A stretch of DNA of 64,000 bases from a virus. A program made the translations under genes and the position numbers. The notes below the pieces were generated by a model. The model did not search any database, was not told the origin of the DNA, and saw only the letters and a list, made by a program, of their open reading frames with translations. The DNA lies in the IMG/VR virus record IMGVR_UViG_3300033153_007973, positions 64,001 through 128,000 of that record. One strand, written 5' to 3'. Shown piece by piece: positions 1 through 64,000 of this stretch (position 1 is the stretch's first letter; every line of letters begins with the position of its first letter).

Positions 1-1
1 T

Positions 2-286
2 ATGGATATACAGACTTCGAATTCCAAGCCAATCTCGCGCGGACAGGTTGACGTCACCGAATGTCCTGGTATAATGGGAGTTAGAGCGAAAACCAGAGGT
101 GAGATCAAGATAGTCGAGAGACTCCTTGATCTCGATAAGAATGCGGTTGATGCAGATAGTGATATGATAAGTATGGCTGCTCAGCGTCTTATTGGTGATA
201 TTCCTAATATATCTAACGAGGTTGCTGAGATGATCATCAGAGAGCTTTTGGAAGGAGAAGAAAGAACGACACATGATGTGGTATAA
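2..286 (+). CDS. hypothetical protein, 94 aa (start uncertain at window edge)
   Basis: The reading frame is open from the first bases and ends with TAA at 284-286. An ATG at base 2 gives 94 aa, but upstream sequence is missing, so the true start could lie outside the window. The product is soluble, acidic at the C-terminus and probably alpha-helical; it shows no signal peptide, membrane segment or catalytic motif. I do not recognise the family. A promoter-like sequence lies inside it at 48-75, and its last codons overlap an extended -10-like element just before the tRNA region. Confidence 0.55.
   Translation: MDIQTSNSKPISRGQVDVTECPGIMGVRAKTRGEIKIVERLLDLDKNAVDADSDMISMAAQRLIGDIPNISNEVAEMIIRELLEGEERTTHDVV
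48..75 (+). promoter_or_regulatory. possible sigma70 promoter inside the first ORF
   Basis: TTGACG at 48-53 and TATAAT at 70-75 are separated by 16 bp. It could supply transcripts for the tRNA block that begins near 290. It lies within an open reading frame, so it may be chance. Confidence 0.35.
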
Positions 287-289
287 TAT

Positions 290-570
290 TGCCTTATGGC
301 GGAAAGGGAGACGCAGGAGGGTAGGTGAGAGCACCAGCATCTGTGGCCAGGATGCTACACGACTGTGACAAGCAGGAGAGCAAACACCGTTAGCTTGGAG
401 GATGAGCGGGATCCAAAGGGTGAGCGCGGACACCTACAGTGGTATGTCAGTGAGAAGAGCAGAAGTGTATGACCCAAAGTAAATGGCCTATGCTGACATG
501 AAGCCGAGAATCTTGTCCGGCCAGATACCCACAAAAAGGTGCTCATTCCAGTTCGAGTCTGGATAAGGCA
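290..570 (+). ncRNA. tRNA-Leu-like gene with about 200 nt extra in the anticodon region
   Basis: The 5' end TGCCTTA (290-296) pairs perfectly with TAAGGCA (564-570). A leucine-type D arm follows the 5' end (GCG at 299-301 with CGC at 312-314). A perfect T arm, TCCAG-TTCGAGT-CTGGA, lies at 547-563. GGGTA (319-323) could pair with TACCC (526-530) as an anticodon stem. About 200 nt lie between, including a hairpin AGCATC/GATGCT and the inverted pairs GTAGGTG/CACCTAC and ATGTCAG/CTGACAT. I could not find group I core sequences. It could be an intron-containing tRNA, a tRNA-derived RNA, or two unrelated ends. Confidence 0.4.
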
Positions 571-586
571 AATGTGTAAAATGATC

Positions 587-664
587 GCGGGACGGCATAA
601 GAGGCAGGGGAGCCTTGTTGGTTTCATACGCCATCGCCTGACGAGTTCGACTCTCGGTCCCGCT
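587..664 (+). tRNA. tRNA-Met (CAT), divergent
   Basis: Acceptor GCGGGAC pairs with GTCCCGC. The anticodon loop TTCATAC gives CAT with T33, and the T arm is CGAG-TTCGACT-CTCG. The anticodon stem contains a wobble and an end mismatch, and the T stem has only four clear pairs, so it is less canonical than its neighbours. Confidence 0.6.
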
Positions 665-669
665 AACTT

Positions 670-785
670 GTGGGTGGTACGCACCAATAGAAAGGTGTAC
701 GCGGCAGAGCCACCGGATCGGTCGCGTGGTCCCTCTCAGATGGCCACTGAAACCTTTGTCAGGTTGAATTCCTGACCCACCCACA
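670..785 (+). ncRNA. tRNA-like RNA with 8-bp acceptor and enlarged middle
   Basis: GTGGGTGG (670-677) pairs with CCACCCAC (777-784). It is preceded by a six-pair T-like arm, GTCAGG-TTGAATT-CCTGAC, whose loop lacks the usual TTC. About 80 nt lie between instead of about 40, forming a CACC/GGTG hairpin and a GTGGTC/GGCCAC hairpin rather than recognisable D and anticodon arms. The amino-acid identity is unresolved. Confidence 0.35.
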
Positions 786-807
786 TTCTTTTAATAGAGG
801 AGATAAG

Positions 808-1323
808 ATGATACCAACAGAGAGTGCCTGGGACCTGTATTACCGCGTATTCAATGACAATGATGATGTCTATGTGATCACTGATAGTGATGAAGCATAC
901 TGGGGTAAGGCACACGCCACCCAGACAGGACTTCTGCTATCTCATCCTAACGTAGTGGACAGGTTCTTAGATTGGGATGATATTACGTTTATGGCACATG
1001 ATGGATTCCCTGTCCGCAAGCTGATGGGAGCTGATGGATCAAAGGCGATCGAGAAGACGAATACCAATACGATCGAGGCAGGTATCAGGAAGCTCCTGAC
1101 TAAGAACCCAAGCATCACAGATGGTCCGCGGGTGAAGCAGGCAGTATTCGGAGATCCGTTCCTGGTCGAGAATGTCGAAGCTACTCTGATGAATACATAT
1201 TATCCCGGGAACCACATCTGGGAACCAGAACACGAGGAGCTGATCATCCTCAAGGCGCCGGATGGTGCAGTTGGTCTTCTGTATGAACTGAACCGTATAT
1301 ATCATTTTGATGCGCGGGAGTAG
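808..1323 (+). CDS. hypothetical protein, 171 aa, stop codon inside tRNA-Gly
   Basis: The ATG follows a good ribosome site (GAGGAG, 801-806 region). The protein is acidic and soluble, with no membrane segments or catalytic motif that I recognise. The TAG stop at 1321-1323 is made by bases 8-10 of the downstream tRNA-Gly, so gene and tRNA overlap by 10 nt. Processing of the tRNA 5' end would therefore remove the last codons and the stop from the message, so intact translation and tRNA maturation may be mutually exclusive for one transcript. Function unknown. Confidence 0.8.
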   Translation: MIPTESAWDLYYRVFNDNDDVYVITDSDEAYWGKAHATQTGLLLSHPNVVDRFLDWDDITFMAHDGFPVRKLMGADGSKAIEKTNTNTIEAGIRKLLTKNPSITDGPRVKQAVFGDPFLVENVEATLMNTYYPGNHIWEPEHEELIILKAPDGAVGLLYELNRIYHFDARE

Positions 1324-1385
1324 CTCAGGGGTAGAGCGCCTGCTTGCCATGCAGGAGGTCGAGGGTTCGAATCCCTTTTCCCGCT
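1314..1385 (+). tRNA. tRNA-Gly (GCC)
   Basis: Acceptor GCGGGAG/TTCCCGC, anticodon stem CCTGC/GCAGG with loop TTGCCAT, and T loop TTCGAAT. CCA is not encoded. It overlaps the end of the upstream CDS. Confidence 0.95.
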
Positions 1386-1397
1386 CAGGAGGAAAGA

Positions 1398-1484
1398 ATG
1401 AGAAACGAAGAACAGGAAATACTGAAGATCCTTGGAATTCTCATTTTGACAGGAATTCTTCTTGCAATTTTCTTCTCTTTCTGA
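1398..1484 (+). CDS. 28 aa membrane peptide
   Basis: AGGAGG lies 8 nt before the ATG. The short frame encodes a charged N-terminus (about 8 residues) followed by one hydrophobic helix rich in Ile and Leu ending in FFSF. It fits between two tRNA genes. Single-pass peptides of this size are common in large phages and usually uncharacterised. The strong ribosome site is the main argument that it is translated. Confidence 0.6.
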   Translation: MRNEEQEILKILGILILTGILLAIFFSF

Positions 1485-1499
1485 TAATATAGATTATAT

Positions 1500-1571
1500 G
1501 CGGATAAGGTGTTAATGGCTGCACGGGAGCCTTCCAAGCTTTCGGATCGGGTTCGATTCCCGATATCCGCT
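1500..1571 (+). tRNA. tRNA-Gly (TCC)
   Basis: Acceptor GCGGATA/TATCCGC, anticodon loop CTTCCAA, T arm TCGGG-TTCGATT-CCCGA. The anticodon stem contains two G-T pairs. CCA is not encoded. Confidence 0.93.
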
Positions 1572-1578
1572 CATGAAT

Positions 1579-1652
1579 GGCTGCGTAGCGTAGCGGTCTA
1601 ACGCACCGCCCTGTCAAGGCGGGGATCGACGGTTCGAATCCGTTCGTGGCCG
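1579..1652 (+). tRNA. tRNA-Asp (GTC)
   Basis: Acceptor GGCTGCG/CGTGGCC with two wobble pairs, anticodon arm CCGCC-CTGTCAA-GGCGG, T loop TTCGAAT, discriminator G as expected for Asp. Confidence 0.95.
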
Positions 1653-1654
1653 AT

Positions 1655-1728
1655 GCACCCTTAGCTCAGCTGGCTAGAGCAAGCGGTCGATAACCGCTAG
1701 GTCCCTGGTTCGAGTCCAGGAGGGTGCA
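1655..1728 (+). tRNA. tRNA-Ile (GAT)
   Basis: Acceptor GCACCCT/AGGGTGC, anticodon arm AGCGG-TCGATAA-CCGCT, T arm CCTGG-TTCGAGT-CCAGG. The next gene's ATG starts two bases after its end. Confidence 0.95.
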
Positions 1729-1729
1729 C

Positions 1730-1954
1730 ATGATTGAGATATTAACTATAGTGGCTGCAATCGCTGAGATTGCTGGTATCTATCTTCTGGGTCAGAAAAA
1801 GAAGCTCGGGTTTATTCTGGGTTCAATTTCTGGTGTGCTCTGGGTCGCCTATACTGTGATAACCGGGAATGCGATCGGTCTTGTAATCGTATGTTCCGTA
1901 ACCTTTGTTCTTAATGGACGAGGATTCTTCAAGTGGAGGAAAGAAGAGACATGA
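1730..1954 (+). CDS. small membrane protein, PnuC-like in appearance
   Basis: 74 aa from the ATG at 1730. A GTG at 1724 lies inside the tRNA and is less likely. The sequence has three hydrophobic stretches separated by a KKK turn and short loops, and ends in WRKEE. The pattern (GIYLLGQKKKLGFILGSIS) resembles part of the nicotinamide riboside transporter PnuC family, but it is only about a third of the usual length, so I do not claim transport. There is no Shine-Dalgarno site, because the upstream bases belong to tRNA-Ile. The stop overlaps the next ATG (ATGA). Confidence 0.75.
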   Translation: MIEILTIVAAIAEIAGIYLLGQKKKLGFILGSISGVLWVAYTVITGNAIGLVIVCSVTFVLNGRGFFKWRKEET

Positions 1955-2604
1955 ATACATTCATGAAGATTATCAACAAGATATTTAAGAAGAATCCTGG
2001 AAGAAATAAGTGGATGTTGAAAGCTGCTCAGAATGGTGATGTTCTCCTAATTGGTTGCGATAGATTTACTACCAACCTAACATCTAAGCTTCTTCACGAG
2101 GGAATTATCAAGTTTACTGGTGGAAAGTGGTCTCATTCTGGAATCATCAAGATCATAAGAGGTGAGACCAATGTCATAGAAGCAACCAGTGATGGAGTCA
2201 TAACCACTCCATTATGGAGATATATGACATCTAATGGTATATCATATAACATGAAGATTAAGAGAGTCCAAGAAGAACACATCTCACAAGCAAAGAAAGC
2301 GGCATGCAATGCCAAGAAACACAAGGGCAAAAAGTATGATTATGTAGCAGTGATCAATTTGGCCGGTTATATTCTCTATACGAAACAGAAGAGAAAAGGT
2401 CTATCATTGCCGAATGCAGAAGACATCTTCGGCAGAAACACTCCCGATCTCTTTATTTGTTCAGAGCTTGTTCATGCTGCATATAGAGAAGCTGGAATAT
2501 GTCTGTGTGATTTCGTAGAGGATCCAGATGAACAAGAAGCACTGGTAACTCCTCGAGATCTGGACGAATCCAAATATCTACACGATGTGAGAAAACCTAA
2601 ATAA
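1951..2604 (+). CDS. permuted NlpC/P60-type (YiiX/YebB-like) hydrolase
   Basis: 217 aa from the ATG at 1951, which overlaps the preceding stop as ATGA and has GGAGG upstream. A GTG at 1933 in the same frame is a weaker start. The motif set matches permuted papain-fold NlpC/P60 enzymes: GDVLLIG near residue 30, WSHSG with the catalytic-type His near 62, VIEAT with Glu near 77, and FICSELV with the catalytic-type Cys near 170. Members cleave amide bonds in peptidoglycan or lipids. There is no signal peptide, so cytoplasmic action or holin-dependent release are both possible. A role in lysis is inference only. Confidence 0.75.
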   Translation: MNTFMKIINKIFKKNPGRNKWMLKAAQNGDVLLIGCDRFTTNLTSKLLHEGIIKFTGGKWSHSGIIKIIRGETNVIEATSDGVITTPLWRYMTSNGISYNMKIKRVQEEHISQAKKAACNAKKHKGKKYDYVAVINLAGYILYTKQKRKGLSLPNAEDIFGRNTPDLFICSELVHAAYREAGICLCDFVEDPDEQEALVTPRDLDESKYLHDVRKPK

Positions 2605-2608
2605 ATCG

Positions 2609-2637
2609 TTGACAAGAAGAAACTTGTGCTTTATAAT
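2609..2637 (+). promoter_or_regulatory. consensus sigma70 promoter
   Basis: TTGACA at 2609-2614 and TATAAT at 2632-2637, spacer exactly 17 bp. It should transcribe the 34 aa ORF and the tRNA-Glu/His genes downstream. Confidence 0.85.
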
Positions 2638-2688
2638 GACACATAGATTAGAGAAAGAAACCAACCAACGCCCGCGGAGGACTATAAC

Positions 2689-2793
2689 ATGAAACTATCA
2701 CCTACCTCATTAGAAATTCCCCTTAGTAAGCTAGCCGCGCGGGCATCATTTAGTTATCAGCATATATCTGAACTTCTTGGCTCCGTAGTCTAG
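2689..2793 (+). CDS. 34 aa peptide ending inside tRNA-Glu
   Basis: The first gene after the consensus promoter at 2609-2637. GGAGG precedes the ATG by 9 nt. It is a soluble peptide with no recognised motif. Its TAG stop (2791-2793) lies in the D-arm region of tRNA-Glu, so the two share 15 nt. It could be a regulatory leader peptide or simply a small protein. No family recognised. Confidence 0.55.
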   Translation: MKLSPTSLEIPLSKLAARASFSYQHISELLGSVV

Positions 2794-2850
2794 CGGCTAG
2801 GACACCAGGTTTTCATCCTGGGGGTGGGAGTTCGATTCTCCCCGGAGCTA
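2779..2850 (+). tRNA. tRNA-Glu (TTC)
   Basis: Acceptor GGCTCCG/CGGAGCT (G1-T72 wobble), anticodon arm CCAGG-TTTTCAT-CCTGG, T arm GGGAG-TTCGATT-CTCCC. Confidence 0.93.
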
Positions 2851-2854
2851 ATAT

Positions 2855-2926
2855 GTCAGGGGTAACTCAATGGTAGAGTGCACGACTGTGACTCGTGTTA
2901 CGGGGGTTCGATTCCCCTTCCTTGAC
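2855..2926 (+). tRNA. tRNA-His (GTG)
   Basis: Eight-pair acceptor with the extra G(-1) opposite C73, the hallmark of tRNA-His. The anticodon arm is CACGA-CTGTGAC-TCGTG and the T arm GGGGG-TTCGATT-CCCCT. Confidence 0.93.
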
Positions 2927-2939
2927 CAAAGGAGATTGA

Positions 2940-3488
2940 ATGGCTAATGTCAGAGATAGCATAGGTAAGATGAGCAAAGTACATTTAATAGATGTCATTG
3001 CTGATGTTGCGATTTATCTCTCATTCCAGCAACATACCCGGAATAAGGATCTGGCGCATGTGGAAAAACTAGAAAAATGCTTGACAACTCTGGAATCATT
3101 GAAGAACTGGAGGACGAAGAAATCTTTGGAAGGGAAGATGAAAACCAAGGAACCTTTAGCATTAACCAATGATATGTTGTTTGATCCAGTAGCTCAAGAG
3201 GAGGTAAATAAGTCTGGCCGTGGTGTGAAGATTAAGAAATCGCCACCAAAGAAACAGGTCAAAAAGAAAACAAAGAGAACAAATGCAACACATACTCATG
3301 AGTTGACACAGGATGAAATAGAAGCACTATTATCAGCTATATCAGATAATCCACCGATAATAGGGTCTGATTCTCTGGAGGAACTCTCGATAAGAGATCG
3401 ACCCCGTCGGCGTCAATCATTTTATAGCCGAACACGGAGCAGACATATACGAATACGAATGGACAGAGAAAGGAAATCACCAGAATAA
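2940..3488 (+). CDS. hypothetical protein with a FliM-like EIDALL helix
   Basis: 182 aa, ribosome site AAAGGAGA. The N-terminal half is helical (residues 1-65). A Lys-rich linker (95-113) leads to LTQDEIEALLSAI at 122-134, then an acidic stretch and an Arg-rich tail (152-182). The 122-134 segment closely matches the N-terminal helix of flagellar switch proteins (FliM consensus LSQxEIDALL) that binds CheY-P in bacteria. No other FliM domain is present. It may be convergent, or a mimic that binds a host response regulator. Function unproven. Confidence 0.75.
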   Translation: MANVRDSIGKMSKVHLIDVIADVAIYLSFQQHTRNKDLAHVEKLEKCLTTLESLKNWRTKKSLEGKMKTKEPLALTNDMLFDPVAQEEVNKSGRGVKIKKSPPKKQVKKKTKRTNATHTHELTQDEIEALLSAISDNPPIIGSDSLEELSIRDRPRRRQSFYSRTRSRHIRIRMDRERKSPE

Positions 3489-3490
3489 TT

Positions 3491-3575
3491 GGAGAGGTGC
3501 GAGAGCGGTTGAATCGGGCTCCCTGCTAAGGAGTTGGGTGTAACAGCCCCGGGGGTTCGAATCCCTCCCTCTCCG
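3491..3575 (+). tRNA. tRNA-Ser (GCT)
   Basis: Type II tRNA with a long variable arm. Acceptor GGAGAGG/CCTCTCC, anticodon loop CTGCTAA, T loop TTCGAAT, discriminator G. Confidence 0.95.
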
Positions 3576-3599
3576 AACTAACTTAAAAAGGAGAAGTAG

Positions 3600-3875
3600 A
3601 TGCCAGACGAAACAAAGATTGTAATACCAAAAAAGGTTCCAAGTAAGAAAGAAGTAGAGGTCATGCAACATGGTGCACAGTGGATCAATGAAGGTAATGA
3701 AATAACATGTCCAGAATGCATGTCGCGTAGTCCAAGGATCAGATGTACTGTAGATAAAGGATTTGATCTCTCTACGGCAAAGGATCCAAATATTGGAAGA
3801 GCAACACATAAGTATATTGCAAAATGTCAATGTACTTTATGTAGTTGCGCATTCGAGATCAGACGCAGCGAGTAG
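3600..3875 (+). CDS. zinc-ribbon-like protein, 91 aa
   Basis: Ribosome site AAGGAGA precedes the ATG. Cys pairs CPEC (near 37-40) and CxCTLCSC (near 76-83) form a plausible treble-clef or zinc-ribbon site. The N-terminus is Lys-rich. It lies between tRNA-Ser and tRNA-Tyr. Nucleic-acid or protein binding is likely for such small ribbons, but nothing more specific is visible. Confidence 0.75.
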   Translation: MPDETKIVIPKKVPSKKEVEVMQHGAQWINEGNEITCPECMSRSPRIRCTVDKGFDLSTAKDPNIGRATHKYIAKCQCTLCSCAFEIRRSE

Positions 3876-3881
3876 CTAGAC

Positions 3882-3969
3882 GGAGCGGTATCCAAGTCCG
3901 GTTGAAGGAGTCGCACTGTAAATGCGATGCCACGTGCTAAACTCGATGGTTCGAATCCATCCCGCTCCA
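3882..3969 (+). tRNA. tRNA-Tyr (GTA)
   Basis: Type II. Acceptor GGAGCGG/CCGCTCC, anticodon arm TCGCA-CTGTAAA-TGCGA, long variable arm, T arm GATGG-TTCGAAT-CCATC. Confidence 0.95.
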
Positions 3970-3983
3970 ATTGGGTAATGAAT

Positions 3984-4130
3984 CCGGTAATTTTGGTTAC
4001 CGATATTAACGGAAACCGGTAACATGTGTTACCGGAATACCAATACCCGATAAGGTATAATATGTTGGTAGTTATACCCGAAAGGGATGATTTACTGATA
4101 AGATATTAGTAATTATACCCGAACGGGTAT
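3984..4130 (+). repeat. intergenic array of short palindromes
   Basis: Contains CGGTAA..TTACCG (3985-4002), a perfect palindrome with arms CCGGTAACA/TGTTACCGG (4016-4035), and three copies of ATACCCGA. The last copy is a perfect ATACCCG-AA-CGGGTAT palindrome (4115-4130). A -10-like TATAAT (4056-4061) has no matching -35. No gene is seen. These may be operator sites or RNA-processing hairpins. Confidence 0.65.
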
Positions 4131-4132
4131 AT

Positions 4133-4214
4133 GGAGAGGTGGACAACGGTTGTCGAACGGTTTTGAAAACCGTCGCTGGTAAAACAGTTGCAGGTTCGAA
4201 TCCTGTCCTCTCCG
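4133..4214 (+). tRNA. tRNA-Ser (TGA)
   Basis: Type II. Acceptor GGAGAGG/CCTCTCC, anticodon arm ACGGT-TTTGAAA-ACCGT, long variable arm, T arm GCAGG-TTCGAAT-CCTGT. An ATG follows two bases after its end. Confidence 0.95.
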
Positions 4215-4215
4215 C

Positions 4216-4431
4216 ATGTGTGACAGAGCAGAAGATTGGGACCTAATGATCCGCGCTGAAGCAAAATGCACGGGCGCTAATGTTCACAGGATTCATACCC
4301 TTACATGCTTGCTGGATGGTGCATGGTCGCTCAAACAGGAGAATAGGGAAGATGCTAAAGAATGGCGGAAAGAACTAGTACAATTTGTTTATGGACGCAC
4401 TCGTGCTGGAATGGTAGACAGGTCTGGTTGA
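4216..4431 (+). CDS. hypothetical protein, 71 aa, between two tRNAs
   Basis: The ATG lies two bases after tRNA-Ser and has no ribosome site of its own. The TGA stop (4429-4431) uses T33-G34-A35 of tRNA-Leu(GAG), an overlap of 35 nt. The peptide is soluble and helical with several Trp and Cys residues, and its composition looks coding rather than random. If transcripts are processed at the tRNA 3' end, the message would be leaderless. No family recognised; it may also be a chance ORF. Confidence 0.45.
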   Translation: MCDRAEDWDLMIRAEAKCTGANVHRIHTLTCLLDGAWSLKQENREDAKEWRKELVQFVYGRTRAGMVDRSG

Positions 4432-4480
4432 GAACCAGGTGTCAGTAATGGGCGTGTGAGTTCGACTCTCACCGGGTGCA
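4397..4480 (+). tRNA. tRNA-Leu (GAG)
   Basis: Type II. Acceptor GCACTCG/CGGGTGC, leucine-type D arm, anticodon arm TCTGG-TTGAGAA-CCAGG, T arm GTGAG-TTCGACT-CTCAC. Confidence 0.9.
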
Positions 4481-4485
4481 TATGC

Positions 4486-4556
4486 ACACCTATAGCTCAG
4501 GGGCAGAGCAGGAGACCTTTAATCTTTTGACGGTGGTTCGATTCCACCTAGGTGTA
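4486..4556 (+). tRNA. tRNA-Lys (TTT) with C33
   Basis: Acceptor ACACCTA/TAGGTGT, anticodon stem GGAGA/TCTTT (two G-T pairs), loop CCTTTAA, T arm GGTGG-TTCGATT-CCACC. Position 33 is C, not the nearly invariant T. Confidence 0.8.
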
Positions 4557-4579
4557 AACCTCTCGAGTTCGAGAGGTTT
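4556..4579 (+). repeat. perfect 11-bp hairpin between two tRNA-Lys genes
   Basis: AAACCTCTCGA and TCGAGAGGTTT are separated by GT. There is no T tract, so it is more likely a processing or spacing element than an intrinsic terminator. Confidence 0.7.
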
Positions 4580-4583
4580 AGAA

Positions 4584-4657
4584 GGACGTGTAACTCAACT
4601 AGGTAGAGTAGCGGGCCCTTAACCCGCAAGTTGTGGGTTCGATTCCCACCGCGTTCA
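4584..4657 (+). tRNA. tRNA-Lys (CTT) with C33
   Basis: Acceptor GGACGTG/CGCGTTC, anticodon arm GCGGG-CCCTTAA-CCCGC, T arm GTGGG-TTCGATT-CCCAC. It again has C at position 33. Confidence 0.85.
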
Positions 4658-4659
4658 GA

Positions 4660-4759
4660 TGTTCACGAAGGCTCAACAAAGCCCGACGACACCCGATGCT
4701 AGATCAGGCTGAGGGACGCATGCAGAGGCCGAGTTGTTCAGAGCTGGATCTTTGTGACA
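4660..4759 (+). ncRNA. possible structured RNA
   Basis: The ends pair imperfectly (TGT, CAC and AAG against CTT, GTG and ACA). Inside are a GGCT/AGCC hairpin and a CCC..GGG arm. No T arm or anticodon arm is visible, and no coding frame is supported. The stretch is otherwise unexplained. Confidence 0.25.
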
Positions 4760-4768
4760 TGTACAAAA

Positions 4769-4847
4769 GAAGCCGTAGTGTAGAGGCAGCACACCGCCGG
4801 GTAACAACTGTGCGGAGGGGTTATGGTTCAATACCTAGCCGGCTTCC
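4769..4847 (+). ncRNA. tRNA-Thr-like RNA with a 14-nt anticodon loop
   Basis: Acceptor GAAGCCG/CGGCTTC and a D-arm like those of type I tRNAs. A four-pair stem CCGC/GCGG closes a 14-nt loop beginning CGGGTAA, which differs from the normal Thr(GGT) loop CTGGTAA only at position 33. The T stem (4820-4839) has a bulged T. Possibly a decayed tRNA-Thr or one with a 7-nt insertion. Confidence 0.45.
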
Positions 4848-4852
4848 AAGTG

Positions 4853-4932
4853 ACAGTGTCGGGGCGAGGTCGCGACCACTTCGTGGTCCTCGATAGAAAG
4901 GGTGTGCACACCGCCTTTAGCCCCCGTACTGT
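4853..4932 (+). ncRNA. predicted three-way-junction RNA
   Basis: Outer helix ACAGT/ACTGT plus GGGGC/GCCCC encloses two hairpins: GACCAC-TTC-GTGGTC (4874-4888, extended by GAG/CTC) and AAAG/CTTT capped by the palindrome GGTGTGCACACC (4901-4912). It lies between tRNA genes. No tRNA features are present and the identity is unknown. Confidence 0.5.
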
Positions 4933-4937
4933 TTTAT

Positions 4938-5010
4938 GGGCTTGTAGCTCTAATGGGAGAGCGCCTCGCTTGCACCGAGGATGTTGCTGGTTCGAATCCA
5001 GTCAGGTCCA
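4938..5010 (+). tRNA. tRNA-Ala (TGC)
   Basis: Acceptor GGGCTTG/CAGGTCC with the G3-T70 pair that identifies alanine tRNA, anticodon arm CCTCG-CTTGCAC-CGAGG, T loop TTCGAAT. Confidence 0.95.
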
Positions 5011-5015
5011 CAATT

Positions 5016-5090
5016 AGCGGGATTGCCTAATTGGCTAAGGCACCAGTCTCTGACACTGGTTTATTGAAGGTTCGAATCCTTCTCCCGCCG
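5016..5090 (+). tRNA. tRNA-Gln (CTG)
   Basis: Acceptor AGCGGGA/TCCCGCC with an open A1-C72 end, which fits glutaminyl tRNAs that need a weak first pair. Discriminator G, anticodon arm CCAGT-CTCTGAC-ACTGG, T arm GAAGG-TTCGAAT-CCTTC. Confidence 0.9.
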
Positions 5091-5106
5091 GAATTATAGG
5101 AGTGAT

Positions 5107-5181
5107 ATGACAGAATTGATGGTAATAGGGTTGATTCTTTTGTGGGGTTTTGGTTTATGGCTCATGGATAAACATTGCTAG
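5107..5181 (+). CDS. 24 aa membrane peptide
   Basis: AGGAG lies 6 nt before the ATG. The peptide is one hydrophobic helix rich in Leu, Trp and Gly, with an acidic N-terminus and a DKHC end. It sits between tRNA-Gln and a pair of hairpins. Too short for family assignment; the ribosome site is the evidence for translation. Confidence 0.5.
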   Translation: MTELMVIGLILLWGFGLWLMDKHC

Positions 5182-5228
5182 TTTGCGTCGAATATTTCCG
5201 TAATCGACGCAGATTTTGCGTCGAATAT
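5182..5228 (+). promoter_or_regulatory. mutually exclusive hairpins (switch-like element)
   Basis: TTTGCGTCGAATAT occurs twice (5182-5195, 5215-5228). The TCGACGCA between them (5204-5211) can pair with TGCGTCGA of either copy, giving two alternative stems. There is no clear T tract. The second copy abuts the next tRNA. Confidence 0.55.
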
Positions 5229-5302
5229 GCGCTCATAGACCAACGGCAGAGTCAAGGGCCTTAAAAGCCCTCAAGTGATGGGTTCGAATCCCTCTGGGCG
5301 CA
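5229..5302 (+). tRNA. type I tRNA with TAA (Leu) anticodon
   Basis: Acceptor GCGCTCA/TGGGCGC, anticodon arm AGGGC-CTTAAAA-GCCCT, a 5-nt variable loop, and a T stem with a bulged T (GATGGG/CCCTC). Bacterial tRNA-Leu normally has a long variable arm, so charging identity is uncertain. Confidence 0.75.
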
Positions 5303-5312
5303 AAGGAGAACA

Positions 5313-5384
5313 ATGGAGATTCTAATCATAGTAGTGATAGTCTTAGCAATTTGTGCTATCGATGTGATAGTAAAAAAGAAGTAG
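5313..5384 (+). CDS. 23 aa membrane peptide
   Basis: AAGGAG lies 6 nt before the ATG. A hydrophobic Ile/Val helix (residues 3-20) ends in KKK, which predicts an N-out, C-in single-pass peptide. The TAG stop directly abuts tRNA-Phe. Small peptides of this design recur in this tRNA block (also at 1398 and 5107). No family recognised. Confidence 0.55.
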   Translation: MEILIIVVIVLAICAIDVIVKKK

Positions 5385-5455
5385 CCGAGATAGCTCAATG
5401 GGCAGAGCAGGGGATTGAAGATCCTCAAGCGGAGGTCCGAATCCTCCTCTTGGCA
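5385..5455 (+). tRNA. tRNA-Phe (GAA)
   Basis: Acceptor GCCGAGA/TCTTGGC, anticodon arm GGGGA-TTGAAGA-TCCTC, T arm GGAGG-TCCGAAT-CCTCC. The T loop has TCC in place of TTC, so position 55 is not T. Confidence 0.9.
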
Positions 5456-5456
5456 A

Positions 5457-5810
5457 ATGAATCGACGAGATAAAATTGTATCGTTCTTACGTAAGCCATA
5501 TCGGAAGGTAAATCCATATGGTCGTATGATGTGTAAGTGTGGTAATTTACAGGTGCACAGTCTTAGGTGGTGCCCTGATTGCGGTGGCGAATACGCCGAT
5601 GATCCATGCAATATGACATTCTGTGATGTTATTATGAGACAGGTAACTGAGAATCCTAGATATCAAAAAGAAGATGGTTATGTTGGATACCTATGGTGGG
5701 AAGCACTACTCAGTAGGTCTATCGGAGTTGGACCAATACCTGCCGCTGAGCTTAAAGATCTGCATGAACAGACATTAAAGGAGGTGCGACATGAAAGATC
5801 TCTAGATTAA
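5457..5810 (+). CDS. zinc-finger-like protein, 117 aa
   Basis: The ATG at 5457 is two bases after tRNA-Phe. The frame is open further upstream only through the tRNA, so I chose this start. It has no Shine-Dalgarno site. Basic N-terminus, then CKC (near 26-28) and CPDCGG (near 39-44) as a probable zinc ribbon, followed by a helical region with aromatic residues. No catalytic motif seen. The next gene follows with a strong AAGGAGG site. Confidence 0.75.
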   Translation: MNRRDKIVSFLRKPYRKVNPYGRMMCKCGNLQVHSLRWCPDCGGEYADDPCNMTFCDVIMRQVTENPRYQKEDGYVGYLWWEALLSRSIGVGPIPAAELKDLHEQTLKEVRHERSLD

Positions 5811-5825
5811 TCAAGGAGGTTAGAC

Positions 5826-6083
5826 ATGTCACGATCATATAAGAAGAATCCAGGCTACATAGATGGTCCACATGGTGATCATAAACGGTGGGCAAACAAG
5901 GTGGTGCGTAGAACAAAAGATGTCCCAGATGGTTGTCTATATAAGAAACATTATCCACAGTGGGACATCTGCGACTTCAAGTGTATCTACTATAGTAACA
6001 AAGAATGGTTGCGTTACTCCGCTCCAAATAGGACAGAGTTTGGATCAGAATATGACGAACCATATAGAGCAAGAATGAAATAG
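5826..6083 (+). CDS. conserved small basic protein, 85 aa
   Basis: AAGGAGG precedes the ATG. The N-terminus MSRSYKKNPGYIDGPHGDHK followed by RWANKVVRRT matches, as I recall it, a family of short uncharacterised proteins from Firmicutes and phages beginning MSRSYKK. The rest contains two Cys and many Tyr residues. No function is known for the family. Confidence 0.75.
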   Translation: MSRSYKKNPGYIDGPHGDHKRWANKVVRRTKDVPDGCLYKKHYPQWDICDFKCIYYSNKEWLRYSAPNRTEFGSEYDEPYRARMK

Positions 6084-6088
6084 ATAGA

Positions 6089-6168
6089 GCACTCGTGGTG
6101 GAACTGGCAGACACGCTAGACTTAGAATCTAGTGCGAAAGCATGAGGGTTCGACTCCCTCCGAGTGCA
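6089..6168 (+). tRNA. tRNA-Leu (TAG)
   Basis: Type II. Acceptor GCACTCG/CGAGTGC, anticodon arm CTAGA-CTTAGAA-TCTAG, variable arm TGC-GAAA-GCA, T loop TTCGACT. Confidence 0.95.
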
Positions 6169-6171
6169 CAG

Positions 6172-6252
6172 GCACTTGTGGCGAAATGGCATACGCGCAC
6201 GGTTCAGAGCCGTGTCCCATTCGGGTTGGTGGTTCGAGTCCACTCAGGTGCA
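6172..6252 (+). tRNA. tRNA-Leu (CAG)
   Basis: Type II. Acceptor GCACTTG/CAGGTGC, anticodon arm CACGG-TTCAGAG-CCGTG, variable arm CCC-ATTC-GGG, T loop TTCGAGT. Confidence 0.95.
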
Positions 6253-6254
6253 AA

Positions 6255-6294
6255 TATGTATTTTAATTTACGAATACGTTAATTCGAATACATA
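6255..6294 (+). repeat. AT-rich inverted repeat
   Basis: TATGTATT (6255-6262) pairs with AATACATA (6287-6294). No T tract follows. A possible processing hairpin between tRNA genes. Confidence 0.5.
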
Positions 6295-6302
6295 ATTGCC
6301 TT

Positions 6303-6418
6303 GGGCGACATTAATTCAATGGCCAGAGCGAGAGGCACGCGTAGTATGAGGCCTGAGTGAGTTATAGAAATGGGACAGCTTGTCCCTATGTGCGGGTTCG
6401 AATCCCGCATGTCGCCCA
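6303..6418 (+). ncRNA. tRNA-like RNA with enlarged anticodon and variable regions
   Basis: Acceptor GGGCGAC/GTCGCCC and a perfect T arm GCGGG-TTCGAAT-CCCGC. A four-pair stem AGGC/GCCT closes a 14-nt loop, and a long variable region holds the hairpin GGGACA-GCT-TGTCCC. The D arm is weak. Total 116 nt. No credible anticodon can be read. Confidence 0.45.
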
Positions 6419-6421
6419 CTT

Positions 6422-6494
6422 GCATCCATAGCTCAGTTGGCAGAGCACCTGTTTTACACGCAGGGTGTCGGAGGTTCGATTCCTTCTGGATGCA
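6422..6494 (+). tRNA. tRNA-Val (TAC)
   Basis: Acceptor GCATCCA/TGGATGC, anticodon arm CCTGT-TTTACAC-GCAGG, T arm GGAGG-TTCGATT-CCTTC. Confidence 0.95.
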
Positions 6495-6501
6495 CAGATG
6501 T

Positions 6502-6585
6502 GCTGGTTTCCCTCCCGGCGCCCAATATTGTGTTTATGGACTGGGGAGAGTCGTTATGGAGCTCTCCCCTTAGTCCTGCAAATGG
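6502..6585 (+). repeat. unknown two-hairpin RNA, copy 1
   Basis: Hairpin one is GCTGG/CCGGC with a pyrimidine-rich loop. Hairpin two is GGAC plus GGGGAGAG paired with CTCTCCCC plus GTCC. It ends TCCTGCAAATGG. It is a diverged copy of 6682-6769, with the same element order and tail. No coding frame. Confidence 0.6.
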
Positions 6586-6656
6586 TCTTGTAGCTCAATC
6601 GGTAGAGCACCATACTCATAATGTGAGGGTTGGTGGTTCGAGTCCACCCAAGACCA
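6584..6656 (+). tRNA. tRNA-Met or Ile2 (CAT)
   Basis: Acceptor GGTCTTG/CAAGACC, anticodon loop CTCATAA, T arm GGTGG-TTCGAGT-CCACC. A CAT anticodon may be methionine, or isoleucine if C34 is modified to lysidine. Confidence 0.92.
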
Positions 6657-6681
6657 ATAGCTAGCCGATTCCAAGGACGCC

Positions 6682-6769
6682 GCGCGGGTTTCCCCCTTTT
6701 TCCCGCGCCAATTTGATTAGGACTGGGGGAGAGTTGATGTGGAACTCTCCCCCGGGATCCTGCAGATGG
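6682..6769 (+). repeat. unknown two-hairpin RNA, copy 2
   Basis: Hairpin one GCGCGGG/CCCGCGC with loop rich in T and C. Hairpin two AGGA plus an 11-bp stem (6725-6735 with 6743-6753) plus TCCT. It ends TCCTGCAGATGG. Base changes relative to copy 1 keep the pairing, which argues for a selected RNA structure. Confidence 0.6.
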
Positions 6770-6776
6770 AGAGAAG

Positions 6777-7175
6777 ATGAAATATTATACAGGTACCATA
6801 CCGCTAAACCCCAAGCTATATGAGAATGATTATATCGACTGTCTCGAGATTGCATCAATCAAACTGGGTGATGATCTCAGTTTCATGACAAGTAATCGAG
6901 TACGTAAGCTGTTAGAAATGACACGTGATGATCCAGAATGTGATCCCGAGGTCCAGAGTGTGGTATCAGTTGAAGCACTGAAGCGTGCTATGGCAGGAGA
7001 TCCTGAAATGGGCATTGCTGGGAGCATGACCACAATGAGAGCTGGAATTCCGAATCAAATTAATATCCACCACCATCATTTACAACCAGTAACACACATA
7101 GAGATCTCTGGCACATTAGTTGATCCTAGTATCTTTGAAGATGCATATTCAGGAGAGATTATTTTACCTGATTAA
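6777..7175 (+). CDS. hypothetical protein, 132 aa
   Basis: The ATG is at 6777 with GGAGAG a few bases upstream. The protein is soluble, helical in the first half, with a HHHH run near residue 97-101 and a short acidic C-terminus. It is the last plus-strand gene before a convergent junction. No recognised domain. Its 5' region lies directly after the second copy of the unknown hairpin RNA, which could act as its leader. Confidence 0.75.
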   Translation: MKYYTGTIPLNPKLYENDYIDCLEIASIKLGDDLSFMTSNRVRKLLEMTRDDPECDPEVQSVVSVEALKRAMAGDPEMGIAGSMTTMRAGIPNQINIHHHHLQPVTHIEISGTLVDPSIFEDAYSGEIILPD

Positions 7176-7180
7176 AAGAA

Positions 7181-7259
7181 TGGGGCAGAGGGCAGATGGT
7201 TGTAGGTGAGCTATCTGGGAGGGGAGCCCATCTTCGCCGAGAGGCTACCCTCCACCCCA
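7181..7259. terminator. large hairpin between convergent genes, possible bidirectional terminator
   Basis: TGGGGCAGAGGGCAG (7181-7195) pairs at 12 of 15 positions with 7245-7259, and GATGG/CCATC is nested inside. T-rich stretches flank it on both strands. It sits between the stops of 6777-7175 and the minus-strand operon. Confidence 0.5.
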
Positions 7260-7264
7260 AAGAT

Positions 7265-7483
7265 TTATTTCTTGTTTGCGAGTAGATATCCGATAACCAG
7301 GATAACCACTACTTCTTTGATCCCGAAGCCCGTCATTAGTGAGAGCCTTTTCAGGATTGCGAACTTGGTCTTGATGATGAGATCTGATGTGATTAGTAGC
7401 CCACAAATCGGGACAATGATCATCACTAGTCTCAGTACGATAGCTCTGATCTGGTCTAGCAGTGCTACAATCTTTTGAAACAT
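7265..7483 (-). CDS. small membrane protein, 72 aa
   Basis: Last gene of the minus-strand operon. The ATG has AAGGAG 6 nt upstream, overlapping the end of the preceding RGG-like gene. Two hydrophobic segments (near residues 15-30 and 52-68) flank a basic linker, and the C-terminus is ANKK. The size and topology would suit a holin or antiholin, but the sequence gives no proof. Confidence 0.7.
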   Translation of the reverse strand: MFQKIVALLDQIRAIVLRLVMIIVPICGLLITSDLIIKTKFAILKRLSLMTGFGIKEVVVILVIGYLLANKK

Positions 7484-7493
7484 TTCTTACTCC

Positions 7494-7670
7494 TTATCCT
7501 TTTCTCCCACGACCTCTGCCGCGTCCATTGCCCTGACCATATCCAGGACCACCTAATTTACAACCACCAGAATTTGCATTTCTTCGCAGACCACTGCCGC
7601 TACCATTCCTAAGTGGTGTACCATTTTTCTTAGGCTTTGATTTCTTCTTTTTGTCTAGTTCGATGTCCAT
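7494..7670 (-). CDS. 58 aa basic Gly/Arg-rich (RGG-like) protein
   Basis: The ATG at 7670 has GGAGG 7 nt upstream. The N-terminus is acidic then Lys-rich (DKKKKSKPKK). The middle is Gly/Ser-rich with one Cys, and the end is GNGRGRGRGRKG. Such tails bind nucleic acid non-specifically and are disordered. It is not homologous in any visible way to its neighbours. Part of the minus-strand operon 8123 to 7265. Confidence 0.65.
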   Translation of the reverse strand: MDIELDKKKKSKPKKNGTPLRNGSGSGLRRNANSGGCKLGGPGYGQGNGRGRGRGRKG

Positions 7671-7678
7671 TTTGCCTC

Positions 7679-7924
7679 CTATTTCTTAGAGATATAACCA
7701 CCTATCATCAAACTCATAGCTGACATAAATGCAGTGAACACGCCATGTGATACTTTAAGCGTATCAGGACTCATATTCTTTGAATAGAACATAAGGACAA
7801 AACCTTGTCCCGCGGCAAGGAGAATAAGCATGAGCGTGATAATTGCTCTTACTGTTCCTTTTGGCCATCCGAATGATGAGTTTCGTCTTTGACTTCGATT
7901 TCCGTACTTCCGCACTGTACGCAA
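7679..7924 (-). CDS. small membrane protein with WPKGTVRAI motif
   Basis: The frame is open to an ATG at 7990, but that would overlap the zinc-ribbon gene by about 140 nt. A TTG at 7924 has AAGGAG 8 nt upstream and is preferred (81 aa). A basic N-terminus leads to SFGWPKGTVRAIITLM and two hydrophobic helices, ending GGYISKK. The WPKGTVRAI segment before a membrane helix recurs in small phage and bacterial membrane proteins of unknown role. The start is uncertain. Confidence 0.65.
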   Translation of the reverse strand: MRTVRKYGNRSQRRNSSFGWPKGTVRAIITLMLILLAAGQGFVLMFYSKNMSPDTLKVSHGVFTAFMSAMSLMIGGYISKK

Positions 7925-8022
7925 TATTTTATCTCCTTGAGGTCCTTTATTCCCGGACGCATGCTCATCAGATATGCTTCGTCTCCGCATTTCTTACACT
8001 TTATTGTGACATCGGTAATCAT
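7849..8022 (-). CDS. zinc-ribbon protein, 57 aa
   Basis: The ATG at 8022 overlaps the preceding stop (TAATG). Two CxxC knuckles, CKKCG near residues 9-13 and CVQCG near 36-40, are spaced as in rubredoxin-like ribbons. The tail is acidic and His-rich. It overlaps the start of the downstream membrane gene. Translationally coupled member of the minus-strand operon. Confidence 0.7.
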   Translation of the reverse strand: MITDVTIKCKKCGDEAYLMSMRPGIKDLKEIKYCVQCGSTEIEVKDETHHSDGQKEQ

Positions 8023-8123
8023 TATTGTTTCCAGTGATGTATCACAGATGCTATAACTGCCAAAGCTGCTAAAGTTATAGACAAGAAGGTTATAACTACG
8101 AGAATAGATAGGAACACTTGCAT
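8022..8123 (-). CDS. 33 aa membrane peptide, first gene of minus-strand operon
   Basis: GGAGG lies 6 nt before the ATG at 8123. A single hydrophobic helix (residues 2-28) ends in HHWKQ. The TAA stop overlaps the next ATG. A consensus promoter lies just upstream on the same strand (8150-8178). Confidence 0.6.
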   Translation of the reverse strand: MQVFLSILVVITFLSITLAALAVIASVIHHWKQ

Positions 8124-8149
8124 GTATGCCTCCAAAATGTTGATCACCA

Positions 8150-8178
8150 AGTATACACCTGAGTCGCATTTGTGTCAA
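8150..8178 (-). promoter_or_regulatory. sigma70 promoter for minus-strand operon
   Basis: On the minus strand TTGACA (8178-8173) and TATACT (8155-8150), spacer 17 bp. It is divergent from the plus-strand promoter at 8203-8231; their -35 regions form an inverted GGTTGACA pair. Confidence 0.85.
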
Positions 8179-8202
8179 CCATTTTTATGTAATTCTGTCG
8201 GG

Positions 8203-8231
8203 TTGACAGTCCCAGAAATTCAGTGTACTAT
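8203..8231 (+). promoter_or_regulatory. sigma70 promoter, probably leaderless mRNA
   Basis: TTGACA 8203-8208 and TACTAT 8226-8231, spacer 17 bp. Transcription should start about 7 bases downstream, at or beside the ATG at 8238. Confidence 0.8.
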
Positions 8232-8237
8232 CTCTAT

Positions 8238-8942
8238 ATGTCAGCGACACTTCCAGCGATCAAGGTTAAGAAGGTCGCAGACAAAATCTATTGCATTCTC
8301 TTCAAATCGTATCGAGAAATGGGCCGGACAATGCTTCGATTTGAGGAACACTACGAGTGTACATCCGCTTACTTCAGGAAGAATCCATTCACATTGAAGG
8401 AATATAAAGCATGGTATAAGACCGCCCTTCACGGTGGCACCACTGGTAAGTTCACATATTATACAGACTGGGGAGGATATAATCTTCATGCTGAGAATTT
8501 GCTCCCATTCTATGATGGTACATTCAAGTATATCACCAAGCGCGAAAAGCAGCTACTGTATGCATTTAGAGACATGGAACCATATGACTTCTATATCATC
8601 GGATTAGTTGGTGATAGTAGAGATTGGACCGAAGAACTATCACATGAGCTATCTCATGCTATGTTTAGAGTTAACGAGACATATCGCAAACGTACCACCA
8701 AGATCATCAAGAAATGCATGCACAAGCTCAGTACTCTAAACAAATACCTGCGCAGTGAAGGTTACTGTCGTGGGGTTATGATCGACGAAGCCACAGCTTA
8801 TCTTGCCTGTGATTCAGAGTGGCTTGCAACTAAGGGAGTGAAGATTGATCACCTGACAAAGGAGATCACAAAGCTTAAGCACCTCTTTCTACTACATAAG
8901 CCCAAGAACACCTTCGATATCAGTTCTTGGAAGAGAAGGTAA
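8238..8942 (+). CDS. putative zinc metallopeptidase (HELSH)
   Basis: 234 aa from the ATG at 8238. An in-frame GTG at 8223 would lie upstream of the predicted transcript start. HELSH at 136-140 fits the HExxH zinc-binding and catalytic motif. A downstream DEATAYL (Glu near 184) could be the third ligand, as in gluzincins. There is no signal peptide or membrane segment. The C-terminus is Lys-rich. No ribosome site is visible, and the promoter places the mRNA 5' end at the ATG, so translation may be leaderless. Substrate unknown. Confidence 0.7.
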   Translation: MSATLPAIKVKKVADKIYCILFKSYREMGRTMLRFEEHYECTSAYFRKNPFTLKEYKAWYKTALHGGTTGKFTYYTDWGGYNLHAENLLPFYDGTFKYITKREKQLLYAFRDMEPYDFYIIGLVGDSRDWTEELSHELSHAMFRVNETYRKRTTKIIKKCMHKLSTLNKYLRSEGYCRGVMIDEATAYLACDSEWLATKGVKIDHLTKEITKLKHLFLLHKPKNTFDISSWKRR

Positions 8943-8949
8943 ATAAAGG

Positions 8950-8978
8950 TTGACATGATCATTTCTATATGATATTAT
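8950..8978 (+). promoter_or_regulatory. sigma70 promoter
   Basis: TTGACA 8950-8955 and TATTAT 8973-8978, spacer 17 bp. Drives the 9103 gene group through a structured leader. Confidence 0.85.
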
Positions 8979-8989
8979 GTACACAGGGT

Positions 8990-9040
8990 CTAGGTTGGTC
9001 CGCCGAAGCCCTTCCAGAGAACGTGAATCGGCCAACTTAG
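8990..9040 (+). promoter_or_regulatory. structured 5' leader
   Basis: CTAGGTTGG (8990-8998) pairs with CCAACTTAG (9032-9040), one wobble, enclosing about 33 nt. It lies in the untranslated leader between the 8950 promoter and the gene at 9103. No riboswitch class recognised. Confidence 0.45.
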
Positions 9041-9102
9041 GAAGTATCCAGATAAAGATATAGATGTAAAGAAGGTAATCAAAAACATGAAGGAGCATAC
9101 AC

Positions 9103-9333
9103 ATGGCAACAACTAACATCAACATGAAGAAAGGCCAACCATCTATTAATATGGGTGTCGGAACCAACCGCGGCGGATCAAATGCAGGTGCTAAGGGTGG
9201 AAAGCCTGCTGGTTACAGTGGTAGTGGTGGTAAGAGTTCTGGTAATACGCTGAACAAATCCGGCCAATCTAAGAGTCTAAATGTAGGACGCAAGGGTGGT
9301 TCCGGTTCGATTAACATGGGCAGCAACAGATAA
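9103..9333 (+). CDS. low-complexity Gly/Ser/Asn protein, 76 aa
   Basis: The ATG follows AAGGAG by 8 nt. The composition is mostly Gly, Ser, Asn and Lys, with INMG/INMK repeated at the start, middle and end. It is basic and probably disordered. First gene after promoter 8950-8978. It may bind nucleic acid or act as a linker in the particle; function unknown. Confidence 0.7.
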   Translation: MATTNINMKKGQPSINMGVGTNRGGSNAGAKGGKPAGYSGSGGKSSGNTLNKSGQSKSLNVGRKGGSGSINMGSNR

Positions 9334-9369
9334 CCACTAAGACAGCACTACAGACAAGAGGAGGGAGAT

Positions 9370-9501
9370 ATGCGAACTCCCAAACAATACCTTGACTTCA
9401 AACGAGATGACAAGGACAAGCGTAAAACGTCCAAAGCATCTCAACGTACGCTCCGGCGGTCGAGCCTTCGTCGCGTAGAGAAATCGGATACTGACAAATA
9501 A
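9370..9501 (+). CDS. 43 aa basic protein
   Basis: Ribosome site GGAGGGAG precedes the ATG. The product is rich in Lys, Arg and Ser (SLRRVEKSDTDK end). The TAA stop shares its last base with the next ATG, so the two genes are translationally coupled. It is too short to assign. Confidence 0.6.
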   Translation: MRTPKQYLDFKRDDKDKRKTSKASQRTLRRSSLRRVEKSDTDK

Positions 9502-9896
9502 TGCCTACAGTAGAAGAAGCAGTACGTCAGATTATCTCGAGAGAGATCCAGGAGTGTGATACTATCCTTCGGACTGATGAGGTTACTCGCATCAAGGATT
9601 TTGTCCGTGGATTCAAGCTTGGACTGAATCGGACAAAAAGATATTCTCTTGATCAGCCACAGTTGATAAAACTGTATGGTAAGTTTAGGGAGGATGAGGA
9701 TAAGGAATATCGTAGGAAAAGAGTGAATGTTGAGAAGGTTAGATTGATGAAGGGAAAGGTACATGCAATTGCATCTGTAATGTCACTTATACAGGAAGCA
9801 TTGTATGTTGACTATACACCACATCTTGAAATCGGTGGCGATGCCCTTTTACGGATATTTCTCAATAATAAGTCACTCTTTATGCAAGACGACTAG
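9501..9896 (+). CDS. hypothetical protein, 131 aa
   Basis: The start overlaps the previous stop (TAATG). It is a soluble, mainly alpha-helical and basic protein without Cys pairs or catalytic motifs. It ends just before a short basic ORF. No family recognised. Co-transcription from the promoter at 8950-8978 is likely. Confidence 0.75.
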   Translation: MPTVEEAVRQIISREIQECDTILRTDEVTRIKDFVRGFKLGLNRTKRYSLDQPQLIKLYGKFREDEDKEYRRKRVNVEKVRLMKGKVHAIASVMSLIQEALYVDYTPHLEIGGDALLRIFLNNKSLFMQDD

Positions 9897-9946
9897 ATCG
9901 GTGCATATGTTCCGGATCTCGATACCTGCGAAAGAGGCGCAATTGA

Positions 9947-10111
9947 ATGGTAATTAGATCTAAGATAGGATCTACCGGATCGGGAAGATCAAGTAACACA
10001 CAACGGGGCCGCGGCCGTCCACGAAGCACAATGAAGATAAGACTTAAAATAAGAAGCAAGAAGAAGAGCGGCTGCTGCTTCGGGAGTACGTCGAATACAA
10101 AAGGAGAATAA
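9947..10111 (+). CDS. 54 aa AT-hook-like basic protein
   Basis: ATG at 9947 with a weak AGAGG site upstream. The segment QRGRGRPRST carries the GRP core of an AT-hook, which inserts in the DNA minor groove. A Lys/Arg-rich stretch and CCFG follow. The stop overlaps the ribosome site of the next gene. Third small basic protein of this region. Confidence 0.55.
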   Translation: MVIRSKIGSTGSGRSSNTQRGRGRPRSTMKIRLKIRSKKKSGCCFGSTSNTKGE

Positions 10112-10117
10112 TATAAC

Positions 10118-11002
10118 ATGCCAATTTCAGACATGGTAAGTGATATCCTGAATAAACGAATGACGAGAGCAGCGAACCAGAAGAAAGCCAGGACAAAAGC
10201 CAAGGAAGATGCACCAAATGACAAAGCAACAGTTCGTCAGGATTTCGAAGATATAGCAAAAGAAGATATCAAAGTAACTGAGAAACCTGAATCACCAAAA
10301 CCCACACAGAAAACAGATTCTGAAGAGACAGTCCCTGCAGTTCCTCAGGTGGGCATTCCTGATTCTAATGCTGCTATGTTCGTGCAGAGATTCCTAGCTA
10401 ACGTGTCAGATTCCAGTTTAGAACTAACAAAACAACAACTTGCAGATCTGGAGCATGATATCAAGAATCTCAACGTATCAGCCAGTACAACGATTCTCAG
10501 ATGCAAGGGAGCAGAAGATTGTGTGTATGGCAAATTCTGTTCACTGGATAAGATCAAGGGCACATTCCCGATTGGTGAGATCTGTCCTATGGAGAAAACC
10601 ATTGCTGAGATATCATTTAATGAATATCTAGTGTCTCTGAATAAGACAATGGATGATGTTGGTATCATAGAATTTAATCAGATCATGAGTCTTATAGAAT
10701 GTGATCTCCTGGATATGCGATCCAGGAGTCGTCTGAATGAAGAAGGTATGACGAGAATGGTTACGACATTTGTGAATCATAAGACAGGCGACACAGCAGA
10801 GACAGAAGAGCTATCTGTTATGTTTGGGATCAAGGATAGGGTAGCAAAGCGCAGGGACACAATCCTGAAACAGATGTTGGCTACACCAGAGATCAGAGCC
10901 AAATACAAGATAGCAGATGTTGGTGACAGAGGCCGCAAAGATGCTCGCCAGCTTGTGAAGGAAGCAAGAGAGAAACTCATTGAATTGAAACAGGATAAAT
11001 AA
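10118..11002 (+). CDS. Cys-containing protein of the packaging region, 294 aa
   Basis: AAAGGAG precedes the ATG and the stop overlaps the next ATG (TAATG). Residues 1-90 are charged and probably disordered. A four-Cys segment (RCKGAEDCVYGKFC then ICPME, near 128-157) may bind zinc. The C-terminal third is helical and basic. The position ahead of the head genes, and its size, would suit a small terminase or regulatory protein, but no diagnostic motif is present. Confidence 0.7.
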   Translation: MPISDMVSDILNKRMTRAANQKKARTKAKEDAPNDKATVRQDFEDIAKEDIKVTEKPESPKPTQKTDSEETVPAVPQVGIPDSNAAMFVQRFLANVSDSSLELTKQQLADLEHDIKNLNVSASTTILRCKGAEDCVYGKFCSLDKIKGTFPIGEICPMEKTIAEISFNEYLVSLNKTMDDVGIIEFNQIMSLIECDLLDMRSRSRLNEEGMTRMVTTFVNHKTGDTAETEELSVMFGIKDRVAKRRDTILKQMLATPEIRAKYKIADVGDRGRKDARQLVKEAREKLIELKQDK

Positions 11003-14000
11003 TGCCCCCTCGAGTTAATAGAAGTAGCCCCAAAGAAAAGCGAACTTTAGCCAACCTGTTCTTTGGTCTAGGAAAGAGAGTTCGAATAGAAGGAAAGAAT
11101 GGAAAGCCAGCTCGCTATATAACAAGAACAGCTGAGAATGAATGGCGAGATGAGCTTTCATATAGACCAGTACCAATCGAAGAAATTGCCGATGACCTCC
11201 TTAAACCATCTACCCGATTAGTAACTGAGAGAGATCTCCTTGAATTCAAGACATTAGCACGAACTAGGAATACACATCGCAGAAAGGTCTTTATTGACAC
11301 AGAGACCAGGATCAAGTCAAATACAGGTAGACTAGTCAAAGAAGACACACTCCAGGTTGCATTTAAGATAAAAGGTGAGAATAAGGGACATAGTCTTATA
11401 TTCAGTGATATAGCAAAACAACATAAAACATTACAGGGTGCGCCATCTGATCCAATACATGATATGCCAAAGGCACTTGATCAACAATATGAACAGATGG
11501 ATAAGTTCTATACGCCTCATGGAAGATCTGAGTTCATGGTTGATGATAATGCACTTGGCATCAAGATGCATGTTAATATGATCAATCGTTCGGAATATGT
11601 TGGCAAGAGCAAACGCATATTTGATCCAACGAAACATCAAGGCATGGCATATAATTCATCATTCGATGAAGCTAGAATTAACGCAATGAGTGGTCCAGAG
11701 AACCAGATACAACTGGATGATTTAAGAGGATTTGCTTCAATCTCATATGCTCGACACATGCCAGAAGTAGATGAAGTATATATGAAGGCATTGACTACCA
11801 ATTTCAAACCGCTACTGAAGAAGATGAATATTACAGACGATGCAACTGCTCTCATTGTTGATAATGCAAGACATGGATTAGGTAGTCAATACACATCAGC
11901 AACAGCACTCGAAGATCTTCATTATATTAATCAAGGAACACTTGGTCCCCATGCACAGAAGCTAAAGACAGGGAGACTCAATGACGATTTCACCACACAG
12001 ACTCATGAAGGTGTTGGTGATAATATTCTTGCTGAGAATGCTTATAGTGATACCAAGCAACTTAATGAGATGATGCGTCGTGAGAAAATGGGGCTATTCG
12101 GTCATGATCCAAATCGAAGATATTTTAGTACTGCGGATAGACGAGCATATTTTTGGATGCGACAGGCATATGCTAGAGAAGCCGTTGCTAATCCTAATTC
12201 AGTATGGCAAACAGTCGCTGAATTCAATAAGGCATGGGATAGAGCAGCAGGTAAAGATGGCGATCCTGTCATGGTCGCTAGACGTATAAAAGCTAATCTC
12301 GAGATAAAACAAGGCATTAAAATCGAGAAAGGCATATTCAAAGGAACTAAGGGATCATTGGGAGGACCAGGAACAGTCGGCGCACTTCTTGGCGGAGCAG
12401 CACTTTCTGCTGGTGTTAAATGGGCTGTCACGAAAGCATCAATGCGAGCAGGTGAAGGACAAGATCAGGTTCCAGAGGGACTCGGTCATAACTCACTAAT
12501 GACAGTTGCTCGTCGTCTGGCACTAACAGATTTTCACTCATCATGGTCAAGTGGTATATCACAGGCCGCTGGTGCTTTCGTAAAGATTATAGGTGGTTCG
12601 ATGAGGATGATGAAAAATAGTCCAACTGGTAAAGCAGTCGGTGAAGCATTCTCAGCAATCTTAGGATCTCCAAAGTATCAAGGTAGTGGTGATATTACAA
12701 AAGGTGCAGTAAAGAGTTGGTTCGGTGGTGGCGGTGGAACAAAACATATGCAAACTATCATGTCTAAGATACAATGTGCTCTTGGTAAAATGGCTACCAG
12801 TGCTTCAGAGAATGTTCATCTAACTGATAAAGCTCGTGAGAATGTTAGTGGTTTCTTTCAAAAAGCAGCAGAGAAGGTAGCGGAATTGGGAACTTCTGTA
12901 CCGACCGATAAGTCACTTCTAACAGAAGGTACAGTCAAGTTTAAGAAAACACTTAGTGACTTGTTCGCAATGAGAGGTGGAAAACTACCACCACATGCCA
13001 TAGCAGCAATGGCAGGCATTGGTGGTGCAGTACTTCTAGGTGTTACTACTGGAAAATATGATCCAGATAAAGCTCCGGAAGTACCGGAGACACTTGATAA
13101 GAACAAAGTTAGAAATCCTCAGAGACATAGACGAACACCAGGAAGTCTGTGGCAACGCTTGAATGATCTTAGATCTACTCAAGATGAAGGCATTCGATAT
13201 GGTTCTCCAACAAGACAACAACAAAGATACTCAAAGACAGACTTTGGATCTGGCATGCGCCCTCGCAGAACTCTAGATGAGATGATAACAGGAGGTTCAT
13301 TTCCAACAGTACAGAAAAGTGTCATTGATGGAGCACATGGTGTTCATGGTGTTGAAACTGCTCGTACAAATAGAAGAAATGTTAATCTGGATCGGGCTAA
13401 CATTCAATCATCTACAGTACAATTAAAGAGCGGAAAGTCATTACAGATCAGTGGAAAGCTATCAGAAGCAATTAACAGTCTAGAAGATGGAAAGAGCATG
13501 TTAGCTAGCGAAGCGATTAGTGAATCACTAGAAAATAGAAAAGAGGAAACTGCAACTAAGTTAGCACTCGTAAGATCTAAATCCTCACACAGTGAAGCTA
13601 GAAAGATGAAAATGTATACATCTCAATATAGACCTCATCAGCTACCGGACGAAAGCATGGCACATAAGTCAATGAAACGACAGCTTGTTGGTGAAGGACC
13701 AGGCCCATTTTATCGAGGCAAAGACCTATATGGTGGAAGTCTTTCTGGAATTGATGGTAGGATGAGAAGACAAGTCAGCCATAATCCATATAATGCGACT
13801 GCTCGCGGATATGAGCAAATCATTCCAAATGAAGAAGGAATGGTTAATAGACAAACAACAAAGCTAGATGACAGCATTAGTTCAGCAAGTATCGTTCCTC
13901 GTCGTATTATTGATACTGGAAATAAGGGAATGGAATCGGCAGATGCAAATCAATATTATACCAGGAGAAATGTTAGTAGAAATTCTTCTGAATCCGACGC

Positions 14001-14304
14001 ACTAGATGCATCAGATAGCCGAGATTATCTTAAGCCGCTGAGAAATGCCAATCGCATACAAGGAGAAGTACAATCAGAAATAAACCAAGGTAGTATTAAT
14101 AATGCAGTCATGATGAATCAAGGTGGATATCCTGATAGGATTATAGCAATGAGCCTAGATAATAAAGGTCTGCAAGATGCCGGTGTAAATATGCATATTA
14201 ATCGTCAGGAGATGAGTGGTCATCGCATCCCAGGATGGGCAAGCAGTGGATCAAAAACGTTCAATAATGATTCAAACATACATACCACAGAGAATGTCAC
14301 ATAG
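11002..14304 (+). CDS. virion-region protein with N-terminal DnaQ-like (DEDDh) exonuclease domain, 1100 aa
   Basis: Start coupled to the previous gene. Residues 95-350 carry the three exonuclease motifs in order: FIDTET with D99 and E101, YNSSFDEA with D222, and THEGVGD with H335 and D340. Motif spacing is wider than in DnaQ. Residues 450-1000 contain Gly/Ala-rich hydrophobic patches (near 445-470 and 680-695) and long polar stretches typical of structural proteins. It is followed by three smaller Gly/Ala-rich genes and TerL. DNA trimming during packaging or after injection is possible. The fusion is unusual; activity is inferred from motifs only. Confidence 0.65.
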   Translation: MPPRVNRSSPKEKRTLANLFFGLGKRVRIEGKNGKPARYITRTAENEWRDELSYRPVPIEEIADDLLKPSTRLVTERDLLEFKTLARTRNTHRRKVFIDTETRIKSNTGRLVKEDTLQVAFKIKGENKGHSLIFSDIAKQHKTLQGAPSDPIHDMPKALDQQYEQMDKFYTPHGRSEFMVDDNALGIKMHVNMINRSEYVGKSKRIFDPTKHQGMAYNSSFDEARINAMSGPENQIQLDDLRGFASISYARHMPEVDEVYMKALTTNFKPLLKKMNITDDATALIVDNARHGLGSQYTSATALEDLHYINQGTLGPHAQKLKTGRLNDDFTTQTHEGVGDNILAENAYSDTKQLNEMMRREKMGLFGHDPNRRYFSTADRRAYFWMRQAYAREAVANPNSVWQTVAEFNKAWDRAAGKDGDPVMVARRIKANLEIKQGIKIEKGIFKGTKGSLGGPGTVGALLGGAALSAGVKWAVTKASMRAGEGQDQVPEGLGHNSLMTVARRLALTDFHSSWSSGISQAAGAFVKIIGGSMRMMKNSPTGKAVGEAFSAILGSPKYQGSGDITKGAVKSWFGGGGGTKHMQTIMSKIQCALGKMATSASENVHLTDKARENVSGFFQKAAEKVAELGTSVPTDKSLLTEGTVKFKKTLSDLFAMRGGKLPPHAIAAMAGIGGAVLLGVTTGKYDPDKAPEVPETLDKNKVRNPQRHRRTPGSLWQRLNDLRSTQDEGIRYGSPTRQQQRYSKTDFGSGMRPRRTLDEMITGGSFPTVQKSVIDGAHGVHGVETARTNRRNVNLDRANIQSSTVQLKSGKSLQISGKLSEAINSLEDGKSMLASEAISESLENRKEETATKLALVRSKSSHSEARKMKMYTSQYRPHQLPDESMAHKSMKRQLVGEGPGPFYRGKDLYGGSLSGIDGRMRRQVSHNPYNATARGYEQIIPNEEGMVNRQTTKLDDSISSASIVPRRIIDTGNKGMESADANQYYTRRNVSRNSSESDALDASDSRDYLKPLRNANRIQGEVQSEINQGSINNAVMMNQGGYPDRIIAMSLDNKGLQDAGVNMHINRQEMSGHRIPGWASSGSKTFNNDSNIHTTENVT

Positions 14305-14305
14305 G

Positions 14306-14334
14306 TTGACATTCTCCGCACTAGATGATATAAT
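14306..14334 (+). promoter_or_regulatory. consensus sigma70 promoter
   Basis: TTGACA 14306-14311 and TATAAT 14329-14334, spacer 17 bp, directly after the 1100 aa gene. Drives the packaging gene group. Confidence 0.87.
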
Positions 14335-14352
14335 GATAGATGGAGGTGCAAT

Positions 14353-14661
14353 ATGTCAGCATTCGCGCGCTCAGGACAAATTGTAAAGGGTATTGTTAGA
14401 TCGGGTCTGTTTAGAGGGGTTAAGAATCTAGCACATCCTACAAAACTTGTAGGCACATATGCACATGATGCCAAAAGAATAGCACAAGGTATCACTGCTG
14501 GTAATATACAGTCCACAGCAAGAAGATCTGCTCTAATGCTAGGTACAACAATTGGACTGGGATATACAGCAAGAGCAGTTCGTGGTGCTGCTGGTGGTAG
14601 CGGAGTATTCAAAAATAGAAAAGGTAAGCGAGATATGATACCATTTGTACCATTTATATAG
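14353..14661 (+). CDS. small Gly/Ala-rich basic protein, 102 aa
   Basis: GGAGG precedes the ATG. Basic N-terminus, a Gly/Ala/Leu hydrophobic segment near residues 60-85, and a basic then hydrophobic end. The style (alternating Gly/Ala/Ser and Lys/Arg) matches parts of the large proteins at 11002 and 41749. Possibly a virion internal protein. No family recognised. Confidence 0.7.
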   Translation: MSAFARSGQIVKGIVRSGLFRGVKNLAHPTKLVGTYAHDAKRIAQGITAGNIQSTARRSALMLGTTIGLGYTARAVRGAAGGSGVFKNRKGKRDMIPFVPFI

Positions 14662-14672
14662 AGGGGTGACAC

Positions 14673-15044
14673 ATGGCTACAGTTAATACTGCGATAAATG
14701 CAGCAAGAGCACTTGCCAGTAAAGGTGCAAAGAAGGTTGGTGTTAATTATTTCCAGGCCGGTGGTGTTTTCAAGAGTGGTGGTAACTTTCTTAAGAGTGC
14801 ATTTGCTAAGGGCGGAAACATAAGAGAAACAGTCGGTCTCGCAGCATCGGGTGCACTTGTTATGAGAGGAATCACAGGTGCAGCATCTGGATCATATAAG
14901 ACACTGCGAAACACAGGTTTGATTAATCCATTACTTGGAGGCAGACGAGTTCATCACGGATATGGAAAACGAGGAATAGACTCTAATAATCAACAAACTG
15001 ATGGACTTGTTCAGTCACTTCATAGAAATAGAAGACAAAGGTAG
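14673..15044 (+). CDS. small Gly/Ala-rich basic protein, 123 aa
   Basis: GAGGGGTGAC precedes the ATG. The sequence is rich in Ala, Gly and Lys, with repeated GG-containing turns, a hydrophobic stretch near 56-72, and a His/Arg/Gln-rich tail. It resembles its upstream neighbour in composition. It is encoded in the packaging gene group with 14353 and 15050. Function unknown. Confidence 0.7.
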   Translation: MATVNTAINAARALASKGAKKVGVNYFQAGGVFKSGGNFLKSAFAKGGNIRETVGLAASGALVMRGITGAASGSYKTLRNTGLINPLLGGRRVHHGYGKRGIDSNNQQTDGLVQSLHRNRRQR

Positions 15045-15049
15045 GTAGC

Positions 15050-16651
15050 ATGCCTCCACAGCCAGTACCGAGTCAAGGCGAACCATTTGCCACTCAACCT
15101 GAAATTGAAAGTCCTATAGCTAGAGCACGTAATTTCGCTAGTGGCTATAATCCAATGAAGCACCCATTAAGAACTCTCATGCGGTTGGGTGTTGCTTCCA
15201 CATTCATACCTGGAGCACCAAAGCTCTGGAATATTCCAACACAAGGTACCAATCTTAATTCTTTTAGCTTCTTTGGTTTTAGATCACTTCTAACAGGAAC
15301 TGCTAGCATAGGACAAGGAAGATTATATGGAGCAGCAGCTGGTAGTCTTCTTGGTGGTGTACCTGGAGCAGTAATGGGTGCTCTTTCTGGTGGCGGACTA
15401 GCAAGAGACAAGAAGGGCGCTGGTGGTTTAACTAAGTTACTTGGGAAAGGTACAACGATAGGTGGATTTGGACAAACGGCATTCAATACAAGTACAGACT
15501 TCATGCATTCAATGTTTGCTGGTGGGATACCAGAAGGAACATCGGCTGCTAGTAAAGCAGCAACAGGATTCGCCGAACGAACCATTGGTAAACCAATCCC
15601 ACTATATTCAGAGCTATGGCAAAATAGATACTACAAAAGGACAGTAACCGCACCATATGCTATTGCTAAAAATGTTCCTGAAAATGTGATTCGTGCATCG
15701 GGTGAATTAGCAAGTCAAACAATAGGGGCCAAACCCGGCGGTTTCGTCTATGAAGAAGCAACAACAGCAACATTAGCACAACAAAAGTCACGAGTAAAAC
15801 AACAAGTTAAAGCGCGAGCCCGTAGTCGTGGCCGTAAACGAGTATCCAAGAAAATAAGAAGAGGTTTCAGGAAAGAGTCGGCTGCATATAGAAGATTATT
15901 CGATGTCGATAAAATAATAGAAGGTTCTCATAAAGCGTACTTCGCGTCAGCTGAACAATCATATAAAAGTGTATATAGTGCTATGAGAGGCATCACCAAA
16001 CAATCATCAGCATTATCATTAAAGATGAGCATGTTTGGAGAATATTCTCCATTCTTCGCACGAGGTCGAGAAGCGATGGACAAGACGATGCTGGGTTTAT
16101 ATACTGGCCCAGAAGCAATGAAAGCTGGAAATGCGGCATGGATAGCCAAAAGAAATGCAACAGCATATCAAGCAATGAAAACATCAACCAAAGTAGGTGC
16201 AACAGCAGTGCAACAAGCAAAAGCTGGAGGGGAACTTGCAAAGTTCATTAACCCAAAGACAGGGAAAGTATTTGAGAGCGCCACTGTTGCGGGGTTATCG
16301 CCAGAGCAAATAACAGGTGAGGTTGGATTAGGCGCCAAGGCAGGTCTTAAGTCATCAGCTAGAAAACAAATAGCAAGCGCTACTCGCTCTATGATCAAAG
16401 TTGCAATTGCTGCAAAGGTGATCAGAGGCGTCGGAAGAATTGCAGGCGGAGCAGTTAGAGGGGCAATATCTACATTAGAAACAGGATCAGCAATAGCCAG
16501 ACAAATCGGAAAGGCTGAGTTCGGTTCCGGCCGAGCACTTGTCACCAAACAAGCATCAACAGAACGCAGTCGTGCAATTATGGCAATTCAAAATTCAGGT
16601 ATTAATGCGCGCCAATATCTTGGACGCGAAGCACTAATGTATGCGGAGTAA
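15050..16651 (+). CDS. large Gly/Ala-rich virion-type protein, 533 aa
   Basis: ATG with GGTAGG a few bases upstream, six bases after the previous stop. Residues 75-120 are a Gly/Ala/Leu hydrophobic region. Residues 240-275 are strongly basic (RARSRGRKRVSKKIRR). Two further Ala/Gly segments lie near 390-420 and 455-475. Composition and position between structural genes suggest an internal or ejected virion protein. No enzymatic motif seen. Confidence 0.7.
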   Translation: MPPQPVPSQGEPFATQPEIESPIARARNFASGYNPMKHPLRTLMRLGVASTFIPGAPKLWNIPTQGTNLNSFSFFGFRSLLTGTASIGQGRLYGAAAGSLLGGVPGAVMGALSGGGLARDKKGAGGLTKLLGKGTTIGGFGQTAFNTSTDFMHSMFAGGIPEGTSAASKAATGFAERTIGKPIPLYSELWQNRYYKRTVTAPYAIAKNVPENVIRASGELASQTIGAKPGGFVYEEATTATLAQQKSRVKQQVKARARSRGRKRVSKKIRRGFRKESAAYRRLFDVDKIIEGSHKAYFASAEQSYKSVYSAMRGITKQSSALSLKMSMFGEYSPFFARGREAMDKTMLGLYTGPEAMKAGNAAWIAKRNATAYQAMKTSTKVGATAVQQAKAGGELAKFINPKTGKVFESATVAGLSPEQITGEVGLGAKAGLKSSARKQIASATRSMIKVAIAAKVIRGVGRIAGGAVRGAISTLETGSAIARQIGKAEFGSGRALVTKQASTERSRAIMAIQNSGINARQYLGREALMYAE

Positions 16652-16653
16652 AT

Positions 16654-18444
16654 ATGCCAGATGATCAGAAACAATACGAAAAGAATAACTTCGATAACAT
16701 AGATCAGAGAGACCATTTTACTGAAGAAGAGTTAGAGTGTCTTCGTATTTCTGATGATGTTAGTGATGAAGAATATCTTATAGCAACATGGATTACTTAC
16801 CCTTCAATATGGGCAGAAGAGTTCTGTGCAAATCCTAGAGACGCACAGCAACGAATAGAAATCAGACCATATCAAGCCGCCATCATGAATGATCCTGGTC
16901 GAAGAAAGATCTTGAGACTGGGGCGCCAGATCGGTAAGAGTATGAGTATTGGTATTCTTGCTGTCTGGGAAGCATATCTATTTGGTCAAAGTAAGATCCT
17001 AGTCGTCTGTCCTCGACAGACACACGTTAATAATATCTTTAAGGAAATCAGGTACTTCGTCGATCATGATGAACGACTAAAGAACGAAGTAATCGGGATA
17101 ACGAAGCAACCGCATGAGATCACATTTAGAAACGGATCCTATATTAGGGGACTGACAGCCGGCACCGCGGCAGCTGGTATTCGTGGACAGGTCGCGAATA
17201 CTTTATTCGTCGATGAGGCGGATTATGTACCTGAGGCTGCTGTTGAGGCCATTGATCCGGTCGTTAGTTCATTCAAACATCCAAACATCTGGCTTTCTTC
17301 AACACCATCAGGATTGCGCAAGGCGTTCTATAATAAGTACTACTCCAAGGAATATAAACCATTCCATTTTCCATCATGTGTTAGTCCAGACTGGACAGCA
17401 CAGAAGGAAGCACAATACAGAGCCAGCTATAGTATCGCAGGATACACACATGAGTTTGATGCAGAATGGGGAACAGCTGAGAGCAGCGTGTTCCCACGCT
17501 GGGCAATTGAACAGATCAAATCTAACTCCATCATTATACCGACCGAAGACTCTTCAACCAGACAATATACATATAGCGATGCCGAAGCACTCCATGCAAC
17601 TAATAAATTCAAATGGACCATCATTGGAATCGACTGGAATAAAGCCAAGAATGGTACCAGGTTTGTCATCTGTGGAGTAGATGATAAATACAGAGTTAGT
17701 GTCATAAAGAAGGAGAAGATCGACGCAACTGAGTTCACACAAGTCAAAGCAGTGAACAGAATACTCGAACTTAATAAGATCTATAATCCAAACTATATTG
17801 CCGTGGATGTTGGTTATGGTAGCATGCAGATCGAGTATCTCCGACTGATAGGCAAAAAGTATCCAGAAACTGGTCTGGATGAAAAGCTAATTGGAATTGA
17901 GACAGGTGGCTCCATCGATATTAAAGATATCGTTACTGGCGAGGATAGAAATACATTCGTTAAACCGTTCATGGTAGAGAACATGGCAAGGTTCGTAGAA
18001 CGAGGACTAATCCAATTTCCAGAAGAAGAGAATCTGACAACAGATACTGGATCAGCAGTCGGCGTGATGACACTATCTGACCAGCTTCTAAACTATGAGA
18101 TCGACTATTATACTAGCACCGATAGACCAGTATATAAGGGTACAGAGGATCATGACCTGGATGCATTTATGTTCTGTGTCTATGCTGTTGTTGTTCATAT
18201 TCTCAAATCAACAAATCTATATGACTCTCTCCCAATGGTACAGCCAATGCGTCTTAATGGCAATACACTACTAAAGTCTCTAGTAGGTCACACTGGTGAA
18301 AAGAAAGACGGAAACCAGGGACCCAATGTTGATACTCTTCCAACAAGGCAGATCTTTGGTGGCAAAAAGAATAGGAATAAACCAGCATCAATCTCTAGAT
18401 CGATAGGATTCTCGAGCAGATCAAGATCAGGGAGAGGACTATAA
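16654..18444 (+). CDS. terL: terminase large subunit
   Basis: 596 aa, the DNA-packaging motor. The ATPase domain has Walker A GRQIGKS (90-96), Walker B LFVDEAD (184-190) and the coupling motif SSTPSG (215-220). The C-terminal RNase H-like nuclease has IGIDW (D327), AVDVGYG (D385) and DLDAF (D503). Length is usual for the family. The start follows the previous stop by two bases. It cuts concatemeric DNA and pumps it through the portal encoded at 20785. The call is secure from motifs and context. Confidence 0.96.
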   Translation: MPDDQKQYEKNNFDNIDQRDHFTEEELECLRISDDVSDEEYLIATWITYPSIWAEEFCANPRDAQQRIEIRPYQAAIMNDPGRRKILRLGRQIGKSMSIGILAVWEAYLFGQSKILVVCPRQTHVNNIFKEIRYFVDHDERLKNEVIGITKQPHEITFRNGSYIRGLTAGTAAAGIRGQVANTLFVDEADYVPEAAVEAIDPVVSSFKHPNIWLSSTPSGLRKAFYNKYYSKEYKPFHFPSCVSPDWTAQKEAQYRASYSIAGYTHEFDAEWGTAESSVFPRWAIEQIKSNSIIIPTEDSSTRQYTYSDAEALHATNKFKWTIIGIDWNKAKNGTRFVICGVDDKYRVSVIKKEKIDATEFTQVKAVNRILELNKIYNPNYIAVDVGYGSMQIEYLRLIGKKYPETGLDEKLIGIETGGSIDIKDIVTGEDRNTFVKPFMVENMARFVERGLIQFPEEENLTTDTGSAVGVMTLSDQLLNYEIDYYTSTDRPVYKGTEDHDLDAFMFCVYAVVVHILKSTNLYDSLPMVQPMRLNGNTLLKSLVGHTGEKKDGNQGPNVDTLPTRQIFGGKKNRNKPASISRSIGFSSRSRSGRGL

Positions 18445-18445
18445 G

Positions 18446-20719
18446 ATGCCAGATAATATAACAAGAGAAGATTATGATAGTACATCATATCGTCCTCGTG
18501 CTACATCCCAGACAGCACGAGCAGATCGTGAAGCTGTAATAACTAAAGTCAAGAACGTAAGATTAGATAACCCACCAAAAGCAATGCCAGAATTTCCAGC
18601 TATTGATTTCAACAATGCTGAGGAAGTAACACCTGCACAAGCAAGAGAATTAATCAATAGGACACAAGATGAGTTGCAGAGTGTGGATGCTCGAATCAGT
18701 GCTGCAGAAGACATCCTTTATTCCAGCAATTCAATGCTTGGACATTATTCAAATGAAGAATATCCGCGACTGAATCGAGCGATGCGAGATCTTCTTGGAG
18801 TAGGTGACCTTGTACAAGAGGATGGATTTGATCTCACACCAGAAACACTTGCATGTATCAATAAAATCGCAACATATTCAGAACCCGCACCCACACAAGC
18901 GGAACTGCAAGATCCAGATGCTCTAACTGAAAAGATTGAAAAGAATTTCCCTACCAAAGAGCAACTTTGGCCAGGCCTTCTCTATCGCCTATTCTTCATG
19001 TTCTTTACTCTTACTGTGAAATATATCTTTACATCATTGTGTAAGATGTCGAGAGTGTTACCGGATGAGATTATTGGAATTGATGTCGGAATAGCAATAA
19101 GAAAGATGTTCAAGAAAGCTGCAAATTATCTCTTCTATATCATCAATAATCTGTCAGCAAAGGTAAATCCTAAGATTATAGGTGTGAAATCATATCATTC
19201 ATTTCAAGCATATCTCAAAGAGAAGAGTGTCGATGTATGTTCAAAACAATCGATGGATGAACTAGAAGATCCAGATACAATGAGCAGTGTGGTTGATCAA
19301 TATACTATTCAGGAAGAAGGGTGTAAGCAATGCAACGAGGGATGCAAACCTACCCCAGAACAACCGGGCCTTGCAAAACAAGCCATTAAGGAATTATTAA
19401 TAGCTCAAATAAAGAACAAGTCAAACACAAAGACAGACATATCATCAACCCTTATTCTAGAACAACTAAAGAATCAGAGTAAGAATATAAAAGAATCTCT
19501 AACTGGATATGAAATTGCTATCGAGGATAAACCATCTGGAGAAGCAAGCGTTCTTGGAACAGTTCGAGGTACCATTCTTGGTCATCTTATTATGATTGAA
19601 GAGCTTGTGCGCGGAATGGATATCACTGTATCCAGAGTCATTAATCTAGAATTCATTTCTCCCGCGGCTAAGGACTTTGTGTGTTGTTTCGTCAGACTAA
19701 TATTCTTTGCGTTTGCTGATGCTGATAAATTGGGTAGCGATGTAACCGAGTTCCTAAAGGATGGTCTTGATTCCAAGAACATTAACAAGAAACTCCAACC
19801 AAATAAGCAGACTATTGCTATTCTCAAGATGCTCGATAGTGTTCTCTCATATATGATGGGACAGGCACAATATAATATGCTCATCCAGCTACCAATCGAT
19901 TCTGAATTCATCATGGGTGCTATGAAACAAGCACTTGCAGAAACGTTAACTATGTTTAATGAGACAATTAGCTTTCCCATCAATGTTGCATTTACAAAGA
20001 TGTTTGAAATCCCAAGCTTTAAGGTTGCTGCTGAGTTGTGTGTTCCATTCTCATACGTTGCAAATCTAGCCACTTGTGGCTTTCAGATGTTGCAAAATAA
20101 GATATACGAACTCATTGCAAAGCTCTGGATGGAGGGAAACGAGACAATGAAATCATTTGATTCGTTCCTTACATTGTCACTGAGAGTCAAGAATCTGAAG
20201 ATCTTCTCATCCCTAATCAACTTTGTACTAGACAATACAGCAGCACTCCAGCAGTTCTGTGATGTGGATAAGCTAACCACACCAGAAGAGATAGAAAGAA
20301 TTAAGACAATGTTGGAGAATGAAATTCCTGTTACTGTATATGACGATCGCGTTCCGGTGCCAGATGATAATAATTCAGATGCAGCAAAGAAGACTAAAAT
20401 ACTGATGACTCCTATATTTAAAGCAGATGATCCGATTGGCCCAGATGATAATGACTTTATCAATAGTCAATATGGGAGAGGATTGGCTGGAGAATTTGGT
20501 GAACTAGACATGGAACTATCTCCTATGTATGTAGAGCCAGAGGAATTAGAGAAGAAATGGGCAATAGAAGTACCCATTAAAGACTCAAAGACAATCACTC
20601 TCAGAGCAGCTATTGGCTGTGGTAATGACTTTAAGGAAATTCTTGCAGAATCAGCATCAGCAATGAAAGAACTAAAAGACGAGAATGTTATAAGCCATCT
20701 AAAGCTGCGAAACCAGTAG
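18446..20719 (+). CDS. unknown structural protein between terminase and portal, 757 aa
   Basis: The ATG is one base after the terminase stop. The N-terminal 140 residues are polar and helical. A hydrophobic region near 175-200 (LLYRLFFMFFTLTVKYIF) and another near 400-430 could be membrane-active. A CKQCNEGC motif near 288-295 may bind metal. The acidic C-terminus has no recognised fold. Position suggests a head-vertex or internal virion protein; no family recognised. Confidence 0.75.
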   Translation: MPDNITREDYDSTSYRPRATSQTARADREAVITKVKNVRLDNPPKAMPEFPAIDFNNAEEVTPAQARELINRTQDELQSVDARISAAEDILYSSNSMLGHYSNEEYPRLNRAMRDLLGVGDLVQEDGFDLTPETLACINKIATYSEPAPTQAELQDPDALTEKIEKNFPTKEQLWPGLLYRLFFMFFTLTVKYIFTSLCKMSRVLPDEIIGIDVGIAIRKMFKKAANYLFYIINNLSAKVNPKIIGVKSYHSFQAYLKEKSVDVCSKQSMDELEDPDTMSSVVDQYTIQEEGCKQCNEGCKPTPEQPGLAKQAIKELLIAQIKNKSNTKTDISSTLILEQLKNQSKNIKESLTGYEIAIEDKPSGEASVLGTVRGTILGHLIMIEELVRGMDITVSRVINLEFISPAAKDFVCCFVRLIFFAFADADKLGSDVTEFLKDGLDSKNINKKLQPNKQTIAILKMLDSVLSYMMGQAQYNMLIQLPIDSEFIMGAMKQALAETLTMFNETISFPINVAFTKMFEIPSFKVAAELCVPFSYVANLATCGFQMLQNKIYELIAKLWMEGNETMKSFDSFLTLSLRVKNLKIFSSLINFVLDNTAALQQFCDVDKLTTPEEIERIKTMLENEIPVTVYDDRVPVPDDNNSDAAKKTKILMTPIFKADDPIGPDDNDFINSQYGRGLAGEFGELDMELSPMYVEPEELEKKWAIEVPIKDSKTITLRAAIGCGNDFKEILAESASAMKELKDENVISHLKLRNQ

Positions 20720-20748
20720 TTGACAGCTAATTAGATAGATGATATAAT
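20720..20748 (+). promoter_or_regulatory. consensus sigma70 promoter
   Basis: TTGACA 20720-20725 and TATAAT 20743-20748, spacer 17 bp. It begins at the last base of the previous stop and drives portal. Confidence 0.87.
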
Positions 20749-20784
20749 TCAAATCTAAAGGAATTAGGACGGTTCAACCACTTG

Positions 20785-22452
20785 ATGAATCCTTTTAAAT
20801 TTGCTTTCAATAAAGATTACCGCCGCCAAGCTATAATTAACTGGGCATATGATGATGTTAAAGGCGCTGTTTCTGACAATAGGCGCACTAGAGCATTGGA
20901 TGCGCAGCGCATACGGAATCTGCCCACAGAGGTATCGATTGGTCGTTTCACAAAGATCAATATTCCACAAAGGTCTGATCTTGCCGGCCGAGTCTTCATT
21001 AATAATTATTTCTTTGATGATCTAGATAAGGCATATCAGGGCGAGACATATGTCAAGTATGCAGTTGATCGATATGTCGAGAGTGTCCTCAGAAATGGCT
21101 GGAGCATTGTTAGTGGGAATGCAAAAGTTGTTGGGTATCTTGAGAAGCGCTTTCATGAAATGGCAATCGCATCATCAACCACCATGGAGGAAATGTTCAG
21201 TGATTTCCTCTCAACAACAATACTATACGGAAACGCATTTCTAATCAAATACAGAAATGCGAAGTCATCTAGTGGCAAACCTGTTACTAGATCTGATGGT
21301 AGAACCATTCCTCCGATTGCTTCTTTGTTCATCGAAGATACAAGGAAAATGCATATAGCAATGACCGGAGCTAACAGATATATCTATATCAGAACACCAC
21401 AGAATATAACTGGACGCACTCCCAATACACTGAATACATACGCATTCCCATTTGGACTTAATGCATTCTCTTCATATACTGGCTACCCAAAATCACATAC
21501 TCCGCCAGCAATAATCAGTGGTCAGATTGCTCAAGCAATCTCTGCTGGTAGATCTGGCAGAATCGGTGATATCAGAATCTACAGAGATCTTGATGTCGCT
21601 CACATCAGATATCATCATGTGCCTGGAGAGAAATGGGCAATGCCTCCGTTCTGGCCGGTCCTTCCCGATGTTGATACTCTACGAAGAATCGAAGAAAATG
21701 TTGAATTGCTCATGTATCAATATGGTCACAGTCTTCTGCATGCTGCCATTGGAAGTGATCAGCGTCCTGGGTCCAAAGCAGACGTAGCCACTATCACCCA
21801 GAAGATGAAAGACATGGAAGGAAATGGATTTATCGCAACGGACCATCGTGTGAATCTAGAATTTAAAGGCGCGGAAGGGAAAGCAATTCGTGCAGAAGAA
21901 TACCTGAAATACTTTAAGGCAAGAGCATTCTCTGGACTCTGGCTCAGTTCAACGACAGTTGGTGAAGGCGATAGTGCTAACCGAGCAACTGCAGAGACGG
22001 TTGATATGATTCGCCAAGACAAGACGATCGAACTCCAGAGAATTCTGCAGAAAGAGCTTCAGCCTATTCTGATCGAACTCCTACTCGAAGCAGGTGTAGA
22101 TTATGGCTGGGCACTACAGCCAGAGAATATTCCGGCAATACACTTCCCAGAAGTAGACGTTAATAAGAAGATCGCACTGGAAAGTCATATCCTGAATCTG
22201 TATAACTCGAATGTAATCACGGAGACAGAGGCTAGAGTGCTGCTCGGTATGAAGCCTCTGGATGAGAAGGAACGAAGTGGACTATTCGTATATGCGGTTT
22301 CCTCAGTCGCTAGTCTCCTGAAGCTGGGTATGGAACCTGTAGCAAAATTTGCAATGCAGAGAATTGGTGGGGCAAATGCATCGACCAAATCAATCGTAAA
22401 GCCTACGAATCAGAGCGGGCAGAAGACAGGCCCTTCACAGGCAAAGAATTAG
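20785..22452 (+). CDS. portal protein
   Basis: 555 aa from the ATG at 20785; an in-frame TTG sits one codon earlier. The arrangement matches phage portals: an alpha/beta N-terminus (VKYAVDRYVESVLRNGW), DLDVAHIRYHHVPGE, and the late segment WLSSTTVGEGDSANRATAETV typical of the wing and stem region. It forms the dodecameric DNA entry channel at a capsid vertex and binds TerL. Located between TerL and the prohead protease, as expected. Usual length. Confidence 0.88.
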   Translation: MNPFKFAFNKDYRRQAIINWAYDDVKGAVSDNRRTRALDAQRIRNLPTEVSIGRFTKINIPQRSDLAGRVFINNYFFDDLDKAYQGETYVKYAVDRYVESVLRNGWSIVSGNAKVVGYLEKRFHEMAIASSTTMEEMFSDFLSTTILYGNAFLIKYRNAKSSSGKPVTRSDGRTIPPIASLFIEDTRKMHIAMTGANRYIYIRTPQNITGRTPNTLNTYAFPFGLNAFSSYTGYPKSHTPPAIISGQIAQAISAGRSGRIGDIRIYRDLDVAHIRYHHVPGEKWAMPPFWPVLPDVDTLRRIEENVELLMYQYGHSLLHAAIGSDQRPGSKADVATITQKMKDMEGNGFIATDHRVNLEFKGAEGKAIRAEEYLKYFKARAFSGLWLSSTTVGEGDSANRATAETVDMIRQDKTIELQRILQKELQPILIELLLEAGVDYGWALQPENIPAIHFPEVDVNKKIALESHILNLYNSNVITETEARVLLGMKPLDEKERSGLFVYAVSSVASLLKLGMEPVAKFAMQRIGGANASTKSIVKPTNQSGQKTGPSQAKN

Positions 22453-22466
22453 AGCACAGTAGCTAG

Positions 22467-22495
22467 TTGACAAGATTACTAGCATAGTGTATACT
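22467..22495 (+). promoter_or_regulatory. sigma70 promoter for protease-scaffold and capsid genes
   Basis: TTGACA 22467-22472 and TATACT 22490-22495, spacer 17 bp. Confidence 0.85.
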
Positions 22496-22516
22496 TTGTA
22501 AAGTGAGGTAACATTA

Positions 22517-24523
22517 GTGGACAAAGAATTACTGATCCGCGACATCCTTGTCATTGACAAGGCACAGTCAGCATACATCGGCCGTACAGGTAAAGTCTCT
22601 AAAGATGTCTCTGAAAACAAGATGAGTTCGTATTTCAGACGCGCATTAAAAGAGGCTGGCGGAATCTATGATAAACCTGTTCTTGTAACTGAAACCGAAG
22701 TAACCCATTATGGATTTGTCAATGGTAATTTTCGGCGTTACAGACTTGAATTCATCAAGCATAATTCCCGCACATGGACTGCTGACTACGCAAAGCCAAT
22801 CCAACTCGATCATAATGACCACGTAATAAACGATACTATCGGACGTGTTCTATTCGCAGTTCCAATTATCTATAAGCAGGATCAGAAACAGCGCGATAGT
22901 CTCGATAAACCTAGTGGACATATTACTGTATTTGGTGCCATTCCTGCTCCCGAACACATCGAAAGAATTATGGATGGTCGGTACCTAACAGTATCAATGG
23001 GCGCGAGAAGCACTGATATTACATGTTCGATCTGTGGAAAACACCCCATGAGCTATGAATGTGAGCATCGGATGGGCAAGCGGTATGATGTGGAAGTAGG
23101 TGACAAGAAGTTAAAGAACCAATTAGCATTTGCTGACTTCGGAAAGAAATACTATAACGAGTATAGTTACGTGTCCGCTCCTGGTGATATCCATGCAAAG
23201 ACTGGCAGATATGAACTGTCAGGAACTGATGCTACTAATATGTTTAACACACAGGATGCATTAGCACAGGACATGGGCAAATTCGATATTCCCAATACAC
23301 CACCAAAGGTGTACTTTTTCTTTGGTGATGCTGCTAGGATGGATGCAGTCACCACATCGGTGACTCAGGATTCATTTAATGATTCGGATGCAAATCCGGA
23401 CATCCTCTTATTCGACTGCAAAAGAATAGGTGAGCTAGTCACATCTGAAGAAGATGTGACAGCCTCTGATTCTACAGCAGAGATACATACAACAGAAGAT
23501 AAAACAGAAGGCGATGTTAATAAACAAGTCCCCGAAAGGGACCAAGAAAAGGAACAGGAGGACAAGATGTTGCAGAAGAAATATGCGGTACTTCACCTCG
23601 TTCACTCCCTCCTTCATGCTGACAATATGGATGTATCCGACGCACTGAAAGAAATTGCGGACGTGAGCGTCGATATCGTCGGTGAAAATCTTAGCAAGGA
23701 TGATGTTCTAGCGAAGATCGTTGCAGTACTTGATAAGATGGAAAAAGAAGATGAGGAAAAAGACGAGAAAGACAAAGCGCTGACCACGAAGACCCGCAAG
23801 AAATTGTCAGCTTCAACATTCTGCGGACCCGATAAGTCTTGGCCTGTTCCTGATTGCCAGCACGTTGCAACTGCCAGATCTTTCCTTGCTCAATCGAGCA
23901 AGACAAAGAATCTGACGACAGCACAAAAAGCCAGAGTTCGTGCATGCGTAAATCGCAAAGCACGTTCACTGGGTTGTGACAAAGGCAAGGATGACAATGG
24001 CAGTGATGAACTTCATTTCCTTTCACAGGATGAAGTACTCACAGCAGACTTCGTAACCACAGCCATCGACGAACTACTTTCTGCTAAGGAAAGAGAAATC
24101 GATACTCTCGAAAGCAAACTCCAGAAGACCTTCATCAATCAGATCATGGACTTCGGTGGACGCCTCGAGAAGGTCTGGGCGAAGGATGACGAGAAGAGGG
24201 CAACATATGTTGCTGACCTGAAAACTCGAGCCATCGATTCCCTGGAAGATACCCTCAACGACCTTATGGCCGAAGCTGGTATCAGTACAGATCAGGACAG
24301 CCAGAATAATCAAAAACTCGATGACGCATCCAATGAGACAGCTGGTGCGCAAGAGGGCAAGGATAATAAAGAGAAGAAAGACGAAGATAAAAAGATCGAT
24401 GCTACGGCGGCTGATTCAAAAGCCGATGAGACCGTAGACAACCCCGGAGACAAGACCAAGACAAATAAAGAGAACGACTCTAAAGGCGTTTCTCTCTTGG
24501 CCAAATCTGGCGCTCTCAGATAA
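22517..24523 (+). CDS. prohead protease fused to scaffold, 668 aa
   Basis: GTG start with GAGG upstream. Residues 1-260 look like a head maturation protease: LDHND with candidate catalytic His 99, and YLTVSMGAR with candidate Ser 160, followed by a zinc knuckle CSICG (170-174) and CEH (182-184) seen in some phage protease families. Residues 300-430 are acidic and helical. FCGPDKSWPVPDC near 433-446 matches a short domain recurrent in phage structural proteins. The rest is charged coiled-coil, as in scaffolds. An internal start at 23567 would give scaffold alone. Confidence 0.82.
   Translation: MDKELLIRDILVIDKAQSAYIGRTGKVSKDVSENKMSSYFRRALKEAGGIYDKPVLVTETEVTHYGFVNGNFRRYRLEFIKHNSRTWTADYAKPIQLDHNDHVINDTIGRVLFAVPIIYKQDQKQRDSLDKPSGHITVFGAIPAPEHIERIMDGRYLTVSMGARSTDITCSICGKHPMSYECEHRMGKRYDVEVGDKKLKNQLAFADFGKKYYNEYSYVSAPGDIHAKTGRYELSGTDATNMFNTQDALAQDMGKFDIPNTPPKVYFFFGDAARMDAVTTSVTQDSFNDSDANPDILLFDCKRIGELVTSEEDVTASDSTAEIHTTEDKTEGDVNKQVPERDQEKEQEDKMLQKKYAVLHLVHSLLHADNMDVSDALKEIADVSVDIVGENLSKDDVLAKIVAVLDKMEKEDEEKDEKDKALTTKTRKKLSASTFCGPDKSWPVPDCQHVATARSFLAQSSKTKNLTTAQKARVRACVNRKARSLGCDKGKDDNGSDELHFLSQDEVLTADFVTTAIDELLSAKEREIDTLESKLQKTFINQIMDFGGRLEKVWAKDDEKRATYVADLKTRAIDSLEDTLNDLMAEAGISTDQDSQNNQKLDDASNETAGAQEGKDNKEKKDEDKKIDATAADSKADETVDNPGDKTKTNKENDSKGVSLLAKSGALR
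23567..24523 (+). CDS. internal in-frame start: separate scaffold protein, 318 aa
   Basis: A perfect AGGAGG (23556-23561) lies 5 nt before an ATG that is in frame with the protease (codon 351). The product would contain only the helical scaffold part. The arrangement copies lambda C/Nu3, where a nested start makes the scaffold in excess over protease. The start site is read directly from sequence; translation from it is inferred. Confidence 0.65.
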   Translation: MLQKKYAVLHLVHSLLHADNMDVSDALKEIADVSVDIVGENLSKDDVLAKIVAVLDKMEKEDEEKDEKDKALTTKTRKKLSASTFCGPDKSWPVPDCQHVATARSFLAQSSKTKNLTTAQKARVRACVNRKARSLGCDKGKDDNGSDELHFLSQDEVLTADFVTTAIDELLSAKEREIDTLESKLQKTFINQIMDFGGRLEKVWAKDDEKRATYVADLKTRAIDSLEDTLNDLMAEAGISTDQDSQNNQKLDDASNETAGAQEGKDNKEKKDEDKKIDATAADSKADETVDNPGDKTKTNKENDSKGVSLLAKSGALR

Positions 24524-24536
24524 GGAGGAGTAGAAG

Positions 24537-25697
24537 ATGGGTGTTAGACATACTCTCAATTACACAGCAAACGGCCAAGCCCTCAATGTAGACCAGCGTG
24601 CAATGGAAGCTGCCCTGCAGACGAGTGGGTTCCGTTGGGGATTCGAAAGATCGCAAGGTGAACGACCTGCCGAAGCGATGCTTCCTCACCGGTATGCACC
24701 TACACGTCGTGTCATTACTGACCAGGGTCTTTCGCGGCATTCGGTCGTGATTCCTGTTGGAACAATCGTGAGTGCAGTACCTGTAATGAGTAGAGATTAC
24801 TATTACAGAAACTCAACGGTATTCAGCGGATCACCGATCGATGGTTCCGGAGACACATATTCCGGCGAACTCGTGCTAGGAACAGGCAATGACAGTTCTG
24901 TATTGACTGCCCCAGCAGACGACGCTATTGATGGCTATGGCAAGGTCAACGCCGCTCTGATCATCGCAAACGGCGGATCATCTGTCGACGATCTGTATAC
25001 ATCGTACGACTACACTGATCTTGGAAGACTTGACAAGGATGGCAATGCAATCACCAATGTTACGGTGTTTAATCGTCCTCCAAATATTCCAATCGGTGTT
25101 GTTTTCAACGATATCTACATCGAAGACACTGGTGCAACACTGAACTTCGTCGAGAGTCCTCTCATGAAGTTCAGCTCAATTCTGTGTGACTGGTACGTAG
25201 AAATTCCTTACTGTGCCAATATTGCTAATTACGGGATGAGCAACACTCTCGCAAGTGGTACTACACAGGATATCAATAACTCAAGTGCACTCGGCTACAA
25301 TGCCGTGTATAACTTGGGTCTTCCGTTCCTCACAGCGGCATCACTAGCGGACTTAGTCCCTGGTGGGTTCGTGTCAGCTGACTTGAACGGTAAGTACAAG
25401 ATGCAGAATGTGGCTGCAAATTCCTACACTGCATCAAAAACCGCACAGACGGTTGGAAAACTGACGGCTCTTGATAACAAGTTCCCTAAGGACATTGAAG
25501 ACCTCGTTCAGATGTACAACCTGTCAGCGGCTGGTGGTACAGCCACCTACGGGCTCCCTTCACAGTTGTTCGCGTTTGTGTTCAACATTCTGAAGTACGG
25601 TGTAAATGGTGGAACTAATCCAACATTTGCACAGATCATTGCGGCAGTTGATAGTGGCGACATGGGAATGGCGCGCATCAACTTGCACGTGGCTTAA
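24537..25697 (+). CDS. putative capsid or head decoration protein, 386 aa
   Basis: GGAGGAG precedes the ATG. It is a soluble, beta-rich protein with many Asn, Gly, Thr and Tyr residues and no membrane segment. It sits between the scaffold and the major capsid gene, where decoration or second capsid proteins are often encoded. Codon and ribosome-site quality suggest high expression. No domain is recognised, so the call rests on position and composition. Confidence 0.6.
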   Translation: MGVRHTLNYTANGQALNVDQRAMEAALQTSGFRWGFERSQGERPAEAMLPHRYAPTRRVITDQGLSRHSVVIPVGTIVSAVPVMSRDYYYRNSTVFSGSPIDGSGDTYSGELVLGTGNDSSVLTAPADDAIDGYGKVNAALIIANGGSSVDDLYTSYDYTDLGRLDKDGNAITNVTVFNRPPNIPIGVVFNDIYIEDTGATLNFVESPLMKFSSILCDWYVEIPYCANIANYGMSNTLASGTTQDINNSSALGYNAVYNLGLPFLTAASLADLVPGGFVSADLNGKYKMQNVAANSYTASKTAQTVGKLTALDNKFPKDIEDLVQMYNLSAAGGTATYGLPSQLFAFVFNILKYGVNGGTNPTFAQIIAAVDSGDMGMARINLHVA

Positions 25698-25709
25698 GGA
25701 GATTATAAC

Positions 25710-27005
25710 ATGAAAGACCTTCTAAAAGCATACAGCGATCCCAAAGTTCTAGAGGTAGCGGATGCAGTTCGTTCGATCCTCTATACTGATGGGGCAATGA
25801 TCACCGAGAATGATGAGACAAAAACGCCAGAACTTTCGAGCCTGCAACTGAAAGACCTTCTGACAAGTGCGGATATTATCCCATTACTGCCGGAAGCGAT
25901 CACTCACGTGATCCTGGAGGAAATCGAACCCGCCTCCATCATATACAACACGTTCTTCAATGAAGTGCGTGCAATCAGAAGTGGCACATTCGTGATCCAC
26001 TCAATCGGACCGATGGTTGCTCTTCCCGTCGGCGCCAATGGCGAATACCCTGAAACAAGCTTCGCCCTGGACGCAACGGGTCATCGGATCAACATCAACA
26101 CCCAGAAGTATGGCCTTGAGATCAACATCGCGGACGAAGTCCTCGAAGACAATCTCATCGGCGTGGTGGGGATGTGGCTCCGCAGAGCTGCTAACGCTCT
26201 GGTTCGGAACAGAGAAAAGATGGCTATTGATATGATCAAGAAATACGGGATCATAATGATGGACAACAATTCTCCTTCCGCTCCTGTGAAAAACCTCTCT
26301 GGACGTGACATCACTGGTACCCAAAATGGTACCATGACGATGAACGACCTGATGGAACTCTACACGAGTGCCCTGATGGAAGGTTTCACTCTGGATACAA
26401 TGATCATGCACCCCCTTGCATGGCAGACTTTCATGACGGATGCAGAGATGAAGGAAATCGTCCTGAATAACAACACCCTGGTGACCTATCGGCCACCTCG
26501 GGGTTCCTATTCAAGGGCACTCCAGCAACTTGCACATCCTGAGAATCTTGGATTGACATGGAACAAGGGCTACGGTAATCCAACTCTTGATCCTACAACC
26601 AACAAGCTCGGAAAGAACCCATACGCATCGACTCTGTCGGTGATGAATGCAACTTTCAATCTTCCACCTCGGAGTGTTCTCCCAACTCCGCTCCAGATTA
26701 TCGTATCTCCTTATGCTCCAATCAGTACGGTTAATAACCGCACGATCACAGACATTATCTTCGCCGAATCTAGCGAAGTAGGTCTGGCGCTGCGTAAGAC
26801 AGATCCGATTACGGAACGGTTTGAGAATCCTGAAAAGGAAAGAGTGAAGATTCGAATGAAAGAAACATTCGGAATGGGAATTCTGAACCAGGGGAAAGCC
26901 ATCAGAATCGCAAAGAACGTTGTGGTCGACAGAAATTACGTGTTCGATAATGTGAACAGCGTGACGAATATGGCCAACCTCAACCGTTACTCCGATCTGG
27001 TGTAA
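25710..27005 (+). CDS. major capsid protein (HK97 fold)
   Basis: 431 aa with AAGGAG upstream. The order of features is typical of HK97-type capsid proteins: helical N-arm, PEAITHVILEEIEPASII, a beta segment with VALPVGANGEYPE, ADEVLEDN, then the A-domain region (TLDTMIMHPLAWQTF, LPTPLQIIVSP) and a basic C-terminal part. An intrinsic terminator directly follows, consistent with a strongly expressed end product. It forms the capsid shell after protease maturation. Confidence 0.88.
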   Translation: MKDLLKAYSDPKVLEVADAVRSILYTDGAMITENDETKTPELSSLQLKDLLTSADIIPLLPEAITHVILEEIEPASIIYNTFFNEVRAIRSGTFVIHSIGPMVALPVGANGEYPETSFALDATGHRININTQKYGLEINIADEVLEDNLIGVVGMWLRRAANALVRNREKMAIDMIKKYGIIMMDNNSPSAPVKNLSGRDITGTQNGTMTMNDLMELYTSALMEGFTLDTMIMHPLAWQTFMTDAEMKEIVLNNNTLVTYRPPRGSYSRALQQLAHPENLGLTWNKGYGNPTLDPTTNKLGKNPYASTLSVMNATFNLPPRSVLPTPLQIIVSPYAPISTVNNRTITDIIFAESSEVGLALRKTDPITERFENPEKERVKIRMKETFGMGILNQGKAIRIAKNVVVDRNYVFDNVNSVTNMANLNRYSDLV

Positions 27006-27024
27006 CTAGAAAAACACTGGTAAT

Positions 27025-27056
27025 GACTGGGGTCCTTTATTGGGCCCCAGTCTTTT
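27025..27056 (+). terminator. intrinsic terminator after major capsid gene
   Basis: An 11-bp stem (27025-27035 with 27042-27052, one G-T pair) closes loop TTTATT, followed by TTTT. Strong rho-independent signal. Confidence 0.88.
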
Positions 27057-27084
27057 ACCATATTAGAATAAAAGGAGACATACA

Positions 27085-27642
27085 ATGGTAGACAAAGGCG
27101 AAAAGATTCTTCATTTCAAATTAGCACCTGGGCGTGTAATTTGGGGAACAATGAATGGTTCGATCAAGCTAAATGCTTTTCCTGATGGTAATGGAATGGC
27201 TAGTATTGGTGGAAAGGTATCATCTAAGGAAGTGGCTGACTATGAATCAGTCGCTCGTGGGATCGTAACTGGAGCACTTATCAAAGTTAGCAAGAAAGAA
27301 GCTATCACTCCACAGAAGATCGAAGTTAAGAGGGTTTCCGATATAAAGGAGACACAAGTAAAGATCGATATGGCAACTAAGAAGCTGCTTGATATGCGGG
27401 AAGAACAGGCTATTATTGAACTGAAAGATATGAAACATCCGGCTCTTCTGACTAGGATTCTTCAGGTCGAATCAAAGAAGAAAAGGAGACCAAAGGTTAT
27501 AGAAGCAGCAAAAGCCGCTCTTGATATGGTACAAGCAAGTTCGATCATCGAGACTGTAGAAGAAGGATCCGATATTGAAGCAACACTCAATTCTGATAAG
27601 CGGAGCGGCTCCATCGAAAGCTCACTCGAAGAATCATTCTAA
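27085..27642 (+). CDS. hypothetical head-region protein, 185 aa
   Basis: AAAGGAG precedes the ATG. The N-terminal 60 residues look beta-rich. The rest is charged helix with Lys/Glu repeats (near 95-150) and an acidic Ser-rich tail. First gene after the capsid terminator. Its promoter is not obvious, so read-through may supply it. No family recognised. Confidence 0.7.
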   Translation: MVDKGEKILHFKLAPGRVIWGTMNGSIKLNAFPDGNGMASIGGKVSSKEVADYESVARGIVTGALIKVSKKEAITPQKIEVKRVSDIKETQVKIDMATKKLLDMREEQAIIELKDMKHPALLTRILQVESKKKRRPKVIEAAKAALDMVQASSIIETVEEGSDIEATLNSDKRSGSIESSLEESF

Positions 27643-27658
27643 AGACAGGTTGTGATGA

Positions 27659-28840
27659 ATGCTCACGATAAGCAGTACAATACCGGCCGCAGAGGCCACT
27701 AATGTTCTTCGCGATGCATCCATTGATATTATCTTTAGTAAAGAAGTAAAGACAGCATCACTCACAATAGTTAATTTCGTTATCTACCGGATGGACGGCG
27801 GTACACCTGTCGAACAGGTTGCTATTGGTCTAAATAAGACAGGCACAACAGTAAAAATAGCACCGGCCGTTGATCTACTAGCAAATACTGGTTATACTGT
27901 ACTGATCCTTGGTGATCAAGACCTCTCTGATGTAATCGACAGTGGGGTTGTCGCTATTGATAATGACACCATGGATGGTAACCATACATTCGTATTCACA
28001 ACTGGTGAAATGCGTCATATTGATGTCGTTGGTGGTGCTGATCCCGGTGATTCATCCACCGTTAGTGGACAAATCGATCTAGCGGTCGTGAGTACAGATC
28101 CTGTGGATTATGAAAGCCAGGTTAATAGTCTTCCAACTATTACAGTAGATTTCGATCGATATATGACTGCCATAAGTGGAGAGACACCATTTGTCATCGA
28201 ATCCAGGGCACTAGTCTTCGGAGAAACCCCAGACCTACCCGGAGTGGCTTCACTGAGTTACAGTTCTGATCATAAGAGTCTCATTGGAAATATCAGTGGA
28301 ACAATTACTTCGAATACTGAATACCATGTGACTGTAGATAAGAATGCAGTCAGTGGTTCTCTGGATACATGGCTACCAGTGAGCCATTGCTTTCGCTTCT
28401 TCACCCAGATGCACCCGTATTATACTGACCCTGGAACTGTCCGCCAGCGGGGTGGGCACTTCATTAGTCCAACCATTGATGACTGGCTAATTAACATGTA
28501 TATCCTGGATGCCAGCATATTAGTCTCTGATGAACTAGAAGTGGGTTTCCTCTCTGGATCCAGTATCACACGCAATATCACCAGGCTAACTACCTGTATA
28601 GTGATCTCTGAGATCGCGCACGGTATAGCTGACGGCTCGCTGAAGGGCATTAGCAGCAAGGCATTGGCCGATCTGAAGATTGAGTACGACTACCGCGGTG
28701 CAATGGCTGCTATAGGCCGTATTGATCAATGTATTGATGATATGCAAAACACCCTCGGTGCCGGTTCTATCCAGACCGGAGTCAAGAGTGGTGATAGTGG
28801 CCATTATCCTGGCCGTAGAAGGGTAATTTGGGCAGAATAA
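27659..28840 (+). CDS. Ig-like (Big_5-type) surface or connector protein, 393 aa
   Basis: Two bacterial Ig-like domains can be read. The first (residues 1-115) starts ISSTIPAAEATNV and contains IDIIFSKEV and NTGYTVLI. The second (near 135-245) repeats STDPVDYESQV, ITVDFDRYM and NTEYHVTV. These match the Big_5 pattern. A C-terminal domain of about 130 residues is different and helical. Such domains decorate phage heads or tails and bind cell surfaces weakly. The start has a weak ribosome site. The stop overlaps the next ATG. Confidence 0.72.
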   Translation: MLTISSTIPAAEATNVLRDASIDIIFSKEVKTASLTIVNFVIYRMDGGTPVEQVAIGLNKTGTTVKIAPAVDLLANTGYTVLILGDQDLSDVIDSGVVAIDNDTMDGNHTFVFTTGEMRHIDVVGGADPGDSSTVSGQIDLAVVSTDPVDYESQVNSLPTITVDFDRYMTAISGETPFVIESRALVFGETPDLPGVASLSYSSDHKSLIGNISGTITSNTEYHVTVDKNAVSGSLDTWLPVSHCFRFFTQMHPYYTDPGTVRQRGGHFISPTIDDWLINMYILDASILVSDELEVGFLSGSSITRNITRLTTCIVISEIAHGIADGSLKGISSKALADLKIEYDYRGAMAAIGRIDQCIDDMQNTLGAGSIQTGVKSGDSGHYPGRRRVIWAE

Positions 28841-29373
28841 TGACCATCGATACATCATATATTACTTCTGCTGTACATGGATCGGCAAATGATATCCGAC
28901 TCAAGAATGAATTTGACGCCCTAGTAGATGAGTTCGGATGGTGGGTTGTCCTGAGAGTTATGGATCTTTCCAAGCATAGTTCATATTGGAATGAAGAGCT
29001 AAAAGAGGCGCCAAATGGTCCCGCATGGGAATACACTGACTATCTCGTGAAGGCACGAAGAGTAGAGATACAGCGTCTAACATCAGAAGAGATGCAGAAA
29101 TTTGGTGTCCAGTACAACCTGGGCAAGATCTTCTATCTGAAAAGCAATCTGACTCCTAAAAGAGAGGATGTCATATACTCAATTACCACGAGATTAAATC
29201 CTACAGTTACTGCACCCCAAAATGTGTTCGCAGCAGAGGGTTTCAATATCGAGGAAATCGAGAGAAAAATTGAACATGGGTTAGTTTACAACAAGTGTTA
29301 TTGCAGTTATAATGTACCTAGGAACAATGAGTCAATTGAGGGTGGCTTTATAGTAAATAATATAATAAGATAA
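28840..29373 (+). CDS. head-tail connector-region protein, 177 aa
   Basis: The ATG at 28840 overlaps the previous stop (TAATG); a TTG four codons upstream is less likely. It is a soluble protein with helical first half and beta second half, containing a C-x-C near residue 152. Position between Ig-like and tail genes suggests an adaptor or stopper. No motif supports this beyond context. Confidence 0.65.
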   Translation: MTIDTSYITSAVHGSANDIRLKNEFDALVDEFGWWVVLRVMDLSKHSSYWNEELKEAPNGPAWEYTDYLVKARRVEIQRLTSEEMQKFGVQYNLGKIFYLKSNLTPKREDVIYSITTRLNPTVTAPQNVFAAEGFNIEEIERKIEHGLVYNKCYCSYNVPRNNESIEGGFIVNNIIR

Positions 29374-29385
29374 AGGAGACAAGAT

Positions 29386-29712
29386 ATGCCAGACACAGTA
29401 GAACCAAAGAAAACAAGCGGTGCGGTACCTGCGCCAAAACAGAAGATTTATAAGACATCAGACATTGCCATTGCTTCATGTCTAATTCTAAACCAGACCA
29501 AGCTGTTAAAGCTTGAACCAATGGCGAATGTACAGAAGGGACGAAAGGTTCCTCAGAATCATTATTTCTTTGTGTTTGTTGATGACAACATTGTTAAACG
29601 CGAAGAGATCGTTATGGGGTATCTGGATAAGTCACTAAAGGTCGTTCCGTCAGATTTTATGGATACGATCCGAAAATTGAAACAACAAACAAAGGAGACA
29701 GCACTAACATAA
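29386..29712 (+). CDS. hypothetical protein, 108 aa
   Basis: AAGGAG precedes the ATG. Lys-rich N-terminus, then a compact alpha/beta part (residues 25-95) with FVFVDDN. Length and position fit a tail-completion or small neck protein, but there is no diagnostic motif. Co-directional with the sheath gene group. Confidence 0.65.
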   Translation: MPDTVEPKKTSGAVPAPKQKIYKTSDIAIASCLILNQTKLLKLEPMANVQKGRKVPQNHYFFVFVDDNIVKREEIVMGYLDKSLKVVPSDFMDTIRKLKQQTKETALT

Positions 29713-29737
29713 GTGTTGATCCAGGAAAGGTCATGAA

Positions 29738-30424
29738 GTGAATCTTGTAGTAGCAGAGAGAAAACCTGGAGAACTCAATATTCTTCAGACCGCATTACTT
29801 GTTGGTATAATTCACAATCTATACAACAAACTGCTTACAGATTCAGACAAGGAATATAAAGCATTTGAATATATGCCTGCACATCCTGCCTGGCTTTTAG
29901 GAAAGACAGGATCAGCAGACACCCAAGATACATATGACAGAGTCATAACTTGGGATGTAATGCGAAGAGAAGACGGAACTCTTGGAAAGTCACCATTTTC
30001 TGGTACTAAGCAGAAAAGACCAGCACTTAGAGAAGAGGTACCTATAACAAGAGACGATGGTACAAAATATGTAAGAGAGATCTATGGAAAGTTCTATGAT
30101 AATCTTTTACGATTTGATTGTTTTGCCCCGACAGCAACGGAGGCACATGATACTCTCATAAAGTTCGAAAGAATGCTTGAGAATCATGCAATGTTCTTCG
30201 AGAATCAGGGTGTGAGCAAATTTCTATATCATGGAAGGACGTCGCCACTTTACTTAGAGAACGCAAGATACCACACGAAGGCGTGTATCTTTTATGTAAG
30301 AACAGAAGAGATGTGGTACAGAGATGAAGATACTATTAAGAAAATAGAGCTCCAAGCTAATAGTGAGCTTCGAACCTGGACATCTGGTTCGGATCTTACC
30401 GGGATTTCCGGCGAAGTCTATTAA
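29738..30424 (+). CDS. putative neck or tail-terminator protein, 228 aa
   Basis: GTG start with AGGAAAGG upstream; no ATG in frame fits. It is an alpha/beta protein with a segment DNLLRFDCFAPTATEAHDTL that looks like the tail-terminator/completion fold found before sheath genes in myoviruses. This is a position-led inference. No membrane segments. Confidence 0.55.
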   Translation: MNLVVAERKPGELNILQTALLVGIIHNLYNKLLTDSDKEYKAFEYMPAHPAWLLGKTGSADTQDTYDRVITWDVMRREDGTLGKSPFSGTKQKRPALREEVPITRDDGTKYVREIYGKFYDNLLRFDCFAPTATEAHDTLIKFERMLENHAMFFENQGVSKFLYHGRTSPLYLENARYHTKACIFYVRTEEMWYRDEDTIKKIELQANSELRTWTSGSDLTGISGEVY

Positions 30425-30451
30425 CATTGGAAGACTAACGGAGGTTGGAAC

Positions 30452-32893
30452 ATGCCAACACAAGATCTTTACCCAAATGTCAATAGTGTTGTTAGTAACA
30501 TTATTGAACAAGATGTTGTTCGCGAGCCTGCGCCTGTTAGTCCTGATGCGATTCTCGTTATTGGGACTGCGACAAAAGGTCCGCTTTATCAACCAATTCG
30601 TATCAATGATGCGAATATCACAGAGCTCTTCGGTGCTTCACCAAATGATCTGTATGGACAGACTTCGCTCGTAAAAGGATACAAGGAAATGGTGGGTTCC
30701 ATGGGAACCACAACCGACATCGTAGCAATTCGGGTCGGAAACGCCACCAAAGCATCCGTATCTCTCTATGAACATAGAGAGATAACAAGCGGAGATCTTC
30801 AATACACAGGGGATACTGTTGCCCTGACGATCGATGCATTAACCGAAGGAGAAGAAGGAAATAGTGTCGAGGCCAGAGTGCGTTCAGCCACACCTGATGG
30901 CGAAACGCCACCTAGTCCTGACTATCCTACTCAACTCGATATCACAACACCAGAGGGAACCTCAGTATTTCCTCTATCAGTAATGGGCGTTGGTGGTTAT
31001 GCTCGAGTGAGTGAACTAGCTGCGGCTATCAATGCAGATACATTGGTGTCTGCATACGTTCAAGCTACATCAAATGTTCTTCAGCAAACAGAAATAGTGG
31101 ACATCGTGTCCGGATCAGTCTCTGGTCATATTGAAACTCGGTATGACATGCAGTCTGTAAGTGGAAGTTATGGCGATAAGATGCTCGAGATCACTGAAGC
31201 ATATACACAAGATCAGTTTGAAGATACTGATAGTGTACTAGCAGGCGTGATCACAGCAACTCTCGAAAATACTCCCATGAAAGATGCGGATGAGAATACC
31301 GAGACAATCGATGAGTTCTGGAGAAAGCCTATCAATGAGGTTCTTATTGGACCCGTTCTGTTCGCAGATGTAGGAACAACTGCTCTTCCTCTGGATGCAG
31401 CTGGCGACTCTTTCTGGGTTGCTGGTGAGATCGAGAGTCTCGTCGTAACAAAAACCGATGGAAATGGAACAGTTACAACTCTAACATTGACGACTGATTA
31501 TACTGTGAATGTAAATACCGGCATAGTCACTCTCGTTGGTGTAGGAGCACAACTGAACGAAACCTACAAAGCAACATACGAATACCAAGCAACTTATGTT
31601 GAAGCAAATGTGCGCTCTGCATTGCAGAGTGGAAATCAGTACAGCTACTTTGTTGGTGGAGACACTATTCTCTTCGGTGCAACTCAGTCTTATTCTCTGA
31701 CTTTGAAGTACCAGGCAAAGAACAACTTCCAGGTACCGCGGGATATTGCCGTAGATGATGATGATGATGGGATTATTCAGTTTAGAAATCCCGATAACGA
31801 ACCGTCTGTTGGTGATTCTGTGTCCGTAACATTCTTATACGAACCAGAACTCCCAGCAAGAGCCGGTAGTTCTCTCGCATCTGGAAGGTTCCAAGCATCA
31901 AGTCTTACTGGTGGATCAGATGGTCGTCGGCTCAGTGGAGCTGAGTACTATTCTGAACTAGCCAAGGGCTATCTTGCGGCCGACAACATTCCTATACGGC
32001 ATGTTGTACCACAAGGTGTTTATCTCGATGATGTACTTGATGGTATCGATTACGAGACTGGCCTACCATCAGAAAGAAATGCTGGATACCATTCTCAGCT
32101 TTCTCTATTCCTAAGACGGAAGAGTCAATATGTATCAGAATGCGAAGGATATATCAGTACACAACCGCTGATTCCTTCGTCTGCTACGAACAATCCTACT
32201 CTTACGGAAAAGGAAGCTTGGTATAATGCGCTCGTAACAGTAAGCGCAACAGAAACAACCAGAGCAGCAAATGTGATGGCTACATTTGATGATTATCATG
32301 TCACTGTTTTGACTGGATCAGCAACACTCCTCACTGCTGGTATATATGGAAACCGTCCGTATGTTGATGGGTTCGCAAACATATATGCAGCTATGAGATT
32401 CCATCACAACAATCTTGACTCGATGATCAACAAGCGTGTCCCTACGAATGTAATCCAGGACATGATTTACCCAGTTCTGGCCATGGATAGGGTCAACGAG
32501 ATCAATGCTGCTCGTTACACAATGATCACACGACATTCGCAAGATGGTTCGATCATCGTTGCGGATGCACCGACCGCGGCACGTGCTTCTTCTCAGTTCA
32601 ATAGACAGTACAATGTCGCGATCGTATTCGAAGCTGTAAATGCTGTCAGGTCAGTGCTTGATCAGTTCATCGGGAAACCGAATAAGAACGCGGTCAGGCA
32701 GTCAATGGAGACAACCGCTAAGATGGTTCTCCGTGAAATGACACCTGATAAACTCCTGAGCTTTGATGTTAAAGTGATCGCAGATCGGAATGATGCAATC
32801 AGCGGTAAAACGCGCGTCAAACTGATTCTGCTCACAGCAAATGAGATCAGGAAGATCGAAATCGAAACCAGAATGCAGCTCGGTTTCGAATAA
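30452..32893 (+). CDS. tail sheath protein, 813 aa
   Basis: Ribosome site GGAGG. The N-terminal part (PNVNSVVSNIIEQDVVREPA, FGASPNDLYGQTSLVKGYKE) and the C-terminal part (NRQYNVAIVFEAVNAVRSVL through AVRQSMETTAKMVLREM and VKVIADRNDAI) follow the contractile sheath pattern. The middle third (near 130-480) is a large beta-rich insertion, so the protein is longer than small sheaths. It forms the outer contractile layer around the tube encoded next. Its presence makes this a myovirus. Confidence 0.9.
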   Translation: MPTQDLYPNVNSVVSNIIEQDVVREPAPVSPDAILVIGTATKGPLYQPIRINDANITELFGASPNDLYGQTSLVKGYKEMVGSMGTTTDIVAIRVGNATKASVSLYEHREITSGDLQYTGDTVALTIDALTEGEEGNSVEARVRSATPDGETPPSPDYPTQLDITTPEGTSVFPLSVMGVGGYARVSELAAAINADTLVSAYVQATSNVLQQTEIVDIVSGSVSGHIETRYDMQSVSGSYGDKMLEITEAYTQDQFEDTDSVLAGVITATLENTPMKDADENTETIDEFWRKPINEVLIGPVLFADVGTTALPLDAAGDSFWVAGEIESLVVTKTDGNGTVTTLTLTTDYTVNVNTGIVTLVGVGAQLNETYKATYEYQATYVEANVRSALQSGNQYSYFVGGDTILFGATQSYSLTLKYQAKNNFQVPRDIAVDDDDDGIIQFRNPDNEPSVGDSVSVTFLYEPELPARAGSSLASGRFQASSLTGGSDGRRLSGAEYYSELAKGYLAADNIPIRHVVPQGVYLDDVLDGIDYETGLPSERNAGYHSQLSLFLRRKSQYVSECEGYISTQPLIPSSATNNPTLTEKEAWYNALVTVSATETTRAANVMATFDDYHVTVLTGSATLLTAGIYGNRPYVDGFANIYAAMRFHHNNLDSMINKRVPTNVIQDMIYPVLAMDRVNEINAARYTMITRHSQDGSIIVADAPTAARASSQFNRQYNVAIVFEAVNAVRSVLDQFIGKPNKNAVRQSMETTAKMVLREMTPDKLLSFDVKVIADRNDAISGKTRVKLILLTANEIRKIEIETRMQLGFE

Positions 32894-32952
32894 TAGATAC
32901 TCTTAGAGTAGATAGGTACAGAATACAGTAACTACTGTTCGGAGGAACAGAT

Positions 32953-33684
32953 ATGGGAACAAACACACAAGCGTATTCGAGTTTCTCTGGGATTGACATC
33001 ATCGCAGCGGTAGGAAGCACGGTGATTGGCACCCTCCAGGGGATCTCGTACTCGGTGACCCGTGAAAAGGCACCCGTATACACGTTTGGCTCGGCGAATG
33101 CTAGAAGCTTCTCCAGAGGCAAGCGTGGTCTCGCTGGTTCCATGATCTTCACGCTCTTCGATCGCTCAGCTCTCTATCAAATCATGAGAGCTGACAGTGG
33201 TGAATTCGACTATTACGCACACGAGTTCGAGCAATATACACTCGACTCGAACACCAACGTTTGGGATTGGGCGGCTGATGCAAGTCAACAGATCGCTGAT
33301 GCAGGTGGTGTAAACACGGTACAACGTCATGCAGAATTTGCTGACCAGATTATGCCGTTCAACATCACACTGATTGCTCAGAACGAATATGGTCTTGCAG
33401 CATGGATGGCCATCCTCGGGCTGGAAATCCTCAACGAAGGTGGCGGTCTATCAGTCGATGATATCACAAATGAAGAGCAGATGACGTACGTTGCTAGGTC
33501 AAAGACTGCTTGGGTACCTTGGGTACCAGACGATAGCGCCGATGCCACAACAGGGAATTTCCTTAACAGCTTGAGTGGAAGCATTCAAGGCGAAACTTCC
33601 ATTAAGACAATTGGGGCAGAAGGTGTTCTTGGTCAGTACAAGGCCTGGTTGAATGTACAATCACCCGGCGAAACTGAAGGATAA
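32953..33684 (+). CDS. tail tube protein
   Basis: 243 aa with CGGAGGA upstream. Directly follows the sheath gene. The pattern YTFGSANARSFSRGKRGLAGSM followed by FNITLIAQNEYG and a late AAWMAILGLEIL matches the beta-barrel tube fold of contractile tails. A GC-rich hairpin follows the gene. It forms the inner tube through which DNA passes. Two longer relatives follow at 33750 and 34976. Confidence 0.82.
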   Translation: MGTNTQAYSSFSGIDIIAAVGSTVIGTLQGISYSVTREKAPVYTFGSANARSFSRGKRGLAGSMIFTLFDRSALYQIMRADSGEFDYYAHEFEQYTLDSNTNVWDWAADASQQIADAGGVNTVQRHAEFADQIMPFNITLIAQNEYGLAAWMAILGLEILNEGGGLSVDDITNEEQMTYVARSKTAWVPWVPDDSADATTGNFLNSLSGSIQGETSIKTIGAEGVLGQYKAWLNVQSPGETEG

Positions 33685-33700
33685 TATGTAAGGACGAGGA

Positions 33701-33725
33701 ACAGGGGAGGCATCGCCTCCCCTGT
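33701..33725 (+). terminator. hairpin after tail tube gene, possible terminator
   Basis: A perfect 11-bp stem ACAGGGGAGGC/GCCTCCCCTGT with a 3-nt loop. The following sequence is only weakly T-rich, so it may act as attenuator or mRNA stabiliser. Confidence 0.55.
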
Positions 33726-33749
33726 ATCTTCATTATGATATGAGATGCA

Positions 33750-34976
33750 ATGCCTAAAGTCCAATACAGTGTCCATAGTTTACACAATCAATACCTCGTT
33801 CAAGAGAACGAGTATAATATTCTTATGCGCGATGATGTATTCAAAAGCATCGTAAAGCGCACTCTAAATACAAATAGATTCGATCTTGTTTCCGGCCTAA
33901 ATACAACAATCACAGCACGAATCAATGATGCACTTGGAAAATCTGATATCAATAGTCAACTTGATGCTCTTTTTGCAATACATCTAGATAACGTAACAAG
34001 TGATGCATCAAGAACCATAATGTCCAATAACTTTCGGAATGTGGAGATAGTTCTTAATGACCGAGAAATATCATCACTGGATTCACAGACATTACTTCTA
34101 CTGGGATATACTGGACTAAGTCTAGAAGCTCAGTTACAAGTCCCTCCATCTGCAGTATTCCAAAATAATGTCAACGTCAATCATGGTGGCCAGGTACCAA
34201 CTTATACTGGTTCTGATATGCAGGTATTTGCAATTACCCCGCATACATTCTCACTGATTCCAACCATGAAAGTGCTTTCTTATTCCACACATGTAGATAA
34301 AACATTTGTTAGAGTATTAGGGAGATCCATACCTAAGGGACATTCAGATGGATTTAGGACAATAGCTGGTTCTATGATTCATACCATCAGTGTAAATGAC
34401 CCACTAATGCCACTTCATCCAGAATGGATTAATGGTGACATTAGTACTGTTCATAATATTCAGGATCTCTGGAGAGCTGTTCTAGCAACAGATCAGTTAC
34501 CATCATTTGATCTTCTTATCTTCTTTACAAATGAGGTAGGATTCGCATCAACTATGGCCATCTTTGGTATCCAGATCCCGGATACAGGACAGACAATCTC
34601 TATGTCTGATTCAGAAATTGAGATTAGTTATACATATACTGCGCTCGACATAGATATTATGCGTGGAACACAGTATCGAAAGAACTCAGTTGGTATAGGC
34701 AAGAACAAACAGGACATCTATACACTTGATATCATTGGCATGAATGAATATCTAGCCAGACGAAATAGAATCTTAAATGGCTATTCTCTACATACATCAC
34801 CATTCGAAGCACCAGCACTCTGGGCAAAGATGAATGCAATCTATGAGGAAGTAGACTTTGCAGTTTCTTCTCGCCAAGCTAAAGACAAAGCCAATCTTAG
34901 TCCATTTTCAGGTAAACAGGAAACAGCAAAGTACACAAGAAAAGAAGTAGAACGACTTAAAGGACTGATTAAATAA
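33750..34976 (+). CDS. tail tube-like protein, 408 aa
   Basis: The ATG at 33750 has a poor ribosome site. The C-terminal half repeats the tube gene pattern: FRTIAGSMIHTI, PSFDLLIFFTNEVGFASTMAIFGI and DSEIEISYTYTALD. The N-terminal 120 residues are unrelated and helical. It may be the tail-tube initiator or a baseplate component with the same fold. Homology to 32953 is judged by eye only. Confidence 0.6.
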   Translation: MPKVQYSVHSLHNQYLVQENEYNILMRDDVFKSIVKRTLNTNRFDLVSGLNTTITARINDALGKSDINSQLDALFAIHLDNVTSDASRTIMSNNFRNVEIVLNDREISSLDSQTLLLLGYTGLSLEAQLQVPPSAVFQNNVNVNHGGQVPTYTGSDMQVFAITPHTFSLIPTMKVLSYSTHVDKTFVRVLGRSIPKGHSDGFRTIAGSMIHTISVNDPLMPLHPEWINGDISTVHNIQDLWRAVLATDQLPSFDLLIFFTNEVGFASTMAIFGIQIPDTGQTISMSDSEIEISYTYTALDIDIMRGTQYRKNSVGIGKNKQDIYTLDIIGMNEYLARRNRILNGYSLHTSPFEAPALWAKMNAIYEEVDFAVSSRQAKDKANLSPFSGKQETAKYTRKEVERLKGLIK

Positions 34977-35890
34977 TGAAGAATATATCAGAATATTATG
35001 AGGGACAGCAGCAGTATTATACTGGTGCAAATGTTTCTATCTTCATTGATAATATATATCTAGATGAAGTAACTATGATCAGTTGGAGAGGGGTTAGAGG
35101 TGATACTCCTCTCTATTCATATAATGAAGAACACTTTAACTCCCTTGCAAAAGGCGTATACCGAGTAGAAGGCAAGTTCTCTATCAATTATGTAACTACT
35201 GGATATCTGGAATATATTATAGCTAAAGCAGCAAATCATCCTGCCAATCCACACGGTGAAGCGGCTGAGGATGTTACTGGTGCGGTTCCAGTTGGTCGAT
35301 TTGACTATCAGGTTGAGAAGTTTAAGAGGTCTGAGAATAGAATCAGAGAAGGAGATATTATTAATGACAAGTATGTCTTTGATAAATTCAAAGCGGGCGT
35401 ACAAGTCGGCACTATAGAAGAAGTTAGGAATTCACTTAGAAACTATCTCTGGGGAAACAAAACTGAAAAGATTAAGAGTCTTGGTAAGAATGTTGGTAGT
35501 GTATTATCGGATCACTATTTCAATATTCTAGTAATCTATGGAAATCCTAATAGTGATTCATACACAATGCATAACATTATTAATGCTAAGATTATTGATG
35601 TTAGCCAACAGTCTGCAGCGGATGGAACTCCTATACAGGAAGTATATACATTTCTAGCACAAGACATGGACAGACCACTATTCACAGACCATGCTATTGA
35701 GCATCCATTAGCTGGTGGATATGCCGAGAAACCAAAGATCTCTCCACAAGCAATGCTCGGATATCTGAAAGTGTTAGTAGAGAAGTTTGCGGACCAGAAT
35801 ATCCTTGCTCCAATATTGGATGGTTCTACTAGAAGTAACTTCTTAAAAGTAACTCATAAACAAATGTTTGATACTGGGGATCTAACATAG
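34976..35890 (+). CDS. second tail tube-like or baseplate hub protein, 304 aa
   Basis: The start overlaps the previous stop (TAATG). The N-terminus has IDNIYLDEVTMISWRGVRGD then PLYSYNEEHFNSLAKGVYRVEGKF, similar in layout to the tube gene (YTFG..SRGKRGLAG). A later segment, FNILVIYGNPN and IIDVSQQSAADG, also fits tube-fold proteins. Likely caps the tube at the baseplate. Confidence 0.6.
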   Translation: MKNISEYYEGQQQYYTGANVSIFIDNIYLDEVTMISWRGVRGDTPLYSYNEEHFNSLAKGVYRVEGKFSINYVTTGYLEYIIAKAANHPANPHGEAAEDVTGAVPVGRFDYQVEKFKRSENRIREGDIINDKYVFDKFKAGVQVGTIEEVRNSLRNYLWGNKTEKIKSLGKNVGSVLSDHYFNILVIYGNPNSDSYTMHNIINAKIIDVSQQSAADGTPIQEVYTFLAQDMDRPLFTDHAIEHPLAGGYAEKPKISPQAMLGYLKVLVEKFADQNILAPILDGSTRSNFLKVTHKQMFDTGDLT

Positions 35891-38800
35891 TGGCTGAGAA
35901 AACACAACCACCAGCATTTCAGGTAATGAAGAGTGGACTGAGAGTAGTATCTCCACGATATATAACTGGGGACCTGCAGTTTCTCATGGTTAATTATATT
36001 ATTGGTCAATATAACTTCATCACATTTAGTCTGAACTATCCAGAATATTATAAGTCCCTTAATACAATGGTACAGTCACTATTTGATGAAGTTGCTGCTG
36101 ATGGGTATCGTCTTGTTGAAGGACAAACGACCGAACAAGGCAAACTATTGCCATCTATATATGAAGTTCCAATCCAATGGAACAATATAAAGAATTATGG
36201 ATATCTCACAAGTGCTGTCCGAACAGCACTAGATGCTGTTGCGGATACACCAACAGATGATACATTTGGCAACAACAGTATTATTAATCTTGGTGACACT
36301 CTTCTTGATGAGTCTGCTGAAGGAATTACAGCAAAACTAGATGGTCCTGTTAATACATGGATGTTTCAGAGTCCAAATCATCCTTCGGAGAGAGTGGATT
36401 TCCGTACTGTAAATGAGGCACGGAGAACCACATTTGGATTAACAGAAGATCAAATCAAGTATACTGATATCTTCAATCCTAACGTTCCAGAACAAAGATA
36501 TCCTGAATTTCAGGATGGAAATCTTAAAGCAACTATTGAACTTGAGTCTCATAATGGGATGGAATTCACACTTGATACTGATAACTACATGAAAGAAACG
36601 GAGAACAGTGTTTTATCTACAGTATATCCTGATCTTCGCGGATACGGACGTGGTTCATTTGATGTAACCGCAGATGAACTCCCATTAAATGTTGAGTCTC
36701 AGTTTAATACACTCGAATACACCACAGCGTATAGTATATTTAAAACAGGAGTATATTATCGAGTAATGAGATATACGATTGATGTATCATGGAAGGAAAA
36801 GGAAGCAGATGCCAAGGATGGAATACACGGAGGAGCAATAAAACAACTTTATGATATCCTTCTTGGTACCTCAGATTATGAAGGCGCAATAATAACAACG
36901 AAAATAAGAGATGATCTAGATCGAGCAAAGTCACCGATCATACCAGTCAGTGCAACGATTACAGGACTAACTACCGATGGTAAGTCACTAAGCATACATC
37001 CTTCAAATATGTTTATAACATATACCGAAAGCACTGCGACAGAAATACACATTGGCGCAGATACCAAAGACTTTCAGGTTCAGCTTCTTGTTGTTGTAGA
37101 AGAACAACAAGACATGGGAATGGCCACCAACTCAATTCTAAGAGTAAGACTAACACCATTGGAACAAACAAGAGATCTTTTAAGATATTGTGACCTATAT
37201 GGATCTCAGCTCGTAAATTCTTCATTCTGGGATATTAATGGTACAACTATCAACGCACGAAATACCGAATGGAAAGCCATATTAGAGAAGATCATTGATA
37301 CAAAACCCACTCTTGGAAGAATACTAGTTAAGGATAAGGTTAATCCAACTCAAAGAATATTCGCCATTACGGGATGTTCTTCTAGTCGTGCTGATGATCT
37401 CATAGAGTTTAAAGGAGAAACCATCGGTGATGAAACAGATACACTATCTCCATTAGATGCAAAATCACCATCTCCAGAAACTATGGAAGATAAGATCAGA
37501 AAGGTTGTTGGTAGAATCCAGGGAGATGTAGATACTCTATGGAAACTAGAACTTGATAGTGTTGCTAAACTAGTAACTGATTACATTATCGATCCAACAT
37601 TGGAAGAAGATGGTCGCAATCCTAAAGGCATGGGAACGCTGAATGTTGTCATAGATAGCGAACATGCAATCATTGCTGAAGTTCAGAAATGGCTCGCATG
37701 CAAATCAGCTCTCGATTCTTTAACATTAAGTGGTGATATATCTCATGAAGTTAAGCAATTATTTTATCCGAATATTACAATAATCAATAAACAGAGAGAA
37801 GATACTAATAAGATAGCATATACCACGGATGAGTATAACACAATAGTTGATGCATTGCAAATCACTAAAGCTATGCTCAAGACTAAGATGGATGACATTA
37901 TTGTACTCATAAAGGGAATACAAAATACTCTAGATATCACAATGGGCGGCGGTGGGCAGCTTGTTCAGACACTAAAAACAATTGAAGCTTTTCCAAAGAC
38001 AGAAACCGCGAAAAGTCAGTTAAAATCTCTAGATCTTTCAGATAGTGTGATCTCTGATCTTTCTAAGCGTCTCAATGAAATGAAAATTAGAATTGATGAT
38101 GAGGTCCTCAAACCCGCTAGAAAATTTAGTCTCGCTGTAACAGAGTTTACATTCTCTACTAGTGCATTATCTGGTCCAAACCCAGAAGCAACATACCAAG
38201 AGAAATATGATATGTTGATACAGCTGCTAGAGCCATTCCCTGTTAAACACATTGATAACTGGATTTATAATGATTATCTCAATATGGGAGATGATAGCAA
38301 AATGAAGGGAGATGTTCAGGGTATAAAACATGATCTTCTCTATGCTATTATTAAAAAAGAAACACTCAATGATAGTGATCTGACTGCCAGTGTCTATAGA
38401 AAGCTGCGGCAGACACTAGCTGGAGACACAGCAGTCGAAGATAGTAAGTTCGTTATTACAGATAAGTGGCTAACAGACGGCACTGCCGGAGATATCATCG
38501 CACTCAGTGATGATTATCCTCTATGTAGACAATGTATGCGATTAGATGAATCTAGTTTCGAAACTGCTGAACCAGTTGTTGATCGCGGTTGGTTTATGGA
38601 TATGGGAATCATTGCGAATACTGACTCCATAAGCAATAATGCAATGAATCCAATACATAGAAATCAGATCTTTGGTATTATAAGAGCATGGAAGGCATCA
38701 GATAGTAATCCCAATGTAGCTATTCCAGGTGCTGATGCTGAGTCTCTAGCGCGAAACCTTCATACACATACTAAGACAGGAATAACACTTCGATCAGATG

Positions 38801-40365
38801 AGAGCGCAGTATTTCCAATGCTTCCTCTATCTAGTATGCTCTTTGGTGAAAGACAGAAATGGATAGATGCAAATAACCAGGCTGAAACTAAAATATATCC
38901 ACTTGTTCCAGACACACTTGTTCCAGATAGAGCTGGATTTGATAAGTGGCTAAATAGACTATATGGACAAGAAGTCAAAACTGCATGGCACAGAATTTCA
39001 TCCAGTGAAGAAGCAACTCTATCTGCGTTGGATGATAAAGAAGTCGTTTTTATAAATCCATCCAGGGAAGTGAAATACATACTTGAAGGTGGATCTGAGA
39101 ATACAATTTCTATAGCATCTCGTCAATTTCTATGTCTTATACGAATCCCTGATCATCGCCCGGAGGGATCCGCTCCAGTTCTCCGATTCCTAGTATTTCC
39201 ATTAGAGAATAAGATTGCGGAATCTGATATTGATGATCTAGAGAAATTACGATTTAGTCCGACGCTCGATTACTTTGATCCAAAGTATGGAGATCGAAAT
39301 GAGTTAGTGAATAAGATCACATTTAGTACATTCAGTCTTACATCTACACATGAAAGTCAGATGGTGTTTCGGCCCCATTATAATCGGATTGAGAATGCTC
39401 AGTGTACATATGCATTGGAGGAACTCAGTGATGCTGAAACACAATTACCACAACAAGAACCAGAGAAACAAACAGCAGAACTGATCATAACAGACTACTG
39501 GATACTCTCATATACTGCTCTGCGGGCAATCAGTGATAAGTTTATGCCACCATATAAATTTGTATCACAACCTCTTATTGATTTTAGCGATGAGTCATAT
39601 ATTTCAGTGAATGTCATTGCACCTTCTCCATTATGGAGAGATACATTCATACCCGTAACCAGGAAAGAATCAACTACAGATATTGCTGATCAATCAATAA
39701 CTCAGAATCTTGCTACTATGTCAAATCTGGCACAGACATCCACAGGTGCACCACAGGCAACATGGGATGGAACCCTTTTCTCGTTTGATGAGATAGATGA
39801 TCCTGATTCAAGTGAAACAAATATAACTTCTCCATCTCACATGTATACTGTTGTCACAAAGGACGAAAAGGGATTTAGTTTCCTACAGACTCTTGTGAAT
39901 AACAATCCATTAATCATTCCAAAGAAAGTTTCTGGTGATCCATATGTGCCACCTGCGGTAGGATCAATTGATGCATGGAACGGTAATACCACCAAGTTCG
40001 AAATAGAGATGAAATCTAGTGACACCTCCAAGTATGATCCTGGAGGAGACATCATGTTATTTGTTGATAGTAAATATGCATCATATCTAGACAATCTGCC
40101 ATCTATTATCTCCAATGGAAAATGTACTATCAGAATGGACTTTAATCATATGGTAGTACAGATAGATACCCAGCATGATACGTTGACAATGCTCCAAACT
40201 ACTCGTATAATACTAGCAAAGCTATTACTTGGAATAATGAAAGATAAGCTTGATAGCATTATTGATGAAGGACACACAGGATTAACACTTTCCTACTTTG
40301 TTACTGATGCTCCAGATACAGAGCAACAGTGGATCGATATAACCGTTCAGATGGAACGTATATAA
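35890..40365 (+). CDS. giant putative baseplate protein, 1491 aa
   Basis: GTG start overlapping the previous TAG. There are no membrane segments or signal peptide. The first 500 residues look beta-rich, and the middle (near 520-800) is helical with possible coiled coil. The rest is mixed. No enzyme motif, collagen or fibre repeat is seen. Its place after tube-like genes and before chaperone-like genes suggests a tail or baseplate component. Function inferred from position only. Confidence 0.6.
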   Translation: MAEKTQPPAFQVMKSGLRVVSPRYITGDLQFLMVNYIIGQYNFITFSLNYPEYYKSLNTMVQSLFDEVAADGYRLVEGQTTEQGKLLPSIYEVPIQWNNIKNYGYLTSAVRTALDAVADTPTDDTFGNNSIINLGDTLLDESAEGITAKLDGPVNTWMFQSPNHPSERVDFRTVNEARRTTFGLTEDQIKYTDIFNPNVPEQRYPEFQDGNLKATIELESHNGMEFTLDTDNYMKETENSVLSTVYPDLRGYGRGSFDVTADELPLNVESQFNTLEYTTAYSIFKTGVYYRVMRYTIDVSWKEKEADAKDGIHGGAIKQLYDILLGTSDYEGAIITTKIRDDLDRAKSPIIPVSATITGLTTDGKSLSIHPSNMFITYTESTATEIHIGADTKDFQVQLLVVVEEQQDMGMATNSILRVRLTPLEQTRDLLRYCDLYGSQLVNSSFWDINGTTINARNTEWKAILEKIIDTKPTLGRILVKDKVNPTQRIFAITGCSSSRADDLIEFKGETIGDETDTLSPLDAKSPSPETMEDKIRKVVGRIQGDVDTLWKLELDSVAKLVTDYIIDPTLEEDGRNPKGMGTLNVVIDSEHAIIAEVQKWLACKSALDSLTLSGDISHEVKQLFYPNITIINKQREDTNKIAYTTDEYNTIVDALQITKAMLKTKMDDIIVLIKGIQNTLDITMGGGGQLVQTLKTIEAFPKTETAKSQLKSLDLSDSVISDLSKRLNEMKIRIDDEVLKPARKFSLAVTEFTFSTSALSGPNPEATYQEKYDMLIQLLEPFPVKHIDNWIYNDYLNMGDDSKMKGDVQGIKHDLLYAIIKKETLNDSDLTASVYRKLRQTLAGDTAVEDSKFVITDKWLTDGTAGDIIALSDDYPLCRQCMRLDESSFETAEPVVDRGWFMDMGIIANTDSISNNAMNPIHRNQIFGIIRAWKASDSNPNVAIPGADAESLARNLHTHTKTGITLRSDESAVFPMLPLSSMLFGERQKWIDANNQAETKIYPLVPDTLVPDRAGFDKWLNRLYGQEVKTAWHRISSSEEATLSALDDKEVVFINPSREVKYILEGGSENTISIASRQFLCLIRIPDHRPEGSAPVLRFLVFPLENKIAESDIDDLEKLRFSPTLDYFDPKYGDRNELVNKITFSTFSLTSTHESQMVFRPHYNRIENAQCTYALEELSDAETQLPQQEPEKQTAELIITDYWILSYTALRAISDKFMPPYKFVSQPLIDFSDESYISVNVIAPSPLWRDTFIPVTRKESTTDIADQSITQNLATMSNLAQTSTGAPQATWDGTLFSFDEIDDPDSSETNITSPSHMYTVVTKDEKGFSFLQTLVNNNPLIIPKKVSGDPYVPPAVGSIDAWNGNTTKFEIEMKSSDTSKYDPGGDIMLFVDSKYASYLDNLPSIISNGKCTIRMDFNHMVVQIDTQHDTLTMLQTTRIILAKLLLGIMKDKLDSIIDEGHTGLTLSYFVTDAPDTEQQWIDITVQMERI

Positions 40366-40383
40366 AACAAAAAGGAGATAGAG

Positions 40384-40818
40384 ATGCCAGATGAAAATGC
40401 AATACCAAGCGTAGCTCCAAAACCAGAGGATGATATAATCGGACCAGAAAATGAGGTCCAGAAGGTTGATCAGAGAAAGATCGAGGAATGGAAAGCACAA
40501 TACACCACGATCTTCGCTGCATATCATCTTGGTGAACCATACGTTTACAGACTGTTCAACTATAAAGAATACAAACTCATCAAAGCAAATCTCGCCAAAC
40601 ACTATCAGGAAACACAAACCCCCATTACCGTTGAACAAGAGATGGAAGCGATCTTAAAGCATTGTGTCCTATGTCCAGAAGACTTTGCTGCAAAACTAGA
40701 CGAAGGTGATATCCCGGGTGGACTCCCTTCCGTTATGTACGAAAGTATTATGCAGGCATCTGGATTTAGTGAGCTTTATCCTGATATCATCACAAATAAA
40801 CAACCTTCCACAATATAA
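40384..40818 (+). CDS. putative tail assembly chaperone, 144 aa
   Basis: AAAGGAG precedes the ATG. A proline-rich acidic N-terminus leads to a helical core: KIEEWKAQYTTIFAAYHLGEPYVYRLFNYKEYK, then a Cys-containing CVLCPEDF segment. The same order (WRxxY, EYVLRGL, CILHPEE) occurs in the next gene, so the two are paralogs. Paired chaperones just upstream of the tape-measure gene are a common tail-gene arrangement. Confidence 0.65.
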   Translation: MPDENAIPSVAPKPEDDIIGPENEVQKVDQRKIEEWKAQYTTIFAAYHLGEPYVYRLFNYKEYKLIKANLAKHYQETQTPITVEQEMEAILKHCVLCPEDFAAKLDEGDIPGGLPSVMYESIMQASGFSELYPDIITNKQPSTI

Positions 40819-40828
40819 CGGAGGGTAA

Positions 40829-41749
40829 ATGATAGACAAACAGAAACTAGACAAGTGGAGACGCAGATACGGCATAATCTCCGCATTGTCCACTAAGAAC
40901 GGGGATGAATATGTCCTCCGCGGTCTTCAGTTTGAGGAGATGCATAGATGGTCTTCCTTTATTACCGTATCTAAAGGTACTTCAGATACGTATGATATTG
41001 ATGATCAGATTATCGAAGATGTCCTTTCTGCATGTATCCTTCATCCTGAAGAACCAAACATATCTCTAATCATGGAAAAAGCAGGGCTTGTTGTCGAAAT
41101 GTGTAACCGCATTATGAGTGTAACACAATTCGAGAACATGGACTTTCTGATTAATTGTTATATAGATAAACTTAGATCAGCCAATATGGTATATGGAGTC
41201 ATCCGTATGCGATTGGTTGCTCTCTACGGAGTAGCAGTTCTAGAAAAGCTCAGAGATCTAAAGGCAGAAGAAATTATCGAGCTTTTAGTATATGGTGAAT
41301 ACTCCACAGAGAGTATCGGACAGTTCTCTGAGATTATTAACAAGCCAGAGATCCTTCCTAGAGATAGAAAGGGCAAGATCATAGAGAAAGAGATGATGAA
41401 TCTTCTCTTTGGAAAGGACAAACCAAACACTCCTGCACAGAACAAAAGGGAGAAGACACCACATAAACCAAAGACAATCGATGATCTTCAATCGATGATG
41501 GATAAATCACAACAAGCAAATAGAGGACCATCTGAAGAAGAGCTTCAAACAATGGATAGTAAGACACATGCACAGATGAAGAAAGACGGAAAGATACCAG
41601 ATTTCCAACAAGAAGTTAAGGGATCAATGAATGATGCAACATCAGCACTTCAGAAGAAGATTGAAGAAGATAAAGCCAAGTTTGGCACAGGTGCTGCGGA
41701 CAGAACGGGTGGATTTAGAGGAAACATACAGGATCTAATTAATAAATAA
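40829..41749 (+). CDS. putative tail assembly chaperone, long form, 306 aa
   Basis: The start follows the previous stop by 10 nt with GGAGG. Residues 1-100 resemble the preceding gene. Residues 110-190 add a helical domain, and 200-306 are charged and disordered (Lys/Gln-rich). Unlike lambda G/GT it is a separate gene rather than a frameshift product. The stop overlaps the start of the 2570 aa gene (TAATG). Confidence 0.65.
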   Translation: MIDKQKLDKWRRRYGIISALSTKNGDEYVLRGLQFEEMHRWSSFITVSKGTSDTYDIDDQIIEDVLSACILHPEEPNISLIMEKAGLVVEMCNRIMSVTQFENMDFLINCYIDKLRSANMVYGVIRMRLVALYGVAVLEKLRDLKAEEIIELLVYGEYSTESIGQFSEIINKPEILPRDRKGKIIEKEMMNLLFGKDKPNTPAQNKREKTPHKPKTIDDLQSMMDKSQQANRGPSEEELQTMDSKTHAQMKKDGKIPDFQQEVKGSMNDATSALQKKIEEDKAKFGTGAADRTGGFRGNIQDLINK

Positions 41750-44700
41750 TGCTTACTCGAACAAGAGACCGAGAAAACCGTGAGCGACTTGGAGAATTTT
41801 CCAAAAAGTCGCGCGGTAGTCCTATTCGCTCTATCCTAAAGATGGGCGCGACCATGCTGGGCTGGGGCATTGGTCTTAAGGTATTCAGAGGAATGTCATT
41901 CAAGGCTAATCTTGGCCTTGGAAAGATATTAGCCAGCACTGTCCGTAAGGGTTCACTGACAAATGCATTCGTCTCTAAAGTTTCTGAGGTAGCAAAAGCT
42001 GGAATAAGAGCTGGTAAGTACACGCCTGGTCAAATATCAACAATGAAGAAAGGCCGCGGCTGGTATAGGAAACTCCAGACAACAGTAAAGACTTCTCTAG
42101 ATACAATGGCTACTCGACATCTCTCTCTGCATGATGCAATAAAGACAGAGGGACTCGCTAAAAGACAGTACTTTGTTAAGAGTAGTCTCGAGAAGACGAC
42201 TAATAGACTTGGAGGAATGCATCAAAGATATGCACAAGCAAAGATCAATGCGAATATTCCAGAACTATTAGATGATCTAAGTCTAAAAGATATTCGCTTT
42301 ACTTCCATTGTTAGAAATACAAAGAAGTTCAGTGGTTCTGGTCTTGGAAGAAAGATAAATGAGATGAGATCCACAAAACTGCTAGAGCCTGGCGGAGATC
42401 TCTATGCTCGAGCAAGGAAGAACAGTGGTGCCACATTGGGAGGACCGAACTTTGGGAAGGCAATGGCGGCACGCATGTATAGATATGGCACAGACTTTAT
42501 GTCATATGCTCCGCTATTCTATGCTTCACATAGATTGACTGCAGTTGATGATAAGAAATGGTACCAGCCTTCTGCAATAGCGGACTGGACTAAATGGGCA
42601 GTCGGTACAGATATTGTATTCCGCGGTGCTATGCCTGCTGCATCAATTGGTCTTCGTAAGCTGGGAAGAGGAGCAGCAAATATTCTTGAGAATACAATCA
42701 GCCCCACAATGGCTCAGAAAGGTGCCAAGTTCCTTGAGTCGATATCAAAGAGCGCACCAATTAGAGCAGCAGATCTTGCTAGAGACTATACTAAAGCAGA
42801 AATTGGCAAGGTAGGCGTTAAAGATGTTCCTAGATATACAAAGACATTCTTCCAACAGTATAGACGATTCCGCGGAATGATTACTAAAGATCCTAACCTT
42901 CATCTGCGGAAGGGCACTGATCATCTAGAGGAAGCAATGTCAATGCTTTCCAAAATAAATACCAGAATCAAAGGATCGATGCCAAAACACGAGGCACTTG
43001 CTCAATTCAAGAAGGAAACTATAGAACCACCAAGCAGGGCAATGTCATTCTTTAATAAGATGATAAGAGGAGGAGGACTGTCAAGTGCATCACGCACAAT
43101 AAAACCAACCGATGTTGGTAATGCATTCAACAAACAAGTTACTGTTAATGCAGGTAGAGGAATGATTTCCTTACAGGGACAAGAGTTTGATGTCTCTAAT
43201 ATACTGCCAAAAAGACTCATGCAAGAAGCAGGGAGGATGCTTGGGAAAGTCAGTATAGCTGGAGTTCGTCCTGGCACATGGTTTGGACTAAAGGGCGCAT
43301 TCAGAAAGAGGCGTCCTTTCGCACAGTTACTGGAAAAGGATCAGCACCTTGGAATTGGGATAGGCGATCATGACGGATTTAGTGGGAGTGCAATTTTACA
43401 GAAGTTTGGTGAACAAGGTGATCGATTAGAACTAGAAAACCAAATAAAATATGCATCCGTGGGAGGAAAGGGGCAAGTCGCAACACTAATTGATAAAGGT
43501 GACAAGACATCAGAAGGATGGGCAAAAACAAATACAAAGAAACTCTATCAGTCCATGATTGCTGCACGAAAGGAAGAATTAACTCCGACCGGTATGGAAA
43601 AGTATAAAGCAGCTCTCGCTAGAGGACATAATATTCAGAGAGAAGGTGAGTCGTTCTTTCTTATGGGAGACAAATCATATTACTCAGTTTCCTCTGGAGT
43701 CGGCACCAAAAAAGCACCGGTAGTATTCCAAACGGGTTATGATGTAAATGCAGGACAATTTCATAGATGGGATCTATATGCTAAAGGACAGGGAGGAACA
43801 TTATCAGATGTCGCAATGGACCATTTTGGTCGAGCTGGTACTGTAGAAGTCGATGGTAAACCCATATATGGATCATCTGGTCCTAGATTACATAGTAGAA
43901 TGCATCCCGACAAGAGTCCAATTGCGAACATGGCAGCTAAGTTCTTGGATAAATTTGAAGTTGGGTCAAAAGAAGAACGAGCAGTATTAGGTAAGATTAC
44001 TGATCTTGGGTTAGGAAGATACATAGACTCAGCCAATACCAAAGTCTTTCTCAGTGATGAATTCCTCTTTCATCCTGAATTCGCAAAGACAACCCTGGCA
44101 CAAGATGATGGTTCAGCTGCAAAACTTATCAGAAGACTAGATGCTCAATCACACCGAATGGAAAAGGTCCAAGCTCAACGTGTTCTCAAGGGTGAACGAT
44201 TAATTACAGCAATTCGTGGAGATATGCAAGGTAATGCAGCCGGTAAGAAAATAGAAAGTACAATAATAAATAGACTAACAGATGATTTCTCTGTTGTAAA
44301 ACAGAAAGCAAAAGCAAGAATGACATTCAATAAAGCAAACAAAATTCAATTAAGACCAGAAATGGAAGAGATCATAGAAGAGATCGCAAGCGGGAATGCT
44401 ACGAGCTTTAGGAAACTACAATCTTCAGTTCATCCTAAATTACGAATGAATAAGCTTGATGCATATAATAACTCTGCATACCGAACATGGTTTAAGTCAG
44501 AAGATTTTGGTGTCCTAGATAGAGAAATGGCAAGTCTCATGGACAGAGGGATTATAACTAGAAACGATAAAGCATTCAGAGCATTAGAGGCAACACGAAT
44601 AATAAGTGAATTCGATAATTTTGATGTACATAATGAACTAATAAATGCAGAATTGGGCAAGTTAGGTGACTATAATCATAACACAATCAATAGAGTCATC

Positions 44701-47700
44701 GGTCGTTTCCAGACTGATAAGGCTTCAGTATTAGATATAGATAGATCAATAGAACCATTATGGTCACCCTGGGGAAGAAATAGCAGAGTAAAAAGCAGTG
44801 GTGGTGATTTCCCGAGATCTGGTCTTCTTATGTCAAAGAATAAAGATGAACATGGTGACATAATGATGTCAATAAAGGAAGAACTATTTCCTAATTCTAA
44901 TGCAATGGAAGGACAGATCCAACCTATTACAATGAAGGGTGCGCAATCTTTGATGATAACCAATGCGATCAACAATGTCGGAAACATTGTTGGTATGGGA
45001 TTTAATAAGAATACAGCATCATCTACTAAATCATTTATGCAAGCAACGCTCTTCAAAAGAATATTGCCAGCTGCTGCAATTGCATCAGCGTGGCAAACTG
45101 CCGATATGGTTGCAGATGAAAGCAATCTCTTTGAGGGTACAAGTCTTGGCGAAGGTCTGAATGTATTTGTAGGAGAACAGATTGCGAAGACGCGACTTAG
45201 TATTGCGAGAATCAATGATATAACTGGAGTAACTGATAGTGCAAAGTATCTAGAAGATTTAATGCCGGGAGCAGTTAATAGCGGATTCAGTGGTGCATTA
45301 AGAGGATTTGGTATTCCAATGCTGGGAAGTGCACTTGGAATGGCTAAAGGTGGTCCCAAAGGTGGGATGATTGGTGGTGCAATTGGTGGCCTAGTCAGTC
45401 TCTTTACTGCAGGTGGACCACTAGCAACGATACAACAATTTGACATTACTAAATCCAGACGAGAATTATTAGAACAATATGCAGGTAGAGCTGAGGTGCC
45501 AATATATAAAGGTCAAGGTTGGTTATTTGGAGGAGGCTCAGTCGGTGGTATAAGACTTGATAGATATCAACCAAACTGGTTTCATAGATTAAGTTCACAG
45601 TATAGACATAGCGATGTTCTTTATGGTGACAAGTTCGAGAGAATGCGAGCATCTCTAGACCCATTTCATTACTACGAGAAACACAAATACTCACGCCCAT
45701 ATCCAGTCAAAGAGATAGCCGGCGTAAATATGCCTCTCGTTGGTAATGTAATTGGACTTGGTGGACAAATGGCTTCTGAAGAGGATCTGAAATATGGAAA
45801 TCTAGCATCATCTGTAGATAGTAATACATCATATCAATCAATTCCATTTGGTGGACAACCAAGTATATATAGTAATGAAAGACCATGGGGTGGATCCATG
45901 ATGAATGGCATAGGACTTCCAGCCGGATCCGCTCAACCAGATGCTCCTCGAGCTATTAAACCAACATCATTCCCTGCTAGAGTAAATGCAGCATTCAGAA
46001 TGTCCACAGAGTTCGCTGGTCTTCGTGGATTTATGACACAGGAAATGATCACCAATGCAAATGGCGGGATGTATCCATACGAACAGAATCCTATTCTAGC
46101 ATCAGCTAGTAGCATGACCTCTCCAAGTCGAATGTTCTGGGAACAGGAATGGGGAGACATGTTAGCTATGTCAGAAATGATCAGACGTTTTGTTCCTAAA
46201 AAGGGACAACACACAAACGAATGGAATCAGATGCCAAACATAATGCCTAAGTGGATGCCTGGTGATGATGGATTTATTAATTTTCAGGCGGGAGATCCCT
46301 ACTGCGTCAGTGCTGACACTCCAATAAATACTTCAACTGGGTATACATTGGCAGCTGATATCTGCGAAGGAGATAAGATCTATACACATAATGGAAGCTG
46401 GTTACCAGTCAAGAAGAAAGTAAGAAGAAAGATCAGGAAAGAAGAGAAGAGTTACAGTTTGAAAGTTTCTGGAGTGTGTGGAGTCGATCTTGAGTTCTCA
46501 GAAGAGCACCCATTGCTGGTAAAGAGAACATCAAAGTGTACGTTCTCGAATTCTTCTATCTGCAGACCGTTGCGAAATCTGATCAAGCCTCTCCCAGATC
46601 TTAAAGGATTCTGTGACAAGGTCAATTCCAAGAAATATAAGAAAGGGTCAGCAGGAACTCCAAAGAGAGGATGTAGTAACTCATGGGAGAATTCAGAAGC
46701 TTCCTTCGTTCCAATTAAAGATTGTAAGCCAGGAGATTATCTTGTCTACAAAATTCCAGCATCTGGCAACGATGAATCAACAATTGTTTCATATAAGCAG
46801 CTCGTTAATAGGTATCGATCACAATATGTAGATGTTGATAGAGTCCTCCACCTAGACGGAGGAATGTGCTGGGTGATCGGGCTGTACCTAGCAGAGGGAT
46901 CCACAGCAAAGGGTAAGAATGTTCCTCATCGGCTCATCTTCTCTATGTCTGATGATGAAGTTGAAGTTCTTAAACATGTCAAGATGCTTCTGTTGCAGGA
47001 ATTCAGTGACGTTCTGAGAGAAGAGTCGTGCCATATCAAGATTCGAGATAAGTCGGCAGAGCTTGTAATCACATCATACATTCTAGCGCAGATATTCAAT
47101 AATTTAGCTCCTGGTAACCTGTATCAGAAACGGATACCTCAAGTATTGTTTGATACAGACAACGATTGTCGCTTAGCATTATTATTTGGAATGATTCTCG
47201 GTGATGGATACATCTCATCCAAAGGCACAAGAATCGGATACTCTACAGCTAATGGTGATCTCGCACATGACTTTAGACGGCTGGCATTCTCACTAGGCAT
47301 CCCTGCATCATATGAGGCTAGGGAGAGAGTTGATGGAAGAACCGGCCGAAGAAACAACGCATATGAATGCAATTTCCATTCGATCAATGTATATGGAATG
47401 AATCTGGCTGACCTACATTACAAATCCGAGTTTGTTAGTTGGGGTTATAGTAGACTTCCCCACGTGGATAACTTCTCAGATGGCGAATACATATATCAAC
47501 GTATAGCACAAATCGATGAGATCGAACTCGAGTATGTGTACGGATTCGAAGTCGACGATGATGATAGTTTCTGTGTCATGGACTTTGCAACTCATAATAC
47601 AAAAATCACAAGAGGAGAGGCTCGTCTACCAGGAGCAGGTTATACATCTATGAAAGATGTTGCATTTAATTTCCCATTTGAAGCTGAATATCTTGGATTC

Positions 47701-49461
47701 AGTCAGAATGATGCTATCGGAATGTTAACTGGCCAAAAACTTCCAACAAGTCCAGATGATAGATATGACAAAATCCTTAGTGGAAAGATGGCACAGCGAA
47801 TAGCACAGAACATGTCAGCAACTAATATAAATATTAAGACTAATGAACAGGTATTTCATCCAGAGATGAACCTGTCTGGAAAAGCAGACTTAGTTGTTAA
47901 TGGTAATATCATGAAGATCAAAGCTGTCTCTAATAGAACATTCAGCAATCTAACCTCTCCTAATCCACAGCACACTTCAGAACTGAATGCACTTCTTAAT
48001 ATTTCACAGAGTAATGTCGGCTCACTCATGTATGTAAATGCTGAAACTGGAGACACAACTTCATTCAATGTATCTTCAGATCCGAATCGATTTAAACGTG
48101 ATGTAGAAACTTTAGAATCTGCAAAAGCAGTCTCTGAACATCTTATGACAAAGTATGGACCATCTATTGGTGTAGATATGGGACAAGCATATAGCAGAAT
48201 AGATCGTCTACGGATTCTGGGAGATGTCGCACCATACTCTAAGCAATTCAAAGATACACTCAAACAAGTTAAGACACTAGCACAAGTTGATAGATTAAGT
48301 CCTAGAGAACTACAAATTCTAGACGAAACTCTAGCAAGGGTTGATGAAAAGAGGGATAGATTCATATTTACAGAGAAGAGATTCAATCGCGGCAACCCAG
48401 TCACTAGTGAGGAACGACAGTATCAAGAGGGTATAAAATTGCAGTACAGTCCTTTGGAAAGAGCAGTTGGAAGCGGATGGGAAGCATTCACCCACCTCAA
48501 AAGTCCACTCCATACTAAGTTCTTAAATACATATGATCCTATCGAACAATATGAGAGAAATGAAGTCTATGGAAAACCAATTAGAATGTGGGGACAACCA
48601 TATCAGGATTTTGTCCGTCCGTATGCTACCTCTATGACGAATATCGATAGACCTATTCAAGGTGCGTTATCATTTGGAACTGGTGGCCTTATTTTTGGTG
48701 GACCGATAGGTGGTGCCATAGGTGCAGGGATAGGAACGATCTGGGGTGCATCAAATGGCGTTCGAGAAGTACCTGGATATAAACAGAAGGAACGAAGACT
48801 CATTGATACACTAGATAAAGTCCAATATGAGAAGGCCAGACGAGCATATGAACTAGATGGTGATACAGAGCAACTCAAGAAGATGAAGAATACAATGACA
48901 TGGGCATACTCAAATGCAACCACAGCAAACCAGCTTATTGCTGCCACTCCGAGACCAGAGAGAGCATTCATGGAAAGATTCATGAGAGCAGGAACGGAAG
49001 AAGAGCGAGAAAGGATTATGAGTGTTGTTCCAGATTATGTAAAACCTGTATTATCAAATGCCTGGATGGGTGGCTCTGTTGATAAGATTAAAGGAACAAA
49101 ACTCGAACGAATGCCTACCCCAGGTGAGGATTGGTCTGGATGGAAGAACGAGTTTAGAACAGAAGACATTGCAGTAAAGATGTTTAATAGAGCAGGACTC
49201 GATGCACATGATGTAGGACTTGGGTGGCAAAGTCAGATCAGGAAAATGAGCGCAACCCCCAATATTCCAGAATCATTCACAGAGGCTGTTGCTGGTGTTC
49301 CTGAAACACAATATGAACAAGTAATTAGAAGAGTAATTCCTGGAGCGACAGTCTCTGCATCAACATCAGGTGCAGGTGGCGTTAGTGTCAATCTGAGAGT
49401 AGAAGTTATAAATGAAGCAGCAATGGCAAAGAACACAGGGGTAAGAAATGCGCTATCCTAA
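41749..49461 (+). CDS. giant tape-measure-like protein with intein, 2570 aa (about 2138 aa after splicing)
   Basis: Follows the chaperone pair, the normal tape-measure position. Basic N-terminus, long helical stretches, and Gly/Ala-rich hydrophobic segments near residues 1180-1220 and 2300-2325 fit a tape measure or ejected protein. A 432 aa intein occupies residues 1519-1950. After it, residues 2015-2105 read like a RecB-type nuclease fold (GKADLVV with D2047, then KIK with K2058). The expected acidic residue before the Lys is itself Lys, so this domain is probably inactive. Its size exceeds most tape measures. Confidence 0.75.
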   Translation: MLTRTRDRENRERLGEFSKKSRGSPIRSILKMGATMLGWGIGLKVFRGMSFKANLGLGKILASTVRKGSLTNAFVSKVSEVAKAGIRAGKYTPGQISTMKKGRGWYRKLQTTVKTSLDTMATRHLSLHDAIKTEGLAKRQYFVKSSLEKTTNRLGGMHQRYAQAKINANIPELLDDLSLKDIRFTSIVRNTKKFSGSGLGRKINEMRSTKLLEPGGDLYARARKNSGATLGGPNFGKAMAARMYRYGTDFMSYAPLFYASHRLTAVDDKKWYQPSAIADWTKWAVGTDIVFRGAMPAASIGLRKLGRGAANILENTISPTMAQKGAKFLESISKSAPIRAADLARDYTKAEIGKVGVKDVPRYTKTFFQQYRRFRGMITKDPNLHLRKGTDHLEEAMSMLSKINTRIKGSMPKHEALAQFKKETIEPPSRAMSFFNKMIRGGGLSSASRTIKPTDVGNAFNKQVTVNAGRGMISLQGQEFDVSNILPKRLMQEAGRMLGKVSIAGVRPGTWFGLKGAFRKRRPFAQLLEKDQHLGIGIGDHDGFSGSAILQKFGEQGDRLELENQIKYASVGGKGQVATLIDKGDKTSEGWAKTNTKKLYQSMIAARKEELTPTGMEKYKAALARGHNIQREGESFFLMGDKSYYSVSSGVGTKKAPVVFQTGYDVNAGQFHRWDLYAKGQGGTLSDVAMDHFGRAGTVEVDGKPIYGSSGPRLHSRMHPDKSPIANMAAKFLDKFEVGSKEERAVLGKITDLGLGRYIDSANTKVFLSDEFLFHPEFAKTTLAQDDGSAAKLIRRLDAQSHRMEKVQAQRVLKGERLITAIRGDMQGNAAGKKIESTIINRLTDDFSVVKQKAKARMTFNKANKIQLRPEMEEIIEEIASGNATSFRKLQSSVHPKLRMNKLDAYNNSAYRTWFKSEDFGVLDREMASLMDRGIITRNDKAFRALEATRIISEFDNFDVHNELINAELGKLGDYNHNTINRVIGRFQTDKASVLDIDRSIEPLWSPWGRNSRVKSSGGDFPRSGLLMSKNKDEHGDIMMSIKEELFPNSNAMEGQIQPITMKGAQSLMITNAINNVGNIVGMGFNKNTASSTKSFMQATLFKRILPAAAIASAWQTADMVADESNLFEGTSLGEGLNVFVGEQIAKTRLSIARINDITGVTDSAKYLEDLMPGAVNSGFSGALRGFGIPMLGSALGMAKGGPKGGMIGGAIGGLVSLFTAGGPLATIQQFDITKSRRELLEQYAGRAEVPIYKGQGWLFGGGSVGGIRLDRYQPNWFHRLSSQYRHSDVLYGDKFERMRASLDPFHYYEKHKYSRPYPVKEIAGVNMPLVGNVIGLGGQMASEEDLKYGNLASSVDSNTSYQSIPFGGQPSIYSNERPWGGSMMNGIGLPAGSAQPDAPRAIKPTSFPARVNAAFRMSTEFAGLRGFMTQEMITNANGGMYPYEQNPILASASSMTSPSRMFWEQEWGDMLAMSEMIRRFVPKKGQHTNEWNQMPNIMPKWMPGDDGFINFQAGDPYCVSADTPINTSTGYTLAADICEGDKIYTHNGSWLPVKKKVRRKIRKEEKSYSLKVSGVCGVDLEFSEEHPLLVKRTSKCTFSNSSICRPLRNLIKPLPDLKGFCDKVNSKKYKKGSAGTPKRGCSNSWENSEASFVPIKDCKPGDYLVYKIPASGNDESTIVSYKQLVNRYRSQYVDVDRVLHLDGGMCWVIGLYLAEGSTAKGKNVPHRLIFSMSDDEVEVLKHVKMLLLQEFSDVLREESCHIKIRDKSAELVITSYILAQIFNNLAPGNLYQKRIPQVLFDTDNDCRLALLFGMILGDGYISSKGTRIGYSTANGDLAHDFRRLAFSLGIPASYEARERVDGRTGRRNNAYECNFHSINVYGMNLADLHYKSEFVSWGYSRLPHVDNFSDGEYIYQRIAQIDEIELEYVYGFEVDDDDSFCVMDFATHNTKITRGEARLPGAGYTSMKDVAFNFPFEAEYLGFSQNDAIGMLTGQKLPTSPDDRYDKILSGKMAQRIAQNMSATNINIKTNEQVFHPEMNLSGKADLVVNGNIMKIKAVSNRTFSNLTSPNPQHTSELNALLNISQSNVGSLMYVNAETGDTTSFNVSSDPNRFKRDVETLESAKAVSEHLMTKYGPSIGVDMGQAYSRIDRLRILGDVAPYSKQFKDTLKQVKTLAQVDRLSPRELQILDETLARVDEKRDRFIFTEKRFNRGNPVTSEERQYQEGIKLQYSPLERAVGSGWEAFTHLKSPLHTKFLNTYDPIEQYERNEVYGKPIRMWGQPYQDFVRPYATSMTNIDRPIQGALSFGTGGLIFGGPIGGAIGAGIGTIWGASNGVREVPGYKQKERRLIDTLDKVQYEKARRAYELDGDTEQLKKMKNTMTWAYSNATTANQLIAATPRPERAFMERFMRAGTEEERERIMSVVPDYVKPVLSNAWMGGSVDKIKGTKLERMPTPGEDWSGWKNEFRTEDIAVKMFNRAGLDAHDVGLGWQSQIRKMSATPNIPESFTEAVAGVPETQYEQVIRRVIPGATVSASTSGAGGVSVNLRVEVINEAAMAKNTGVRNALS
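46303..47598 (+). mobile_element. intein with LAGLIDADG homing endonuclease, 432 aa
   Basis: Starts with Cys (CVSADTPINT) after GDPY and ends with FATHN before Thr+1, the normal splice residues. Block B is present as FSEEHPLLV. Two LAGLIDADG motifs appear (VIGLYLAEGS, FGMILGDGY), and block F as VYGFEVDDDDSFCV. All blocks needed for splicing and homing are recognisable, so it is likely active. Confidence 0.93.
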
Positions 49462-52400
49462 TAGAATACATGCTGGCGATCATGATAATGATAGTATATT
49501 TAGTCCGATCGCTCCTCTTCTAGCAATTGGTGCTGTCAGTGCGATTGGTATGTCTGTAGCTATGATTAATCGCAATAGCATGCTTCGCTCAAAGTATTCT
49601 AGAATAGCCGCGGGGATGGATAGATATCCAACACAAGCCCTACCAAGAGTGGATAACAGTAGTGCATTCAGTGTTCTTCGTAGCGAAGCGGCCATGAATG
49701 AACTGAAAGCCATGAAGAAGCAGCGCTTAATTGATGTAGCTAGAATGGCTATTCAAAAAGAAGAAGAGGTGATCGCTAACGAGGTTAGTGATGCTCTCGG
49801 CGATCTAATGAATATCCGCTACAATCTATCTAATATAGAACTTAGAAGGGCATGGGGATCAGGCCATCCATTCGAACTAGCAGGCACTATCGCCGACACA
49901 CTCGATGAAGCCATATTAGGAATTAGTACAGGAAAACCAGATTCAATTCGAGATGCAATAACTCGCTTAAAAACAGATATAGCAACAATACAAACGCGGC
50001 CGAATACATCAGTTGAGATCAGGGCAGGAGATCTACAACAAGTTCTTGAAAGACTTCAGGGAGCTGAGAAACTATACACTGAAGATCTTCCAAAATTAGT
50101 AAACGCAGTGCAACCATTCGCTCCTGGTGCAGTTACCGCAGAAACAGCAGCAACTATCTTGGGCGGCTCACCAGCTACTTTAGCGAAAAGACTAAATGAA
50201 GAACAAATTCCCGGTGGAAAGAAAGGAAGAGTTAATCGGGAACGAATGGAACAAATAAAGATACTGACTGGATTCAAGACAGAGAAGATCAATAATAGAT
50301 TAGTTACCACACATGGACGAGTAAACTGGGTGCGAAAACTAAGGGGAATCAGTCCAACAACTGGGGCAATCATGCCCGCTGGTTCCACAATTAAAGTCAT
50401 ATATCCTCAAATTGGAGTTACTGGTAATATCGAAGATCTTGATAGAGTAGTTCAGGCTGCTGGAAAAGAATTCAGGACTCATCCATTACTGAAAGAAGCA
50501 CACAAGACACATCTCAGAATGGCTAAAAATGCAAAGGGAAATGTTAAGTTACTATTATCATCTCCAGATATGAAAACGTCACTTAAGAGATTTACAGATG
50601 GAGTAGTGGAACATCTTGGAGTAAACCCTAGAGATATTACTTTTACTCAAGAAGGAGCCAATGTTGTTTCCCTTGTTAAGTTCACTGACGCACCACCGAT
50701 GCGATTTGTCTTCCCATATGAAGAAGCAGGTCTATCAGCATCATATGGACATAATGTAATCTCAGCTTCCAAGAAATCTTTCACACATATGGGCAAAGGT
50801 GAAAAGAAGATACTGTCATCCAGCATCACTAATGGTTTTATTGATAGAATGGTTGGAAAAGGCACCGGTTCCAATGGTGTGTTCCAGAAGATGGCTACTG
50901 CAGGTGATATAAAGAATGGAGCATTCAAGGACGCAACATCAAGAGTTCTTTTCCAACGAAAAGTTAAAGGAATATTCTCTGGTGGTGGTAAAATGATGAC
51001 AGACGTAACAAATGCTTCCCCAGAGGCAATATCAAATGCAGTAACAACTTTTGAAGAGCTTCCAGGAACAGACAAAATTAGTGTATTACAAATAATGAAA
51101 CATGAAGAGGAAACTAAACTCAGTACTATTATATCTAATCCAACTGGTAATAGATTTGTAGGTCAGAAAACTGCGGTCCTCGATAAGATAAATAGTCTTC
51201 AACGACAAATCAATAAACTCCAAAAAGGATATAGTGCAGACAAAGCACTTACCGATCTTGAGCGAACCCACACTGGAAAACTCAAAGTTGCAGAAGTGAT
51301 TAACTATAATAATAATAATATCATTATTAGTGAATTAAGTAAAGACGGATTTATACCTACAACTTCTGTCGTAACGCCAGAACGAGCACTAAAGAATAAA
51401 GCGTGGGGATTGGAAGACATTAGAGAAAGATACAGTGATCCTGGATTGCAATGGATCAAAGGATCTAAATCTATAAATAATATGTATGTTTCTTCTGATG
51501 TATCAATATTTAGTCCCAGTAGCAGTGATTGGGGCAGAAGAATATCAAATTTAAAGAAGAGATCAAAACACAGACTAAAATTAACCATCGGTAAGAAAGA
51601 GGTTAATTTTAGTGGTGTTAGAATGATTAGTAGAGCAGAACAGGTTAAACGAGCAGCACTTGCAGGAGATTATAGCACAGCTCGTGGATCATATGGACAA
51701 GTTAATGTATTATTTGTTGACTCCATAGGAGGAGATGCTGGAGAACTCAGAATCACAGATGAAGTCGGTGACATGTTAGCTGGCTCAAGAGATAGAAAGG
51801 TTTCACTTAATTCTGCAGACATTAGACGGCCATTTAGTGGCATTGATCAGCAAATGACTAAAGCATTAAAGAAAGTATCTAAAGAGAATGGATTAATTGA
51901 TCTAACTGCTCCAGAGAATTGGCACGTTAGAAAGAAGCTTAATGTATTTCTTCCAAAGATAAAAGATCAAATCAAAACTCCTTACGAGGATATAAAGCTA
52001 ACTGCAATAACACATAAAGCAACGGGCAGTTATGAATTTCATTATACTGCGAATATGACAGCTGCGACGAAATCAAAGATTCTGCTTGGTGCGAACAATG
52101 AAAGATTACAAGTACATTCTACATTATCCAAAGATAGAATGTTTGAAATGCTTGCTGCTGAAATGGACTGGGATTTATCAGATGCTAATAGCTCTAAGAC
52201 TCAGTTCCTCAGAGACATAGGAGCAACAGTGGGTGCAAAAGCACCACTCAGTCTCTTCAAGAAGGGAATTGCAACACCAGGAGCAGCAGCCGGATTAGGA
52301 ATGAGCATAACAAATGCGCTAGTTTTTAGAACACTCTATAGAGTTCAAAAGATTCTGGCAGATCGTGGTCTTAGAACCATGGATGATAAACAAGCAACAA

Positions 52401-55400
52401 AGATCGTACAAGGTCTTTTGAAGATAATTGACAATCAAGGAGAACTTGGGCGAAATGTCAAATTTTCAGTTGATGATCTTCTTGGTGGAGCAACACTATT
52501 AACACACATGGGTAATAAAAGCACTAGTGATACAGCAACTCTTATAGGTAGGACTCTCAATATTAATACTATCAAAGATCCTGACACTTATAAAAAGATG
52601 ACTAAAGGTCTGGCAAAAGTGATCGAACAATTTGGACATGAGAATAAGTCGAAGAGTGCAAACACAGCAAGTGAGATTATGGATTCTATTGTAAAATTTA
52701 GAGATGGAGAGATCAGAATATTTGGTCTCTCACAGATGTATCATACTGCACCAGACATTGATGAAACTTTCAAGATGAGCTCTGGAAAGTTTGGGCCCGC
52801 GGGAGTTGGTGGTGATCCAGCTGGGACAATAACATCAATGACAGAAGTAATAGCAGCAAAATTGAGCGGGTTCAATTCACTTGCAGACAAAGCACAATTA
52901 CAAATGGCAATGGGAATGGAATACACAAAAGATTACTTTGCCATATATGCAGGTCTTCTTGAGCCTTCATTAATGGAAGAACGTCTGGCTCAGTTTGGAA
53001 CTGATAGATTCAAAAGTAAGAATCCTGGAAAACAAGAAGTACTAACTATAGATAAGCTCATGAGTATGGCAAAGAGAGATAAAGATGGAAAGAAGAACAG
53101 ATTCTTCGATCTGTTCAAAACCAGATACGGAGTCAATACAGAAGCATTTCAGGAAGCAGTTGGTGAAGGTGGTATTCTATTCGGGAAACAGAAGATTGAG
53201 ATGGCAGAAGCCATGAGTAATATACAAAGACTCGTAAATGAAAACATGAAGGAAGTGGATCTCGAAAAGTTCTCTGGTAATGTAAAGAAACAAATACAAG
53301 AGATCATGTCACTGTCTCCGCTTATTTCGTCAAAACAAGCACAATTATATCACGAAATAACTCGAGATTATAAGTTCCTTGAACTAAGTAAGAAACACCC
53401 ACTGAAAATACTGGGAGTTAATAGATCAATGTCAAGAGTTCCTATGGTTGGATTCTTTGATATTCCTACACGTGATATTCCAGATAACCTTATGGATGTC
53501 TTTGCAAATAGAGATCTATATGCTATAAACCAAAAGATTATAGAAGGTACAAATGTAGATATTGGAAAACAAGTCATAGGGAAAACAGGCGCAAAGATAG
53601 GAAAGGATATTTCAAAGAGTTCAAAGGTGCTTGTTCAAAATGCTCCACATCGCGCATTGTTAAATCTTATGACTGCGGTATCTGTGGGTGCAGATGAAGA
53701 AGTCATCGGAACATTCGCAGATAGATACACAACAGCCATACAACAATACTCACAGGCAGTAGGAAGAACTACAATTAGTCCTAGAGTTGGTGGGTCTTTA
53801 CAGACACGGCCATTACAATCTGAGGGAAAATTTAACCTCGCTATTATGAATACCAAAGCAGCAAAATATAGTCTTATGAATGCTGAGAAAGTAAAGAATA
53901 TGCCTGGTGCACTTTCTGGTACTCGGATATGGCAACCAGATCTAGGTGAGATTTGGATGGATAAGAGCACTTTTATTAATGTAATGAAGAGTGAGATGAG
54001 CGGTGATCATAGATCAATGAACAAGGCAACACAGATGGCTGATGAAATCATGGCCGAATCTAGAATATTTACGAGATTCTATAATAGAAAACCAACACTA
54101 GGACAAGACATAAGAGCACTCCGTGTCAGACTTTTTGATGCTGAGATGCTTACAGATCAAAGATTTGCTGGAAAGGTTGCATCAGGTGAGATAGCAAGAT
54201 TAAAGAAATCAATGATCCTTTCCGTGATTGATCAAAATCTTGCATCAGGTGACTTTGATGGTGATACTGGTGCAATGGTCATGGCTATGTTCAAAGGTAA
54301 GATGTCTGATAATGCAGATGTACTAGCGGATTGGGTAGTTGGTAATAGTTTCAGATATCAGACAAGCGATGGAAATATCAAAGTATTCGAGAATAGTGGC
54401 AGAACTGGTAGAGCATATATGGAGACATTCCAAGAAGTAATAGAAACATCTGCTCATAAATCAGACAATAAAAGATTATCTAATCAATTATCAAAGACAA
54501 CAGTAACAATTGAACAACAGATAGAACACGTTGCAGGAATGGTTCCAGATTCTGCAGAACGCGGACAGTTCTATACAAAAGTAAGAGATCTAGCAAAAAA
54601 GCAATATGGAGATGATCTATCACAGGCTGTAACATTTCGCACTGGAATAGGAGATATCAGATTTTGGAATAACTCAACAAGCATTCCTAGAAATCTTATA
54701 CGCGCTAAAAGAGCAGCAGAAGCAAAGATGACAGAACGAGCAACGGGCATCAATACTGCAGATATTATCGAAGAAGGAATTGAAGCAACTGAACAATTCC
54801 TTGGTGATCACGGTATGGTCTATGACCATAAAGGCATAGCACAAGAACTAAAAGCTACACATGCTGGGACAGGTGGAGGGAAAATAGCACATGCAGCATT
54901 AGCAAACATGAAAGATCAAATAGATTATTATGGTCCTTCACGGCTCATGTTAAAAGCCGGAACAGGACCCGTATATAACTTTATGCACAACCATTTATGG
55001 AACGCAGCAATTAATACCTTTGGTATTACTTCTCAACAATCAAAGGATCTTGTTAAGTGGGGAAGAGTTCCACAGCAAGCAAATATCTCTATGAAACATA
55101 TGCTTCCTGGAATTGCCGGCGATGCTGTTAATAATCTAAAGACATTCTGGACTGCTATACCAGGAAGTTCAGCACACAGAAACTCTGGATTGAAACTAAA
55201 GACAGGCAACTATGATTTTACACTTACAAAGTTTTGGGGAAATCAAGTAAAGAGAACACAACAGATAGCTAAGAAGCTTGGTGATGATAGTCTTGATGAT
55301 ATGCTAGAGAAGGTCACATCATTTGGTACAAATCCCATCGTCAAAGATGATGGAGTAATCAATCTAGGTGACTTTATACGACTTCAGGATCGAAGACTTA

Positions 55401-56272
55401 AATATATGGAACGAGGTCTTCTCGCTAAAGTATCAGATGAAGGAATAGCTGCAACACAAAAGAGTAAGTCTGTATCTGAAAAGCTCATGAACGAGTTAGC
55501 TACAGAAGATCGAGTATATAATGAGATAGAGGAATCTGGAGCTTTCTTCAGAAGTGTTGCTGGTAGTGAATCCGCAACATCTCATATCATGAATAAGAAG
55601 ATCTTTGAAGGTGGTAATCAGAGAATACATAGATCTTTTCGTGCATTATTTAGTGGAGAAAACATTGGAAAACATGTCGATGATGATATATTAAGAGGAA
55701 CACTGGGGCAAGTAGCACAGAAAATAGCACCAGCAAAGATAAAGCCGCTATTCACTCGTCCTAATGTTGCTAAATATGCAGCAGATTCAATCTCTCGAAA
55801 AGCAGCTAGACTGATTGAAGGTACTTCTCTACGGAAACATATAGATACTAAAGGAATGAAAGCCGCGGGAATGGGAATGACTTTGCTCGGCACTGCTGCA
55901 GTTGGTTTCTTGGCATTTGCTGCTGCATCCCCTGGCGGACAACCTTGGCTAGGACCAAAACCTGGATATGGTGGAGAATACAACGAACGCAGACGTCGCA
56001 AAGATGAAGAGCACATGGAGAATATCACCACCACTGGAAGATCCAAGCTCAAATTTCTAGATGGGAACTCATATCCAGATTACACACCATCCAAAACTGC
56101 TAGAATCTATATAGATCCACAGAAGAAGAGATATGCAACTGTATCACAAACCTTACGTTCTGTCCAAAATCTTGGTAATGCAGGAATCATGGACTTTAAT
56201 AAGCGACAGATGGTATCTGGTGGAACAACAATCAATAATATGTCAAGGCCGAATGGATATGGAGGATTCTAA
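49448..56272 (+). CDS. giant protein with RNA polymerase beta-prime-like catalytic barrel, 2274 aa
   Basis: The ATG overlaps the previous gene by 14 nt. NRKPTL (1546-1551) followed by LASGDFDGDTGAM (DFDGD at 1602-1606) matches the NRxPTL and NADFDGD motifs of multisubunit RNA polymerase beta-prime. The three Asp residues bind catalytic magnesium. A hydrophobic Gly/Ala region ends the protein (near 2140-2160). Single-chain relatives exist in crAss-like phages (virion polymerase) and SPbeta (YonO). Its place among virion genes suggests a packaged polymerase that transcribes early genes after injection. The catalytic motif is read directly; activity and virion location are inferred. Confidence 0.7.
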   Translation: MRYPNRIHAGDHDNDSIFSPIAPLLAIGAVSAIGMSVAMINRNSMLRSKYSRIAAGMDRYPTQALPRVDNSSAFSVLRSEAAMNELKAMKKQRLIDVARMAIQKEEEVIANEVSDALGDLMNIRYNLSNIELRRAWGSGHPFELAGTIADTLDEAILGISTGKPDSIRDAITRLKTDIATIQTRPNTSVEIRAGDLQQVLERLQGAEKLYTEDLPKLVNAVQPFAPGAVTAETAATILGGSPATLAKRLNEEQIPGGKKGRVNRERMEQIKILTGFKTEKINNRLVTTHGRVNWVRKLRGISPTTGAIMPAGSTIKVIYPQIGVTGNIEDLDRVVQAAGKEFRTHPLLKEAHKTHLRMAKNAKGNVKLLLSSPDMKTSLKRFTDGVVEHLGVNPRDITFTQEGANVVSLVKFTDAPPMRFVFPYEEAGLSASYGHNVISASKKSFTHMGKGEKKILSSSITNGFIDRMVGKGTGSNGVFQKMATAGDIKNGAFKDATSRVLFQRKVKGIFSGGGKMMTDVTNASPEAISNAVTTFEELPGTDKISVLQIMKHEEETKLSTIISNPTGNRFVGQKTAVLDKINSLQRQINKLQKGYSADKALTDLERTHTGKLKVAEVINYNNNNIIISELSKDGFIPTTSVVTPERALKNKAWGLEDIRERYSDPGLQWIKGSKSINNMYVSSDVSIFSPSSSDWGRRISNLKKRSKHRLKLTIGKKEVNFSGVRMISRAEQVKRAALAGDYSTARGSYGQVNVLFVDSIGGDAGELRITDEVGDMLAGSRDRKVSLNSADIRRPFSGIDQQMTKALKKVSKENGLIDLTAPENWHVRKKLNVFLPKIKDQIKTPYEDIKLTAITHKATGSYEFHYTANMTAATKSKILLGANNERLQVHSTLSKDRMFEMLAAEMDWDLSDANSSKTQFLRDIGATVGAKAPLSLFKKGIATPGAAAGLGMSITNALVFRTLYRVQKILADRGLRTMDDKQATKIVQGLLKIIDNQGELGRNVKFSVDDLLGGATLLTHMGNKSTSDTATLIGRTLNINTIKDPDTYKKMTKGLAKVIEQFGHENKSKSANTASEIMDSIVKFRDGEIRIFGLSQMYHTAPDIDETFKMSSGKFGPAGVGGDPAGTITSMTEVIAAKLSGFNSLADKAQLQMAMGMEYTKDYFAIYAGLLEPSLMEERLAQFGTDRFKSKNPGKQEVLTIDKLMSMAKRDKDGKKNRFFDLFKTRYGVNTEAFQEAVGEGGILFGKQKIEMAEAMSNIQRLVNENMKEVDLEKFSGNVKKQIQEIMSLSPLISSKQAQLYHEITRDYKFLELSKKHPLKILGVNRSMSRVPMVGFFDIPTRDIPDNLMDVFANRDLYAINQKIIEGTNVDIGKQVIGKTGAKIGKDISKSSKVLVQNAPHRALLNLMTAVSVGADEEVIGTFADRYTTAIQQYSQAVGRTTISPRVGGSLQTRPLQSEGKFNLAIMNTKAAKYSLMNAEKVKNMPGALSGTRIWQPDLGEIWMDKSTFINVMKSEMSGDHRSMNKATQMADEIMAESRIFTRFYNRKPTLGQDIRALRVRLFDAEMLTDQRFAGKVASGEIARLKKSMILSVIDQNLASGDFDGDTGAMVMAMFKGKMSDNADVLADWVVGNSFRYQTSDGNIKVFENSGRTGRAYMETFQEVIETSAHKSDNKRLSNQLSKTTVTIEQQIEHVAGMVPDSAERGQFYTKVRDLAKKQYGDDLSQAVTFRTGIGDIRFWNNSTSIPRNLIRAKRAAEAKMTERATGINTADIIEEGIEATEQFLGDHGMVYDHKGIAQELKATHAGTGGGKIAHAALANMKDQIDYYGPSRLMLKAGTGPVYNFMHNHLWNAAINTFGITSQQSKDLVKWGRVPQQANISMKHMLPGIAGDAVNNLKTFWTAIPGSSAHRNSGLKLKTGNYDFTLTKFWGNQVKRTQQIAKKLGDDSLDDMLEKVTSFGTNPIVKDDGVINLGDFIRLQDRRLKYMERGLLAKVSDEGIAATQKSKSVSEKLMNELATEDRVYNEIEESGAFFRSVAGSESATSHIMNKKIFEGGNQRIHRSFRALFSGENIGKHVDDDILRGTLGQVAQKIAPAKIKPLFTRPNVAKYAADSISRKAARLIEGTSLRKHIDTKGMKAAGMGMTLLGTAAVGFLAFAAASPGGQPWLGPKPGYGGEYNERRRRKDEEHMENITTTGRSKLKFLDGNSYPDYTPSKTARIYIDPQKKRYATVSQTLRSVQNLGNAGIMDFNKRQMVSGGTTINNMSRPNGYGGF

Positions 56273-56469
56273 TGGGTGCTACAATCACAGTGAATGTCAC
56301 GATAAAGAACCAGGATCCAAACGAGATCGCAGCCAGGATCAGAAGTGCCCTTGAAAGCGTAACTTCAGAGCCAGTAACGATTAACATAACAGCGAGTGAA
56401 CAACAGGTTGACAATAATGCTATCTCAGTGTACAATAGAGAAAAACAGGAGAGAGGGCAACCACGCTAG
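56272..56469 (+). CDS. small protein, 65 aa
   Basis: The start overlaps the previous stop (TAATG). The first 45 residues alternate as a beta-alpha-beta unit (TITVNVTIKNQ, EIAARIRSALES, VTINITASEQ) and the tail is polar. A short partner between two giant genes; it could be a chaperone or structural clip. No family recognised. Confidence 0.65.
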   Translation: MGATITVNVTIKNQDPNEIAARIRSALESVTSEPVTINITASEQQVDNNAISVYNREKQERGQPR

Positions 56470-56483
56470 CCCGCAGCTAATCT

Positions 56484-59400
56484 ATGGCTATATCTGCTAT
56501 ATCCTATTCTTCATTTTCTGTCCACGAGCTGTGTAAATACCAGTTCTGGTATCAGTATTATGCACAGCTTGCTGGTGATACTGGATCCAAGGCAACTGCC
56601 ATTGGTAACGTTACTCACACAGAAGCTGAAGACATGCTTCAGGAGCTGACGAATGTCCTTCCAGACAACACAGAGATAGGCTTCACAGAGATACAGAGAC
56701 AAGAAGTCGTACAAAGATATCAGGCTATTGTGTCATCCGGTCTAAAATCACTCCAGAGCCGATACGATATAACTCCAGCAGATATACAGAGAGCACTGGA
56801 TGGACTGGATAGACTTTCAAAGAGAACATATCTAGTTGGTGTACCAAATGACCAAGGTGTATATGATAAAATCAGATGGCAAGTAATAGACAAGGAAAAG
56901 CGATTTGATAAGACAATCAGTTCTCCAGATGGCGAATATAAACTGACTGGATCTATTGACTTAATCTTGAAGCGTCTCTTGGATGCCGGTGGTAATCCTA
57001 TTGCATCACATGTCCACCAGTTTATGGATCTTAAGTCTGGAAAGAAACAGTTTGGCCCAATCAGCTGGAAATCAGAACAGGTTATGGTTTATGATATCGC
57101 ACTTGGTGACCTATATAAGGTAGACGGCATAGCACCAACTCTCCGATATGACTTCTTCCTCTTACCAGATGATCCGAATCCCCACTATACCACTGTTGTT
57201 CCAGTTGGAAACGAAGTAAGACCAGCAGATTATCTTGCTAGAAGAGACAAGGTAAATAGCAGACTTTCTGCAGCATATAAATTCTTAACAGATGGAATTC
57301 CGAACGATTCAAATGATCCAACTGTTATCATAACTGAACCCAATGATTGGTGTACCAGATGTCCGGCATATCAACATTGTCCTAATAAAGAAAATGCAAA
57401 TCTCAGAAAAGCCCCAGCTGGCGGCCTCCGCGGAGGACCATATCCTGAACTCAGAACGCTCACAGAAAAGACAGGAGCATTTGCGAAGTCTGAACTAAGC
57501 GACGAAACACTCACTGAAATAATTGAACAGATTATAAATCATGGTGGTACAGTACGTGAAGCAATCGGCCACATGAAATCAGATGAAAGAGAATTATGGA
57601 CAACAAAATATACTAAATTCATGCAGGATCATTTATCTAACAAGACAAACGATATTATTGCTGATAATAAAAGGATCAAAGAAACAATACTTCAAATTGG
57701 TGCAGTTCACATAACCGCACCAATTACTAACATCAGTCTAACAGATAGAAAAGAAGTCGTTACCGCAGACACACTACGAACAAAAGAATCATTGACGCTA
57801 AGGAAACAGACATCAAATAGAGAAGCAAATCTCACTATTATCTTTTCTGGTAAAGACCAGATCAACTATGAACTACGTCATATCTTAGCACAGTACCAGG
57901 CTTTTCCATTTACTCAGATCAGGAACAAAGAAATCACAAGGATGCTAATCCCGCTCCAGTCACATCTACCAACATACTTTGCAGTCGATCAGACTCTTCT
58001 CAGAAAGGTACTCACAGACAACAACATAAAAGACTTCTCCACACAAAAAGGAGAAGCACACAGAAAAGACCTTAAAGCAGCTAGAGATGAAGTCTATTCT
58101 AAAGTTAAATTCATGTATGCAATCCGATCAATATCAATCGCACCAGTGCCATCTCTGGTTGATACTATTGAACTCAACTTAAGGATCCAGGTCATGGACT
58201 TGGATCCTGTAAGCGAAACTGGCAGAATCAGATTTCTATATGACACACAATCCGCACTGGAACAGCTTGGTTGGTTCACGCATTTCTGCCGACTAAATGA
58301 ATATCGTAAGAATGATACAAATGGATCTAAAACCATTGTTGATACAATTATACCAAAAGAAAAAGCAATAACGATATCATTCAAGAATGCAACAAACCAT
58401 AGAAAAATTGATCTAGGTAAATATTCAGTATTAGCTATGCCTTTATATATTGGAAGAGAAGATAATACATATTTCGTAAATCCAGGAGACGATGAGTTTA
58501 TTGATAAAGATGCGTACATCTTATTGGTTAGAACTCCTAATCGAGACACAACAACAACAACGTATACTTATCTAGCATTCTTGTATACCAGAGGATTATT
58601 ACTACCGATACGAGAATCAGATACATATCTTGATAAAGGGAAGATCAAGTTACCAGATGAACGATTAGTGGGACCTATAGATTCTCTAAAAACTGCTGAT
58701 CTTTCATATGTGTTCTGTACGGATCTATCAGTATATACTGAATCTGCATATAGCAGACGCGAATTAACAGAAGCATTTAAACTGTCGTGGAATAAACTTA
58801 CAGCGGCAAATTTTAATATAGCGCAAATAAATGCACGTAATGGAGTCCTTTCTCCTAGCACATCTGATCCACGACGTGCACCCGCATGGTTGAATGCATC
58901 AAAGAGATGGAAGAATTTCAATACTAACGGTGATATCTGGCCAATCATTAACCCTACTAATGTTATTGACCCATTCCTGACAATGATTGAAATCAGAAAC
59001 CAATCAAGTAACATAGTATCAGGCATCAGTGCAGAGATAAATGATTTGCCATGGGTAAGCGAACACAGAAACATGCAAAGCAGAGGTGTCTTTGGTGAAT
59101 GGATGTATACTTCACCTGTGATGCCAGCGCGTGTATCATCTGAAAACAGCACAGGAACAAAAGATGCAACAGTAACTATTACAGGGGTGGATAAATCAAC
59201 AATACCATTATTAGTAATCCAAAGGATATTCAGAAAACTATTCCTTAATTCTGAAGTATTGTTTACAACAAATCTTGGTGCTCTTATTAAGAGAAACTTA
59301 CCAAAGACATCTGCAGACCCAAAGCCATTTATTAAAGATCTTCAGAAATCATTTGAGGCTCGGTTCCAAAATGCATACGATAATGGATTTTATGCATCAG

Positions 59401-62400
59401 GACAGACCGAAGCTTATATCAGATTCTTAACTATTGATGCAATAGATAGAAGTAATATGCATCCGATCAACAAGACACAGGAAATTACTGTTAGTGACAG
59501 AAAGGGAACAATATTAACTAAACATAATATAGCATTTACTTCTGATAATCCTAATACAATGGATATAAAGTCTGGGAAACCAAAGGCTGAAATTGATACT
59601 AATACATTTATAGTAATGCCGCCAATCATTAATAAGAAGTACGCACAAATACTTATTAGCGAATATCATCGATATTCTGCAACTACTGAAGTTGCATATA
59701 GATTAGCATACAAAAGATTAGGTTCGGATGCTGATGCAACCAAAATTATATCAGAAGTGCAGAAGATTAAAAGTGCGCTATTACCATCGAATACACTATA
59801 TAGAGTACACAATACATTCTGTAAAAGAATGTCAGAGAAAGGTATTGGTTTTATTAATTATAGGAATGCTGTAGAAGAAATGCTATATGACAGTAGCATA
59901 ATAACCCCCAGTGCTGTTACATATACACCAAATCCTAATTCCACAAATGGAATGCTTGTTAGACTTGACCATGCAGCAGCAAACAATCTTCTAGATAAAA
60001 TAGTAGGATACGAAGGTCAAGATATCACATATTATGAGAAGATACTAAATGGCGGTACTCCGATTTTACGAGATGATATAGAATCATCCGAGGTCACTAG
60101 AGATATAAAAGTTATGTCAGGTGGTGGTTCCAATCCTGCACAAAGAGGATTGACAGTTGATAGTCTATCGCTCTCCAGACCATTCATTAAATATTATACT
60201 TCTCTTCTCGCAGAGTATGTCGATCCAGATAAGTATCTTGATATACTCGAGAGAGTTCCAAGTTACTTATATCACAAACCATATGAACAACACGTAGAAT
60301 TCCCATTACTACAGCCATATATCAAATCAGGCGAAGAAGGAAGAAGGAACAACATCAAAATCTTCTTCCGTAGTCTCAGATCGAGCACATTTGCAGCAAC
60401 TCAAGAAGATAAACTTAGCCGTGCTGCTTTTAGAACTATTAATGATATCGTCTTAAATGGAATACGAGAGATAATCTCAGGTTTCATGCCAGGAACCAGT
60501 GCAGAATATAGGCAATTTATTAATAGCGTTGCAAATGATCCAGAGACATCCAAATTATATAATCCAACAAATTGTGCAGACTGTTACTGTCCACACAATG
60601 CGGATATCAAAGCATACATAGATAGGCAATTAAGTGCTAAAATCAATAAGATGGCGGAAGATCTTGGAAATACTATTCCAACAGATAGTTCGATAACAGC
60701 ATCATCAACTGGCGCAGCCGATGGAATAGCAGCAAAAGAACTAATAATAAGTATAGTAAAGCAACTGAAGAAATATCCTGAACTCGTGACTGTGCATCAA
60801 CCACCAACAGAAGCTTCATATAATAGAATCGTTCGTGCTGTGCATAAACAAGGAACGATTAATCCAAATGACGGAGCAGTTGACCAAAGAAATCCAAGCC
60901 GCAGCCCTAGATTTCAGAGCTATTTGTACATAGGTACATATATAGCTGGTCTTCTTTACCTTCTCATGTGGAGAATGAAAAGATTTGCAGAACAGGATAG
61001 AGATAAGAATATAGTAAATGATGATGTTAGACGAAAAATAAGCATCACAATGAAATTAATAGATACTATTTTGAACAATTCAAGTTCAACTCAAGATAGG
61101 TTGACGCAGGAAATTCGTGGGATATTCAGTGGTATTGTAACAGATTATAAGAAAGATCAGAGTGCAAAAGAGAAGAGCAAATTCCAAAACTTAAATGTTG
61201 ATATAGAAACAACACAAGCAGAAAACAGTGTGTTAGAACTATCAAATCTATTTAATCATTATGGAAGAGCAATTGTAAAGTTAAAGACCATGCCAACATT
61301 CATAATTAAACGCAATGTTGATGGTAATATTATAAATCAAAGACAAGTACTAACTGATAGAGCAATATTAGATAGTGTACCAGAAGGCGATGTCTATCAC
61401 ACTATTATTACAAGTGATATTTTTGAAACACCAAATTTCAGGATATCAAGTGAAGTATCTATTTTGAAGGATGCACTGCTAAGTAGTGTTCTCACCTTAT
61501 TTGATAGTTTCATACCGGATCTCTTCTTTTGGAAAGAAATTAATATCGAGAATTCCAAAGACAGAGAGACTAATGTGACTACGATTACGAACTTCAAAAT
61601 AGCACAAGAGAATAATATTGTACCAGTATATATGGAGGGACATGAATATCCATTCCCACAGTGTCTTGGAGGAAGTTCGACCCAACTAACTATTGACTTC
61701 ATCACAGATGATATGTTCTTGGTAGAAAACATTGCAGAAGCAGCAACTGAACTCAATATCATGATGAAGAAATATAACCTGATCAAGAATGTCAATCCAC
61801 TTCGAAGACCAGCTGGTACTGAAGAATCCAGTTCCAGACATAAACAACTTAATAATCTACTTACTAGAGATCGACACAGAAGACACCTCGTAAATAAGCT
61901 CAATACTGCTATCAATGGTAAAGAACCTCAAATTAGCAAGAGCGGTCTTGATACTCCAATGCTTATCCAGAACAATATCGCAAATATGGTAGGTCTATAT
62001 GGATGTGTTATCACTGATATTGAGATACAGAGTCTTCCAGAGAAGTTTAATACATTCTCAATACGATTAGCAATGCGTGGTGTTGACATTCATCAGTCAG
62101 ACAGAGAGACACCTCGCCGCGTGTCTCAAGAATATGACCGAGCATTACTCTTGAGAGATGCATGTACCGTTCCATCATATGTAATACAAATAGGTGAAAA
62201 AGAACTCAAAACTAGAGGGATTCAAGATATCATTATGAATATCTCATCTCGTGGTGAAAAGATCGCAGCGAAGCTCGCTATTGTCGCACTTATAGCAAAT
62301 CTAGAAGAAGCATATAACACAATGGAACAACAAGCGATAGCGAATGGACATGATGCCACAGATACACATATGTACGATAAGACACTAGACATCATGTTTA

Positions 62401-64000
62401 GTTATGTAGCTAAGGAGCTCACTGTCCCCATACTCCAAACATACATAGAAAATCCAACGAGAACTACAGCCGAAGCACAGATTCAGTCTCTTCTCAGAAA
62501 TCTTCTAAGAAGAGCAGAGAATGTACTAATCAATGTTGGAGGATCCTTAATAACTGGAGGAGTAACATCAGAAAAGCGATCAAATTGGACACAAGCAACA
62601 GCCGAACCAGCAAGACTAAAGGCTTTCTGGACGTCTCTTCATGCAAATAAATATGCAAAGTTTTGGTCACATGCACTTGGTAGATCAGATAGAGATATAG
62701 ATGATGATGCTCAGGAAAAAGAACTACATAGTACTTTCCTTTCAACCATATTGATATATCTCACAATGCTCTCTGGAGATAGCGACGAAGATTATTACAC
62801 AAAATACACAAACGATGCTAAAAGTCTTGGTGATCTATTTAAGGATAAAGCAGTCCTTCATAACTTAATGGCACAGATTCGGGATAATCTTATTCCTGAT
62901 GTTGGAACATGGATTCCAACAGTATCTGCTGTCCTGAACTTTTATCAGCTTCCGTTTCTTATGTCGCCATATTATTATGCACAAGAGGACATACACATAA
63001 GACGCACAAGAGGACAAAGACGTATCCCATCACCAAAAGAAATAACGGATAGTAATAATGAGGACGCCATAAAAGCATACAACCACTTTGGTATACATAG
63101 TACTAATGACTATATAAAAAGAACAAAAAGATTTCAGAGATATCTACGAAGTTCAAGTAATCGCCCAACAATTGGCGATAGAATTGAATTGGCCCGCGGA
63201 TTCAATAATATTATCACTGATAACTATTTCAAAAGCGTTAGGACTAGACAAACCACATGGAAAGAGTATGGTAAGTTCAAGGATCTACTGACACCATTCA
63301 AAAAGCTAATACAAGATCCTAGATATGGATTAGCTGGTGCGATCGCAGGAACCAATACATATAAGAACTCACATGTCTTTGAGCCTGATAAAAGTAAGGT
63401 TACGATAGATAGAATTACGAATGGAATTACGTATGCTAAAAAATATACATATACAGATATGTTCTCTATTCCATCTGAAACATTTAATAGTTCAGACTTT
63501 GATAAACTTGCAAGATGGAGCACAAATGAACAAAGTATTGCTGGCATGCTTGGATTGACTGCACTCCCTACCGGTATTCTTGCAGCTGTTGGTGCATCTT
63601 TACTAGTAGGTTCAGGGCTATGGTTACCTGGAGCAATAGTTGGTGGAATACTTGGATTGGGTCTTGGTGTTGTATCATCCGTCATAGGAGCAGTCCAACA
63701 ATATCTCACCGATATTCTTGGTGCAGAAAGTCAGATTCCATATGATATTCTGATGATGATCAAGTTTGCTGATATACTTCATAACTCAATGGTCAGTCCG
63801 TTCTTGGGATTGAGACAAAGAGACGAGAAAGATGATCGTATACATTTAACTGAGAGTCCTAATATTACGACATTTCAAGCTAGTATCTCGGACAGAATAA
63901 TATTCGAAGATATCGTTCACTTGTTATCACCATCAACGCTAGCATTTTATGATTATCTGTATCTCAGTTCTGATGGAAGAGGAACCCAGTACTATGATAC
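56484..64000 (+). CDS. giant protein with N-terminal Cas4/AddB-like Fe-S nuclease, >2505 aa (3' end outside window)
   Basis: ATG at 56484 with no clear ribosome site; the frame stays open to the window end. Residues 1-300 hold a complete RecB-family nuclease: GNVTH (H45), GSIDLI (D158-159 region), MDLKSGKK (D182, K184) and EQVMVYDIA (Q199). C17 and C290, C293, C299 form the four-Cys iron-sulfur site of AddB and Cas4. The remaining >2,200 residues show no known domain except a hydrophobic Gly/Leu-rich region near the end (63540-63700). DNA-end processing is the likely chemistry; role unknown. Confidence 0.78.
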   Translation, partial: MAISAISYSSFSVHELCKYQFWYQYYAQLAGDTGSKATAIGNVTHTEAEDMLQELTNVLPDNTEIGFTEIQRQEVVQRYQAIVSSGLKSLQSRYDITPADIQRALDGLDRLSKRTYLVGVPNDQGVYDKIRWQVIDKEKRFDKTISSPDGEYKLTGSIDLILKRLLDAGGNPIASHVHQFMDLKSGKKQFGPISWKSEQVMVYDIALGDLYKVDGIAPTLRYDFFLLPDDPNPHYTTVVPVGNEVRPADYLARRDKVNSRLSAAYKFLTDGIPNDSNDPTVIITEPNDWCTRCPAYQHCPNKENANLRKAPAGGLRGGPYPELRTLTEKTGAFAKSELSDETLTEIIEQIINHGGTVREAIGHMKSDERELWTTKYTKFMQDHLSNKTNDIIADNKRIKETILQIGAVHITAPITNISLTDRKEVVTADTLRTKESLTLRKQTSNREANLTIIFSGKDQINYELRHILAQYQAFPFTQIRNKEITRMLIPLQSHLPTYFAVDQTLLRKVLTDNNIKDFSTQKGEAHRKDLKAARDEVYSKVKFMYAIRSISIAPVPSLVDTIELNLRIQVMDLDPVSETGRIRFLYDTQSALEQLGWFTHFCRLNEYRKNDTNGSKTIVDTIIPKEKAITISFKNATNHRKIDLGKYSVLAMPLYIGREDNTYFVNPGDDEFIDKDAYILLVRTPNRDTTTTTYTYLAFLYTRGLLLPIRESDTYLDKGKIKLPDERLVGPIDSLKTADLSYVFCTDLSVYTESAYSRRELTEAFKLSWNKLTAANFNIAQINARNGVLSPSTSDPRRAPAWLNASKRWKNFNTNGDIWPIINPTNVIDPFLTMIEIRNQSSNIVSGISAEINDLPWVSEHRNMQSRGVFGEWMYTSPVMPARVSSENSTGTKDATVTITGVDKSTIPLLVIQRIFRKLFLNSEVLFTTNLGALIKRNLPKTSADPKPFIKDLQKSFEARFQNAYDNGFYASGQTEAYIRFLTIDAIDRSNMHPINKTQEITVSDRKGTILTKHNIAFTSDNPNTMDIKSGKPKAEIDTNTFIVMPPIINKKYAQILISEYHRYSATTEVAYRLAYKRLGSDADATKIISEVQKIKSALLPSNTLYRVHNTFCKRMSEKGIGFINYRNAVEEMLYDSSIITPSAVTYTPNPNSTNGMLVRLDHAAANNLLDKIVGYEGQDITYYEKILNGGTPILRDDIESSEVTRDIKVMSGGGSNPAQRGLTVDSLSLSRPFIKYYTSLLAEYVDPDKYLDILERVPSYLYHKPYEQHVEFPLLQPYIKSGEEGRRNNIKIFFRSLRSSTFAATQEDKLSRAAFRTINDIVLNGIREIISGFMPGTSAEYRQFINSVANDPETSKLYNPTNCADCYCPHNADIKAYIDRQLSAKINKMAEDLGNTIPTDSSITASSTGAADGIAAKELIISIVKQLKKYPELVTVHQPPTEASYNRIVRAVHKQGTINPNDGAVDQRNPSRSPRFQSYLYIGTYIAGLLYLLMWRMKRFAEQDRDKNIVNDDVRRKISITMKLIDTILNNSSSTQDRLTQEIRGIFSGIVTDYKKDQSAKEKSKFQNLNVDIETTQAENSVLELSNLFNHYGRAIVKLKTMPTFIIKRNVDGNIINQRQVLTDRAILDSVPEGDVYHTIITSDIFETPNFRISSEVSILKDALLSSVLTLFDSFIPDLFFWKEINIENSKDRETNVTTITNFKIAQENNIVPVYMEGHEYPFPQCLGGSSTQLTIDFITDDMFLVENIAEAATELNIMMKKYNLIKNVNPLRRPAGTEESSSRHKQLNNLLTRDRHRRHLVNKLNTAINGKEPQISKSGLDTPMLIQNNIANMVGLYGCVITDIEIQSLPEKFNTFSIRLAMRGVDIHQSDRETPRRVSQEYDRALLLRDACTVPSYVIQIGEKELKTRGIQDIIMNISSRGEKIAAKLAIVALIANLEEAYNTMEQQAIANGHDATDTHMYDKTLDIMFSYVAKELTVPILQTYIENPTRTTAEAQIQSLLRNLLRRAENVLINVGGSLITGGVTSEKRSNWTQATAEPARLKAFWTSLHANKYAKFWSHALGRSDRDIDDDAQEKELHSTFLSTILIYLTMLSGDSDEDYYTKYTNDAKSLGDLFKDKAVLHNLMAQIRDNLIPDVGTWIPTVSAVLNFYQLPFLMSPYYYAQEDIHIRRTRGQRRIPSPKEITDSNNEDAIKAYNHFGIHSTNDYIKRTKRFQRYLRSSSNRPTIGDRIELARGFNNIITDNYFKSVRTRQTTWKEYGKFKDLLTPFKKLIQDPRYGLAGAIAGTNTYKNSHVFEPDKSKVTIDRITNGITYAKKYTYTDMFSIPSETFNSSDFDKLARWSTNEQSIAGMLGLTALPTGILAAVGASLLVGSGLWLPGAIVGGILGLGLGVVSSVIGAVQQYLTDILGAESQIPYDILMMIKFADILHNSMVSPFLGLRQRDEKDDRIHLTESPNITTFQASISDRIIFEDIVHLLSPSTLAFYDYLYLSSDGRGTQYYD

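Follow-up and report, generated by a model that had tools for sequence, protein, structure and literature searches.

A probable one-chain RNA polymerase core encoded at the tape-measure slot of a 0305phi8-36-like jumbo myovirus

The window analysed here, 64,000 nucleotides in all, spans bases 64001-128000 of a virus record of 234,008 bp. The initial annotation had assigned the gene under study to the tail block of a phage with a contractile tail; such a tail is borne out by a tail sheath gene at 30452-32893 (PHROG, E 3.5e-25), and terminase, portal, and capsid genes were found upstream of the giant ORF. Twenty tRNA genes are located at 1314-6657, a span of about 5.4 kb. The features of the locus are as follows.

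41749-49461, + strand: upstream giant virion protein of 2570 aa, intein included; the synteny anchor
49448-56272, + strand: giant protein of 2274 aa occupying the tape-measure slot, ATG start, between orf145-like and hub genes (ORF call and synteny)
52511-52579, + strand: GNKST ... NTIKD region, aligned once with the conserved Lys of a putative beta-like barrel; tentative
53783-53833, + strand: RVGGSLQTRPLQSEGKF, putative first strand region of the catalytic barrel; alignment-based and tentative
54083-54100, + strand: NRKPTL, residues 1546-1551, counterpart of beta-prime NRAPTL
54251-54265, + strand: DFDGD, residues 1602-1606, Asp triad D1602/D1604/D1606, invariant in alignments A3, A6, A9, and A10
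54683-54712, + strand: IPRNLIRAKR, aligned with EQ..IS.KH of the family; possible trigger-loop equivalent, tentative
55868-55924, + strand: hydrophobic segment near the C terminus (from the sequence)
56272-56469, + strand: ORF of 65 aa, similar (by eye, unscored) to a domain of about 60 aa that forms the C terminus of the giant protein in homologs
56484-63998, + strand: downstream giant ORF in the hub slot, running off the window; weakly similar to a KLEB27-3 baseplate protein

The upstream giant virion protein contains an intein at 46303-47598 (Hint and LAGLIDADG, about 432 aa). The hub-slot ORF begins with an N-terminal PD-(D/E)XK nuclease domain (PF12705, E 1.2e-9), which is unusual for a baseplate protein.

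The initial annotation had pointed to NRxPTL followed 50 residues later by DFDGD in the 2274-aa protein, and both motifs were located at the residues given above, with exactly 50 residues between them. Both fall in the C-terminal half of the protein, within a catalytic domain (residues ~1430-1760) that resembles RNA polymerase (RNAP) beta-prime. R1547 and P1549 correspond to an R-x-P that is near-invariant among the proteins encoded at this slot in related phages, and the three Asp of DFDGD are expected, from the sequence, to hold the catalytic Mg2+. When back-translated, the spaced motif pattern occurred once in the window and in 0/100 dinucleotide shuffles. Since shuffles of the protein itself also yielded the pattern (R.PT...D.DGD in 4/20,000 and, when relaxed to R.P...D.D[GA]D, in 135/20,000), the motif pair by itself is suggestive, not conclusive. 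The window protein had no meaningful sequence match in Pfam, PHROG, or PDB and no tblastn relative in the phage, IMG/VR, or GTDB collections, and the AlphaFold model of its core, built from a 23-sequence alignment, was poor (pLDDT 41.7). The window motif alone is thus thin evidence, and in view of the lack of direct relatives, evidence was sought through synteny.

The terminase and portal led to Moorella phage MTATph1, Acinetobacter phage ME3, and Bacillus phage KLEB27-3, in which the gene order is that of the window: giant virion protein, slot gene, baseplate hub. The product of 41749-49461 is homologous to MTATph1 CDS0026, ME3_35, and KLEB27-3 gp031/gp033. The slot protein of KLEB27-3, gp034, which is a structural protein by annotation only, carries NRYPT...DYDGD, and that of ME3, ME3_36, carries REP...DHDQD. 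The slot gene of MTATph1 is split by an IS21-like transposase pair, istA/istB (L002:34538-36780), and DxDxD was absent on both sides of this insertion. From an alignment of the upstream neighbour gene, 80 IMG/VR loci were found; in many of these the next downstream ORF had R-x-P followed by D-x-D-G-D or D-x-D-A-D, and other slot ORFs retained the three Asp and had lost the Gly. With additional loci gathered by searching with the catalytic domain itself, dozens of related loci have RxP...DxD[G/A]D in the slot. The initial annotation had made its reading depend on conservation of the three Asp in homologs, and they are retained in the syntenic slot proteins. Several slot homologs, including that of 0305phi8-36, were found to lack the RNAP domain by motif and profile, so the domain is not essential to the slot.

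Within the slot family, no trace of the RNAP domain was found by motif or profile in the L011-L063 clade, in which the slot protein is ~1600 aa long. Candidate DEDD exonuclease-type domains were seen, by eye only, near the N terminus of the KLEB27-3 slot protein (L004:31003-38307) and in the second half of that of MTATph1 (L002:30512-34441). Close subfamily members (L111, L112, and L113) lie on contigs of ~195-206 kb, possibly phage episomes, from cultured Paenibacillus sp. TCA20, Oceanobacillus profundus DSM 18246, and Alicyclobacillus shizuokensis.

The slot can be named by reference to 0305phi8-36, in which orf146 is the assigned tape measure protein and orf147 the hub (PMC2147016). That assignment was made mainly from tail length, and of orf146 only the last 60 residues aligned with its presumed relative (PMC2147016). 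For the comparison, a 218,948-bp IMG record (L065) was taken as 0305phi8-36. A C-terminal domain of ~60 residues is common to the RNAP-bearing homologs and the L065 slot protein, and in the window it is apparently a separate ORF, 56272-56469. The window protein and orf146 therefore share the slot and a similar C-terminal domain of ~60 aa, whereas orf146 has neither DxDxD nor a match to the RNAP-domain profile. Because orf146 in the same slot is assigned as the tape measure, the polymerase domain of the window is, by analogy, in the tape-measure-slot protein and not beside the tape measure, where the initial annotation had placed it. The upstream giant gene was considered as the tape measure and was dropped, since 0305phi8-36 gives that role to the orf146 slot. 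A hydrophobic C-terminal segment is present at the matching place in KLEB27-3, ME3, Moorella, and other homologs.

Homology of the family to RNAP was assessed using a profile of 21 slot-protein regions (160 positions), which was compared against 177,635 PDB sequences. It matched 116 sequences at E <= 10, the best 60 of these 116 were all RNAP large-subunit chains, and the top match was PHIKZ055 of the phiKZ non-virion RNAP (E 1.4e-5). Longer slot profiles matched E. coli beta-prime at 322-492 (E 8e-6) and S. aureus beta-prime at 314-470 (E 4.4e-6), and these beta-prime matches also take in conserved sequence that precedes the Asp motif. As a control, a profile built from the neighbour gene matched no RNAP. 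Among single slot ORFs, the Pfam family RNA_pol_Rpb1_2 matched L078 over the curated cut-off (E 3.1e-6), and also KLEB27-3 gp034 (E 7e-5) and L076 (E 1.2e-4). The R-x-P and the three Asp are retained across the aligned slot members. Because the seed sequences were mostly picked by D.D[GA]D, some circularity attaches to the invariant Asp of the first alignments; neither the R-x-P nor the members found by profile (L077, L082, and L037) are affected by it. The catalytic barrel of the slot family is homologous to the RNAP large subunit, and the beta-prime-type barrel recognised in the initial annotation is thus established at the level of the family. In the family alignment, RVGGSLQTRPLQSEGKF of the window is tentatively aligned with M..SG.G of the family and with LLGKRVDYSGRSVI of beta-prime.

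Fold prediction and a Foldseek search, as proposed in the initial annotation, were productive for the family member L076, whose model matched RNAP chains, and unproductive for the window protein, whose model was of too low a quality to resolve double-psi barrels and with which Foldseek returned nothing but noise. The model of the L076 core had a mean pLDDT of 53, with values of 60-84 over most of the catalytic region and lower values at the Asp loop; six strands surround R-x-P and DxDGD in a locally confident region. Against PDB, Foldseek gave 548 matches at E <= 1e-3, and the best 50 of the 548 were all RNAP large-subunit chains. Matches at the same threshold among the predicted viral proteins of BFVD were mostly named or unnamed RNAPs, and included an ME3 protein fragment whose 802 residues correspond in length to half of ME3_36 (1603 aa), together with a minor tail protein from a siphovirus. 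Global TM-scores were low, as expected of a partial, low-confidence model, and the L076 model is therefore evidence for the catalytic barrel but not for an entire enzyme.

Membership of the window protein in the family was examined by leave-one-out profiles, by which nearly all family members were recovered above shuffled decoys, ME3 and L007 being the members not recovered. The profile built in this way placed the window protein at residues 1504-1619 with an E value of 0.007, above every shuffled decoy; with other profiles built without it, the score was E 0.13 or 0.31. Single-sequence hhalign comparisons are insensitive here, as the undoubted beta/beta-prime RNAP of the same phage also scored poorly. 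On sequence and gene order, the window protein is best placed as a divergent member of the family, by motif, slot, and weak profile support jointly.

A complete one-chain enzyme would contain a second, beta-like barrel, which is putative in the family and in the window protein alike. Ahead of the catalytic barrel, slot subfamilies have a GxGxxxxxExR motif and Lys in conserved pairs, and these resemble, by eye only, GDKxxGRHGNKG and GGxRxGEME of beta in order and spacing. Sequence profiles of this region matched no beta subunit, so that the beta-like barrel is put forward from the likeness by eye. In the window, the Lys that is equivalent within the 52511-52579 region changes from alignment to alignment. 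After the catalytic barrel, many slot members have EQ..IS.KH, which by eye is like a trigger-loop motif, with a Q-to-H spacing which we take to be that of TQLTMRTFH in beta-prime; in the alignment, both Q and H are replaced in IPRNLIRAKR of the window.

The phage also encodes a second RNAP outside the window (locus L089; G000:C1:608-4234, - strand), a one-chain beta/beta-prime fusion of 1208 aa with GDKLADHHGNK and SRNP...GDFDGD and with Pfam matches above cut-off. It had no close phage relative, and its tblastn matches in the phage collection resemble bacterial rpoB. Its gene lies far from the tail genes, a location from which a non-virion enzyme would be expected. Among 30 related records, a QDE-1-like RNAP (PF05183) was found in 7, and 6 of the 7 also have the slot RNAP domain; two other related records have a beta-prime-like polymerase as an ORF of its own, about 570 aa long. 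The second RNAP gene fits a pair of virion and non-virion polymerases, with second enzymes that differ by lineage.

Taken with the evidence above, the window protein is read as a tail protein of a 0305phi8-36-like jumbo myovirus with a one-chain double-psi-barrel RNAP core, likely a virion RNAP, and this reading is given a probability of about three in four. Virion RNA polymerase is the most likely role of the window protein, and phages of the slot family may send a transcription enzyme of their own down the tail along with the DNA. For the window protein we infer polymerase activity, virion location, ejection, membrane anchoring, and a role in early-gene expression, along the following lines. 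The polymerase-bearing tail protein would be packed in the tail tube and ejected ahead of or with the DNA; its C-terminal hydrophobic segment would anchor it at the inner membrane; and the polymerase would transcribe the genes that enter first, among them perhaps the gene for the second, non-virion RNAP.

It is unlikely that the domain is instead degenerate or repurposed, an RNAP homolog that has turned, in the window phage at any rate, to a non-catalytic structural or DNA-binding function. The replaced Q and H at the trigger-loop-like position, the shifting Lys, the strong divergence of the window protein, and the complete loss of the RNAP domain from some slot homologs would all agree with such a history. 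The R-x-P and the three Asp are nevertheless retained in the aligned members, the Asp even where the intervening Gly is gone, and this retention counts against a purely structural role, for which neither would be needed. Little probability is attached to a late-made, non-virion RNAP that is merely encoded among the tail genes. Some phages do encode an RNAP away from the virion block, but the slot is that of the 0305phi8-36 tape measure and its KLEB27-3 occupant is annotated (annotation only) as structural, the genome of the window phage has a separate RNAP outside the tail block, and the C-terminal domain is common to the 0305phi8-36 slot protein. Very little indeed is left for a chance motif in an ordinary tape-measure or ejection protein, with a real slot RNAP domain confined to other phages: composition-matched shuffles do produce the pair (4/20,000) and the window protein is without a sequence match or fold, but the pair lies in the same slot and at a similar relative position as in recognisable homologs, and the leave-one-out profile locates its region above all decoys.

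A broader proposal, for which the balance is even, is that in a large and old lineage of contractile-tailed jumbo phages the tape measures are complete one-chain RNAPs of the cellular (beta/beta-prime) type, gained independently of gp96 of phage P23-45. They would transcribe the DNA on its way out of the tail, each working alongside a second polymerase of exchangeable kind: a beta/beta-prime fusion, split subunits, or a QDE-1-like enzyme. If the virion reading of the slot family holds, tail-fused virion RNAPs would extend from one group of Thermus siphoviruses to many jumbo myoviruses, a range that would include ~200-kb contigs in cultured Bacillota assemblies (Paenibacillus, Oceanobacillus, and Alicyclobacillus), which are open to testing. 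It would also explain in concrete terms how phages of the slot family could begin early transcription without the host. On this reading, coupling transcription to the tail would be a solution that recurs, not an oddity, and many unannotated giant tail ORFs would become testable enzymes.

Among known systems, the phiKZ non-virion RNAP and cellular beta-prime/Rpb1 are the closest solved structures, by profile and by fold, among the matches listed. Phages of the phiKZ/AR9 type have two RNAPs, one of them in the virion, and the window phage likewise has two RNAP genes. In phiKZ, beta and beta-prime are divided among several proteins, whereas the beta-prime-type domain of the window lies in one 2274-aa chain, and no separate polymerase partner was found in the tail block of the window. 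The crAss-like phi14:2 gp66 and the QDE-1/YonO enzymes resemble the slot family in having one chain with DxDGD, and gp66 is delivered with the virion; gp66 is podoviral, whereas the window phage is contractile-tailed. Neither gp66 nor QDE-1 was among the PDB profile matches listed, and the QDE-1-like RNAP of some related phages is a separate second gene, not the slot domain. A crAss-like assignment was rejected on the contractile tail and the absence of gp66 similarity.

The nearest precedent in design is gp96 of the Thermus siphovirus P23-45, described in PMC10770324 as a tape-measure-fused virion RNAP. As in the window phage, a polymerase domain with DFDGD lies inside a giant tail protein, and gp96 is there a one-chain double-psi-barrel enzyme. 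The same source gives P23-45 a separate non-virion RNAP and some relatives without the fusion, and in both respects the window phage is alike, with its second RNAP elsewhere in the genome and relatives that lack the fused domain. To the initial annotation, a one-chain form next to a myoviral tape measure would have been a different design; the design is not unprecedented, as gp96, one-chain and fused to a tape measure, was already published, and the survey of two-RNAP viruses in PMC10770324 may already list some of the phages treated here. In gp96 the RNAP occupies the N-terminal end of a siphoviral tape measure of 5,002 aa, whereas in the slot family the domain is in the C-terminal half and the phages are jumbo myoviruses. 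A comparison of the slot-family profile with gp96 residues 1-1200, an insensitive test, found no similarity, and in sequence the slot family is nearer to cellular and phiKZ RNAP than to gp96. Relative to gp96, what is new in the slot family is the type of phage, the position of the domain, and the affinity of its sequence.
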